This document shows positions 1 to 64,000 of a stretch of DNA of 64,000 bases, in pieces. The position numbers and the translations under genes were made by a program. Every line of letters begins with the position of its first letter. Within the stretch, counting starts at the first letter, position 1. Source of the DNA: Polychytrium aggregatum. Taxonomy: Eukaryota > Chytridiomycota > Chytridiomycetes > Polychytriales. Under the pieces are notes generated by a model. That model did no database searches. It saw only the letters and a list, made by a program, of their open reading frames with translations, and was not told the origin of the DNA. The DNA is taken from NCBI RefSeq assembly GCF_025602895.1, contig NW_026516322.1:62001-126000 (forward strand). The letters run 5' to 3'.

Positions 1-707
1 CAGGATGTCGAGTGCCTTGTTGTATCGGTCCTCGATTTCTGGTCCTCCAGCTTTTTGAAGTTTCCCTGCCACGCGTCGACCTTGAGAATCGGGCCGTCTC
101 TGGCTCCTATCTCGGAGGCAGTGATGTAGTCTATGGTGGACTTTCACTTCCATTGGATCCTGGACATTGTGACATTGTGTCTTGGCACTACACCTTGGGA
201 CATCCGGATGCCGGGAACCGAAAGGAGCAGGTGCCATGACCATTTTCTCTTCCAAATGAACTCCTTGCCCAACGGCTCGAGACCAAAACATCCACGCAGC
301 CTTGAGCTTGGTTGCTGAGGGTCGCTCAGCCATCGGTGTAATTCTCGACTAGCTTTTGGCCATCGATGAGCAGGTTGTCAGTGGCACTTGGGGCACCGGT
401 TCACCCACCACATCCATCGGCGCTCACTCAGCAAGATCGGGGCGATCGGCAGGATCGGCAAAATCAGCAAGCCGGTGCACTGAGGATGCAGCTTGAGCGT
501 TTGGTTGATTGGCGTATTTGCGCGAACAATGCGACTGGGCCGCGGTATGAGATCCGTCGACATCCTCCAATCATACAGAGCGTGACCTGTTTCAGTCGGG
601 GCGGGCTGCAAGCATGCGGACCGGGTTGCTTCCGCCTGTCCCCAGAGAAACTGTTGATGATCCAGCGTACCGGCTGCTGATTGGGAGCGCATGCATCGGC
701 ACTGCAA
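1..707. other. Window start, no gene assigned
   Basis: Open frames occur on both strands but none shows a recognisable domain, a convincing splice structure or a coding-like composition. It could contain 3' exons of the minus-strand ORF at 1271-708. Confidence 0.3.
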
Positions 708-1271
708 TCATAGGACCTCGAACAGGACCTCCCTGGCCACAGGGCCAAAGCGGCAGCCCAATCCATTGGCGACGGCGGCGACCAAGAACGAGCACGTTGC
801 TGGACACACCCAATAGGACAAGAGCAGATTAGCGTCAGCGGAATGCCAGGTCACCACGAGTCTCCCAGGTTCCAGAAATGTCTCAGAGCACACGCCGCTG
901 GCCAGAACCCAAGTGCCATCTGTGCTGGACAAAGACAGCATCGCCGAGTCTCCCCAGCAGAGCGGGTGACCAGCCGCCGTGGGTCTTGGATAGTCAAGAG
1001 GCTGAGTCGGCCGCACAGCGAAATTCATCCGAGCGGCTTGTGCCAAAGCGAGATCCGGACCAAGCCAGGCGGCAACTGCCTCTTTTTGCGGGCCTGGGCT
1101 TGCAGCAGGAAGCGCTGGCGAGCTCCCTGCTTCCAATATTTGGCCGTTGTCGGCGAAAGCGACCCTTGCGAAGTGCCCGACACGAAAGGACGCTACCAAC
1201 TCACGGTGGACACCGAGATCCTGATCCAAAGCAGGACAGATGGGCTCATAGCCTGAGAGTGATTTAGACAA
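708..1271 (-). CDS. Possible hypothetical protein (187 codons)
   Basis: An uninterrupted minus-strand frame that starts at an ATG (1271) and encodes about 187 residues. I do not recognise the family. The first 90 residues are mixed and fairly protein-like. A hydrophobic stretch (about residues 150-172, around SYWVCPATCSFLVAAVANG) could be a membrane segment. No neighbouring exon could be joined with confidence, so it may be a fragment of a split gene or a chance frame in GC-rich DNA. The first velvet gene begins 0.7 kb downstream on the other strand. Confidence 0.25.
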   Translation of the reverse strand: MSKSLSGYEPICPALDQDLGVHRELVASFRVGHFARVAFADNGQILEAGSSPALPAASPGPQKEAVAAWLGPDLALAQAARMNFAVRPTQPLDYPRPTAAGHPLCWGDSAMLSLSSTDGTWVLASGVCSETFLEPGRLVVTWHSADANLLLSYWVCPATCSFLVAAVANGLGCRFGPVAREVLFEVL

Positions 1272-1969
1272 CTGTATTCAAAGAGCACGCAAGGTAACAG
1301 AGAGCAGATCGGCACATTGGAGCACAGTTTGCCATCGATGAGAATGGGTCGTCACTAGAGTACAAACCTTCTCCCACCCCTTGACAGTCAGTTGGGATCG
1401 GCGCTAGGAGTTGCATGACATCTCAGAGTCAGTGGGCATGAGCAATGCAGCTGGAGGATAAGCGCAGACGGAATAGAGAAAGAACGACGATGGCACGCGA
1501 GGGGCAACCCCAAAGTAGACGACAGAACAAAGTGTGAGGCGAGCCCCAACGAGACAGCCAAAGATACTGCAGAGACAGAGTAGATGCGAGGATACCCTTG
1601 AGGGTGTCTGAAAACTGCTTCGACGACGGATCATCAGGGACAACAGCGTTTGGCATGCAGATGGGTGGCAGCAGGAGTGCCGCACCTTACGCATGCATCC
1701 TCTTTTCAGCCACGGGCAGGTGGCAGTTTCTGGGCCTGGGTCGGGTGAGTGCCAGGCACATCCCAACAAACTCTCTTGCGTCCATCTTTCTCGTCGAAGG
1801 CCAATCCGGCCGTCTGCCACACATAGAGGCGAGGATACCTATACCAAAACGTGAAACACGCCGAGTGAGCCGAAGCATGGGCAGGTAAGTCCCGCTGGGA
1901 TGTCGTGGCGCGAGAACGAAAGCAAGGATCCCGAGGCAAATCGATGAATGGGCAGATGGACGATTCGCA
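1272..1969. other. Upstream region of velvet gene 1, no gene seen
   Basis: Only short overlapping frames without recognisable motifs. It would hold the promoter and any 5' exon of the velvet gene that follows; no specific promoter element was identified. Confidence 0.3.
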
Positions 1970-3663
1970 TTGGGCCGGCGCTTACCCCCCTCCAAGGAAG
2001 AAAGAAACGCTTCCGATTTGGGAGAGCGACGAGACTTGTTGAGAGAGTTCAGGAGATGTTGCAATCGGCCCAGCAATCGTTTGGGACGACATAAATCATC
2101 TGAGCAAGACTTTGCGATCTGCAGCAGGGAATATTTCCTGAATATCATCCAGCAGCCAAACAGTGTGCGATGCTGCGGCTGGGGCCGCACGACCGATATA
2201 CGCCCTGTCGATCCTCCGCCAATTCTTCAACTCTTCGTCAGAACCCCTGACGGATCAATCTTGAAAAGGTCAAGACTATTTTGGTGCCTTCGGTGACGCT
2301 GCTGGTTGCCGGTGCTGGGCGTTGGTGTCTGCTCCCGCATGTGCGTTGCGTTGATACTTGGTTGGGGATATTGCAGTTGCCTCGCCGTCCGTCCTCGTCG
2401 TCCGTCTTCGCTGTTCGTTCCTGTGTGCTGCTGTTGCCGATCCATCTCGATCCCTCCGAGTCTTGTTGAGGGCAGCGGCGTGTGTCGAGTCCATCGAGGA
2501 TTGTGATGGTTCTCCTTCCTGCTTGCAACTGTTCCTGCTTGCGATTGTTCCTGCTGTGTCCTGCGACTCTGGTGCTCACCTCCATGGCCCTTGCGGCCCA
2601 GTCCGTCGCCTGGCTTGGCTGAGAAAGCGGCTGCCGGCTGCCTGCGACCCTGGTCGTCTGGACGATTTGCATCTGCATGATTTGCGTCGGCATCTTCTGC
2701 GTTTGCATGATTTGCATCTTCTGCCTCGGACCGAGGCCATCCGACCACCCACCCTGGTCTCGACTGCGTGTGCCGCTCGACCACCTCGACCGAATGGCTT
2801 GGACTTGGCCTTCCTGCAGACGGACTGTCTGGCTCTCTTGCACCGTCGAACGCATCGTCGAGCGCGGCTTCATCAGCTGCGCGAACAACGATTCTTCGAC
2901 CGCCTGGGTTCTCTTGGCTGTCGTGGTCGACGATCGACACGGCAGAATCGACACGGCAGAATCGACACGGCAGAATCGACACCTTGCTGATGGCAAGGAC
3001 AGATATCATCACAGTCAGCACGGGAATCATCGTCAACGGCACAGTCATGGCCAGGATCACCGACGCTGCAAGTGCATCCAAGTCACTTCCCTGTCTCATC
3101 GGCAAGGCTCGTTGCGAACCATAACCCCCGCCGACATTGCCTCGTCCCCGATTCGCTTGCATCTGCCGCACCGGCCACCGCACTTGCTGCTGGTCCTCGC
3201 CTCGTCTGCAACGACAGCTGCTCGCTGCTTGTTCGCTGCTTGCTCGCGATATGTGCCTTGCCGTTGGTCGTCGATGTGCCCTCCAGTCGCAGCATTCGAG
3301 CTGTGGCATCGAGCCGGGCCGCCAATGCAGCAAGCATCAATCCAAGCAAGCGCAACATCGGTGCATCGTCGGTGCATCGTCGGCATGGCGTTGATGCGAC
3401 CAGGAGCAGATGCCGGGGATCGGTGCACCACGAACTCGACACGGCGGGAGCTCGATATCCCACCAACAGCTCGATATCCCACCAACAGTCGAATATGCCA
3501 CCAACAGTCAAATATGCCCAACAGCAGCCAGAAGCGAGTGAGCAATCGGCTGGTCGCCACAGGATGCCCACAATATCCGGCACCAGCCACAATCCAAAGA
3601 CAACATAGACAGCAATCGACAGACGGCCACTGTGTCGGAGACACACTGCCGAACAACAACAAT

Positions 3664-3719
<56 letters not shown>

Positions 3720-6700
3720 CCCCGGCACGCTTGATCAAAACGGAATCGGCAGCAACCACGACGATCCAGATGCCTCGACGCAACTTTCCTCCGCTTGACG
3801 ATGCGTCTGTCGATGGGCCGGATGCTCCAATTCGAATGGCTGTTTCGGAGAACCTGGTCGCTGGATATCGGCGAGCAACGATGCCGTGATGAAGCCGTGA
3901 CGATGCCGTGACGATGCCGTGACGATGCTGCGACAGACTCGCTGACACCTGTGACTGATCCGGCGATGCCCGAAACCGATCGGTTGACGATCAAGATCGA
4001 GCTACCGACATCCCAGCAGAGAACCAGGCCATCAAAGCAGCCGATCATTGTCCAAGAGAGTCGGGTGTCTGCCGTCCAAGGTGGTCGAGTCGAGGCAGGT
4101 CAAGCGGTCGAAGCTGGTTGGCACCAAGTGTCCATTCAATCGATCCCCTGCAAGCCAGGACGGCATCGGGAATCGAAGGGCCCAGGGCTGGCTGGCCGTG
4201 TGGGATCATCGAGCTCGGTCGCCTGTGGAAACAGCAGCACCGAGTTGATCGGCACGAGACAGGAGACATGCGACGAGGCCGCAAGGAACCGGGGGTGCGA
4301 CGGACACCCAGGAGTCGGTGCTGATGCTGATACCGATGCCTGCCGATGCCTGCTGATGCCTGTTGATGCCTGTTGATGCCGTGGACGTTGGATCCGTTGT
4401 GCCGAGACCCGTTCGTCCCTCCATTCCTTCCACATTTCATTCATTCATTTCTTCCTTCCACCCCCTCCATTTCTTTCATTTCTTCGATTCCATTCGTTCC
4501 TTCATTCCTTCCTTCCTTCCTTCCATTTCTTCTTCCTTCCGTGCTTCATTCTTTCGTCCTTGCCACATCGCCCGCACCAGTCGAGTCCCCACATCACCGC
4601 CGACACCATCGACACCCCATCGGCACCACCCACCACACCCACTGCGATATCCTGCCTCCTGCCTCGCTCCCAACGGCCCTCCTCCTCCTTGCATTCACAT
4701 ACCTCGTCAATGTGGATTGCACATCGGGCCGGCTGCTTGCTGCATGCATTCCTGCCTGGCTCGTTCGACCAACCAGCCGTCGTTCTTCGCCAGCAATCTT
4801 GGTCGTGTCGACCGGCCTGGTGCTGCATCGGCGATCATGGCATTCTGTTTGTCATCTCTGATGTCCCCTTGGCAATCCCCGATGCTCGTTTGTCGATCCC
4901 TGGTTCTCTGTCGGCGATCCTGGTGTCCCGTTGACCCACATCTGCTTCTCGGCCACGCTTGTTGATTTGCTCCCTCCATCGGCCCTCCCTTGATTTCGAC
5001 GGGTCTCTGGTCTGCGCGCCAATGTCTTGATCCACCAGCTGGTCTCTGGTGGTCTCTGGTGGTCTCTGCGAGTCTGGCTGGATCAGCGGACCGACGGCTG
5101 GCGGACTCACAGCAGCATCGGAGCCTTGTGGTGGTGTGGACTGAGGCAGCCACGACAGCGGCGGCAACAGCAGCAAACAGGAGCGGGATGGGGCGGGGTG
5201 GTGGGTGATACGATGCGATACGATACGATGCGACGGATGCGACGGATGCGATGCGACGGATGCGATGCGAGATGAGGAGAGAGAGGATGCGGCTGAATGG
5301 GAGCAGACACCACGATGGGCGAGGCGACGGTGCCGTTTTGCTGACTGGCCGACTGACCCGATTCTGCTCTCTTGTTCCCGCGCACGGATGCTCTCACCAC
5401 CGGCTGGTGCAATATGCAACAACGGTCTGGATCGATCATCCGCATCGTTCGTCTGGATCGTTCGTCTGGATCGATTGTCCATATCAACCCATCGGCGGCA
5501 ACCGGAATATCAACCACAACAACCACAACCACAACAACCACAACAACCGCAACACTGCTCTGAACGGCACCATGCCTTTCTCGGACTGGCTCCTCATCTG
5601 CAACACTCGCACACCAACATCTGCACCGGATGAACTGCCTGGTCAATCCACCACGGACCCCGAATCGGCGTCTCCATCAACCACTTGTCGCATCGAACCA
5701 CCCGGTTCTGATGATCCGACAACCGTCTGATACCGACACTGAATCACTAACTGCCTGATACCGACGCCACTTGCGGTTGTGTGGATCATTCGCTGCCATC
5801 TGGCATTCACCACTGGCATTCACCATCTGACATTCACCACTGACACTCACCATCTGACACTCGCCACTGACACTCACCATCTGATGTTCACCATCTGATA
5901 CTGGTCACATACCGTCGACCCTGTATCGCCGCGAATCGGGTGTGCTGGTCCAACAAACGTTGGATGCACATCCACATCGCGCTGCCGCCGACATTGCACT
6001 GATACTGGATTCATCCGACACTGGCTTGTTCTTGCGCTCATTCACTGATGTCGACAACTGGCAATGGCCAACACCTTCACGCGAATGCAACTGGGTGTCT
6101 GCTCATGCCGATGCCGACGTGCTTGCCGATGTGCTTGCCGATGTGCTTGCCGATGTGCTTGCCGATGTGCTTGCCGATGTGCTTGCCGATGTGCTTGCCG
6201 ATGTGCCTGTCGATGTGCTTGTCGATGTGCCTGTCGATGCCAACGAACCCCTGTTGTCTCTGGGCAACGCTCGACAACACTAACCACACCGTCATCGATG
6301 CCGGTGCTGGCCATCGCTATCACTTCCCGGCCATCGCTATCACTTCCCGGCCATTGCTGTCTCTTCCCGGCCTCGATTCGCCTTTGCACTGTCGCCGTGC
6401 GTCTGTCTGTCTGTCTGTCTGTTGGTCGATCGGTCGGTCGGTCGTCTGCAACTCATTCCTTCCCGACTGCTTGCCGTGTTTGGCCTCGATCTGTTTGCAT
6501 GCCAACCATCTGGACTGTATGCTTCGATCTGCTCCGTCCGGGCCTCGCCGACTGCTGCGACGGCTGCCTCAACTCGCTGTTTCGGTGGTCCTCAACTCGC
6601 TGTTTCGGTGGTCCTCAACTCGGCATGCCTGGGTCGATTCAACTCATCGCTCCGGGCACCCTCGACCAATGCCACCACGGCTGGCTCGACCGATCTGTCC

Positions 6701-9649
6701 TTCGCAAACACCGCCCTGCTCGTCCACAGCCCGCACGATCTCGGCGAGTCCGTCAAGTTCATTGCACACGTCAAGCTGTGGTCGCTGGACGGCGACGTCG
6801 ATCACAGCCTCGTTCCGAGACCAAAGTCAACCAAGCGAGGATCAGCCTCCGACACATCCTCGGGAATCCATCCAACATCGAGCTCAGTTGCGGTGACGAT
6901 CGGTCCGCCGGCTGCACCGCCGGAAGCCGAGGGACACAGCTCGTCGTCGAGTCTGGCTCCAAGCACAGCATCGGGACTTGGGCCGGAGCGTCCGGCGCAG
7001 CCATCGACCACAGAGCCGAGCCAAGAGCAGCGAAGCGTCCCGCTGCATCTGGCCATGTTCGGCACGCTGGTGTCGCAGGCCTACTTCCTGTCGGACATGT
7101 CGGATGAGCAGGGAGTGTTCTTCATCTTTGACCAGGTGTGTGTCCGGATCGAAGGGCGGTTCCGGCTCAAGTTTGTCCTCAACGACCTCGATCAAAGGTG
7201 AGAAGCACGGGCGAGGGCGTCGGGTGGTATGCACGGGACTCGAAGGACGATCAAGATAAAAGAAATGCGAGCGCTGATGGCAAATGCGAATGAGATCTGT
7301 AGCGGTACCGCAGGAGGTTGCGGATGCCCCGGACAACGGGTCAAAATACGAGGGTTGGAAACACATGAACCCATGCAGCAAATCGAGAGCATGCATCCAG
7401 TGATTCTGGATGAGGGCGGTTCGCCAGCGTAGCGAGATAAGGAACCGCTGGGGCCGATGCTTCCGGAGGCGAAAGTACCAAGACCGACATATCTACAAAT
7501 GAAGGCTCACGGATATCGAGCGAAGAAGCCGAGGTGTGGCGCAATGGAGTCTGGTTCACTTCGAATAGCCACATAATGGCTACCCGTGGGAGGAAGATTC
7601 AAGCACAACTGCACAGCGGAACTTGTGGCGAATTGCAGAGCACGAAGTGATATCAGGGTATTCGAGATATCCACACGACCCGTGGATAGTATTCGGAACC
7701 GACCCGACTTAACTAACCATTTTGTGTAATCATACCAAAGTATAACCTCAGGAGGAAGGGTATCCCCAGCCCTCACCACAACGATCAGCCAGCCATTCAC
7801 ATCGTACGGCTGGAAGCAGTTCCCCGGAATGCAGCGTGAGTACCCATGGATGCTCAACAGTCTGGTGTCTCCAAACGAGTCTCTCGGTGCGAGTCTGCAG
7901 CCTGGCTGCTGGTTGCTGTGGTTGTGGTTGTGGCTATGGTTTTGGTTGAGACTGTGCACTGGCTGTGGTGCAGGAGCACTGCGAAGGTGTCGGTGACATT
8001 GGTCTGGTCTGGTCTGGTCCTTGCCTCGGCACTTTACATCCCACATCCCACATCCCACATCCCACCGCACATCTCGCTCGACTACCCTCTGTCGGATTGC
8101 CGTCGTCCCTCCTCATTCAAATGGACATTGGTGCCGGGTGCACTGCACGGCACCGCACCACACTGCATCGCATGGTGTTCCAGCCTGCCGACGTTGGCGT
8201 TGGCTGTGGCTGTGGCTGTGGCTCGAGAACATGGTGATTGTTGCCACAGATCGGATGGTTGCCGTCACGGACCTGATGGTCGTCGCAGTGGATCGAAAAC
8301 ACGATCCTCGTCGTCGCCGTGATTGTGGATGCAGCCGTGGCCGTTGTTGTCGCCATCGTTGCGGCTGTCGTTGCGGCTGTTGTCACATCGAGACACATCG
8401 AGACACATCGAGACACATCGAGACACATCGATCCACACCGATCCACACCGATCCACTCACGGAGACAATCTCGGGATGAGGATCAGTTTGGATACGATCT
8501 GTGGCATCGCCCATGTCACTCAATCGCCCATGTCACTCGATCGGCCGTGGCACTCAATCGACAGCAACATGGACTGGCAGAGCAACATGGACTGGCAGAG
8601 CAACGGCAGTGACGCACGGAGCAGCATGCTCCAGCAGGCACCAGATCTGGGATGGCTGTCGAGGCATCTCCCCAACATCGACAACAGGGCCGGGATGGCA
8701 CGGACACTGCGGATGGTGTCGCTGTGTGGCATTGGATGTCAATGCCTTCTTGGTGACAACACTGTCGCGGAATTGGCAACGAGGCACTGGAACGAACGAG
8801 GAAGTCGCAGCGGAACGAGTCGAGGAAGTGTCTGAGACAACAACCAGACAACCAGAGGCAACCAGAGGCAACCAGAGGCAACCAGAGGCAACCAGAGGCA
8901 ACCAGAGGCAACCAGAGGCAACCAGAGGCAACAACAAGCAATCAGAGGCAACGACAAGCACACAATGCCTGGCTGGCTGCTCCACTGCCATCTGGTCTTC
9001 TCGGCCGTGGCTGTAGCATCGCCTGTGCAGCATCGCCCGTGCTGCCTGGATTCGGCCCCGCCCATGCTTCGACTCCCAGGGACTCGGGACATTGGCTTGG
9101 GCGACATCAAACCCGCTCAGCACCATCGACGCCACAGCACTCCACCCTCGCATTCCCCATTCCCCATCCCCACATCCCCGCATCTCTGCATCCCCTGCAA
9201 CACGCCACCTCTGCACTGGCGCCACGATACACATTCCACACCACATCCACATTCCGCACATCAGTGCCCCAGCGCACCCACAGTCCACATATCACACCAC
9301 GCGCCACATCCTCCCCCTCTTCACTCTCTCACTCCTTTCCCGCACTTTCGTTTCGGCCAGCGAGTTGCACATCACTGCACCAGCCAGCCACATCAGCAGA
9401 AGCGCCAGGTCCGCTGACTAACACAATCGGTCTCCTCTGCTTCCCCTTGCACTGACCACAACCACAACCACAACCACAACCACAACCACAACCACAACCA
9501 CAACCCTGGCAGTGACCTCGCCGATCACCCTGCGGTTTGCAAGCCAGGGAACCGGTCTGCTCATCCGCCAGGTGCAGCGGCGCTTCAACCCCCGCTTTGC
9601 CAACCCTCCAACATCGTCGCATCCCGCCGATCCTGAGAACGACCAGTAG
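1970..9649 (+). CDS. Velvet-domain regulator, copy 1 (four exons, giant first intron)
   Basis: Velvet proteins are fungal DNA-binding dimerising regulators that link development to secondary metabolism. Proposed exons are 1970-2268, 6730-7197, 7741-7835 and 9513-9649, summing to 999 nt (332 residues). Domain blocks appear in the family order. Exon 1 has LNIIQQPN and VDPPPILQL. Exon 2 has FIAHVKLW and the hallmark VFFIFDQVCVRIEGRFRLKF. Exon 3 has QPFTSYGWKQFPGMQ. Exon 4 has ITLRFASQGTGLLIR. Splice phases are 2, 2 and 1, exactly as in copy 2. Intron 2 has a CTAAC branch site near 7709-7717. The intron 1 donor (GTCAAG) is weak and that intron is 4461 bp of repeats, so efficient splicing is unproven. 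The true start may lie in an upstream exon, because both copies have AG just before the conserved YxLNxIQQP. Which velvet subfamily (VeA, VelB, VosA or VelC) is not resolved. Confidence 0.8.
3664..3717 (+). repeat. AGC trinucleotide microsatellite, 18 copies
   Basis: Eighteen perfect AGC units lie inside the first intron of velvet copy 1. Different frames would give polySer, polyAla or polyGln, but nothing supports translation. Confidence 0.95.
6116..6236 (+). repeat. 12-bp minisatellite (GTGCTTGCCGAT), about 10 copies
   Basis: Tandem 12-bp units, perfect in the middle and degenerate at the 3' end, where CTGTCGAT variants appear. The array lies near the 3' end of the giant velvet intron, about 0.5 kb upstream of exon 2. 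Confidence 0.95.
6309..6369 (+). repeat. 20-bp tandem repeat, about 3 copies
   Basis: Units of the type CCATCGCTATCACTTCCCGG, the last one degenerate. Followed by a short GTCT run at about 6405-6435. Confidence 0.85.
8382..8460 (+). repeat. 10-bp tandem repeat GAGACACATC and related units
   Basis: About five GAGACACATC units, then ATCCACACCG-type units. Present identically, inverted, in the right arm. Confidence 0.85.
8851..8930 (+). repeat. 10-bp tandem repeat ACCAGAGGCA, 8 copies
   Basis: Eight perfect units followed by degenerate ones (ATCAGAGGCA, ACGACAAGCA). The inverted counterpart (about 14311-14410) is 20 bp, or two units, shorter. This is the only length difference between the arms. 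Confidence 0.95.
9455..9506 (+). repeat. ACCACA hexamer tract just before velvet copy 1 exon 4
   Basis: About eight hexamers end a few bases before the proposed acceptor (CCCTGGCAG, exon starting 9513). They stand where a polypyrimidine tract would be expected. Confidence 0.9.
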
Positions 9650-10447
9650 TCCGCGGCTGCTGGCTCGGAGCGACTGATCATGCCAGACTCACCTTTCTGC
9701 ATCTATGATCACCCACTCGTGCTGCCATGATCAGCCAGCCGACCCCGACCAGCTGTTCGCTGGACTGCGATCGCCCGGCCATCGGCACATCCGCCGTCGC
9801 AACCACATCCTCCACTGCAACCCATCCGTGCAAACAGCTCGGCCATCCGATCACCCTGGCCGCGACGTCGCATCCACCTCTGTCTCTGTTCGCATCATCG
9901 CCAGGCCGACAATCACCGGCAACTCCTGCACCCGGCCTCGGTCCCAACCCAACGACACAACTCGCACCCAACCATCCCGACCTGCTCCTCTGTCTCGCTC
10001 ACCTGATCGATCGGCCGTCGTCAATCGCGGATCGCACATTGTCTGTTGTCGGATGTCGCTCGTCGACTGCACAAGCCACTCTGGCTCGACGGTCACTGCT
10101 TGGAACCAGCCGATCGTCGTCGGGCGAGCAGTCGGGTTGCCAATCCACAGGCTCGCCAATCCACGGGCCCTGACAACCCACGACCTCGGACGATCCAAGC
10201 AGTCCCGGACACGGCTTGGACAGGCCCAGTGTGCTGGTCAATAAACACCCACCTCGTTCCTCAACGGCGGTCGATCATCGACGACACCCGCGAGTCCGTG
10301 AACGGCCATCAGCGGCCTGTCGATGCGGGTTTGTATTCGACAGGGCGGTTGTGCAGGGACGGGACGGGTTCTGAGCAAGAGCGGTGGCCGGGTGTCTGCT
10401 GGGTCGGTGGATCGTCGACAACAGCCAAGCCTGTTCACGGAGACGGC

Positions 10448-10556
10448 AATCAACAGGACGAGCAGACGGATCAACAGGACGAGCAGACGGATCAACAGGA
10501 CGAGCAGACGGATCAACAGGACGAGCAGACGGATCAACAGGACGAGCAGACGGATC
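10448..10556 (+). repeat. 21-bp minisatellite, about 5 copies
   Basis: Tandem units containing ATCAACAGGACGAGCAGACG. Because the unit is a multiple of three, all frames stay open and give long false ORFs. Confidence 0.95.
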
Positions 10557-10720
10557 GAACGAGTGAATCGATCGGACCACCGACAACCAGAGCGACCGAT
10601 GGGTACAATCGATGGATCAATGTCGATGGAGGATCGGCAGTGACAAGTCGGCACAGGCAACGAACCGACCGAGAGCGGAGGCAAGTTGCCGCTTGGAACA
10701 TCTGCTCTGGATGTGGAAGG

Positions 10721-10787
10721 ACATCGACACCATCGCAGGACATCGACACCATCGCAGGACATCGACACCATCGCAGGACAGCACCGT
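10721..10787 (+). repeat. 19-bp tandem repeat, 3-4 copies
   Basis: Units of the type ACATCGACACCATCGCAGG in the spacer between the velvet genes. Confidence 0.9.
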
Positions 10788-13700
10788 CGCCACAGCCTGG
10801 AGGCATCTTCAGTGTCGCCAAGCACCCAGGGCAGTCGGGTCGACCTGCTCGCCCTCTGAGCGTTATGGGACGATGAAGTCAGGACTCGGAGGCAATCCAT
10901 CCAGCGGCGACGCTGATGGTGACGTCGATGCGGCACTGGTGGCGACGAGACCTGGAGAAAGCCACTGTCGACAAAGCAGGGATGTGGGCCAGACATCAGG
11001 CGACGGAGACAGCTTCCCAGGCGGACGGCATCTCTGGAGAGCGGAACAGACACGACAGATGAAACGGGCGAGACGAATCGCATCGGAGAGATGGACCGCA
11101 TCGGAGAGATGGACCGCACCAACGAGTCTGGCTGATCAACAGGCCAACAGCAGCCAGCAGCCAGCACGACCGACGGAGCAGTGGTCATATCGACTCGCTG
11201 CAGCGACAGACCGACCATCCAAAGATACAGAATCGTCGGCGATGTGGATGCAGATCCGTCCGATGACTGCTGGAGGAGCGAACGTCGGCGCAGACGCCGA
11301 TGCAACCAGGCACCGGTCGGGCTGGCAGCTGGGACAGTCAACAACCTGTCGGCCATGCAGCGAGCAACCTGTTGGCTGTCCAATGTCGATCAGCAACTAC
11401 AAACATCCCGTCAACACCCGCCCAGTCCTGGTTGCGAGCAGTTCTCTATCCGCGTGGACCTTGGAGTGTCGATACTCACTTGTCTCTTGGCCGAGCACGA
11501 TCCGCCATATTCAAGGGTAAGCCTCGCTCTCAGCACCTGGCTCCCTCACGACTGCTCTGGACACTCGGTCTCCCTCACGGCGACTGTCCTCTCGGCTGCC
11601 CTTTCGACTGCCCGTCCTGCTGGACGCATCTCAAGACCCACTCCACGGCTGGAGCATCGGCACTGCTCGCTTCCACCACCGACAGACAGCACTGGAGTTC
11701 ACAGTCGCAACTGCAACCACAGGCTCCGAGAGCCACAGCCTTCGATGAGCGTCGGTGCTTGGTGCCTGTCGCCTCAGAATAAGCCCTGCTTGCTCCCGGG
11801 GCGAGCTCTGGCGGCAGTCTCGGCTCGCAGCCAGCAGCAGGACAGGACCGAGCAAACATGGCAAGGGGCGACGAGACAACGGCACCATGCGCCACACGCG
11901 ACAACAGCCGTGTGGTTGGTCGGGGATGTCAAAGGAACAAGCCCGCCGCCACACGGGCGGCAGGTGCCAGGGTCGGTGGCAGGGTCGGTGGCAGGGTCGG
12001 TGGCCGAGATGGACGGTGCCATCGGTGCAGCGTGCGGGTCGGCATGGCATGGCGATATGGCGGTATGGCGGTATGGTCGTCGTGGCGAACAGGAGTGGAT
12101 GCTGGTCTGCGATGGCGATGCCATGTCCTGTCCACCACGACATTTCGGCTGCTGAAACGTGGTCCAGGCCCAAACGAAGGCAGCGGGATCCTGCTGAATC
12201 GATGCCATCTCACAGCCTGGCAGGCACAGGATCGGATTGCTGCAGCAAAGCAGACATCGGAGCGACCCCATGACGGGACAGAACTCGATCCGGCTTGGCC
12301 ACATGCAACCACTAAACAGCGGTGCGGACAATCCTTGCAATCCTTGCAATGACTGCCACCAGACCGATTCCGATGTCGCAGCTTTCCAGTTCCACGACTC
12401 ACTCGCCAGCCTCGTGATGGCAAGGCAGTGGTATCAAAATCTATTGATTTGTCTGCATGGGCTCGACAATCTTCAATGAATACTTTGCCTCCAAAACAAG
12501 TCTGTCCTTTTCACCTTACAGCCGACCGACTCTCTCGGGGATAGTTTCCCACAATGATGATCCCGAATCGCCTGTACCATGTGGAATTCGGGTTCTGAGT
12601 AGTTATCAAGTTCGTATTGTTTTTGACACGTCATGTACCTGACACAACTCCATTGTCACCAGTGTAGGGATGGACTGCAGCTTCATAGCAAAGTGAGCTT
12701 GGTGTCGATGCCCAGCATCTCGCTGTGGCGCAAGATGGACGCTGTTGGTCCTCGATTTCCAGAGCCGCATCATCATAATTGCCAGTGCTATGGCCACATT
12801 TCAAGTCGATCGTTGCCGCCGAGCTTCACCTGTGGCATCCAGGACATGATTCTTTCAGAAAGCTCTCTGTTAGTGCTCAGCAGCAGCAGGCCACTTCTCA
12901 GCCCTCACTGATGTACGCCATATGCGGTATGGGTGGTGTTCTCTCCAGTTGGCCACGCCCACTTCCCTCCTGGAACTGCCCGAGGTCTCCATCTCGGTGC
13001 CTCGATATTGGCTTTCATTTGGCAAAATACTCTGCTTCGATCCTCCTCCCCTCCCCTACTTTGCCTCTCAGCCAGCTCGTTGGCCTTGTTTCGACTTCAA
13101 CCGAGACTCCATGAGCTGTATTCGACCAGCAGACTCATCCAGTCAAGTCGATAGATTTGGAGAGTTGTTGCCTTTGTCCTTGTGTTTCGGAAAGGTGGCC
13201 GTCTCAATGGCGCTGTTACCACTAAGATATGTGAACATCACAGCCTGGCTGTGAATTCTCGATTGACACGGCAATCGTGGCTCATTTCCTTCCTCCTGGG
13301 TCAATGCAAGCAGCATCATGACGAAAGAGGCGAGTACTAACCGGAGGGATCCTGGGCCCTCTCGCTGTATTGGATGCGGATCAGCTGGATCTGAGCAAAT
13401 CAATGTCGGTCGGATGGAGACGGCCAAACAAGCTGTTTCCAAGCCGTTTCTTTGGCAAGGTTCAGCAATCTGCACATACGCCCTCCAACCCCTCTGAAAG
13501 CATCCCAGACCTGACAGACTCCGGGTTACTGGCGTCTCTATCGAGCCGAGCTTCATCATGAATGATGTGCCTATTGAGGCCTATCGATCGATTGCAACAA
13601 ATAGGGAAGGGTCTCAACAGCGACATTAGCATCTCGGCTCGACACCCCGGGGTCCCCACGCTCCGAGGGGGAGAGGACGGTCAATCCGATCCCCGGTCCG

Positions 13701-13823
13701 GAGGGCAGATGGATGGATGATTGTTGAGTAGCGGTCCGAGGAAATGGATAGGCGATTCTTGGGCTGTATTGCGCTCGGCGACAGTGCAGCCATCGGCGGT
13801 ATTGTCAAGTTGGAATATGCCCC

Positions 13824-16800
13824 CTATTGGGACGGAGCTCTCGATAGCCCTCTGCGCTGGCCTTGGCGGACGACGAGACTGACCCCTTGGTTGGCGAATC
13901 GGAGGGTGATTGGAGTTGTGACTTTTCAGGAACCCGAAAATGGATAGACCATTCCGTCGGTGAGCAAGTGGAAACGAGGGGGGAGCAGAATGATCGTCAG
14001 TCAACAGTCAACGCGGCTGCATCGGCTGACAGAAGCGGGCGGAGGAGGACGGGAGGAGTGGGGGAAGGGGGCAGAGGGCGGAATGGACTGCCGCTATCGA
14101 GTGGCAGCAAAAGTGCCGCTGGCGCATCGATTAATCGTCCTCGTGTGCGAGCTTTCGACTGCCAGGCAGTGAACACAGTTGCTGTCGCTTGACTAGATGC
14201 GAACAATGGCAAGGTACCGACACCTTGATGTCTTTGTTGAATCGTGATTGGAGCAACAGTATTCACGGCCGAGAAGACCAGATGGTAGTGGATCAGCCAG
14301 CCAGGCATTGTGTGCTTGTGGTTGCCTCTGATTGCTTGTTGTTGCCTCTGATTGCCTCTGGTTGCCTCTGGTTGCCTCTGGTTGCCTCTGGTTGCCTCTG
14401 GTTGTCTGGTTGTTGTCTCAGACACTTCCTCGACTCGTTCCGCTGCGACTTCCTCGTTCGTTCCAGTGCCTCGTTGCCAATTCCGCGACAGTGTTGTCAC
14501 CAAGAAGGCATTGACATCCAATGCCACACAGCGACACCATCCGCAGTGTCCGTGCCATCCCGGCCCTGTTGTCGATGTTGGGGAGATGCCTCGACAGCCA
14601 TCCCAGATCTGGTGCCTGCTGGAGCATGCTGCTCCGTGCGTCACTGCCGTTGCTCTGCCAGTCCATGTTGCTCTGCCAGTCCATGTTGCTGTCGATTGAG
14701 TGCCACGGCCGATCGAGTGACATGGGCGATTGAGTGACATGGGCGATGCCACAGATCGTATCCAAACTGATCCTCATCCCGAGATTGTCTCCGTGAGTGG
14801 ATCGGTGTGGATCGGTGTGGATCGATGTGTCTCGATGTGTCTCGATGTGTCTCGATGTGTCTCGATGTGACAACAGCCGCAACGACAGCCGCAACGATGG
14901 CGACAACAACGGCCACGGCTGCATCCACAATCACGGCGACGACGAGGATCGTGTTTTCGATCCACTGCGACGACCATCAGGTCCGTGACGGCAACCATCC
15001 GATCTGTGGCAACAATCACCATGTTCTCGAGCCACAGCCACAGCCACAGCCAACGCCAACGTCGGCAGGCTGGAACACCATGCGATGCAGTGTGGTGCGG
15101 TGCCGTGCAGTGCACCCGGCACCAATGTCCATTTGAATGAGGAGGGACGACGGCAATCCGACAGAGGGTAGTCGAGCGAGATGTGCGGTGGGATGTGGGA
15201 TGTGGGATGTGGGATGTAAAGTGCCGAGGCAAGGACCAGACCAGACCAGACCAATGTCACCGACACCTTCGCAGTGCTCCTGCACCACAGCCAGTGCACA
15301 GTCTCAACCAAAACCATAGCCACAACCACAACCACAGCAACCAGCAGCCAGGCTGCAGACTCGCACCGAGAGACTCGTTTGGAGACACCAGACTGTTGAG
15401 CATCCATGGGTACTCACGCTGCATTCCGGGGAACTGCTTCCAGCCGTACGATGTGAATGGCTGGCTGATTGCCGTCGCCAGACACTGCCCACCGACACCG
15501 CTTTCCTCGCTGTCGGCCGCAGGATGTTGATTGCCGACCGCCGTTGCCGACCGCCGTTGCCGACGAGCCGCCACCAAGTCGATCCAGTCACAGACATCAG
15601 CCAGGTTCGGGTTCGGACGCCACAGCGCACCGTCGAGTGCCAGCATGTTGTTCCAGATCCAGCCCCGTCGATCGCGACCAAGATGCGAGGATTGGGCGGA
15701 TGGAGATTGGATCCAGTTCGTCAAACGTGGCATGGTGTGAGATGTGATGTGGTGTGATGTGATTTGGTGTGTGGGAGATGTGTTGCGCGATGCGATGCGA
15801 TGTGCCGCACGTTGCAGGGTTGAGTATGCATCAAGCACATGCGAGCGATATTGTGTTCGGTTGTGTCCATGTCGGCGGTGCGGTGGACAATCACAGCAGA
15901 TAGAATTGGTTGCGCCGGCCATCGAGCCGAGCCGTCGCATTGAGAACATGGCCAGTGCGGCCAGAATCAGCACGGACGAGAAACAAGAACCGCAGTGGTT
16001 AGATTGGGTGCAAGATGCGACTGGGATGGATATGGGATGGACAAGCAGCCAAGCGACCAGCCAGGCGGCTCCTCGAAGCAGCAATTGACATTGAGCAGGA
16101 TGGCGGGATGGTATGGTGGCATGGTGACATGGTGGCAGGATGGCATGGATTCGATCAGAAGGGATGGACGGAGGATTAGCGGCACGGAGGAGTCCCGTCG
16201 GCAGCGTACCTTTGCTGCAGATCCGTCAGGAAGAACTTGAGTCGGAATCTTCCCTCCATGCGAACATACAAGTCGCTGAAGACAAAAAAGACACCGGGAT
16301 CCCCTTCCATATCAGTGAGGAACAGCGAGTGCGAGACCAGGGTGCCAAACGCCAGAGTCGCAGGCAGGGCTTCGCTCGATTCATCTCCGGCTGGCTGTGC
16401 GAAAGATCGTGGTGTTTGCCGCTGGCTTTGGATCTGCCTTAATGCAAGGGCGTCTCGACTCGGCCGTCGGGAGCTTGCCGACGAAGAGGGAATCGTTTCC
16501 TCCCTGCGGAACTGTGGTTCTCCTTCCAGGCTCTCCTCGTCGCGGGTTTCGGCCCACAACTTGGCGTGAACAACAAAGGTTGCTGACTCTGGCATATCGA
16601 CCGGACTGAGATCGGGAAAATAAATATTAATAACCTTGTTCAGAGACATCGGAGGATCGGCAACCAGTACTCCTTGCTGCCATGTCTGTGGGTCACGGAA
16701 TGCGCTGTGATGTGGCTCTGTGGTCGTGGTGTTTGTGACATCGCTGTCAAGATCACCACCGTGCCGAAACCACCGTTGCCACTGCGGCTGCTCCTGGATC

Positions 16801-17415
16801 TCATGCTGTCATATGGAAGGAGCGAATGTAGCGGCAGAAGCCAGTCCTATGTCTCCGCTCGAACTGCTTTCGGCGGCGGCGAGTCTGTGACTCCTCAGAC
16901 GAGGCGCCCCACAATCCCAGCGGATGTCAATTTCGCTGCTCTCCTGCATACCTGCGCAATACACGCTCCTCGGAGGCTCTTGTAGATAGCTGCAAGATCA
17001 CCGGCGGATCGACAGGCTTGGGGTCTGTCAATGTGTCGAGGCTGCCACTCTTGGCTCTGTTTGGCTGCTGGATGACATTCAGCACATACGTCCTATTCGT
17101 AGCGAACAAAGGGTGCATGGAGATGTCAAACCCTACCGGATGGCTCCTGCAGATGCGAGCCTGCTCCGAACGACCGCCTGGCCTGAAACAAGTGGCCGAC
17201 CCTGATGGATATGCATCCCCCTTGGCGCCTCCCCAAGCCCGCCCAGCTCTCGTTGCGCAGAGTCGATCGATTCCAAGCTGCCAGCCGCCGCTTGGGAATA
17301 ACCGGTCGACTTTTGACCCGGCCTCAGGATCGCCACCCAACACTCTGCCCAACTCCTCCTGTCCGCTCGCCCAAACACCTTTGCCCTGTTGACCCAACGT
17401 CGGCACTGTCGACAC
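13824..17415 (-). CDS. Velvet-domain regulator, copy 2 (four exons)
   Basis: Paralogue of copy 1 in opposite orientation. Proposed exons are 17415-16952, 16605-16210, 15509-15418 and 13921-13824, summing to 1050 nt (349 residues). Family blocks in order are LNVIQQPNRA and VDPPVILQL (exon 1), FVVHAKLW and VFFVFSDLYVRMEGRFRLKF (exon 2), QPFTSYGWKQFPGMQ (exon 3) and ITLRFANQGVSLVVR (exon 4). Splice phases 2, 2, 1 match copy 1 exactly. Introns are 346, 700 and 1496 bp; the last contains the right arm of the inverted repeat. Exon 3 equals copy 1 over its last 17 codons and diverges abruptly before that. About 95 residues upstream of the domain are Gly/Arg-rich. The start at 17415 is the first ATG of the open frame, but a separate upstream exon is possible (AG before the conserved TYVLNVIQQP). 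Confidence 0.85.
14264..15469 (-). repeat. Right arm of 1.2 kb near-perfect inverted repeat
   Basis: Reverse complement of 7784-9009 (coordinates sum to 23253 outside the variable array). It occupies most of the last intron and the last 52 bp of exon 3 of velvet copy 2. The arms are separated by about 5.25 kb. Confidence 0.95.
16080..16150 (+). repeat. ATGGTGGC-type degenerate repeat in velvet copy 2 intron 2
   Basis: Short degenerate repeats of GATGG(C/T)ATGGTGGC within the second intron of velvet copy 2, just downstream (on the minus strand) of exon 2. Confidence 0.6.
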
Positions 17416-19118
17416 AAGGCTACATTATCTCGCAGGCACTCACAAAGCCGACCAAAATGTGCTCTGACCGCTTGTGACGCCGGGCAAGACTCGGCTTACG
17501 ACAGCGCACAAGTGTCGCTCTCTTTCAAGTGCAGCAGACCAACGCCGTCATCACAGCCGTGGCATTTTGCAGCTCGAGAGGCACCATAAAGCAAAGCGAG
17601 ACCACTTGTACATGCACTTTCCCTCGTCCAGCCCGTTGTCGGTTGTGTTCTGGAGTGCTTACCTCTTGGACTGTTGGGATTTGGCGCTTCGTTCTCGCTG
17701 TTGTACTGTGGCGGACATCTTGGGACGGGCGATGGGAACGAAGTTACCGGCACACCTTTGCTGTCCCAAGAGGGCAATGTAATTTGGAGGGGAGGGGCCA
17801 GGCGAGATGCCCAAGTTTCTCCTTGGTGTTGTGACCCTGGGCGCCACTCGCGGAGAGTCCAGCGCCGGCTCACGACTATTGCCCCTCGAAACTGCCTCGA
17901 TCGCCTCTGCGTCCGAGAGAGCAGAGATGCCGAGACGGTCGCTCGGACGGCATCCACAGCAACGTCGCCTGCCGATCCTGTCGCCGCCGTTTCTGCCTAC
18001 TTGCAAAGGGCCGCCAATTGACGGCGGCAACGGATCCGTGGCCAGCGAGGCCATGCAGCGGCGAGACAGGAGATTGGTGCAAGCGGCGTCACTTGTTGCC
18101 AGACGGGCGTGCGGCGATCTGCTTGAGGCAAGTGGGTCGCTGCGATCGGCCATACTCTTGCATTTAGTCGGGCATACCAGCGCGGCTGATTGCACTCGCC
18201 GCCGGCTCACCATCGTTTTTGCGACCGGGCTACCGTCGACTGTAGCGGAAACAACCACAACCAAACAAGAGAAGAAGAAGAAAAACATGCAACGGCTTGG
18301 GTCTGCGAGTGAGAATCGGCCGACAGACTCACGCCCAATGCGTCGGGTACAAAGCAGCCGCCACGCATCGCTTGGTCGATCAATACGGCTGTCTGCCGCT
18401 CAACCAGCGCTTGCGGGTGTCTCTCTCGAGTGTTGAGTGTTGGACGACGCCGCAGGCCTCCGATCAGCAGGCGGATTGACCATTGCCTCGAGCAGGTCTT
18501 GCTGCTCAGCGAGCAGCCTCACAATCGGTGGTCTGATGGGCCTTGGTCGGACCCCTGTTGCGGTTGCTGCCAGACAGCCCTGGCAGGACAGCCTCGCTCG
18601 GCCAGACTCCCTGCTTCTGGCTGGACTGCGTGGCGCCTCTCCGATCCGAGTTCCCGTCGGATATGTGCCGAGAGACCGCCCCGCTCATGGTCTCCAGCAG
18701 CGCCTTCTCCTGGCCGACAACAGCCATTCCTGGATGCGCGAACAACACCTGCGTGGCAGAGATTGCGCCGAGCCACATGAGTGGGTTTGCTCAGGCCAGC
18801 GCCAGCCGTGGCCCCCCATGGTGGCAGAAGCGCGCCGTGGTGAGTCACAGGGCGGGCGGGCGGCGGATCCTGGCTCTGGCCAAAGCGGCGCCGCCAATCA
18901 CACTGCAGCAGGCTCTGCGCTGTATGGCTGTGGTCTCTGTGGCCTCGGCGGCTGGCCGTGCACCAATCGCGGCCGGGCGGGGAATTGTGCGCTCGTGCGC
19001 TGGCGGTGGAGGGCCTGGCGCGACAAGGCAGCATCGGCGTTGCCAGCCAGGCCCAGCGAGCGACGCGGTGCAGCGCGTTGGTGAGGGGAGGACGTGGGGA
19101 GGAGGACGTGGGGAGGAG

Positions 19119-19183
19119 GACGAACAGCACCAGAGAGCAGGACGAACAGCACCAGAGAGCAGGACGAACAGCATCCAGAGCAG
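19119..19183 (+). repeat. About 21-bp tandem repeat, 3 copies
   Basis: Units containing GACGAACAGCACCAGAGAGC. Not associated with a gene I can name. Confidence 0.9.
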
Positions 19184-19348
19184 GAAGCAGTACACAGTCC
19201 ACACGAGGAATCGGGATGTCGCAGCTCGTGGCAATCCTTTCGGTTGGGAATATACACACAATGCCCACCATCCTCTATCGCCATCGATCGCGCACCGCCG
19301 CGCTGTGATCCCCCGGCCTGATGCACCTATGGCGGTGTTGTGATGTCG

Positions 19349-19352
19349 CTTC

Positions 19353-19383
<31 letters not shown>
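19349..19383 (+). repeat. ATTG tetranucleotide microsatellite
   Basis: About eight tandem ATTG units. Confidence 0.95.
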
Positions 19384-19718
19384 TTTGAAACAAACGTTAC
19401 TCCAGTGCAACCAGAGCAATGTGCCACACGATCCATGTGAGAGCAGGTGCAGCCGCAGCGGGAACGCCGAAGGCACAATCCACTGGGAGCGCGAATAGGA
19501 AGGATGGATGCAATGCCACACCGGTGTTGCAAGGTGAGCGAAATGGAGCAATAGCTGAGCCAAAGCGAGGTGATAGAGTGCAATAGGCCGCGCGGCTGGA
19601 GGTGATCCTGCCCTCAGCCGCTTTCAGGAGTTGCGAGAGGGTCGAGCGGCGACGATGGCAGCGGTGATAGGCATCGGCGCGATCAAGCGCCAGGCCCTTG
19701 GCATTTCAGCAGCCCCGG

Positions 19719-20363
19719 CTACTTGAAGCGGAACTCAAAGATGGTTGATCCATGCGGCCGCTGTCCCGAGGCGCTTGCGTCGCAGGAGGCCGGTGCAGGC
19801 GATCCTTGGAGGCGTGCCATGCGGATCCTTTTCTTCAACTCGCCGTACCCTACGGGCAGCCTTGATGATGTCACCAGCTCCTGCATCGAAGGCAGTCGGC
19901 GGCGTGGGGCGGACTTGCCAGCACGATATGCCGGCCCAGAACCCGAGGCCGCAGTCTGTGGTCGAAGAGGTCCAAAGGACGGCAAGTGAGCCGCCGATGC
20001 CCCGTTGCTGATGCCGGGGGTGGCTGGCCAAGGACTTGGATGTTGCTGGCCGCATGGTTCGCAAACTGCATTGCAGCAAGCCTGGTAGCTGTCAGGCCCC
20101 AGGTTCAGGGTTCGACTGGGCTCGGCAACACCCGGCCTGGACTCGGAGGCAGTATGGCTCGCCAACGCTGCCGGCGACGGTTTCTTGGGCGATTGCTCGG
20201 GGCTCGGTATGCAAGGATTACTTGGCTGTCGTAGCGGCTCGGCCAGGAGCAAGCAGGATGGGTTGATGGGCGGAGAGGCATATGGTGCGGGTGTCTCAGG
20301 GAGCGGGTCGGTTGGGCCGGAAGACTGTTCATCCCGCTTCGAGAGTAGCTGAGACAGATCCAT
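19719..20363 (-). CDS. Ser/Pro-rich hypothetical protein (214 residues)
   Basis: A single open frame from ATG at 20363 to a stop at 19719. The start region (MDLSQLLSKRDEQ) is hydrophilic. The middle is rich in Pro, Ser and Ala, suggesting disorder. The C-terminal third has a basic patch (GELKKRIRMARLQG) and ends FEFRFK. No family recognised. Codon composition resembles the recognised genes, but the complementary strand also stays open, so it could be a chance frame. An 18-bp repeat lies immediately upstream. Confidence 0.4.
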   Translation of the reverse strand: MDLSQLLSKRDEQSSGPTDPLPETPAPYASPPINPSCLLLAEPLRQPSNPCIPSPEQSPKKPSPAALASHTASESRPGVAEPSRTLNLGPDSYQACCNAVCEPCGQQHPSPWPATPGISNGASAAHLPSFGPLRPQTAASGSGPAYRAGKSAPRRRLPSMQELVTSSRLPVGYGELKKRIRMARLQGSPAPASCDASASGQRPHGSTIFEFRFK

Positions 20364-20366
20364 GAC

Positions 20367-20433
20367 GTCGATGATCAGGAAAGTGTGGAAGGTCAGGAAA
20401 GTGTGGAAGGTCAGGAAAGTGTGGAAGGTCAGG
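20367..20433 (+). repeat. 18-bp tandem repeat, about 3 copies
   Basis: Units of the type GTCAGGAAAGTGTGGAAG, immediately upstream of the start of the Ser/Pro-rich ORF. Confidence 0.95.
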
Positions 20434-21113
20434 AGCGTATTCTAGGCCGTTCAGGAGCACGTCTCTCTGGGGGGGGGGACGCAGATCGGAGCGTTGTGAG
20501 CCGCCAGCAATCCTTTAACCAGAGAAGTATGTAGGCGACGACGAGGAAGAGCGATGCCGGGCCCCGGCGATGCACTCGCTCTCATATAGGCATACAGGCC
20601 AGGCCAGACGAGGCCGTTGGGGCCGGGCTCTGGGTCGGAAGGGAAAAGAGCCCTGGCATGTTGGGACCCCGCTGGCGGACGACCCTGGCGGCCGATACCT
20701 CCGCAGGGAGACACTGGGCAAAGACCCAAGCAAATCGCCGCTCGGCTCGTCTGTCTCCCGCCGCGGCGGTCTCCCGTTGTGCTGGCTGTCGTCGGGGCCA
20801 GTCGGGGCTGGTCAGGGCTGGCCAGGGCCGTCGGCGTCGACGCAACAGGGTTGGAGGTGGTGCTCTGCGGCGGCGGAGCCCTGGCTGGAGGACGATGCCC
20901 TGAACAGTCGACCCTCAGGCTGCCCCCCGGCTCGTTCGCTCTCGACTCCCTCCGAAAGCCGCCCGCAGCCAAGGCGACACTCCCAGCCTGCACCCTTTCT
21001 TCCATCCCAGGCCGCGAAGGATTGGTCCCATTCGGCATCGAGTTCCCAGGCTCAGTTTGTATTGGTCGGAGATAGAAGGGCTTCGGGAGCAGCAGTGCAC
21101 ATTTCGCTCCGCC
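20434..21113. other. No gene assigned
   Basis: A minus-strand frame (21038-20451) and overlapping plus-strand frames are open but Pro/Gly/Arg-rich without motifs. Treated as GC-rich chance frames. Confidence 0.3.
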
Positions 21114-21671
21114 CTACTCGGCGCTGTGATCAAAGGCCACATGCATGCGGCTCGCTCGGATCCGTCCAAGCAGCCTCCGGCGGATGAGCTGGGTGCGGAG
21201 ACTTGGCGACTCGACGATGACCGACAGCCCCCAGACCGAGCGATTCGATGCCAGCCGAGCCTCGTTGGCAAGCTCGGCAGCATAGGCCTTGGCGATCGCG
21301 CGTCTGGTCCGGTCCATGCTCTCAACGAATCCCTCCGTGTCCCGAGCGCCCGATCGGAGTTCTTGGCTGGTGGCTTCGATCAGATGCCGGACGGTCGGCA
21401 GCTGGCTCAGGAATCCATCTTTCTGCGACAGACTGGCCACGGTGAGTGTAAGCCGATGGAGGGCAAAGTGGGTACGAACCAGGCAGCGCAAGGCCTGGTC
21501 ATAGTCGCCATCAAGGTGGGCAACGCCTTTGGCTTTGATCTGAGTCGTAGACAACAGACCCGAGTGGGTGCGTCGGCGAGAGGAACAGTTGGTTAGATCG
21601 GGCAGCTTCCGGCGGATGTTGCAGGGACGGTTCAGGTTGGTGCAAGACGTTGCTAACCCTACAGATGGCAA
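21114..21671 (-). CDS. Hypothetical protein or 3' exon, function unknown
   Basis: An open frame of 185 residues. The first half contains short Cys-containing segments. The second half (from about LSQLPTVRHLIEATSQELR to the end) has an amphipathic helical look with many Ala, Glu and Arg residues and is the most protein-like part. Its first codons overlap the stop of the F-box/LRR gene upstream (21659) in another frame. It could be a separate gene on the same strand or contain an intron near 21440. I do not recognise the family. Confidence 0.35.
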   Translation of the reverse strand: MPSVGLATSCTNLNRPCNIRRKLPDLTNCSSRRRTHSGLLSTTQIKAKGVAHLDGDYDQALRCLVRTHFALHRLTLTVASLSQKDGFLSQLPTVRHLIEATSQELRSGARDTEGFVESMDRTRRAIAKAYAAELANEARLASNRSVWGLSVIVESPSLRTQLIRRRLLGRIRASRMHVAFDHSAE

Positions 21672-24093
21672 CCATCGATATTGGGACCCACCTCGAGCTC
21701 GCGAAGTGACGACCGCCAGGAAGCTGAGCTGGCGATTTCCGCAAGTCCATCCCTTGTCAGACCGATGCCAGAGATCTTCCAGACTGCTAGACGAGGACAG
21801 GCGTTCGCCAGCTCCTTCACAAAGACGCCGTTGATCTGCGCCTCGGGTGGCAGAAGATCCACTCCAAGCTGGACGAGGGTCGTGATGTGGTCGAGGTTCT
21901 CTTCTTCATCCGTATCATCCAGTGCGACACCGTCTTGGGCTGGGTCGGTGCGTGCTGTTACCCCGAGTGCGGCTGTGACTGAGCGGGTTGCTTGGATATT
22001 CAGGATGGACAGACGGGATGAATGCTTGGCGATGAGAGTCGCCAGACGCTTCACAGCCTGCTCAGAGTCAGGGCCATGGGTGTGAAGAGTAAGCTCTTGC
22101 AAATCCGGCAGATGAATCTCGTTGCCAAGGTCGTGGCCAGCACAGGCGTCGCCAAGGTGGTCGTCAGGCGAGCCGCAAGTGTCTCGGCTTGGCACAGACA
22201 GATAGTTGAGCTTGAGTCGCTTCAGTCCACGATTAGACTGAAGGATATGCTGAGCGAACCCAACCGAGTGCGGAGCGTAGAGGGACAGCTCTTCAAGATA
22301 CGTGAGCGTGGCTGGATGTTTGAGTGCGGATTCTTGGCCACCCGTTGCGTTTGGTATATGCTGTTGTCGAAAGCGGGTGAACCGAATATCCAGGGTCTGC
22401 AGCAAGGGACAGTGTTCGCAGAGCATGTTCCAGAGCCGTTCTTCTTCGCCAGCACCTCCGGAGGCCTCGTCAATTCTGAGCACGCTCAGATTCGGCAGGC
22501 CCCTGAAGACAGGCTCTTTGAGAGGCAAGCCTCGTCCGAGCCCCAGCAGTTGCAACGACTCCAGCTTCACGAGCCGGCAGTCGACTATCCCAGCATCGGC
22601 AGCTACGGCTTCGGCTTGAACCTCGATTTCGGCCTCAGTTCCGACCGACTCGATCAATCCTTGCCGGAAGCTGCAGTTGCGAAGCTCAATCGATGTGAGT
22701 GACGGAATGTTGGTGGTGAGCATCTCAACGACGGACGAGACCAAGTTCTGGCTCTTGGCTGCGATTTCGCCCATAGTCCAGGAGGTGAGCTCAAACAGTT
22801 CGTGCGAGGGCAGCTCGCAGCCGACGAGGGCTATCATCCGAAGGCCAGAGTGCCGGAAGCGTGTGAATAGATCCGCAATATCGTCGCGCTCAAGAGAAAT
22901 GAACTCAAGACAGAGCGTTTCTAGTTGTGGGTAGGCCAGTCGAATCCACTTGATGGCGTGCCTGGGAAGTTCGGTGTGGTCATCGGCCGATAGCGACAGG
23001 GACCTGATGCTGGAGAGCCGTGTTCTTCGAAGCCAGCCAAACGAAAAGTCACGGAGGGACTGGCTATGGAGCCCGCGAATGACCAGCGATTGAAGAGATT
23101 CGAGATTCACGCTGGGATTGCAGGACATCGGAGAGCTGTTCCCGTCATCCGAGTCCAAATCAAGTTCGTCCCCCGCAACAGAATCGTCGTAGTCCTGGTC
23201 GTCCCAGTGGCTGAAGCCGTCGACAGCCCATAGAAGCGGGCTATTGAGTTCCAGGTGCCGGAGGCGTGGCACATGGCGAAAGACAGCCTCGAGTCCGTTC
23301 ATTCGCAGCAGATGCGGCACCGGCATGACATAATCCTCGTTGATCTTGAGCGACACCAGCCCGGGACAGTTTCGGATGCCCAGCAGCACTGCCGAGGTGC
23401 AGCTGTCGATATGGGCCAGGGACGGATGACCACGGAAGGCTTGGGCAAAGCTTACGGCGTTTTCCATGTGAATCTCGGACAGATCTTGTAGTTTTATCTA
23501 GCAACGGGCATCGCCACAGACGGCAGGTGAGTGAGTGAGTGAGTGAGTGAGTGAGTGAGTGAGTGAGTGAGTGAGTGAGTGAGTGAGTGAGTGAGTGAGT
23601 GAGTGAGTGAGTGAGTGAGTGGCAATGTCAGGCTTGGTTCATGTTGTGTGGGCTTACCGAGATGCTTTGGAGGCGTGGGAACCGATTCGCAAACCGTTGC
23701 ATTCCTACTCGAGCGAGAGTGGCGTTCGCGCTGACTTCAATGTCCTGAGCGACATGCGCAATGAGGTCCGACAGCTCAAATTCAGTAGGATGCACGGTAG
23801 GAGGATCAAATCGACGACTGTACCCAGCGAATCAGGCGCTCCAGCGGCCTTGGCTTTCACGCCCTGGAAGTGCTTACCCTGGTATCGGCCAAGCAATGCC
23901 AGAAGATTCGACATACTGCCGACAGTCGCAGGCGCTCGTCGACAGGAAACTCCGACAAAATGTGGCAGACGACTTCTCCCGGAAGCTGCTGCAGAGCTCC
24001 AGGTCGGCATGGTCGGGGTTGACTGTCGGCGATCATGGGGGAGGGCGCCGCTGATGAGGGTCCAGATCCCTCGCCGGCATCGGAGCCGCTCAT
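21659..24093 (-). CDS. F-box / leucine-rich-repeat protein
   Basis: F-box proteins are substrate adaptors of SCF ubiquitin ligases; the F-box binds Skp1 and the LRRs bind substrates. Proposed exons are 24093-23878, 23774-23658 and 23497-21659, all joined in phase 0, 2172 nt in total (723 residues). Exon 1 encodes the F-box (about residues 30-72: LQQLPGEVVCHILSEF, then RLSAVCRIFWHCLAD). Exons 2 and 3 encode degenerate LRRs with L-x-x-L-x-L spacing (for example LRHLELNSP, LVSLKINE, LETLCLEFISLE, LSVLRIDEA and a C-terminal LRELEVGPNID). An acidic loop lies around residue 210. Intron 2 (160 bp) contains the GTGA microsatellite. The start was placed at MSGSDAGEGS; an in-frame ATG lies 18 codons further upstream. 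Confidence 0.8.
23527..23620 (+). repeat. GTGA tetranucleotide microsatellite, about 23 copies
   Basis: A near-perfect GTGA run. On the coding strand of the F-box gene it reads (TCAC)n and sits in intron 2, just upstream of the acceptor, where it may act as a pyrimidine-containing tract. Confidence 0.95.
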
Positions 24094-25445
24094 ATCTGTT
24101 ATTCGGAGCAGGCTGGGGGAGGCAGAGTTGCAGGGATCGAGAAGCAAGTGGCGGGAAGACTGCCTCGTGGCAGTATATAGCCAGCGGGTCTATTTTTGAC
24201 CTCCATGTATGGCACGATGATATTTTTAGATCGCATGGCCGAACGCAGCGAATGGTCATCGGCAAGCTGGAATGACCAAACAGCCAAACCTCATCGCTCA
24301 CTGATGGGCGGGCTGGAGCGGGTGGACTGGTTCGCCTCCGTCTACTCCGCACGACCAAGGCCGCTGGATTCCGCCAGGAACGAGGAGAGGGAGACACACG
24401 TTTGGATCTTTGCTCTCGCTGGTGCTCGGTTTTGGGTTCAGTGCAGTTCCTTCCTGGCTTCAGATGTCTGAAACTCGCTGACTGGCCGTAGGCCCCAGTG
24501 GGCAAGCCATGGGACTGCACTCCTGTCTTCGTTGGCAATCTCTTTGTTTTGGTTGGTTTGGGAAGCATGGTCTTGAATACACTCGGTCGATCTCCATGGG
24601 CGATGATCGACTGGCACCCAGGCCGCCTTCATCCACCCACGCCCAGGCTCGCAGGACAATCACCACGTTCGCCCAGGCCGGGTGGGCCTCAGCTGGACGA
24701 CCGCCGGAGAAATGCCTTGTCGTTGATTGGGCGGCGGGGCATCTCCCGGTCTCTCGCCTGCCGATTGGCTGCCCGTCGCCCCCCTGCATGTCCATCCTGG
24801 CCCAGCGCACATCATGTCTTGCATCATCTGATCGTGCAGCCCACATATCCAGTCTTGCTGTGGATCCCGTCTTCCAGCAAGAACGTCATACTGTATCCTG
24901 ACCGGCCGTCCCGCCGAACGGCAAGCCATCTGAAACCCCCCCCCAAGCGACAAGTTCCCGCTCGCCCGATATCAACTCGCGAGCCAGCCGACACCGGGTT
25001 TTGCGATCTGCACCCACAAGTCCTCTGATGGTCCCTGACGGGTTTCCTGGATCTTCCCGGGCTTCCCGGGCATGCGACGGTGATCCTCCTCATCTGCAGC
25101 AACCGAGGCCTCGCTTGTGTCCGCTGTGGGCGGCCCCTGTACTGAACAGCAGGGCCATCGCCGCCACAAGCTCAGATACTGACTGTTCTCACCTCCCTGG
25201 CTGGCGCCTCTCTGGCTGCCTCTCCGGTTGCCTCGGTGCCTTGTCCTGCTCCAGCATGTCGCATCAAACGCATCAAATGCTCTGACCAACGACCCTGCCT
25301 GGCGTGTGCAAAGGCCAACCGAGAGTGCAGTAATCCGTCGTCCATCCCCGCTCGCCGCCCGCCTGGAGAGCCTCTGCACACTTTCATTTGATCGCCGGCT
25401 CATCCGACCGCACATGAATCCCATAGGCTAGATAGCTTACGTCCC
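24094..25445. other. Divergent intergenic region between F-box gene and transcription factor
   Basis: 1.35 kb separating two divergent genes. It contains the left copy of a dispersed inverted repeat (24480-24615) and antiparallel frames without recognisable motifs, such as 25424-24972 minus. Presumably holds both promoters. Confidence 0.4.
24480..24615 (+). repeat. Dispersed inverted repeat, left copy
   Basis: Similar in reverse complement to 28462-28575. The best stretch (24551-24614, containing GGAAGCATGGTCTTGAATAC) matches 28525-28462 with scattered mismatches. The two copies flank the transcription factor gene. Confidence 0.7.
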
Positions 25446-28120
25446 GTGGTCCCTCCTCCTCCTCCTCCTCCTCCTCCTCCTCCAGCATTCGATATCCCCG
25501 TTCGCCGCAGAGGCCCTCGTATGTACGAAGACAAGATACCGCTCGACCCCCTCGATTCGCTGCTTCTGGCGACGAATGCCGGATCCGAGCCCATGTCAGC
25601 GCCGGCGTTGCACACCGTCAGCCCAGTGCAATGTCCGCTGCCACACTCGATCCAAGAGAGCGTAAGTGCAGCCTGACTTTGAAGGGCAATGTCTCGATAA
25701 AGTCGCTGGGGTCTGGCCAATCTTCCAAGCGGGTGGCACTGTGGGTCTGCTCCTCTGACGGCATCCTGGGCTATAACCATGGCGATGGAGGCTCTGGCTG
25801 ATGGATCGCGCCAATGCGATGGCAGGTGGTCCTCGTCATGACTCCCGGACGGCACCGGGGGTCTGCTCTGTGATCACCAATGCTGTCTCGCTGATTCCGC
25901 TCCTGCTCTGCTCATCGACAACGTTGTTCTTCTGCGCGACAATGCAACCAACCTCCCCTGCGCCGATGGCGACTCCAGCCACCGGGCTACGATCCAATGG
26001 CACAGAGAATCTGGTGTATGTGTCCGCCAATGCCGCCGTTGCTCGGCACATCCATTGGCGGGGACACGACTCGACCTGTCAAAATCGCGGCCAGCCATCT
26101 CACCGCTTTCTGTGTTTGCAGGGCGATCCGACCCAGAGCCGGTCCCGGGTGCCCTGGCGGGTCCAACGGCCGTTGGGATCCTTCCTATATCCGAGCTATA
26201 CTCCCGGAACGCTGCAGGTGTCGTCGAGCTCGACGACGATGCAGACGCTCGCATTGCCGATCATATGGTTCTTCGCAGCGAATCGCTCCCGTTTCCAGAT
26301 GCAGTAACATCCGGGCTGCTGGAGTCGTTTTTCAAGTGGCTCGGCCCAACCTCGGCCATGTTCCATATGCCCGAGTTTTTTGAAGAGTACCACAAGCCTT
26401 TCCACTCGGAGGTAAGCCCGGGCAGTCCCGGAGGTGCATAGTACGGATGTCCCCCATTCTGGCGTGTCTTGGCACAGCGCCTCCCTCTTGCCGTCGACGA
26501 TGTAGGAGATTGTCCAGGGTCGAAGGCCGGATGGCCGCCATACGGCACCAAACTAACCGCTGGACACGCTTGATACCCAAACAGACCTTTAGCCTTCTCA
26601 TCTGGACCGTGTGCATCATGTCTCTCTTCAGCGGCCAGAGCATGGCTGGCTTCGGGATCCAGAACCCCAACCAAGAACGAATCCGTCTGCAGACCCACTG
26701 CATGAAGGAGATAATTCGATTGAGTGGCCCTCCAGACCTATATCTTCTGCAAGCGCTTATTCTGTGGGCTGTGATCAGCACCGAGCGAGCGGATGTGGTC
26801 GTTTACCGGCCCGGATATTTCATCGGTCTGTGTCGGCATATGCCTGGGCCTTGAGCCTATTGACTGAACTACCCAGAGATCCTGGCTTGAACTGACTCTG
26901 ATCGCTTGATTGACACGCAGATCTGGCCATGCCAATAGCCTTGCGATTATCACTTCATCTCAACGTCGATGACCTCCGCGATCCGCCCGTTGACGAAGCC
27001 CACAAGACGTCGCACCGATCGACCTTTCTGATGCTCTATGTCATGGACCGGTTCGATGCTATGATGGCGGGTAGAGTGGTTCGAATTCATGATCAAAGTA
27101 AGCTTCTGTTCCCGAAAGCTCCCGGCGGCTGCATGATCAGGGGGTGACAGATCGAGCATCTCTCCTTGAGCGCCCATCGGCATCTTGTCGCTGTCTCATC
27201 GCCCCACCTGGATGCTCGCTGATGGAGGAGGTTTGGTTTGTCGATTGTGCTTCATTCCGGCAGCGATGCTGTGGAGAGCTGGCGAAACATGTGCCCTAGC
27301 ATGTTTCCACTCGCCTTGAGCTCTGGTTCACACTTTTGTTTGCACCTCTCTTCGCTGACACCAACTGGGCCCTGACTCAGTGTGGGATCCATCTCTGCTG
27401 GACCACGACTCTCCCGACCAAAGCTACCAAGGTCTCCACCATATCTTTCGGCTCAGTCAGATCGGCACTCCTGTCATCGATCTGCTCAATGGACCAAGCT
27501 CCAGACGGACTTTTAAGAACAAGCGGCAGGCTGGCTTGACATGCCTTGCCCAGCTCAACCAGTGGTGGAGCACCCTCCCATACTCCTATCGATATCCAAA
27601 TGCCTCTCATATTTCTCGCCAGTTCATCCTGATCCGATACCACAGCCTTCGCATCTTTTCCAACCGACTTGTGTATCCTCGATTTCCGCCCGCCACGATC
27701 GAAAGTGCCCGCGCCATCAGCGGCTTTGTGCGAATGATGCCGCAATTTCAGGTCATCCAGCTCACCTTCCAGCAGTCCGTGACATCTTACTTTGCTCTGT
27801 GCGCCGCCATGGTCTTTCTCGACATCATCGTGGAGCCTCTGGCGACATCCTCGCTCAACCTTGACCCTGCCTTCATTGTCGGCGAGCTCAACGAGCTGCT
27901 GATATGCTTGGATCGCCTTCGCAGCTCCTCCGTACTGTTGATCAAGAACATAATCAACAAGGCCATGCAAGAGCGCGACGTTTTCCAGCGAACGATCGCC
28001 TCGAACATCAGCGCCGGCACCGGGGAACTCTCGCTGCTGTTACTTGAGGAGTCTGATCGGCAGTCGTCCGGGGGCTCCAGCCCCAGCTGTGGAGGAGGCA
28101 CGGCCCCAACTGTATACTAG
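25446..28120 (+). CDS. Fungal-specific transcription factor (MHR domain)
   Basis: Nuclear regulator with the 'fungal_trans' middle homology region. Well-supported exons are 26122 (or earlier) to 26411, 26585-26825, 26921-27097 and 27381-28120, with matching phases 0, 1 and 1. Motifs in order are FFKWLGPTSAMFHMPEF, then a helical block with YLLQALILWAVIS, then IALRLSLHLNVDD followed by LYVMDRFDAMMAGR, and a long helical C-terminal part ending at 28120. A likely first exon is 25446-25661, starting MVPPP with a polyproline run from a CTC repeat and ending at GTAAGT. Its phase does not join directly to 26122, so at least one exon between them is unresolved. No canonical Zn2Cys6 cluster was found; only a C-x3-C-x2-C cluster is seen (about 26030). 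Target genes are unknown. Confidence 0.75.
25457..25491 (+). repeat. CTC trinucleotide microsatellite
   Basis: About eleven CTC units encoding polyproline if the transcription factor starts at 25446. An alternative ATG at 25521 would exclude it. Confidence 0.9.
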
Positions 28121-28983
28121 TATACTTGCGGCTAATAGATCGAATACGACTGTTAATTTGGAGTGATGGTGATGAGATACTCTGCAATTGCTCTGCCGCT
28201 GGCTTTTACAGCGCTTCCGAAATGAAATGGGACACCCAGTTCCGAGCCGGGACTGATGTTATTTGCTGAGAACTGAATATACGCACCCACCAATCGCTCC
28301 CATGGCCAAACGGTGTGCTCTGAGTGACTGGAAGCCAAGCGACTCGAGAAAGCCCGCTATCTTGATACCAAGAACCCATGGAGCTGCCCAGAGGGCCGAG
28401 TGAAAGCATCACACTCCCACATCGAGTGAATGCACTACACTCCCACATCGAGACACCAATACCAATCGATCATCGCCACAGGACATCGACCAAGTGTATT
28501 CAAGGCCATGCTTCCTAAACCAACCAGGGCGGGAAACAATCGCATGGCCTGTCCACCGGGGCATACGGATCAGCAGACTTGTATCGTTTCTTTCTGGATA
28601 GACTGTATCGTCATAAATCCAAAGCTTCGCGTGGTCGTTCATCGGCGGCCAGGGGTTTCCTGTATCAGCTGCACCAACATGAGCTGCCAAACTCCCGGCG
28701 ACTGGCCATGTGTATTCGGGGCTGCGGTGTTCGTCATGGTCTGTTCTGTCGGCCATGTTCCAGGGCGGCTGGCTCGACCCGCGGTCATGTGACAGGTCGG
28801 CCTGGTATACAAATGCCCTTTTTCGCCCGCATTCGCTCTGGCGGACTCAGCTGCTTGCGGTCGCCAACAGACAGAACCCGCCTGCCCCCTCACCATCCGC
28901 ATCCGCCGCTACGAGTCCAAGGCAGCGAGGCCGTACCTCTACCCAAGAAACCAGCGTGCGTGTCGAATCCGGCTCTCTACACC
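28121..28983. other. Intergenic region between transcription factor and Doa10 gene
   Basis: Holds the right copy of the dispersed repeat (28462-28575) and a duplicated CACTCCCACATCGAG motif near 28410-28450. The Doa10 reading frame stays open upstream to 28579, but without recognisable content. Confidence 0.4.
28462..28575 (-). repeat. Dispersed inverted repeat, right copy
   Basis: Reverse-complement relative of 24480-24615. See that entry for the matching core. Confidence 0.7.
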
Positions 28984-31900
28984 ATGTCCGGCAGCCCCGC
29001 CAGCAATCCCGCTCCGGCATTGGCTCATCGCCCACTCCCTCACCACGAGGAAGAAGGTAAGGGCGCACCAGAACCATGGCCAGCAGCACCAGCATCGGCA
29101 CCAGCACCAGCATCGACATCAGCGCCGGCATCAGTATCGCATGACGCAATGTGCCAGGGTTTACCTGTAGTGCACACGAAGCAGGGGCAATCGACCGGTG
29201 CTGTCGAGGCTGCACCATCATGGCCGATTCCAGGGGCTGGTGCTGGTGTTGCTGGACAAAGCTGTGGTGAGGGCGATCGTTGGCAACCATATCTTCACCC
29301 GCTCACCAACGGCCGCTCGCAACCAGATGTCTGTCGTGTGTGTCGCTCCCCAGCGACACCGACAGAGCCTCTCTTCCACCCTTGCAAGTGCTCCGGGTCG
29401 ATGCGCTATGTCCATCAGAATTGGTTTGTGCTCTGCGCTTGCTGTCCTTATGGCAACGTTTGCTCCTGTCGCTTTCCGATAATTTCTATCGCCGCCTCTG
29501 CTTTTGCTTTGCTCTGATGACGGCCGCCTGTGCTTGGTCCCGATTTTGTGTCGCTGACAATGCCGTGGTTGATCTAACGCCCTATCGCGATCTGCGACAG
29601 CCTTGAAGAATGGCTTGCTGTAAACGGACGGAGGTGGGCAGTCCATCACGATGAGGCTCCTTCAGCGGCGAACGGTCTGCCATATAGCTACCAGGCCATT
29701 TCTTGCGTGTATATTGATGAGCGCCTCTGAGTCGAGGCATGCACGGCTGTGGACACGCATCGGCAAATCGACTGATCATCGAGCTCTTCATCATGCAGGA
29801 AACAATGCGAGATCTGTGGCCACTACTTTTCCTTTACCCCAAGTAAGAGTCTCCGCCAACAGGGGCTGTTGGGGCGAGGCTGTGGCCGTCTGCGATCAAG
29901 CAGCTAACCAAAATCTGGTTTGGCTCTTTCCTGAATCGGTCTCCAGTCTACTCCGATGATGGACCCGGCATCCTTTCGACCGGGTTTGTCATGAGCGCCA
30001 TCGCCAGGAAGATATTTGCGTGGTCGTATTTCGTTGCCCGGACGATCATCGCTCTGGCGCTGTGGGTCGTGTTCGTCCCGTACTTCACCATCTGGGTGTG
30101 GCGGCTGTACTTCCAGCCATCGTCGCTGCTGGATGGCTATGCCGCTGCTACGACCAACGGCATCATTGCGTCGGTACGACTGTGGGCCAACGGCACATCG
30201 GATCTGACGGGATATGAAGCTGGTCGCCGGGACGTCTTCCGAATCCCCGTGTTTGGCTTTCCTCCCCACGATGATTCAAGCGTTCAGCATCCATACTTTT
30301 GGATGGAGTACATATGGTAGGATAACGCATGCTGTTCGTGTGTCTATACTCCTGCTGCAAGGCGTCTATCGCTGTCCTCGACATCGTGCTAACATTGCTC
30401 GCCTCTCTCCTTCCGGTCGCTCTGCCGGCACAGGAGCTTCCTTGTCGACGTCTTTGAAGGCCAGGTTCTGACAATGATCGCGATTCTGATCGGCGTCGCT
30501 CTTCTCTTTATCAAAGAGTATATTGCCCTGCATACCCACAACGAGCGCGTCAACGAGGCCAACCGAAACATCGAAAACCACCGAAGAGTGCAAATGGATC
30601 TTCCGGCCGAGGTGGATTTCCAACAGCCGGTGCGCGAAATCCCACCGCCGCCCAACCCGGCCGCTCCGCCCCGCCGATTCGGAGGACATTTTGGAGCAGC
30701 AACGGACCAGCATGGTCCGTTAGAGGTTGGCGACCAGCAGACGCAGGTGCGAGCCCACCGACCATCTTTGGATACGCTCCGCGTCGGTGATTCCGAGCCT
30801 GGGTCACCTCGATCCCCAACAGGCTTCCACCGCGATGGCTTGCTCGATCCAGTTCGGCTGCACAGTCTCCGGCAGGAGCTTGCTGATCTGCAAAACCAGT
30901 ACGATGCAAGTGTCCAGGCCCCCAACGACAACGATGACGATGATGATGATGTGGCCGCCATCACACGCCAGCGCTTTGAGAATCGTATTGCTGAGATTAA
31001 GAGGCGGCTTCGCTCCCACGACCTGGCCTACGAGATCGAGAGACGCGCAATGCCCCGCGGGCGAGTAAATCCGCCAGGCGACATCCGAGACGAAGCCTGG
31101 CCCCTCAAAAATGCCCAGCGCCAGCGACTGGAGCTGCAGGCCCATTACGAGCGGTATGGTCTCGACCTGAATGCCGATAATCTTGATGAATCCGGCCCAG
31201 GCTCAAGCTCGGGCGGGGGCTCTCGGTCGTGGCAAACGGCTCAATCGTCCTACTGGAGTCGAATCGTTGAGCCTCGCGGCTCGTTGTCGCAGTACGCTCC
31301 GCCTCAACTGCCTGCTGGCCGCGTGCCGCTCTCTCTTGGCTCGACGAAGGGCAAAGATCCCCTTGAGAAACACGGCTCACCCGACCCTAGCGCCGACCCA
31401 CAGTCACAAACGGCCTCCATTCCCTCTGGAAGTACGGCAAGCAGCCAAGATCTTGCGATCGAAGGCGAGCCTCAACCTGGCCTTGCCGCCGATGAGGCTG
31501 TTGAGGATCCCTATCATGGCCCTCCAGCCGACAAGGTCTTCTTGGAAGATTACTACGCGGATGGCCTGCTTCAAGACAACCCCACCAACAGCAATGTCAA
31601 CATTGGTGGCCGGTCCGAGGGAGACGGTGGACCCTCTGGCAGCAATGCTATTGCCGATAGCACTATTGACGACCAGGACGCAAGCGGCGAACCTGCCAAA
31701 GTCGATGCTGGAGATGATGCTGGAGATGATGCTGGAGATAATGCCGAAGACTCAAACGGAGGCCCCGAAGTCCCCAATGACGATGCCGAGCAGTCCGGAC
31801 ACGAGGATGATATGCCAACTGGCAGTCCAAACGGCGGTGATGATAAGGGCAATAGCGACGACAGAGGCGATGATGATGTGCATCAGAGTGACCATGAGGA

Positions 31901-34900
31901 CAATGCCGATGATAACGACCGTGGCGCCAAAGAAGACGCAGATGACGATGCTGAAGACGATGTTAACGACGATGCAGATGGTGGTGCCGATGACGATGTT
32001 GACGATGATGTGGATGGTGACGAAGGTGCTCCCGACCGCAATAGTGAAGCCGACAATGACGAAGCTGGCGATGGAGAAGCCGACGACGACGACGATGACG
32101 TCGAGGAAAACGACTCCCAAGCTGACGGCGATGACGAAATAGATGGAGACGATGACGATGATGATGATGACGACGACGATCACGATGGCGATGATGATCA
32201 AGACGGTGTCGATGCAGACGATGAAGCTGGCAGTGCCGCCTATTCTCGGAGCAAAGGCAAACAGCCTGCGACCTCGGTCGCGCTTGAATCAAGCCTCGTC
32301 TCCAGCAAGCCGTCCTCCAGCGAAAGTGAGGATTCCGACGCCGAGGGCCGTCGTCCTGAGTTGCTTGACCACCGACTGCCGGCCGAGCGCGCCCATTTCC
32401 GTCGCCGTCGCGGCGCCCCTTTGTCCAGCCCTAGTGCCGATAGTGGCGCCGTGACCAGCACTTCTCGGGTCCATGCTTCCTCGCGGGATCGTCCCGAGCG
32501 AACTTTTTTTGGTAGGTGTGATGATCGCTTACGGCTCCAGCGGTTGTTCGTTTGTGATGGTCGGCTGATGTCTGGTTCCAATCCCCAGGCGACGACGATC
32601 GCGCCAGTTATCGTCGTGTCAACCGTGAGGCCATCCCAGATCGGCCACAGCCTCTGCCACCCAACATCCAGGCACTCGTGCATCCGGCGCCCCCTCGTAT
32701 CCCGGGCGAGCCGCAGCGACCCATTCAGATCAACCGACCAGCGATTCTGCGACAAGAGCCACAGCCTGTCGATATCGATGGAGAAGCCGCAGCCAATGTC
32801 AACGTCAACCTGAACGTCAACATGGACGGCGGCAACATCGAGGCCGAGATCAATCTCAACGGCGACGTTGTAGCGGTGCTGGAGCTGATTGGTATCCAGG
32901 GACCCATCCGCCTGCTCTTCCAGAACGTTGTGATGGTCTTGTTCATTATCGTCATTGGCATGAGCATTGGCGCATGGATTCCCCATGTGGTCGGCTCGCT
33001 GAGCTACTACTTCTTCAAGGAGGTGTACACTCCAGCCGTTGGATACGCCGTTGCCACGGTCACCGAGGTGCTGCAGCTCTTAACCGACCCGATTCTGGAC
33101 CCGACGCTGGACTTTTTGATCTCAACTGTGAATGCCACGGTCGAGAGCACCAAGCCGTTCCTGGAAAGCCAGCCGGTGCTGAGCTGGATGGAGTGGGTCC
33201 GCAACACCACGGGCTTTGTCGACGGACTGAACGTGACGCTGGCAAGCGAGACGAGCTTGGCGATCAACGCCACCGACAGCGGCCTCTTGGTCCTCCCGTG
33301 GAACTTGACCTCGCTCCTTGCCCCTTTCACGGCTATGTTTGGAGACTCGCTGGCCAAGAATGCCACGCTGGCGCCCGCTTCTATCGCAGCGGCCGTAATC
33401 CCGCTACTTGTTCCAGCCGATCCGGCTCAGAATCCCCACAATGTCACCTACACTTCTCTCAAGTGGACCGGAGACCGGCGGGAAGATGCCTCGCCGCAGC
33501 TCAAGCGACTGCTCATGCTTGTATACAACGCTCGTGAAATCCTGGCGATCCGGCGCAAGGGCCAAGTCTCATACCGCAAGATGGTTCACGATTTGTTTAC
33601 GACGGGCAAGATCCCGGACGGGTTATTCTACATCGGGTTGGGCTACTTTACGATCGTGATGGTCGTATTGCTCTATATCGTAAGCAGAGCTTGGTGATCT
33701 TGCCGTAGACTCCACAGCATGCGTATGCAGTGTCATGGATGGGAGAGAATGTTGTTGACCCCATGCGGCGTTGTGCGGTCCACCCAGCTGCCATAGCGGG
33801 TCATCAAAGTCGGACTGTTTCTCAAAGCTGCTGACGATTCTTTTCTCGGCGTTCTTAGCGCATTGCTGGCCTGAACAACCATCGATACTTCATCACCATC
33901 TCGACTCTGCTCCACAAAATATCAGTGACTGCGATAAGCAGTGTCAAAGTGAGTCAGACTGCCGATTGGACCTTGGCTGCTTGCCCTTGGCTTCTTGCCC
34001 TTGGCTGCTTGCCCTTGGCCGTGCCCGCATCTGTGTCGCGGACCTGGATGGAGTTGTTGGTTCGGTTCATTGCAGATGTGTTGAGAGGTCGCTCACCCCT
34101 TCGTCATCCACCAGTTTGCATTCTTCATCATCATGGAGCTGGCTATCTTCCCGTTTTTCTGCGGTTGCGTCATCGACCTGTGCACCCTGCCTATCTTTGG
34201 TCCGGCCGCGACGGTGGCTTCGCGCCTCATGTTCTTCCACAACTATCCCTGGACGTTCCGGTTTCTGCACTGTGAGTTGTACTCTCACTGCAATGCCACT
34301 GGGATCCTGCATCGACAGTCGCACGCAGCTGTCGAGACCATTGCTGGACACGCACCTTGTGCTCATCTCCTACAATCCGATCTACAGGGCTGGTCGGAAC
34401 GACGTTCATGTTCCAGTTTGCGCTCTATGTGACCTCCGTCCGCGATATTGTGCGCCCCGGCGTCATGTGGTTCATCCGTGATCCAAACGACCCACAGTTC
34501 CACCCCATGGCAGACATCTGGGAGCGCCCGTTCCTGACACAGCTCCGGAAGCTGGCTGTCGGGACGCTCATGTACCTGGTCATCATGATCGGGGGCATTG
34601 GCGGCTTTGTTGGGCTGATCTTGGTCGCTCAGCCCAAGGAGGGCGTTGCCAGGCTGATCCCGGCCAAGCTGGATATGAAGTAAGTACCATAAGTCGCTTG
34701 GCCGTCCTTCTCGCCTGGCTTGCTGCGGCCGCATGGATAGAATTGATTGGTGCGGTGTTGCTGATACGTCCTCCACCTCTATCCCCACCTTTATCCCCAC
34801 CTTTATCCTCACCTCTAGCGAGCCCCTTTCCGAGTTTCCATTTGACCTCTTGATTTTCCACTTTGTGGTGCCGTGGCTGATCTCGATGCTCAAGCCCAAG

Positions 34901-36989
34901 CAGAAGTTCCAGAAGCTTGTGAAGCTGCTCTACCGGAAAGGAGCGCGCATGTTGAGGCTGAGCAGTTTCATGTTTGGCGAGCGTTACCGCGACGAAGAGA
35001 CCGACTACGAGGACAATGCCGAGGGACTCGACGAGGAGGAAGCAGACATGACCCAGACCCGATACGTCGATGACGAGGATGCACTGGAATTCGCCGAGGC
35101 CCAGGACGAGCGCAACGGTATTCCTCTGGCTCGCAAGCGCAGGGGCCGGAGAGCTGGCACTCGGCTGCATCCCGGGCCAGTCCGCGAGCTTCGATACATG
35201 CGGGTGCCGAACCATGACCACAATGAGGTCCTGCCCAAGCAAAAGATGATGATACCACTGCGGGCAAGCGATCCCGTCATTGGCCGTGTCAACGAGTCGG
35301 ACGACGAGCGGCGGGCGAACTGGACCAAGGTCTACGTGCCCGACATGTTCAAGTGGCGGCTGTCGATCTTCCTTGTCCTCCAATGGATCTGGGGCGAGGT
35401 CTTCGGGCTCCTGGTCGTCGGACTTCCATGTAAGCGCGATAGTGCCGTTGTGGCTGCCGATCAAGCCGGTGCCCGGTGCGCATGCACGCTGGCGCTCGGC
35501 ATTCGAGCCCGTTGATGCAATTGCAGGTCGAACTGGATGCGCCCGCACTAGCCCGAGTGTGCGTATACTGATGCAACTGCACTTGTACTGACCCGAGGCT
35601 CTGCTATTTCCCCGCCTTCGATGCTGCAGTGATCGCCGGTCGTGCTTTCTTCATGATGATCCACACGTTTATGACATCGATCGATCCTGGAAGCACCATC
35701 ACCCTCTCCGCATCACATTTTTCCTTCAACGCCACGCTCCCGTTTGCGAACCCGGCGGCTTTCGTGAGCGCCCCAAAGCCAGGCCACAAAGTTGCCCGAC
35801 CCGATTTGCCTGTCCACGATCTGTATGCGTTTTGTGCTGGATGCTTCATCCTGAGTGCAATCTACCTGCCTTTGGCGGCCATCTGGCATCACGCTCGACG
35901 CCGTGGCCGACTGCAGCGACGGCCCTCCATTATCCGCCGAGCATCGGTGCACGGACACGGACATGGACATACCGATGAGCAAGCCGATGCAAGCACAAAC
36001 TGGATGCAGGAAGCGTGGGCGAGTGCGACGCATTACCTCAAGACCGAGGTCGCGGCCGTTGTCATGACGGTGAGCGATCGATGCAAGTTTATCTTTCGTG
36101 CACCAGACATTGTGCACGGCCGTCCTAACTCCTCTGCATTTGTCTCAGATCGCCAAAGTGGTGTTCCTAGGAGTATCCGTGTGTGTTGTGCTGCCTCTGA
36201 TGCTTGGCCTCCTGATGGAGCTGTACATCCTTCTCCCGCTCAAGCTCAGCCGCGCGGGGTCGCCCGTGATCTTCCTGTTCCAGAACTGGGCTCTGGGTGT
36301 CCTTCACCTCAAAATCCTCCACACCATTGTGTTGCTGGGGCCGGAAACGCAATACCAGCGTGCTCTGAACCAGGTATGATTTACTTGGCCGACTCGGCTC
36401 CCATGTGGACGACCAACCAGGTCCAGCGTTGCCCTGTATCTCGCAGCAATGCTCATATCGGCCACTGATTATCGTTATGACGGTGGCTATCTTTACAGGC
36501 CCAGCAGCAAGGCATCCGCCGAACCCCATTCGTGACATTTTTCGCGCTGGTGTCGATCGTCGCTGGAATCCTCGCGGTGATGACCGTCGGACCCGCAATC
36601 CTGGGCATTGTGATTGAAATAGCCTTTGGTAAGTGGTGGATTTGTAGGGTAACGGCAGCCGAGCGATGGGTGACCGTGGATGGTGGTGCGACTGAGATGT
36701 TGGCTCGCAGAGTGAGTGAAGAGCGTATCTGACCTCGCTGCCACCAACCACCAACCACCGGCCACCAAATATCGCAGGGCACATGCATGGGTCGGTACAT
36801 CCAGTCTATCTGCGCATGACGTTCCCGGTCGTGTTCGCTGTGAAGGCAACCTTGGACACGGCCAAAGCGGTATACCAACGAGTGCAGCGCTGGATGGAGG
36901 AGATGCGCGATGAAGAGTTCCTCGTTGGACGGCAGCTCCACAATCTCGACGACGGCATTGCAGCGACCGAAACAAACCCACCCCAGTAA
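28984..36989 (+). CDS. SSM4: ER membrane RING-CH E3 ubiquitin ligase, Doa10/MARCH6 type
   Basis: Ubiquitin ligase of the ER and inner nuclear membrane acting in ER-associated degradation. Fourteen exons: 28984-29423, 29601-29633, 29799-29842, 29947-30316, 30434-32511, 32589-33679, 33859-33948, 34115-34271, 34388-34679, 34819-35429, 35630-36069, 36149-36373, 36499-36628, 36778-36989; 6213 nt, 2070 residues. The RING-CH finger (about residues 115-160) spans four exons: CRVCRSPAT and [15 protein letters not shown], then [11 protein letters not shown] on a 33-nt exon, then [14 protein letters not shown], completed by IYSDDG at the next exon. Multiple membrane segments follow, along with the conserved Doa10 block near residue 1087 ([14 protein letters not shown]), later blocks such as [15 protein letters not shown] and [18 protein letters not shown], and the conserved C-terminal FLVGRQLHN. 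An Asp/Glu/Gly-rich insert (about residues 690-895) is unusual. The gene appears intact. Confidence 0.95.
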
Positions 36990-37639
36990 CGGGCGGGATC
37001 GGTCCAGGATAAGCCGTCGGCACAGGAGCTGAGGCGGTGCGTTTTTGATGAGATCGGGATCGGACTCTGTCGTTCTCCTGGCAAACCATATCACCGTCGA
37101 AAGTCATCTATTGTTCACCCAGGTGGACTCACACCTTGGACTCACACCTTGGACTCGGATGAGCAAGCTCCACCAGGCGGGCTGCTCGTTTCAGGCATGT
37201 CATCTTCAAGTCAGGGCCGCTGCTCTTTCTGGATCCTGAATACACAATCTAGAATCGCAATGCCAATGCAGCGCGCAACACGATCATCACGGGCAGGGCG
37301 ATTGCAGAGACCCGATGTCTTGTCCTCGCTCAGGCCGAGGTGATCGTGTGTTCCTGTGTATGGCCTGTCGGCCAGGCTTTCACAACTTCGCTTCCAATAC
37401 GGAAATGGGGCGTTCCGTTTCTCCTTATTTCGGAATGGGAGGCTCTCTCAACGCCTGAGGATCATGCCGTTCCAACTCGGACCGGCCCCACCCAACACCG
37501 GAGCTGTGGTGGACATCCATGCGTCAAGGCTCGATTGTGCTGAATGAGAATGTGTGTATTGCGGCGATGCAAAACTGCCTTACAGACCACTCTCGAATAG
37601 GGCGGGGTTCCCGTTTCGAGGTGCTGCTCTGGGAGTCCC
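36990..37639. other. Convergent intergenic region, nothing assigned
   Basis: Between the Doa10 stop and the 3' end of the bL34m gene. Contains a duplicated GGACTCACACCTT motif near 37125-37155 and no supportable gene. Confidence 0.4.
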
Positions 37640-38071
37640 TCAATGGGTCAGCTTCCAGCGGCCCTTGACCATACGACGCTTCAGAATCATGCGGCCACCA
37701 TAGGTCCTTAGTCGCTTCAGGAAGCCATAGCGGCGCTTCTTTTTCAGGGTACTGGGCTGGAAGGTGTTGCCGTAGGTGATTGACCGAGTCTGGAGCGTCA
37801 GCGGCGACGCCACGGGCGCAAAGACACGAGAGAGGGCTGTTGACGGGGTTGGGACGAGTCCGATGCCAAGCGGGCTCTTCTGAGCAAGGGTTCTCGAGAA
37901 TCTGATGGAGAGGGACAGAGCTGTGAGCTGGCGCCGAGGGAGCCATTCGAGTAACGCCGCCCATGCGTTGGCTAATCTGTAGGGCCGTTGCTGCGGTGAC
38001 AGGACCCGGCAACCCTACCCGTTGGCGATGGACGGTGATCGCAGCGACGACAGGAGCGACGAGAAGATCAT
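37640..38071 (-). CDS. MRPL34: Mitochondrial large-subunit ribosomal protein bL34m
   Basis: Component of the mitochondrial 54S ribosomal subunit. Two exons are proposed: 38071-38019 (17 codons plus 2 nt) and 37901-37640, 315 nt in total (104 residues). The C-terminal 45 residues match the L34 family: [20 protein letters not shown], then [19 protein letters not shown]. The N-terminus ([11 protein letters not shown]... SRTLAQK... ALSRVF) is a plausible mitochondrial import signal, rich in Ser and Arg and poor in acidic residues. The 117-bp intron has donor GTAGGG and a pyrimidine tract ending CTCTCCATCAG. The L34 frame itself has no ATG upstream in the second exon, which is why the short first exon is needed. 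The first-exon assignment is less certain than the L34 domain. Confidence 0.85.
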
Positions 38072-39104
38072 GTTGGGCGAGGCGGTGTGCTTGGTGGCCG
38101 AAACAGGCGATTGGGCTTCAGTAGTTCTGGTCCAGCACTCTACTGAGCAGGCGATATGCAGACAGGCCGTGCGGGTGGTGCTCCCTTGCTTGATTGCAGG
38201 CGTCGGGCGCACTTGCGGGCTCGGATGCTGAGATGATCGGCGATCGAGTATCGGCTGGTCGCGGTTGGGTGTTGGATCGCAGCCAGCACCAGAAAAAGAA
38301 AAACACATGCGCTGCATCGGCCGGATCCGGATCGCTCCGGATCGCTCCGGCTGGAGCCGTCCAAGCCGACACAGTCATGTGAGCAAGCGCGTCTCTGTGG
38401 AGCGTGCACAGAAGCGCCGTGCGCAGCGGGAGCGCATTTGGGCAAATGCGGGTGCTGCGCGCCTCCGCGCCGAGCCGGGTGCCAGCAAGGCACGGGGGCA
38501 CAAGGCCGCGGGAGCGATGGCGAAACGGCCGTGGAATGGCGGTATTGGACAGAGCGAAGACCGCCCAAGTCGCGGATGAGATCTGTCGGGAATGCACGGC
38601 GGAGAGCAGCAGAGAGTGGCATGGTGCGCTATAGAATAGCATGGCATGGACTGGCGTGGCATGGACTGATATGGCGTGGCATGGACTGATATGGCATGGA
38701 CTTGCATGCACGCCTGGGTGCCGGCGAGGCAACCGATGTGCTCGGTCCATCGGGTTCCTCGGATCGAGATTAAGGTTCGGGCAGCGGGCGATGCGCCGGA
38801 ATGACCAGTGTCTCTGGTCGGCGACGCACTGCATCCGATGCGTCTGCAGTATCAGCAGCAGCAGCAGACAGCAGCAAGGGGTCGGCTGGCGGGTGGGTCG
38901 CCGGAAACAGGCGGCTCGCCCGCTTGCAAATCGCGAGCCCCCCGTTCTCCTGGCAGGCGCATTTGGGCCCGGCTCGCTCCTGCTTCCTCTTCTGCTTCTT
39001 GCGCTTGATCTCAACGGCCGACCAGCCCGACTGCCCCTTCTTTTGCCAGCAGGCTCCACCACCCCCCGTCCCCAGCCTCAACCCCCCCGTCCTCGCCTTC
39101 CGCC
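38072..39104. other. Divergent promoter region of bL34m and the membrane protein gene
   Basis: Contains GGATCGCTCC duplications near 38325-38350, an ATGGCATGGACTG tandem repeat at 38640-38703 and a strongly pyrimidine-rich leader just before 39105. Frames on both strands are open but uninformative. Confidence 0.45.
38640..38703 (+). repeat. ATGGCATGGACTG-type tandem repeat, about 4 copies
   Basis: Imperfect 13-20 bp units rich in ATGG, in the divergent promoter region. Confidence 0.85.
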
Positions 39105-40250
39105 ATGGCTGCTGAGGTGTATCTGGCAAACAGCTTCCTCAAGTACATCCAACCGTACATTCCCGAGTCGTGGACCTTTGAGAATGCCTACAACCTGGCT
39201 GTTGCGATCACCCCCGAGCCCGTCAAGCACGGAATCGCAGACCTGCTGAGCCGGTACCTTCCCTTCTCTGACATTGTGATTGCTTCCCTGGCTGCGGCCT
39301 ACTGTCTTTACAAGTAAGTTGCTCTCTGGCCTTGGCAGAGCCGAGCCTGTCCTGTCGTTTTGCTCGAGATATCCCCAGGCCTCGTCGAGTTCTCGCCCCC
39401 CTTCTTGCCCTTGCTTCCATCAAGCTGATCTTTAAATCCCTGTCTCTGCCCCTCCTCCGACAGTTTTGGATTCCCGTTGAGACGCCCCAATCGACAGTGG
39501 ATCTATTTCGCCGCTGTCATGTGGGTGCTGGCCATCGCCGCCATGTTCTACCTACAGACGCTCATCTTTGGAATCCAAAAGTACAATTACGACAATGCGC
39601 TGAGGCAGCAGGGAGTCGAGCCCGATGACGATACCAACGCCCGGTTCGAGCCCCTTGTCGTCCCCGACCTGCGCTACCAGTTCAACGGAAAAGATCTGTT
39701 CGCCTTCCTCCAAAACTCGGGCGCCATCGGCCGTCGGCTCTACATCTCGTACCTCATCGTTGAAGTTGTCTACATCATGGCCTACGGTCTCATCAACCGC
39801 CACGTCCTCTCCTTCTTCTATCCGTACGGCGACTCCTCCTCGATCTACCCCGCCATGGCCAATGTCTGTCTGGTTCTTGCCGATTTCTATGAGAACAGCG
39901 GCCTGATCTACATGGCTGCCAGCTTCCCGGCGAACCTCCAAGGCAACGTGCACTACGCCGCCCGCATTTCCAGAGTGGGCGCCTCTAAATTCCCCCTCGC
40001 TGTCCTGGTTCTGGGTCTGATTGCCTCGGGCCTGATCCGCTACTGGCTCGGCATGATTGACTACGAGGCCTCCAAGAAGGCCATCGCCGAACGAGACGCG
40101 CATGATCTGCTTGAGCAGGAGCGAGAGTCGGAGCAGCAGCTGCAGAAGATCCGCAAGCAGGTCGAGAAGGAAACCAACCAGAGGTTGAAGGAGGTCGAGT
40201 CCAAGCGCAAGGCCGTCAAGGACACCAAGAAGGCCTCTGATGACAAGTAG
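39105..40250 (+). CDS. Multi-pass membrane protein of unknown function with coiled-coil tail
   Basis: Exons 39105-39313 and 39464-40250 are joined in phase 2 across a 150-bp intron (GTAAGT donor); 996 nt, 331 residues. Hydrophobic segments lie around residues 48-68 (FSDIVIASLAAAYCLY), 82-104 (WIYFAAVMWVLAIAAMFYL), 165-187 and 196-215, with another near 250-270 (FPLAVLVLGLIASGLI). The last 65 residues are charged and helical (EQQLQKIRKQVEKETNQR onward), typical of a coiled coil, and end in a Lys-rich tail. The start is strong: ATG after a pyrimidine-rich leader in the context CGCCATGG. I do not recognise the family. It could be an organelle or ER membrane protein; no signal decides. Confidence 0.85.
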
Positions 40251-40506
40251 CTTGATGGCTCGCCAAGCCGCTCTTCCTCTCGCTCTTCCTCTCTCTGCCG
40301 CCTTCCCGCACTTTGGCTGGATCACCAGCAGATCGACCGACTGGACAGAGCGGCGCTCTTGAATCTACTCCGACGCCTCCTGCTCGCTGCTGTTCACTGT
40401 TGTTCGCTGCTGCTCGCTACTCAGCCGATGCTACTGTTGAGAGGATAATGGCTCGAGTCTTGCTTTTACATTGTGCAGCTCTGTGACTGTCTGTTAAATA
40501 CAATCC

Positions 40507-40512
40507 AATAAA
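40507..40512 (+). terminator. Possible polyadenylation signal AATAAA
   Basis: A perfect AATAAA 257 bp downstream of the membrane protein stop, within an AT-rich stretch. Plausible as its 3' end signal, but not tested. Confidence 0.3.
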
Positions 40513-40592
40513 GAACGGGACACCTTGGTTTTTGGTCGTTGACCGAATAATTTGTTTCCCAATACCATCGTGCTGGCCATGACCATTCTGTA

Positions 40593-40988
40593 ATGCGGTG
40601 CTACGCCCTCATCCATAGCCTGAGAAACGTTGCCTCCATATTCAGTGTGTCCAAGAACACCATTCACCGCTGGCGCTCCGAGACCAGTGTGCATGTCGAT
40701 GGTGGAGACCGCCAAAGTGGTGCCCCGTTGCACATGTGCCGCCCATACATGTGGCCTAGGTTGGCTCGTTGTCACTACAAATGCTGGGTCGCCGCCGATG
40801 CTGTGTCGCTCATCTGCGAAAGCCCTATTTGCACCGCGATGCCATCCTTAGCCCTGTTTCCCGCAAGGTGGATGGGCCCTACGTATATTCAGAATCGAGA
40901 AAGACAACCCTTGGCCACAAACACAGGAGCTTTGGTTTCACTTTGTGAACACTGCATGAAAGAGATGAAGAAACACACCGCAACATAA
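40593..40988 (+). pseudogene. Possible fragment of a transposase helix-turn-helix
   Basis: The first 30 residues of this frame (around LRNVASIFSVSKNTIHRWR) resemble the helix-turn-helix at the start of several eukaryotic transposases. The remainder (CHYKCWV... and beyond) does not show a DDE core that I can identify. No terminal inverted repeats were seen. Likely a decayed fragment, or a chance similarity. Confidence 0.3.
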
Positions 40989-41135
40989 CGGACGAGACGT
41001 ATTGGATAGTAGAAAAGAGCGCGCTCGTTCGGCGAGCAACAGATTGGCTGATATCAAAGGATTCGGAAGTATCAAGCCAACAAGGGTGCGCACATCGCAT
41101 GGTGGGAGCCGTGGCTGCGTGACTCTGATTCCACG

Positions 41136-44100
41136 TTAGTTGGCACGAGAACTGTCGGCGGTATGGCTTTCAGGTCCATGGTGCTGTGCCCACTCAAAGG
41201 CCTGATTCCATAGACCGCGGGACTTTTCGGCGCGGATCGAGTCGCCGAAGCGGGAGATCTTGATGGTGTTGCTGAGACCGGGCTGTGGAAGGGTAGGGAT
41301 GAGATGGCATTCCTTTGGCTCTCGAGCACCGCCAGTATACCCTCCATCGTTCTACGCGATTCTGCCGGCACACTCCACCCACAGAAGCTTACCCAGGGGG
41401 CGTGGAAGCCTGCGACAAAGACCACAGTGTCTCCAATCGACAAGCCGACGCTGGAGGCAACCGTGGCCAGGATGTCTCGCTCGCTCTTGGCGTAGATGCT
41501 ATCGGTGTTGTGGATCATGGTCTTGCGAGAGCCATGACTGACATGAGCCAAGGCGGCGGGGTTGGGTTCCGAGTGCGCATCCGAGGGATGGACACTTGTG
41601 TTCAAGTACTCGCTCACTTTGCCGCTGTGGTGGAAGCGCATGGCACTTGACAGAACCGGGTAGACTCCAAAGAGCATGGCAAGTCGGCGATGGATCGAGG
41701 CCGTTGGGGTGACGGCAACGATGCTCAGGTCCGGGCGACGCTTGGAGACTGGAGAGCGTGGTGTGTTGGTGTGTTAGACAGATAAATGGACCAGTAGGAC
41801 GGCGAAGTGTCAGATACGATGGGGATAAGCTACCCGTGGATTCAGAGAGCCTAGAACGCCACTCCATTCCATTCCATTTCTCCAAGTGACATACCGAAGA
41901 TCGCCATGTCGGCCCTCGTGGTGAAGACGATCATGGCTTTGGCTTCAGCCTAGAATTAGAACACGCAGCCAGTCAAAGTCAGCAATCGGCGCACGAGGAA
42001 CTCAATGCAGCCAGATCACAGGCTCCACCCTCGTTGCTTCCAAACCGATGGCATACCTCAATAGCGGCTTCCACAGCCTGGAGCGCCATAAGCAGACACA
42101 AGGCGGCATGGGTGGTATTCGGAAGGTTGGGTCAGATCCACGGACGATTAACCAAGGTTGCGGATGCGGCGTCAGAAACCACATCGAGCATGGATGCAAC
42201 TGTCGCCTCCAGCACGCTCAAACAGCCAGCCATGAGTCAAATGCTTCATTGTCCTTCGCACTGCAGAGAGCAAAACAGGCTCTGAGCCCATGGACTTACC
42301 GCATCGGCAATTGGGTGTGCAAACTCCGAGACGCCCTTGGTCTGGAGCTTCTTCTGGACCTTCTCGGCCTCGGTGGCGGCGGGAATCATGTAAAAGTGGC
42401 CAGACTCGGCGTTCTGGCAGATCGAACCCATCATGGTCACGGTCTCGACGGGGAACTGACCGGTGGCACACTCAGCCGAAAGCATGACGGCATCGGTTCC
42501 TGGATCGAAGGCAAATGGAGTCAGAGATTCGACTAGCTTTCTGATCCGGCTTCATAGAAACGAAAGGGTGGGGCTCGAGGAAGAGTGCCGCCGGGAGAGT
42601 GGTCGGCGGATCTCACCATCGAACACGGCGTTGGCGACATCGCTGACTTCAGCGCGCGTGGGAGTAGGAGACGAGATCATCGACTCGAGCATCTGCGTGG
42701 CGGTGATGACCGGCTTGCCTATGCACGCAGAGCGAGTGGGTCAGTACTAAGCAGAACAGCTCCGAGACGCGGCGATCGACTGAAATGATCCTCCAAGAAC
42801 AAGCGGGAGCGGCATGTTCTGCTCCAACGAGCAGTTCCCCCCACCCTGCTTCAGAGTACAGTATCGTGTCCATGACGAAAGGCGCCGCCAGAAATATAAC
42901 CCAAGCCTCCACCGAAACGAAGATGCTGGCACCACTTACCGAGAGCATTGGCCTTGCGAATCAGCGTCTTCTGGATGACAGGCACACGCTCGAGACTGAC
43001 CTCAACGCCAAGATCACCGCGGGCAACCATGATTCCGTCGGTGACCCTGAGGATCTCGTCAATCGCTTCCAGGGCCTGGGATAAGTGTATTTGTGTCAAT
43101 AGTGGGAACGAAGAAGGCGGTGTATAAGTGGGGGGGGGAGCAAACCGGTGACAAAGCTCACCTGCGGCTTTTCAATCTTGCTGATGATGTGGGGTCTCCA
43201 GTTATCCTCGATTTCGTTTGTTTCGGTAGCCTGGATCAAAGAGTTGTTGCCGGCGGCTCGCTCCTCGGCCTCGCACTGGTGGAACCAGTCGATGAGATCT
43301 TGGACATCCTGCGACTTCTGGACAAAGCTAAGGGCGACATAGTCCAGTCTTTGCGAGAACATGTAGCGAGCATCCAATTTGTCCTGAGAGGGCAGAAGTT
43401 TGTGGGGCGGATGCGAGCGAAAGGTGGTGAACAGTGTCAAAGGCGGTACATAAGGTCAGTATGAGTTGGATAGGACGCCACGTTGACTGTTCGCAATTGC
43501 AAAAGTATGATCAAAGGAGCGACGAGGCATTGCGCCAAGCACTGCGCTTGCGCATATGATCTCGACTTGGCACACCAAGCAATTCTTCCTCCATAATGGG
43601 TCGATACCGCCCAGAGTGCAATATCGCCGACGATGCATCCCAGACTCATCGGTGCGTGTCGCTCACGGTCGCCGTCACCACCATGAGGAGGATGGCCTCG
43701 AGACGCGGAAGCTCAAGTCTGACGCTTTACAGCCGTCATGCTCCTCCCCCGCCCCCTGCCAGTGCATACCTTCTCGGTCAAGGCAGGAATGTCTACTTTC
43801 AAGTCAGGCACGTTGATGCCCTTTCTGGGCTTGAGCACACCACCGACGACAATGCGACACTCGAGCTCGGTGACAGAGATGCGCTTCTCGACCTTGAGCT
43901 GGATGAAACCGTCGTCGAGCAAGACGCGGTGGCCGATCTGGAGATCACGCACGATCTGCTGAATCTTGGTGGTGATGATGCCGGTGTCGCCGACGTCTTC
44001 GCTGTATCGGAGAATGACGGTTTCTCCGGTGGTAAGGTTGATGGAGGGCTTATCCTTGAAGGCATTGCAACGGATTTTAGGGCCGCAGAGGTCGCCTGGT

Positions 44101-44766
44101 GAGGCACGATAGGGACATGGGGGCGTGAGATGCGAGATTGTCTTGTGATGGCGACCCGCAGCAGATATTGACGAAACCAGCTGCCTCGATATTGACATGC
44201 TAATACGAGGAACGGCGGTGCAGACCAGGTCACATACCTAGAATGGCGACAGCAATGCCAAGGTCGGCGCTCTGCCTTCGGATCTCCTGGATGATGGGGC
44301 TCTGGAGAGTCGGGTCGGTGATGTGCGAGAAGTTCAGGCGGAAGACATTGATGCCTATGGTGGGCCGGTGGCGTAGAATGGACAAGGTCAGCGGGCGGAG
44401 ATTCCTGCACGAGCGCGTTGCGCTGTGGGGGTTTCTCGTTCGACAGCGATGCGACAGGAGCAGACAGCGAGGAGACCCAGCTCGCCGGAGAATATTCAAG
44501 CCGAGAGTCTCCACCAGCCAGAGAGGAAGACGTCCACCGGGTGCAACACATGTATCCGCCCTGTGCACGCGAGCAATAGAGGAGCGAGGGGATGTCGACA
44601 GAAACCGATGAGATGCATCCAGCAACGCGAGCCAACCTGCGATGATAAGGTCGCGAATCTTTGGGATCGAAGCAGGGCCAAGGGTTCCAACAATCTTGGT
44701 TTGGCGCTTGGCAAGGTGCTGAGGCGACATAACCGGTACAAGAACTGAGGGCCGTCTGTTGAACAT
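41136..44766 (-). CDS. PYK: Pyruvate kinase, bacterial PykA-like, catalytically competent
   Basis: Last step of glycolysis: phosphoenolpyruvate plus ADP to pyruvate plus ATP, in the cytosol. Eleven exons: 44766-44637, 44354-44238, 44095-43770, 43383-43162, 43075-42940, 42718-42617, 42499-42300, 42077-42057 (21 nt), 41949-41895, 41748-41393, 41282-41136; 1812 nt, 603 residues. Seen motifs are [19 protein letters not shown] (substrate Arg), [27 protein letters not shown] (catalytic Lys), [12 protein letters not shown] (Mg-binding Asp), [20 protein letters not shown] and a C-terminal domain with [18 protein letters not shown]. The Lys in GPKIR, in place of the usual eukaryotic GPEIR, marks the potassium-independent type and, with the IQKTLIRKA block, resembles bacterial PykA. 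A tail of about 115 residues after the [12 protein letters not shown] block is longer than usual. Tandem with the paralogue upstream. Confidence 0.93.
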
Positions 44767-45951
44767 GGCGACAGGTCGGAGCTGGGTGAGGGGAGTATTG
44801 AGTGGGGAAGCTTGCCGAGAACTGAGCGTGCGGATGCTATTCTGATGGTGCCGGGTCGAAGGAGTCTTGTGGACGGGGCTTGGTGGAAAAGGGTAGGTTT
44901 GGTCAGTCTCGAGGTGATTCTTAGGGGGGTCTATGGGGGCTGTGGTCCCAAACAGCAGCAGCGTGGAGGGAACCCTGGATGGTGCGAAGAGTCTGATACA
45001 AGCGACTGCATGCGACGACGAGCCAGCCGTGCAGGCCAATAGGTACCGTGAGTCTGCGGGAGGCGGGAAGACCGAGGGATGCCGGACGAGGGCGATGAAA
45101 GAGAAAGCCGGCCCAGGCGGGCGCTGCCCGGGGTCGCTTGTCGCTTGCTTCCAGCCAGTCGCAGCGGATCAGGGTGGCGGCCGGACGACATTGCGCACCT
45201 CATCTGACATCAGCGCGCCCCTCCAAAATGCACCGAGCACGACGGCCAAGCCAACGAGGCGGCCGTGACGCATGGTGACGGCAGCACCAGTTGGGCCGGG
45301 CCCGGCTGGGCCCATTGTCTGCTGCTGCTGCTTTGCGACACCCACGGCCAGCGAGCACATAGGCATCAATCGCTGGCTGCTGGTCGGTGGCTTCCTGTTG
45401 CAGACAGGATTGTGCAGATGCAGATGCAGCGGTGCCTCCGTGGGTCGTCAGCATACGAGCACCCATGGTGTTGTGATCTGTCGTGTCGTCTCGTCAATCA
45501 TGCCGCCTCCAGAGTTTGGCAGGGCAACTGAATCGCACCAATCCACGCCCTTTTGATACGGCTGGCTACCGGCGTCTCTGCCACTTGAGATGCATTCAGA
45601 GATTGGCTGGCGGCAAGCCGATTGCCCCCTATCTCTCGTCGACATCGGGCACGATCGGGCAACTCGCGCCATTGTCGTTCGTCGCTTGATCCTCACTGGG
45701 AATCTCTTATGGCCATGCTGACGCCGCTCTTGGAAACGCTGACTTTGGGAGGGAGCGATCCTGCACAGGCTGGACAGCAATATGCAGCATCCCGGTACAG
45801 CAACAGACGATCATCAGAGTGAAATGAATTATTCAGGATCCAGGAAAGGAGAGCGCCCCTTGGCTATTGAGCTATGCAGCCCCGACCTGCTTTGCCAGGT
45901 TGATTTGGACACCTCTGCCTGTGCGAGCTGGCTCTTCCACACGCGCGAGGC
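44767..45951. other. Intergenic region between the two pyruvate kinase paralogues
   Basis: 1.2 kb that should include the promoter of the downstream kinase. No ORF with recognisable content; no clear repeat. Confidence 0.4.
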
Positions 45952-48900
45952 TCAAATCTGGGCATTGACCTGCAGGCCGCCTCCGCTGGTGAATTCAAAG
46001 GCCTGCTTCCAGCGAGCCATTTCTTCACCGTCTTTGATGGCATCACCAAAGTGGCTCAGGCGGATGCAGTTGGAGATTCCAGGCTTCAAAAGGCGCACAT
46101 AGGGGGGCATGGAGCGGAGGTGTGGGATAGAACGACATGCGTGTGGGATAGAACGACATGCGTGCGAGGTAGAACATGCGCGAGTCAGTAGGAGCCCAGC
46201 CGACGATGATCTAGCTCTGACGAATCGATTTCGACCATGCACAATCTGCATGCTTGGCCATCCTTTGGCGGATTCAAACACAAATACGCCGACGCTGAAC
46301 CTCCACGAGCACACGCATTCTTACCCATGGTCGGTGATAGCCGGCGCAAAAGAGAATCGGATCGCCGAGCTGCAGACCAAGCTCGTGAGCGACGGTATCC
46401 TGGATGTCGTGCTCGATCATGGGATAGATGGCATCGGTGTGGTTCATCACGGGAACCTCGGCGCCCATGACGCCCATGCCGCTACCGCCATTGCATGTGC
46501 TTGACATCATGGTGTTGTTGAGTGGGGCAATCGACACATTGCCGATGCCCTTGGTGAGCTCGTTGAGACTCGAAGACGAGGCCGTTCCAAAGTTCATCCA
46601 GCCATCCGAGCTGATGCCGACAGCATCGCTGCCCATCTTGCCAGAGCTGGTGCCGATACTGAACGAATTGCCGATCGCTGTTCCGGCGTCCGCAGCGAAC
46701 CCAAACTCGCCTGGGAACTTGACAGATGGGGACGGTGTCATATCAGCGACGGCTGAGTCGCCAACGCTGGTGCGTGCACGGTCCTCTAGGACGGTAGCGT
46801 CCATGCCGGCACCCATGCCGAAATCCATAGTCCTCAACTTGTCCAGGCCGGGAAGCTTGACGGACGAGAAATAGTCATCAAATGCGGACAGCCGACTGTG
46901 AGCATGCTGGAATCGCATCGCAGACGAAAGTACGGGGTAGACTCCGTATGTCAGCGCTAGCCGGCGATAGATGGACACGGTCGGCGTCACGGCGATGACT
47001 GGGCAGTGGGCGCGCCGCTTCGAGGCTAAGGATAATGGTGGTTGGTAGACATGCAAATGGCATGGCGGAGAATGTGCAGTCGGTGGTCGGTGGTCGGTGG
47101 TCGTTGGTCGTGGCGTTGATGGAGTACGGCGACGCAGAATCCGTTTGATGCAGTCGGCAACGAGACAGTGGATATGCGTAGCATCGATCAACACAGCGGA
47201 CCTGGTCAGCATTTATGAGTAGGTTCGCGACACGAGGCCTGAGGCAGCCATGCGAAGGGGGGGGATACGACCAGGTTGGCAGAGACGAGGGACGAAGTGG
47301 TGGCGTACCATAAACAGCCATATGGGCGCGAATCGTCATGATAATAATGGCTTTCGCGTGGCACTGGTGATAAGACGGCCACGTTAGCCGGCAGGATACA
47401 TGACGTGAAGCATGGGCTCGGGAGATGACATATACGCAGAGCAGTGCGAGAGACGGGATCCTACCTCGGCCGCAACCATTACAGCCTGGATTAAATAGAT
47501 GGCGCAAGCAACAAGAACATCGTGGAAGCAATCAAGCATCAGTAGCTGAGGTCCTGGCTGTATCCTTGATCCAGTGTGAGGGTTCCTTGAAATGTAGTGC
47601 CAGTCGAGCTCACATTCGCAGTGCAGTGGAACGTACCCCTTCGGCGATCGGATATGCGAACTCGGAGCCACGTGTACTTCTGCGGCGGCGGGTCGAATTG
47701 TTGCTTTTGAGGCTCATGACTGGCGCTAGCAGGTCGCCAGAGTACTGGCTTTCGATCTTGACGCAGTATTCGTTCAGCTACGAGGCGGGATGGCAGCCAG
47801 TGTGCGCCGTGGTGGTAGAAGCGGTATGAGAGCGCGATCGCTGAGAAGCATGCCGATGGTCAAGATATGCTGCTGTTGCTGCGATGCGACAGGCATACCT
47901 CAGATAGGGTAGCTACCGCTGCCGCGCTATGTGAGACTTCTTGTGGCAGTACCAATGCGTCGACATCTATGCAAGGGGCGACGGGAAGGGTTGGCTTGCA
48001 GTCCACGGGAAATATTGGGGATATGCAAGACATCATCAGGCATTCGCAGGCTGGCAGAGCAGCATGCTGGTGCGTTACCCATGAGCGGAGATGGCGGATA
48101 GTCTTCATCCTGGCTGATATCTGGCAGCGGATCGGGTTGCACGACAGGCAGGTGAGGCTCGGCGAGTGTCAGCTTGCCTGTTGGGGGGGGGCGTTATTGT
48201 CGAGTGATGTACATAGCGCGGTGGCGGGCTCGGTTAGGACGGGTCAGCCAGCGGCATACGGCAGCAGAAGCGCGATGAGCTGGCGATGCGGTAGGAAGAA
48301 TACCTGCGTCGTTCGTTCGCCTGAGAACATCGCTCTCAGAGAGTGGTAGAGAGCCCGATCCCACGAGCAGCTCAAGTGTCGTGCGGGAAGTCACGACGCC
48401 TTCGCAAGCATAGAGGATCTTGTCCAGACAGGTGAGAGCCTGGAGCCGTGGCCGCAACGACAAGGGTGGCGGTGAGCTGCAGATCGGAGGCGTGGCCTTG
48501 TACTTATAGGATGCAGTACATAGATCCTCAACATCTGGGTCTCGGGGAATACTATGACAGTGCGCGCGACGCATGGAAAATGTACCTCGGTGTTATCGAT
48601 TTTGGCAAGGACGTGTGGCCGCCAGCCCTTTTCAAACTCATGAGTCTCAACCCCGAACTTGTGCGAGTCGATGTCGAAGCTCTTGTCTTCGTCCGTGAGC
48701 GCCTTCAAAAAGTCCACAAGATCCTGGACATCCTGGGCACGACGGGCTTGCGGAAGCAGGATAAACTCGAATCGGTGCTTGTACATGAAGCGCACGAATT
48801 CCTTGTCCTGGGGGATGCGGCAGAATGGCGAACGGTCAATGAACGGTAGGCAGCCAGAGCGTGGGCTATGGGCGACATTCCTGGTCATTTTGCTGGGCCG

Positions 48901-49693
48901 AGGCTCTTCGAACCCCCCCTGCAGCTTGTCTCCCACAGAGATATGCCGACAAGCCCGGGAGCCCGTATCCGCAACAGGCCGATGACACCGCCAAGCAACG
49001 AGAACTTCCGCACCCGGCTCGACACATCCAGCCGGGCATTTCTCCGAACAACTCTCGCGTGTGCCCAATGATGCTGTCGACAACGTGCTTCACGGTAGGT
49101 ACCTCTTCGGTCAGTGCCGGTGTGTCCAGCAGGGTATCAGGAACAAAGAAGCGGTGACCCTGCGAGAGGGTGCCGCCGACCACGACCCGGCATTGCACCG
49201 AGCGAGCATCGGTGCGGTCGAGCACAACGAGCTCGATACGCTTGTCGCGTTGGTACCGACCGAGGCTGTCCTTGGGAGGCTCAAAGACAATGCGGTGGGT
49301 GGGTTGGATGGAACTTAGCAGCAGATTGTCTGACACGTAGGAGTTGAGGGCTGCCTCGGTCGAGGGTGCGTCGCAGTGGACAAAGCTGACGGTCTGATCG
49401 GGGACAAGGGTGATGGAGGCAGCAGCGGATCTCGACGGGTCGGCTGGAGCGAGGAAAAACTGGATGCCGGGCAGTTCACCGATGAGGGAGACGGGATGCT
49501 TGAGCTCGGTGGAGACGTTTCGGATCTCGGTGATGAGGGCAAGCAGCCGTTTGGTGTGCGGGACGGACTCGCCACGGATCGAGTCGTGGGAGTTGGCCAG
49601 CAGGAAGGTGTTGCAGCCGGACTTGATGAGCGTCGCCACCGAAGCCAGCGGGAGCGAGGCGTCGACGGCAGAGACGAATTTGGTGCGTCGCAT
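45952..49693 (-). CDS. Degenerate pyruvate kinase paralogue (probable pseudoenzyme)
   Basis: Nine exons are proposed: 49693-49103, 48807-48586, 48439-48304, 48113-47899, 47777-47637, 47485-47465 (21 nt), 47363-47309, 47025-46325, 46083-45952; 2214 nt, 737 residues with no internal stop. Exons of 222, 136, 21 and 55 nt equal their counterparts in the downstream kinase. Similarity is clear ([50 protein letters not shown]), but catalytic positions are altered: RLNFSH becomes LLANSHD, GPKIR becomes GIQFF, the Mg site RGDLG becomes RTTLE, and TQMLESM is gone. The C-terminal domain carries about 115 extra residues rich in Gly, Ser, Met and Thr. Exon 4 is strongly diverged, so its boundaries are the least certain. 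A regulatory or structural role is possible; the family may also simply be decaying. Confidence 0.85.
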
Positions 49694-51059
49694 GGCGGCA
49701 GGGCAATATCAGTGAATTAACGGAGGGGACTGGAGCAGCAGTGCAGGACTGAAACAGCCGGGGCTCAAGCGGATAAGCCGGCGGGGGTGTGTGGATAATT
49801 GCGGATGCAAGCTTGCGAAACAAGCAACGCAGCGGCGGACGATGCTGAAGAAGGAGGACGAGGGAGACGCAGTCTCGAAGAGAAGCAGATAGAGGGAGGA
49901 GGTGCAAGTGAGGAGACGAGGTAATCCGCTGGATAGAGATGATCGGAGAGTCTCAATCAAGAAGCGAGCAGTGCCCAACGACAGCTTCGAAGTTTGCTCG
50001 TGGGAGTTGGCGGATAAAAAGGGGGAGTGGAGGATGTTGCCGAGGATGTTGCCGAGGGAAGAATCTGCGGACAGCCCAAGCGACAGAATAGCCGGAGAGG
50101 AGAGCCAGCGCAAATCAGAGGCGGATGCAACGATGGACTTGTGGGAGGGGTCTGGAGCAGCAGATGGGTTATTGGCTGCAGGACACAGCGATGGACCAGA
50201 GTCCGAGGACTGGATCAGAGCAAGTGGTCGAGTTGGAAGAGACTGGGGGAGGGGTAGCCAGAGCGAGCCGATCCGAGAAAGGGAAGGCAGGGCTGGCCGT
50301 AGGCGTGGGCGACGGCGAGGCTATATACGGCCGCAACAACGGGGATGGGCGTTGATGTTGACGGCGGCAGAGAAGCAAACAGCGCCTCCCCAAGGAGAAG
50401 GACAGACCCAGAGGACGACTGGGGTGTGGCTGGGCGGCAGAATGGCGGGGGCAGTTGGCACGGGCCGAGAGCGGGGGCCGTCTCGGCAGAGCCAATGTGT
50501 GCGGCGAGAGCAAGCGAGAGGGAGAGCGAGAGCAGGTCTTTTTCCGCAGCACCAGCCCGAGTCGCGGTGACGCGGCGGTGGAAAATCCCGCGCGTCTGGC
50601 GCAGCCCCAGCCCCAGCCCCAGCCCCAGCCCCAGCCCCAGCCCTGATGCCAATCCGGCCCCTGCCCTTGCCCTGCCCGCCCAGAGCCCCTCCCCCAATGA
50701 ATTTCATTCCGCCGCGACCGCGCACAAGCCCCACAGAACGATTTGGAGCCTTCTCCCCACAGCCCGCAAAAGGCAGGCGCCGCCACAGCCGCCCGCTCCC
50801 GAAAAAGGCAGGCGGCGACGCGACCCGCAGCTCATCCGCGGCCACTGTGGCTGTCGTCGGCCAGTGTCGCACACGCCCTCGCCCCCTCCCGCGATCAGCA
50901 CTCCTCTGCAATCCTCTGCGCTCCTCGTCTGCAGCCGCGTCGGGAGGTATAAATTGCGCCGAGATCGCTGCCCGCCTCTTGCGCTTTTTTTCTTCTCCAC
51001 CCACAGTTCATCTCCCAGCCCCGCCGGTCTTCCTGTCCTCGGTCATCCATCTGCCAATC
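49694..51059. other. Divergent promoter region of the PK paralogue and NDK
   Basis: 1.37 kb, strongly purine-rich on the plus strand near 49850-50450, with an AGCCCC hexamer run (50607-50641) and a pyrimidine-rich leader up to 51060. Long frames on both strands lack recognisable domains. Confidence 0.45.
50607..50641 (+). repeat. AGCCCC hexamer repeat, about 6 copies
   Basis: Perfect CAGCCC/AGCCCC hexamers about 0.4 kb upstream of the NDK start. Confidence 0.95.
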
Positions 51060-51877
51060 ATGTCCCGCGAACGTACCTACATCATGGTCAAGCCCGACGG
51101 TGTCGAGCGTGGTCTCGTTGGTGAGATCATCAAGCGCTTCGAGCAGAAGGGCTACAAGCTCCAGGCTCTCCAGCTCCTCAAGCCCACCGAGGAGCTCCTC
51201 CGCGAGCACTACTGCGACCTCACCTCCAAGTCCTTCTTCCCCAAGGTACGCTCTCATGATGCTGGGTGGTGCATTCGCTCGGTGGCGAGTCGGCCTGCTT
51301 GCGGCGCTCCTGCTTGCGGCTCTCCTGCGGTCGATCTCCCTCCACAGTGACCTGCTGAGCGCCAGCGCATCGCGCCGCCAATAGTCTGATCCTAGATCAC
51401 AGAGCCACTGACGCTGTTTCCTCGTCTCCCCCGGCGTATCCTTGCATCGTACAGCTCCTGAACTACATGGTGAGTGACTGAAGCCCGCTCTGTCGATTTG
51501 TGTGGTCGGCGCAGCTCCCCAAGCCTCTAGATCTGCCTCCCAGATCAGATCCTCCTGCGCGATCCCACCGCACTTTCATCGGGTGACATTGTGCTGATTC
51601 CTCTGTCTCTCCCGCAACGCTGCAGCTCTCTGGCCCCGTTGTCGGCATGGTCTGGGAAGGCAAGGAGGCTGTCAAGACTGGCCGCAAGCTCCTTGGCGAG
51701 ACCAACCCCCTCGCCTCGCTCCCCGGCACCATCCGTGGCGACTTCTGCATTGACGTCGGAAAGAACCTCTGCCACGGCTCTGACTCTGTCGAGAACGCCG
51801 AGAAGGAGATTGCTCTGTGGTTCCCCGCCGGCACCGTCGCCTGGACCAAGCAGACCGAGTCTCTCATCTACGAGTAA
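51060..51877 (+). CDS. NDK1: Nucleoside diphosphate kinase
   Basis: Transfers the terminal phosphate of nucleoside triphosphates to diphosphates through a phosphohistidine. Three exons: 51060-51245, 51455-51469 (15 nt, encoding LLNYM) and 51626-51877, 453 nt in total (150 residues, the usual size). All joins are phase 0. Motifs are [20 protein letters not shown] (nucleotide-site start), SFFPK, then [11 protein letters not shown], and the active-site segment [17 protein letters not shown] with catalytic His. The C-terminus TESLIYE is typical. The start is set by the family N-terminus. Very regular C-ending codon use suggests high expression. Confidence 0.97.
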
Positions 51878-52116
51878 ACGGTTGGCTCACCGAGCTTTTA
51901 GTGTCCGTCAGCACCTCTCCTCCATCCCACCGTATCCCCCATCCCGCATCTTGGACCGGTCTCCCTCGCCTGTACCTTTCCCTGAGCTAGTATATGCACC
52001 TAGCGACAATACAAGGCGTGCGTGCCCAGCAAAGACACGGAGGCTATGTTTGAGACAGAGGGCCGGATCTGCCGCGATCGAGCAGAGGGAAAGGGGGCAT
52101 GTATTTGCGATGACCC
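51878..52116. other. Short convergent intergenic gap
   Basis: 239 bp between the stops of NDK and the TrmO-like gene, with no feature seen. Confidence 0.5.
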
Positions 52117-53943
52117 TCATGGGCTGCCCTCTGGTCGATCTACAATTTTGATCGCCCTGTCGATCGAGATCCACGGAATGTTGTGGTGCACAGCGTGGCC
52201 CCCGTTGTGGACCGAAAACGAGATGTTCAGGACGTCGTAATCCACCTCGTAGAGCTGCTGGGCATCGTTCAGCGTCGTGCCCTTGAGTCGACCGCCGAGC
52301 ATGTCGGTGCCGCCAACCCTCCCGAGCTCTTGTCGGTCGTCGTCGACGGGCCCATCCGAGCCGACCCTGGCATCGGCCGTGCTGGCCCCTCCACCGCGGC
52401 CCTGGTGGACACTGCGAATGTCCAAGGCAAGCAGCTCGGTGATGGCTCGGAGCAGCACATGTCCCTCGTCTCGTCGGTAGAAGGTGCTTTCGCCGGCCTC
52501 GACCACAGTCATCACAGCCGCTTCGGCTTCGGGTCGCCACTCGATTGGCAGAGTGTACGGGTGAGCGAGCCCGGCTGCAACCCAGTGCGGGATCCGAGCG
52601 TCAAAGCATCGGCACCGGGGCAGGTCTCCGCCGCAGCCCTGGATGCCGGTATGGTCGACAACCGAGTGCAGACACGATGGGCAGTCGAACGGGCCCCACG
52701 GCTTGAGATCGACGATGGGAGTGCCGTTGACCAGATCAGCGCCGGCGACTGTGACGGTCCGATTTGCAGCATCGACCGAGACGACCTGGACGAGCGACAG
52801 GCCCAGGGCATTGGGTCGGTGCGGCGCCCGGGTCGCAAAGACACCAATGGAGCCTCCTGACAGCAGCGGCGGCAGAACCTTGGCTGCGAACGAATGTACC
52901 CTGCTCGTGAAGGTGCTCGACTTGGCGGCGCACGTTCGAGACTTGAGGACAGCAGAAGCGACAGACGAACTCGGCTGGGACGGCGACGGCATCGGCGACG
53001 ACATCGGCGGTTCTCCGGGCGATGGCAGGGCCTCCTTGCCCATCGCACCCGGGGCCAAGACGGTCTTGACCAGGTTGGTGTTTTCATGAAACAGGAATTG
53101 CACAAACAGATGCGAATAGCCTTCCAGGCCTTCGAGGGTTTCGGTCGGGATCTCGTTCGACAGCACGATCCGGGCTCGAGAGTCTGGGACGAGAAGGCCC
53201 TGTCGGGGTGTGCCTCGCCGGGCAAGATACGGCGACTGTGTGGTGCCGATCACCAACAGGGGATATCCCACCGACGGGTCCGAGATGCGCTCGACCACGC
53301 CTGCCCTGAGAGCCTTCTCGGCATTGATCCTGCCGATGCGCTCGGCAGCGATTCGTTGGTTGCAGTGCTCGTGAGGATCGCGGGCCGGTTTGGTCGGTTT
53401 CGCAGAGCCTGTTTCTTTGTCATCGCCCATGCTGTTTTCCAAAGATCCAGCACAGTCTAGGTCATTCGGGCGATGCGACGGGTCTGTCGAGAGCTGCGAC
53501 GACTGGCTCTTGGCAGCCTTCAATTCGAGACGCTTCTTCTTGTTGCTCTTGCGGGGCTCCCTGGCGGCGCCGTTCCTCGCTGGCTCGGCAATATCCAAGA
53601 CGAGATCAATATCGAGCAGGCCGTCTGGACCTTGGTCTGGGTCTGGGTCTGGGTCTGGGTCTGGGTTGGGCGGATCGTTGCCGGCGACGTGAGGATCGGC
53701 GAGTCCCGGCTGACGAGGATCGGCCGGATGTGCATCCCGAATCGGAGTCGTTTGTGATCGACGGCCGGTTGTGTTGTGAAGCAGGAGAACAGTGAGTGTG
53801 GCCGAGACGGCAGCACCCACCGCAGCTGCGGCGAGCAAATCAAACGGTCCAGAGCCTGAAGGCGGGACCATGGGAAGCTGCAATCCGATGGGAGTTGCGA
53901 CGGTGCGAAGCGATCGGGGACGCTCCCGACACGGCCAGAACAA
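52117..53943 (-). CDS. TRMO: TrmO-like tRNA methyltransferase (TsaA/TRMO family)
   Basis: The family methylates N6-threonylcarbamoyladenosine at position 37 of certain tRNAs using S-adenosylmethionine. Single exon of 608 residues if the start is 53943; MVPPSGSG at 53871 is an alternative. After the start, a hydrophobic segment (about residues 34-56, FDLLAAAAVGAAVSATLTVLL) could anchor the protein. Residues 92-101 are a Pro-Asp dipeptide repeat from a GTCTGG hexamer array. The TsaA core begins near residue 226 (GYPLLVIGTTQSPY, then GLEGYSHLFVQFLFH), is interrupted by about 60 Ser/Pro-rich residues, and resumes at 368 with the signature GVFATRAPHRPNALGLSLV and GTPIVDLKPW. A C-terminal extension has Cys pairs (CPSC, CRC) and a charged C-terminal domain. 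Intact and longer than bacterial TrmO. Confidence 0.92.
   Translation of the reverse strand: MFWPCRERPRSLRTVATPIGLQLPMVPPSGSGPFDLLAAAAVGAAVSATLTVLLLHNTTGRRSQTTPIRDAHPADPRQPGLADPHVAGNDPPNPDPDPDPDPDQGPDGLLDIDLVLDIAEPARNGAAREPRKSNKKKRLELKAAKSQSSQLSTDPSHRPNDLDCAGSLENSMGDDKETGSAKPTKPARDPHEHCNQRIAAERIGRINAEKALRAGVVERISDPSVGYPLLVIGTTQSPYLARRGTPRQGLLVPDSRARIVLSNEIPTETLEGLEGYSHLFVQFLFHENTNLVKTVLAPGAMGKEALPSPGEPPMSSPMPSPSQPSSSVASAVLKSRTCAAKSSTFTSRVHSFAAKVLPPLLSGGSIGVFATRAPHRPNALGLSLVQVVSVDAANRTVTVAGADLVNGTPIVDLKPWGPFDCPSCLHSVVDHTGIQGCGGDLPRCRCFDARIPHWVAAGLAHPYTLPIEWRPEAEAAVMTVVEAGESTFYRRDEGHVLLRAITELLALDIRSVHQGRGGGASTADARVGSDGPVDDDRQELGRVGGTDMLGGRLKGTTLNDAQQLYEVDYDVLNISFSVHNGGHAVHHNIPWISIDRAIKIVDRPEGSP
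53638..53666 (+). repeat. GTCTGG hexamer repeat inside the TrmO-like gene
   Basis: About five hexamers that encode alternating Pro and Asp on the minus strand. Confidence 0.9.
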
Positions 53944-54726
53944 AGAAAGACGACAAAAATGAATGAATCAATGAATGAATCAATGAAAGAAAAATGACGA
54001 TGGAGGGCAGATTGCCGCTCTCGCTGACGCCGAGAACGAGCCGATGTAATATCGTGAGTGATGGGCGAGCTGCGTGTTCGACTCCAGAGATGAAGGGGCG
54101 GATCCAACAACGCCTCGGTAAGCCACCCATGACCACGGCTCACTCATCACAGTTCACGTTCTCAAATATGATATCTGGGTGTCCCGTTTACTTTAGAAGG
54201 GGGGCTGTAGATGGATGGTTAGATAGAGATATAACAGGAAGGAAATAGTAGTAATAATAAAGAGAGCGAGAGAGAGCGAGCGAAAGGAGTCGGAAAAGTG
54301 AGCAAGGAAAGGAGAGAGAGAAAAAGAAAGATCAAGTTCGATGTGGGAGAATTGGAGGAAATGGTTCGCTGGTACGACAGGAGGAACTGCGGGGCTACGC
54401 TATCCATGTATGTAAGGTGCGGGAAAGGGGTGGGAGAAAAAAAGGCCGTGACGGAGTGAAAAATACAATTGCCTGAAGAAATGTCTGCAAGTATTATGAG
54501 CTGACGCAGGGCTTGGGAGGGGGGAGTACGTCCGGAGTAGCGAAGGTGGGTGAGAAAGTGCTAGACAGTAAATAATCAGTTGTCCCTCCTCAACACGCAA
54601 CAGACCAAGGTCCTCCATTCATCTCCAAGGGAGCGTGCTAGTCTGGGTGTGAGGGGGAGGGAGAGGGGAGGCCGAGCTTCAAACCGTAGTCGACTTCATA
54701 TTCGGGTCTCGATGGACACCGTTCCT
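53944..54726. other. Intergenic region between TrmO-like start and LARP1 3' end
   Basis: Contains ATGAATCA/ATGAATGA short repeats near 53958-53992 and a purine-rich, AT-richer stretch (54230-54360). Probably the TrmO promoter and the LARP1 3' untranslated region. No gene seen. Confidence 0.45.
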
Positions 54727-57700
54727 CTACTCCTTGATGGTGGGTCCGGCGGCGGTGCTGGCGGCGACGCTGCTGTTGATCGAGGTCTGGATGTATCCAT
54801 TCGAAGGAAGGCGCTTGCCGCCGGCCTTCTGGATGGTCTCATCGTCAGCATTGCGGAACACCTGCACATTCTGGAAGATCTCCAGGGCCGCCTTGAGCTC
54901 AGGGAGCACCGAGGCATCAACTTGGGGTCGCTTTTGCTTGTCCTTGCGGTAGAACAGATAGGCCCAGAACTTTTCAAGGCCGTAGAGCTCGCCCCAACAG
55001 CAAAAGTCTTCGCGAGTGAACTCCTGGAAGTCCTTGAACAGGTCGGTCTTGAAGCGCTTCTCGAGACCGTACGAGAAGAACCGGAACAGACATTCCAGAC
55101 CATAGCGATGACCGGCCAGGGCATCCTCATAGGCAAGGCGCCGGAACTCATTGTACATCTTGCGGTTGAAGCGATCGCGGAGGAAGTGGCACCAGAACCG
55201 GAAGAGGGTGTTCATCTCGGGCGACAGTCCAGGGCCAACGCGCTTGCGCTCTGTGCCAGGATAGCGGAGGTGGCAAAGGGGTCGTGTGGGCAGGAAGAGG
55301 TTGGTTAGAGTCGGGGGGGGGGTTATGAAAGGCAGCCACGAAAACGCACCCATACGCAAGCGCCAGCACATATGTGGCTGACATGAGCCCGATGGCGAAA
55401 GGGTGGGGGCCACCGTCCAGAGATCCAACTCCCGAATGCGGCCTGACTGCGACACGACTTACCCTTGAGGGCCTTGGCGTGGTATTTGTGGTATTTGTGC
55501 TGGATGAAACCGCCGTCCTTGAGGAGCTCGTAGGAGGGGTGCTGGAAGGCCGAGAACTCCTTGTAGCTCATGTTGCGGCTGTCGCCAGTCCACGAGCCAA
55601 CCTGGCTTCCATAGGACGAGCTCAAGCTGTGGCCGCCCAGGATCGGGTTGGCACCAGAAGGGCTCTGGCGATTGAGGGGAATGTCCAGGTGACGTGGGGA
55701 CGAGGCGTGGGCATCTGGGGGGAGGGGCGGACGACCCTCGCCAATGTGCAGGTGCTCTCGCGATGGCGGGTGGTAGGGCTTGTCGCCCATCAACCAACCA
55801 ACAGGAGGGGAGGCAGCAACATTGGCCGAGTTCCAGAAGCGGGTGGGGACGTTGACGGCCTTGCTCTTGGCGCTGGCAGCCTGACTCTGCGCGCCAGCCG
55901 AGGTGGGATGCTGGTTGGCAACGGCGGCAGCCTTGTGCCTCTCCAGAGACTTGCTGAGGTTCGAGAGCGGAGTGGTCGGGGTGGTGACGCTGGACCGGCC
56001 GGACATGAGAGCAAACTGCTCGTCATCGACGACGCCGATGTGGTTGGGGCCGTTTCTGGACCGACCACCATGTCCCTTGTACAGCTCACGCTCGTAGTGA
56101 AACAGTCCCTCGTTGATGATGTCGTGCATGTCTTCCTGGGTCTTGGGACGGTCATAGGCATGGGTGGCATGCTTGCGGGCAGGGGCATGGAGCGAAGTGT
56201 GGGTGCCGGCGGCCTGCTGCGTGATGCCACTTGTAGAGTGCTTCTGGGTCACAATCAGCAGCGAGGCCACCTCTTCATCGTCGATATCCGAGTGCCAGTC
56301 CTCGAACGACTCATAGCCGGCATCGATGCCGCGCTTCTCGCTGCCGCGGTGGGTGACGACGACAACATCATCTTCGTCATCAGTCTCGAGCAACTCCGCA
56401 GCGGCATCCTTGTTCCAGGGTTTATTGGTGTTGCGCTTGTCGCCGCTGCCGAGCTCTTCATCCTCGAAATCAAAGAGACCCTCCTCATCAGTGTGGCCGC
56501 TGCCACTGGTGGCTTTAGGGCGATGATCGCTCGGCTTGGCGCTTGTCGCACCAGCTTGCTTCGAGTGGCGGCGGTTAGAGGCAACTTCCCACTCGCCGGT
56601 GGGGCTGACCGTTTGGATGGTGGGGACCTGCTTTGTCTGGTTCGTGGCGGCCGGTCTCGAAGGTGAGGCAGCTCGCTCAGCCACAGGGGTCTCTGGGAGG
56701 GCGGGAGCCGTGGCTGTGGCCGGAGTGCCTGTGGGCGACGGCAGCAGCCAGTAGTGCCAGTCACTAGCACGTCGGATGTGTGACTCGTCATTTGCGTCCT
56801 TGATGACTTGGACGGTTTCACTGGGGGCAAGCGCCTGCAGGACCAGCTCGATCGCCCACGGCGGGAGGTCGCTGTCGCCAAGGCTCTCGGCACCAGCAAT
56901 CTTGCTGCGAGCAATGTTGATCAAGAAGCGGATGCGATTGAAGGATGTGACAAGCTTAAGGGAGACCGTGCCGTCGGCTGGGTTCATCTGGCTGCGGAAG
57001 TACACGTCGCGGCAAAGGTTCTCGATCGAGAAGTAATACTCGATCTGGCTGCGGATCCACCACTTGACAGTCTCGATATCGACTTGTTCGTGGCTCTCGG
57101 GCGCCTGGAAGGCAACGGGGTTGAAGATTGGCATGCCGTTCGGGGCCAGCGGGACGCTGCCCTGCTGGTAGGCATAGGGATTCAGATAGCCGCTGTAGCC
57201 ACCATAGGCACCACCGTGGCGCCCGCCGCGAGTGCTTCCTCCACGCCCACCTCGGACACCTCCACGGCCACCGCGATTGGGATGACCGCGGTTGCTATGG
57301 CGGTGGTTGGGCTGATGACCGCCGGCATGAGCAGCACCTTCGCCGGAGACGAAAGCGCCGGTGCCGGCCACGGGCGAGGTGGCTTCGGCATTAACAGGCG
57401 AGGTGATTTCATCCGGGTTGGATTCTCCCGTGGGGGTCTTGGGGGCTTGTGAGTCGGCGCCGCTTCGGCTCGATGCGGACTTGTTTCGGTTGCGCTGGGA
57501 CGAGGCGGAGGGATTCCGTGATCCCTTCTGCGGCTTGGGAGAGGGTTGGCTCAGGGCATCGCCATTCGAACTCAGCGTATCCTCGCCATCCAGCTTTGCC
57601 GAGCCGTCACGCGAAGATCGGCCTCCCTTGCGAGCCGAGTTGCTGCGGGTCTTGGGAGGGGGATACCGGATGGGCACGTCGAGCTTGGCCCAGGCGTTCT

Positions 57701-58959
57701 TTTTGCCGCCACCGGCCACCTTGGCTTCGTCATACTGCTGTGTCGGGACCTGGGCGGGAGCACTGGTGCCCAAGACAGGCCACTTGTCCAGAGGGCCCAG
57801 TTGGGGGGTGCTCACAGGAGCGCTGTCTTTGATCAGGTTCTCACTCCGGGCATTGGTTTGGACGATCTGGCCAAGATAGTGGAGGCGATACTTGTCAGTG
57901 GCCGATGGGCTCAAGAGCGGTATCACAGTCACAGCGCTCGCTGTGCCGTCGACGACAGGAAACTGGCTACCGCGACGGCATCGGCGTTGGCCGAAACTCG
58001 CCCATGGCGCATGCGACGCTTCTGGCTACACAGTACATGGCTCGCTGCTCGCGCACGCCAGTTCCCACGCTTATCCAAAAGCACAAGCTGCAGATCCACA
58101 TCACAACTTCCTATGCCATCCGACACAGCACCACGGAGATCGATCCAGGTGACGGCCGCATTCATGGTGTGGATCCAAGGCGGTACAGCAGGGCACACCA
58201 AAACTATATGACCACTCCTGAGCGCTGCAGTTACCTTGGCTGGTCCGCTGGTGACTTTGGAAGCCTCGGTCTTCTTGGGGGCTTCTGCCACAGGCTCAGC
58301 AGGTGTAGTAGCGGCGGCGGCGGCGGCGGCAACGGCGGTGGCAGCAGGCGCAGCCGGAGGCAGTACGGCGACCGTGGTATTGACGGCCGGGGGTGATCCG
58401 CCAGTAGCAGGCTTCTTCTCTGACGGTGTTTGGGGAGTACCCTTTGTGCTCTTCTTGCCGGCTGTGACGGCAGCGGTTGCCGGATCTGTGCGTCGTCTTC
58501 GGCCTTGGGACGAGACGGTCAATGTTCGAAACAGACGCACGATCCAGGCAATGCGGCGATAGGGAATCAAGTCGAGATACGATAGGACGTGGATGAGGGT
58601 TAGATAAGATGGGACGCGACAGTGTGTTGCAGACAGGCCCCGCGGACCGGTTGGTTCAGATGCAACTGATAATCGAAGGGAGCTTGACAGAAAATGCTGC
58701 ACAGTAGCGTGGTACGCGATTGACGGAGCGAAAAGCCACCTTGAACTTTGACGAATCCCTCAAACTCGGTGTCATCCGAGGTGGACTCTAGGACAGGCTC
58801 GGCAACGGACGAGCTGGTGGCCTGCGGCGACTGAGGAGCAGTCTCAGAGGGGGAAGTGGGTTTCTGCTGTTTCTGTTGGCGGGCTTTCCAGACGTTGGTC
58901 GATGTGGAGGACTCATCGCGGTCCGGGATGGCCACAACGGGGACAGTGGGATCTTGCAT
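54727..58959 (-). CDS. LARP1: La-related protein 1 (LARP1)
   Basis: RNA-binding regulator of translation and stability of ribosomal-protein (TOP-type) mRNAs in TORC1-regulated growth. Exons 58959-58740, 58485-58235, 57866-55463 and 55250-54727; 3399 nt, 1132 residues. Order: a Gln/Ala/Thr-rich N-terminus, the block KWPVLG, a Gly/Arg-rich RGG-like tract (about residues 330-370, [13 protein letters not shown]), the La motif (about 425-515: [17 protein letters not shown], then [13 protein letters not shown]), a long disordered middle with Asp/Glu-rich patches, and the C-terminal DM15 cap-binding region. DM15 repeats include [51 protein letters not shown] and [12 protein letters not shown]; the first repeat is split from the others by the last intron. 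The exon 3 acceptor (before IVQTNAR) was chosen by phase and is the least certain boundary. Confidence 0.95.
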
Positions 58960-60853
58960 TTGGGAAACGTAAAACTCAAGTGGTCTGGGAGCTGGTCGAG
59001 CACGCAGGCCAAAGCACCGAGTCGATATCGACAGAGGACGGCGGATGCGTGCAGGGAGTGGGGAGAGATGGGATACAGCGGAGAGTCCGGTAAGTAACGG
59101 CGGTTGAGAGGATCCCTCACTATCATGTGCCCCCCTCCATGCACCAGATGATGGCCAGACGAATCGCAGACTGCGGCGGGAGCTGGGCAAGCACACAGCA
59201 GTGTCTGATCGACAACGTCAGAGTTGCTGCGCCGTCGCAGGCAGCCGGGACGGGCCGTGATCTGGAAGGCCCAGCACGAGACCGGACGAGCACCAGGCAT
59301 CGGCAGCGCCGGGATGCGAATGCTGGCCGACGAGCAGAGATCGGCAGGATGCCGAGGGACTGGTCGATGCTGTCGACTGAGGAATAGCAGGCCATGGTCG
59401 GGCGCAATGCCGGAATGCACGGGGCTACCGGCATCCATAGTGCCGGCGACGAGGGCACCGGCAGAGATTTGGCATGTGCGAATGGGGGCCGCAAAGCAGC
59501 CAGCGATCCAGATCGCCCATCGCCTGCGGGCTTGCTCGATGGCAGGGCAGCAGAGGACGGGAGAGGCGATGCATGGCGAGGCATCTGCCACCTACCTAGA
59601 CGGGTTGGCTTGACGTTTGTTGAGGGGGGAGGGAGGAAATGCAAGAGGCGATCGCAAAAAGTTCAAGATTCAACTACAGGCGGTTGAATCTGCGGCGCTC
59701 TTGAACTTCCGGGCGGGACGGCTGGAGTAACCGGAGGAGGGGACAGATTCCAAAGTCGACACGGACGGACCGGGCTTTGGGATGCGCCAGAGAGCGGAAG
59801 AAGAGCAGATGGACGGGCAAGTGCTGTTCTTCCCAGAGGACGACGGCTATGGCAAGCGAGAAAACAGAGCTGAAAAACGTGAGCGGGCGCTGGAGAAAAA
59901 AAAAGGCAACAAATCCCCGTTGGGTAACAACGCTGCAGAACAACAGAGAAGCGTCGCCGGGCCGGTCTCGGTCGCCCTCTGTCTGCGTCTCGCCGCGGCC
60001 TCGCTGCGCCTGTCGCCTGCGCTCTCGGCACACAGACACCTGCAGGCACGGCCTCGGTCCTGCTGCCGACATCCTCCATACGGCCATGGCTGCATCCGCG
60101 ACTGCCCCGTTCGTTGCTGCCCGTCCCGCGGGCCAGGTGCATCGAACCGTCTCGCCCATGTCGCCGGCATCGACATCGGTCCTGCCTCGGCCTTTGGCGA
60201 CGCACGCCCTGCTCTCCTCGGCGTCTCCTCGCTCCGCGTCTCCAATCCGCCCGCAGAGAACATTCGGGCTGCCGTTCTCTCCGTTCTCTCGGGCACACAA
60301 ACAGCACCATGCTCCTCGGCGGAGGCCGTCTCGGCCGCCCTCGGCTGCTCTCGCTCCTCGCTCTCCAGGCACCAGCGTGCGCAGCATGTGTAACGACACG
60401 CCGGAGGCTTGTGCGACCTCGACCGGATCGATCCGCACTGGCTTGGCTGGCTGGATTGGCTCGGCGCCTGGCTCGAGCCGGTCGGCTTGGTTGGCTGAGT
60501 TGGTTCGGCGCCTGGCTTTTTCTGCTTCTCCTTTGGGCCGTCCAAACCCGGCTGTGGCTCAACAAAGCGCTCTCGGCCACCGCTCCCAATCAACCCGCCC
60601 CGATATCGCATCGCTGCTCGCCGTGCCTGCGACTCGATCAAGCCACCCCGCCGCACGACCATCTTCCCGCCGCATCCGCCGACACCCAACCAGCCATGGC
60701 CGGTCAGTTGTCGCCCAGGGTCTGCCCTGAATTGCACCTCGCGCCCTCCGTCGTCCCCGTCGGTCCTGCGTCCACGCAGACGAGGGTGCCGCCTCGTTGT
60801 CTCCCCTGACTCGCACTCACCAGCTGCTCTGCCTCGTCGGTCTGCTGCGGGGC
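58960..60853. other. Divergent region between LARP1 and PP4R1, one weak ORF
   Basis: 1.9 kb. A plus-strand frame from ATG 60087 (good context, CGGCCATGG) to 60730 would encode about 214 Ser/Pro/Ala/Arg-rich residues without recognisable domains. The complementary strand is also open, so I do not call it a gene. The rest has no supported feature. Confidence 0.35.
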
Positions 60854-63800
60854 ATGCCGAACGCAGACCTCGGATTCGTCTTTGACGATTCTGGATACGA
60901 TGACAGCGACCTCGATGACTGGGACGTCACCGGCAACTATGGCGCATACGACACTGCGGGCGATCCCTCGATGTCGCTGGACGACGACGACGGAGCTTTC
61001 CGAGACACCAGCGACTACGATCAGGTCGACTTGGAGCTTCTAGGTACTCCCCGAATACTCAGCATCGGCGCTCTACGGCCGACCATCCAGGAACCTGTCG
61101 CCATGCTGCTTCCCGGGTGAAGTTCGTCCGACGGAGCTCGCCTGACAGCTGCCCACTGCAATTGCGCAAGCACGCCCGTTCGCCACCCGCTGCTCTCCTC
61201 ACATGTCGTCATTGCCGGATCACCACGCCCGTTCTCAGATGCGTCTCCGCTGGAAAAGTTTTCAGTCTTCACCGAGAGCGAAATCATCCAGCGAAGGTAT
61301 TCTCGTCCAGCAAGCATTTGCAGACGGCGATGCTGCCAATCGATGCTCCGACATGCCAGTCGTCACCGGCATTCGATAACATTTGGTGGTTCAATCGTGG
61401 ATGCGGTTGCGGTGTCGCTCTAGACTGTATATCTCCAGTGAAATGATGACGGTTCTGCAAGCGTGTTTCCATGAAGATGTCGTCCAACACCTCTTGCCCT
61501 TGATTGGAAGGCTGGCCAACGACCCTGGTAAGCCCTTTCCCCAGTCTGTTTCTCGGCTTCATGAATCAGCGCTGGCGTGCTGCGTGCTGCGAGCCACTTG
61601 CACGTAGATGCGCTCATGAATCGGGCTCGCTACGATGGCCAACCATTCGAAAGGATCCCTCGATGTCCTGGGATTGCTGTTGGCTCGCCGTGGCTGCTTG
61701 CCCTGCAAACGTCCCTTCGTTGCCATCCTTGGAATTATCGCACCAGCTTCTTCCCCAATCGCCTCGACAGCGCCACGATCGAGTATGTAACTGACCGGCC
61801 GATCGTCCCAGATTCTGCTGTTCGTCAAAATGTCGCACAAAGGCTCAGCCAGCTTGGGCAATACTTTATCAACGTAAGAGTTGCCGCCGTCCTCCCGGGT
61901 CGATATTTTTGCGCGTGAACCAAAAGTGTCGACCTGTCAGCCAGCCTCTCTGTCGGTGGCACCGATGCGCTGCCGGTACACCCCGTACTCATCAACCCCA
62001 ATCTCAACTTGGCTGCGTCCCGCACACGGTCTTGTCGCACCCACCGCCATATCCCGACCACCCCATGGCGCAACGGCCTGCTCTGTCCTCCCGACACGAC
62101 AGCGGATCTCCGAGTTCCCCTCCGAGCTCGACGACGTCCTCCATATCTTCCGGATCTTCATAGCACCCATTTTCGTCTTGCACCTGATCGACAGCGAGGT
62201 TCTCGTTGCCACAGCCGCGCACGAGAGCTTTATCGCACTCATCAAGCTCATATACGACTACAAGTCCGAGAACGAACGTGTGTTCAAGGCCCTGTCGTTC
62301 ATGAAAGGTATGTGCACAGCCTTTTGCTCCAACAGCACCGTTCACCGGCCGTGCTGTGAATCTGGGGTGACTAACGCCCTCGGCACCACTGCAGACTCGA
62401 CCGAGACCCTGCCCGTGTCTCCTCCGAAACCACAGGCCGAGTGGCAGCGGCGGTTGGTGCCGCTTCTACTCGAGTCGGTGGTTGTGCAGCTTGTCCAGTA
62501 CGACTCGATAGAGCCCAACGGCGATATGGACTACGGCAAAAAGGACGAAGAATCAAAGTGCGCCTCGTTGGAGGTATGCCATCCTCGATGCAATTAGCTG
62601 AACGGCGGACTAGAATCTCTGAGCCGGAAGTGTTGCGGTTCTTTGCATCCTTCTGCGCGACTGCCTTGGCAGGGATGTGGCCAAACCCCTAAAGCTGTGT
62701 CCTCCGTGCCACCGTGACCATCTTGGAAATGTGATCCGTTTCGTTGACGCTGCTCAATCTCCCAGCTTATGAAGGACCTCTGTGCCACTCTGAGTGCCGA
62801 AATCTCCAAGATCACATTCCTGCCTTGGCTGGATGTGCTGTATACGTCTCCGCACTTCAATGTGCGCAAGGTGCGTACGTCAGCCTTTGCACCTATATCA
62901 CCCTACCAAGGGGACATGGCTCGCTCTCCAAGTGTCGGCGTCAACAAACTCATCTCTGGCACGATTCTCATCATATGTCCCCTCCATCACCCGTAGCAAT
63001 GCGCCACCTTGATAGGATCGCTGTCGCCTATTGTTGATGATTCCGAGCTTGATCATCTTGTGGGTATTTTGATATGGCGCACATTGAGGACGCCTCGTTG
63101 GCGAAGCATCGAGACTGAATTGTCGTTATCATCCGCTGCACCTCAGTAATCGCCCTCATCGCCCCCTCCCACTGACACCTTCTCTGCGTATCGTCCCTCG
63201 ATTTCAGTTTGGCATCTTTGACTCGCTTGTCCAGGATGGCGTTTGGAATGTGCGCAAGGCTTGTGCAGAGGCACTTCCCGAGCTGGCTAGTCGCCTGTCT
63301 GGGGCAGATCGGTGTCAGAAGCTCCTTCCGATCTTCATTCGCTTGACTGAAGATGTCTCGCGATGGGTCGTGGCGGCAGCATACGATGGGATCGGCAAGT
63401 TTATCTTCTCATTCAAGGATGATGGCGTGCCAGACGAGCTCATGGGCCTCTATCTGAGCATGACTTCGATCAGCCAGAATCTGGCCAAAGCCAAGGAAGT
63501 CGACCGCAGCTTCAAATGTGCCTTTGCCTTCCCGGCGGTGCTCATTGCCATCGGCGGCGGCGACAAGTGGGACGATGTCAAGGACGCTTTCATGATCCTT
63601 ACCTTTGACCCTTCGGTAAGTGCCTCTCTTGATCTTCCGGACAAGCACAAGTGATATCATCGCGACATGCATCGAAGCCGGGCAGAGAGCGTGGGTGGCC
63701 GAGTGCAGGCAAATGATTCCATCAAATGCCTTCGCGACGCGCACAGCCCTTTACCGCCTAGCAGCGATTCCTCCCCCGCTGGCATTCCTGGCTCAACGTG

Positions 63801-64000
63801 TGGCTACCCGACTAATTGAAACATCGTCTCTTATACGCATTGTCGTGCCAAAACGCAGCCGCAAGTGCGCCGTACCCTGGCTCACTCCCTCCACGAAGTT
63901 GCCCGCATCATCGGCTCCGAACGGACGATGAAGGACTTGGTCGGCGTCTTTGACCGCTTCATTTCAGACATTGACGAAGTCAAGCTTGGCGTCCTTGGTC
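60854..64000 (+). CDS. PPP4R1: Protein phosphatase 4 regulatory subunit 1 (HEAT repeats), 3' end outside window
   Basis: Scaffold-type regulatory subunit of the PP4 serine/threonine phosphatase, built of HEAT repeats. Exons: 60854-61043, 61239-61296, 61439-61527, 61812-61873, 62103-62307, 62395-62573, 62766-62870, 62997-63059, 63208-63615, 63859 to beyond 64000; the first nine sum to 1359 nt with consistent phases. An acidic N-terminus with a Tyr/Asp-rich run is followed by SPLEKFSVFTESEIIQR, the usual family start. HEAT motifs include AVRQNVAQRLSQLG, FNVRK, VWNVRKACAEALPELA and VSRWVVAAAYDGIGKFI. The segment LMGLYLSM and then VRRTLAHSLHEVARIIG and DIDEVKLGVL match PP4R1 closely. Unlike the animal protein, the disordered linker before LMGLYLSM is nearly absent. 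The start at 60854 is tentative; the frame stays open to 60797 and an upstream exon is possible. Confidence 0.93.

Follow-up and report, generated by a model that had tools for sequence, protein, structure and literature searches.

Two convergent pairs of old velvet genes (A1>, <B1 and A2>, <B2), located about 57 kb apart in the genome of Polychytrium aggregatum, very probably exchange DNA by ectopic gene conversion. The two pairs are linked by three tracts of nearly identical DNA, in which variants are shared by the paralogues of one and the same haplotype. The window analyzed is a 64-kb stretch corresponding to bases 62001-126000 of contig C25 (137,036 bases), which belongs to an assembly of 64.7 Mb in 418 contigs; positions refer to this window unless a contig is named. 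Contig C90 (839,290 bases) is the allelic contig of C25 and is colinear with it over the stretch compared, where the two differ by 451 substitutions in 125,356 aligned bases and by 75 indels.

Two velvet gene pairs and the tracts they share

The two genes of the window, A2 on the forward strand and B2 on the reverse strand, are indeed velvet paralogues, as a previous sequence-only reading had proposed: they score 157.6 and 145.1 bits, respectively, against the Pfam Velvet profile (PF11754, cut-off 25). A second convergent pair, about 57 kb upstream on C25 (A1 exons from 7.27 to 13.17 kb and B1 exons from 19.55 to 16.15 kb, C25 positions), scores 166.6 (A1) and 157.8 bits (B1) against the same profile, and the velvet domains of all four genes are nearly full-length (profile positions 1-235 of 237). 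The four spliced models, the splicing of which was predicted from the sequence, have an uninterrupted reading frame between the conserved velvet start and the stop. The beginning of exon 1 is provisional in A2, B1, and B2; exon 1 of A2 and B2 is given as its conserved part, and the reading of A2 exon 1 begins with some 20 nt at the point where the velvet match starts. The exons in the window are as follows:

2129..2268, forward strand: A2 exon 1, conserved part; joins exon 2 as in the homologue P0003
6730..7197, forward strand: A2 exon 2; exon 2-3 join in agreement with P0002
7741..7835, forward strand: A2 exon 3; acceptor AAAG, shared with the public model P0002
9513..9649, forward strand: A2 exon 4; identical to B1 exon 4
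13824..13921, reverse strand: B2 exon 4, within the single-copy stretch U
15418..15509, reverse strand: B2 exon 3, sequence-based model
16210..16653, reverse strand: B2 exon 2, sequence-based model
16952..17088, reverse strand: B2 exon 1, conserved part, sequence-based model

The public models P0001 and P0002, which are the best two protein matches to A1 and are both annotated in Polychytrium aggregatum as velvet factor-domain-containing protein, agree with the present models at two joins of A1 (exons 2-3 and 3-4) and at one join of A2 (exons 2-3). Exon 1 is absent from these two models, and P0002 continues beyond exon 3 into the arm of the inverted repeat described below. The exon 1-2 join over the 4.4-kb intron agrees with P0003, where both parts are contiguous. 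The AAAG acceptor of A2 exon 3 is of a rarer type than CAG or TAG.

The near-perfect inverted repeat noticed previously between A2 and B2 was recovered when the window was compared with itself using BLASTN: positions 7784-9009 match the reverse complement of 14264-15469 at 98.04% over 1226 columns, with 4 mismatches and one 20-base gap. This is the sole long near-identical self-match in the window, the remaining three consisting of 387 columns at 60%, 163 at 67%, and 65 at 88%. The arms lie as follows:

7784..9009, forward strand: arm 1 of the inverted repeat
14264..15469, reverse strand: arm 2 of the inverted repeat

The border of identity falls inside A2 exon 3, as claimed: this exon ends at 7835, so that 52 exonic nucleotides lie within the arm, and all of them (52/52) are identical between A2 and B2. 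The exons outside the arms were said to be strongly diverged, and the nucleotide identity between A2 and B2 amounts to only 64.7% in exon 1, 59.8% in exon 2, 57.6% in the part of exon 3 upstream of the arm, and 67.3% in exon 4. The inverted repeat is also present on C90 (373958-375173 and 381596-380411), and a one-off assembly error is therefore disfavored, as far as assembled contigs can tell. The full arm was found at six places, i.e., at three loci on each of two haplotypes, the third locus being B1, 52 kb upstream and beyond the window.

The 1.2-kb inverted repeat is in fact the overlap, at B1, of two larger tracts, one of 4.67 kb shared by A2 and B1 and one of 2.0 kb shared by B1 and B2. 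Together with the tract common to A1 and A2, the tracts and the single-copy stretches beside them are located in the window as follows:

2222..7247, forward strand: tract A, about 5.0 kb, common to A1 (direct, 56.7 kb upstream)
7248..7783, forward strand: single-copy stretch, the rest of A2 intron 2 and the start of exon 3, matching only itself and its allele
7784..12455, forward strand: tract T, 4.67 kb, common to B1 (inverted, 51.8 kb upstream)
12456..14263, no strand assigned: single-copy stretch U between tract T and arm 2, holding B2 exon 4
14264..16259, reverse strand: tract B, 2.0 kb, common to B1 (direct, 59.5 kb upstream)

Tract A comprises the last 47 nt of exon 1, the 4.4-kb intron 1, exon 2, and the first 50 nt of intron 2; tract T comprises the last 52 nt of A2 exon 3, intron 3, exon 4, and about 2.8 kb downstream; and tract B comprises the last 50 nt of B2 exon 2, intron 2, exon 3, and most of intron 3. 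The corresponding C25 alignments are 7416-12554 with 64126-69247 (A1/A2, direct), 13395-18019 with 74455-69784 (B1/A2, inverted), and 16794-18809 with 76264-78259 (B1/B2, direct). The same three tracts are present on C90. Apart from its arm, tract T was found at B1 and A2 only. Neither the 5′ flank of A2 together with the beginning of exon 1 nor the B2 exon 1-2 region with its flank matched anything but itself and its allele.

Within the gene pairs, the introns are far more alike than the exons, although some exons fall inside the tracts, namely exon 2 in A1/A2, exon 3 in B1/B2, and exon 4 in A2/B1. A1 and A2 agree at 467 of the 468 positions of exon 2 and at 58% of those of exon 4; A2 and B1 agree at 138/138 positions of exon 4 (counted to one base past the stop) and at 66% of those of exon 2; for B1 and B2, neither exon 3 nor the final 50 nt of exon 2 shows any difference, the identity over the whole of exon 2 being 65%.

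The tract borders are sharp and lie inside exons, where the identity rises from about 58-68% to 98-100%. Tract A is preceded by 31 fixed differences in 64126-64221 (C25): 63 of the 93 exon 1 bases before its edge match, and so do all the next 47 up to the splice donor. At its 3′ end, it stops 50 nt into intron 2. The 5′ edges lie 47 nt (tract A), 50 nt (tract B, exon 2), and 52 nt (tract T, exon 3) before the donor. If the edges were placed at random within the exons, the probability of the three distances lying within 5 nt of one another would be 0.0013, and that of all three edges lying within 52 nt of the donor would be 0.023; since this is a post hoc test on three edges, the clustering is no more than a curiosity.

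Divergence within and between haplotypes

In all three tracts, the paralogues are as alike as the alleles, and they are more alike than the alleles in tract A and, on C25, in tract T. In the core of tract A (64222-68190 on C25, a core which we chose to cut before a tandem repeat at 68195), A1 and A2 differ within a haplotype at 6/3969 positions (C25) and 5/3967 positions (C90), as against 12/3967 between the A1 alleles and 13/3955 between the A2 alleles, and there is no fixed A1/A2 difference in 4006 columns. The absence of fixed paralogue differences, combined with the fact that the paralogues are closer than the alleles, argues for ongoing ectopic gene conversion. Over the whole of tract A past the exon 1 edge, the differences number 15 and 9 within haplotypes and 16 and 17 between alleles; outside the core, 2 fixed and 2 crossed substitutions were found, most of them in the tandem repeat. 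In tract T, B1 and A2 show 9 (C25) and 19 (C90) differences, as against 16 and 18 between alleles, and the two genes are identical over 2710 bp on C25. In tract B, B1 and B2 show 6 and 4 differences and the alleles 5 and 5, and hence no contrast. All these counts were obtained from the assembly consensus, where polishing could blur near-identical copies.

The distribution of site patterns points in the same direction. Over the three tracts, 15 substitutions are common to the paralogues of one haplotype (7 in tract A, 6 in T, and 2 in B), while 3 are crossed (2, 0, and 1, respectively) and 7 are fixed between paralogues (2, 3, and 2); as regards the indels, 8 are haplotype-shared, 3 are crossed, and 1 is fixed. 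Left out of these counts are the exon 1 edge and two columns in which gaps occur together with more than one base. Random phase errors would be expected to yield equal numbers of shared and crossed patterns. The excess of 15 shared over 3 crossed substitutions has a p value of 0.004 by site, and of 0.073 (9 vs. 3) when neighbors with the same pattern within 20 bp are merged; tracts T and B are not fully independent, because both of them contain the B1 arm.

The variation among the six arm copies bears on which of these copies exchange. Columns 772 and 773 carry a variant common to B1 and B2 of C90, column 1139 one common to B1 and A2 of C25, and column 1170 one found both in B1 of C90 and in B2 of C25. 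Since the variants at columns 772 and 1170 occur in all four combinations, the arms have recombined. Not a single substitution or indel is common to A2 and B2 of one haplotype alone. The previous proposal of a recent gene conversion rather than a duplication of the whole gene consequently holds in its first part, in view of the identity of about 58-67% in the exons outside the arms vs. 98% in the arms and the haplotype-specific variants carried by the larger tracts, but is not supported in its second part, according to which the conversion occurred between the two arms of the window: direct A2-B2 conversion has no supporting column or indel among the six arm copies. B1 looks like the hub of the exchange. 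It may also have been the source of the A2 tail, the direction B1 to A2 being favored because A1 matches A2 exon 2 and yet has a tail of its own, in which the last intron is short.

A single, recent event of partial duplication or replacement, whereby the B1 tail was placed beside A2 and the A1 core was placed in A2 with no exchange thereafter, is an unlikely alternative. It would account for the near-identity of tracts flanked by single-copy DNA on both sides and for the tract ends located in non-coding DNA, and an initial transfer of this kind is needed anyway, because the introns of old paralogues would not align. However, a single transfer followed by mutation predicts fixed paralogue differences, none of which are present in the tract A core, and it accounts neither for the predominance of haplotype-shared over crossed variants (15 vs. 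3 substitutions, 8 vs. 3 indels) nor for the four-gamete conflict between arm columns 772 and 1170.

That near-identical copies were collapsed or homogenized in the consensus by assembly or polishing seems highly improbable. The evidence consists of assembled contigs, and one inverted pair on another contig (C112, see below) has arms identical over 7255 bp, as would be expected of a collapsed repeat; but the same architecture occurs on two contigs, single-copy DNA flanks each copy, the arms differ within C25, C90, and C12, and polishing would have blurred the haplotypes as well, the differences between which have been kept.

The flip of the segment 9010-14263 envisaged previously, in which recombination between the arms would invert the 5.25-kb spacer and swap the 3′ ends of both genes, has next to no probability. 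Although tract T does adjoin B1 upstream and A2 in the window, in opposite orientations, the spacer has one and the same orientation on C25 and C90, as it also does in the two haplotypes of the C112/C12 locus. A flip predicts, moreover, that the 3′ end of B2 should resemble that of A1, whereas the A1 tail and stretch U gave no DNA match at E 1e-8, and B2 exon 4 is 65.3% like that of A1 and 67.3% like that of A2. Introner-like or other mobile introns, which might have put the same intron into several genes and would explain the presence of near-identical long introns in genes whose adjacent exons differ, are scarcely credible, as the tracts also hold whole exons and intergenic DNA, and the tract pieces searched (in a search skipping simple repeats and very common words) are complete only at these velvet loci, the other matches being short and mostly of the simple-repeat kind, apart from one of 60 nt at 85%, located close to a further velvet gene.

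Ectopic gene conversion is also consistent with what was observed at a second velvet locus. The search for velvet genes led to C112 and its allele C12, two contigs unlinked to those of the window, which carry an inverted pair; each C112 arm holds a velvet gene. The C112 arms (441405-448659 and 462953-455699) show no mismatch over 7255 bp and are separated by a spacer of 7039 bp; those of C12 differ at 9 positions in 7123 columns, 8 of them in one arm only, where they form two clusters, and the remaining 1 in the other arm only. The haplotypes are separated by 9 substitutions (7 after merging) and 6 indels common to both arms, while no variants separate the left arm from the right arm on both haplotypes. 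By the usual criterion, this palindrome is a case of arm-to-arm conversion. When it is added to the three tracts, the merged events amount to 16 vs. 3 (p 0.002).

Proposed mechanism, predicted chimeric protein, and known parallels

The process would most likely begin with a break or a stalled fork repaired from the linked paralogue, the copying entering at a conserved exon end and then running onward through the intron into non-coding DNA. Once formed, the identical long introns could sustain further conversion, and repeated exchange in each haplotype would hold the tracts about as similar as alleles while the outer exons stay diverged, possibly because the tracts reach no further than the homology or because selection acts against converted exons.

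At the protein level, A2 appears to be a chimera, in which the DNA-binding region is its own, the middle is of the A1 type, and the C-terminus is of the B1 type. All residues encoded by A2 exon 2 match those of A1 (156/156) and all those encoded by A2 exon 4 match those of B1 (45/45), and the first part of A2, outside the tract, is equally like A1 and B1 (20/31 residues each). Judging by position, we read exon 1 as the DNA-binding region, exon 2 as the variable part plus alpha, and exons 3-4 as the beta part involved in dimerization. Since parts of one protein have different histories, trees based on whole velvet proteins can be misleading.

Opsin paralogues form a direct array and are alike overall. 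The velvet genes differ from them in that the exons outside the tracts are only about 60-67% identical, one tract is inverted across gene types, and an apparently chimeric gene results. In the primate L/M opsin genes, introns have been homogenized by conversion and key exons kept apart by selection (PMC3213168, PMC3924837); as in the velvet case, linked paralogues are involved, the introns are much more alike than the exons, and conversion is mostly intronic. Palindromes undergoing arm-to-arm gene conversion are reported from sex chromosomes (PMC7023750). The C112/C12 locus resembles them in being a large inverted repeat with arms closer within than between haplotypes, whereas the repeat of the window itself is just 1.2 kb long and no variant in it supports direct arm-to-arm exchange.

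In Aspergillus, recursive ectopic gene conversion between linked paralogues has been described (PMC12844118). This case likewise concerns a fungus, linked paralogues in one region, and repeated conversion, with raised substitution in the conversion-affected DNA; conversion was inferred there between species and genes, unlike the velvet case, which is based on two haplotypes and on borders inside exons. In Saccharomyces, template switching between inverted repeats homogenizes inverted copies (PMC8604942), but the repeats concerned are short and the substitutions clustered, whereas the velvet tracts are kilobase-sized and 52 kb apart. The velvet tracts work like opsin intronic conversion, and ectopic conversion between linked fungal paralogues is already known. 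In the literature searched, none of the titles found had gene conversion in velvet genes as its topic, and the main text of a velvet phylogenomics paper (PMC10845976) contains 'Polychytrium' and 'gene conversion' 0 times each.

What the present two-haplotype case from an early-diverging fungus adds is that a chimeric transcription factor appears to be a product of ectopic conversion, and that kilobases of intron stay nearly identical between genes whose other exons diverged long ago. It is this chimeric regulator, along with the link to minisatellites, that makes the case worth following.

Tandem repeats and base composition of the tracts

Tandem repeats (MINISATELLITES; score >=80, some of them overlapping) are concentrated in the tracts: 26 of the 35 rows in the window lie inside the three tracts, which make up 11.7 of the 64 kb. 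Over 126 kb of C25, they cover 2488 of 22,152 tract bases (11.2%) vs. 920 of the 103,849 others (0.9%), and on C112 they occupy 12.1% of each arm, 1.6% of the spacer, and 1.2-2.2% of the DNA outside. The tandem repeats may attract recombination or may be left by it. It is conceivable, but rather unlikely, that the minisatellite-rich introns are recombination platforms shuffling velvet subdomains, with the tract edges lying near module borders. If so, conversion would go on pairing DNA-binding parts with new partner-choosing parts across this enlarged family of fungal regulators; and if such introns drive the exchange, the shuffling of regulator modules becomes directly testable.

Six long open reading frames in intron 1 and tract T gave no Pfam match at E 0.01, and the window contains no tRNA detected by ARAGORN (bacterial setting) and no Rfam family at the gathering score. 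Besides the velvet tracts, a self-comparison (word 20, E 1e-20, rows >150 bp) gave two further matches on C25 (126 kb) and two on C90 (130 kb), which are 170-176 columns long and 86-89% identical.

The GC content is 49.8-53.7% in the single-copy pieces beside the tracts and 57.5-61.4% in the non-coding parts of the tracts. GC-biased conversion was dropped as an explanation, the 5′ flanks and the rest of the window also reaching 56.3-61.4%. Higher allelic diversity in the tracts was likewise dropped: the tracts show 71 differences in 21,815 bases (0.33%) vs. 96/58,253 (0.16%) in chosen flanks, but the named single-copy stretches in 3000-125000 give 377/99,598 (0.38%). Without the very diverged stretch C25:24001-32000, the diversity outside is about 158/91,615 (0.17%).

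Velvet palindrome on the allelic contigs C112 and C12

The second velvet locus, carried by two allelic contigs (C112 and C12), forms a palindrome with the following arms:

C112, 441405-448659 / 455699-462953, inverted pair, velvet palindrome arms
C12, 23052-30173 / 37214-44319, inverted pair, velvet palindrome arms

The arms are 7.1-7.3 kb long; those of C112 are identical to each other, and the differences between haplotypes are common to both arms. An additional inverted repeat on C112 (438001-440207 / 449038-451244; at least 2.2 kb, 99.9% identity) links the left flank of this palindrome to its spacer, and its counterpart on C12 covers at least 354 bp, being bounded by the stretch compared. 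Within the window, a 65-base inverted match (88%) was detected between positions 24550-24614 and 28462-28526.

Tandem repeats and haplotype divergence

On C25, the contig containing the window, tandem repeats cover 11.2% of the tracts that are near-identical between velvet paralogues (in the window: 2222-7247, 7784-12455, and 14264-16259) vs. 0.9% outside them, i.e., they are about 12 times denser; they are likewise enriched in the C112 palindrome arms. Upstream of the window, at C25:24001-32000 (loci L011 and L012), C25 and its allelic contig C90 diverge by 2.3-3.2%, and this stretch holds 219 of the 451 substitutions separating the two contigs over 126 kb: the allele may be very old or introgressed.

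Velvet gene complement and public models

In the whole genome assembly, both haplotypes taken together, 78 velvet matches were found on many contigs; although these are exon-level matches and not a gene count, they suggest that the velvet family is large for a chytrid. One velvet gene occurs on three contigs (L035 on C76, L036 on C223, and L037 on C85) with 99.3-99.8% identity over 2.5-4.0 kb and, since these copies outnumber the two haplotypes, either the gene was duplicated recently or one contig is redundant. Exon 1 is absent from both public velvet protein models (P0001 for A1 and P0002 for A2, the plus-strand velvet gene of the window), and P0002, which lies on the C90 allele and was compared with window positions 7741-8100, extends beyond the donor site of exon 3 into the arm's intron.
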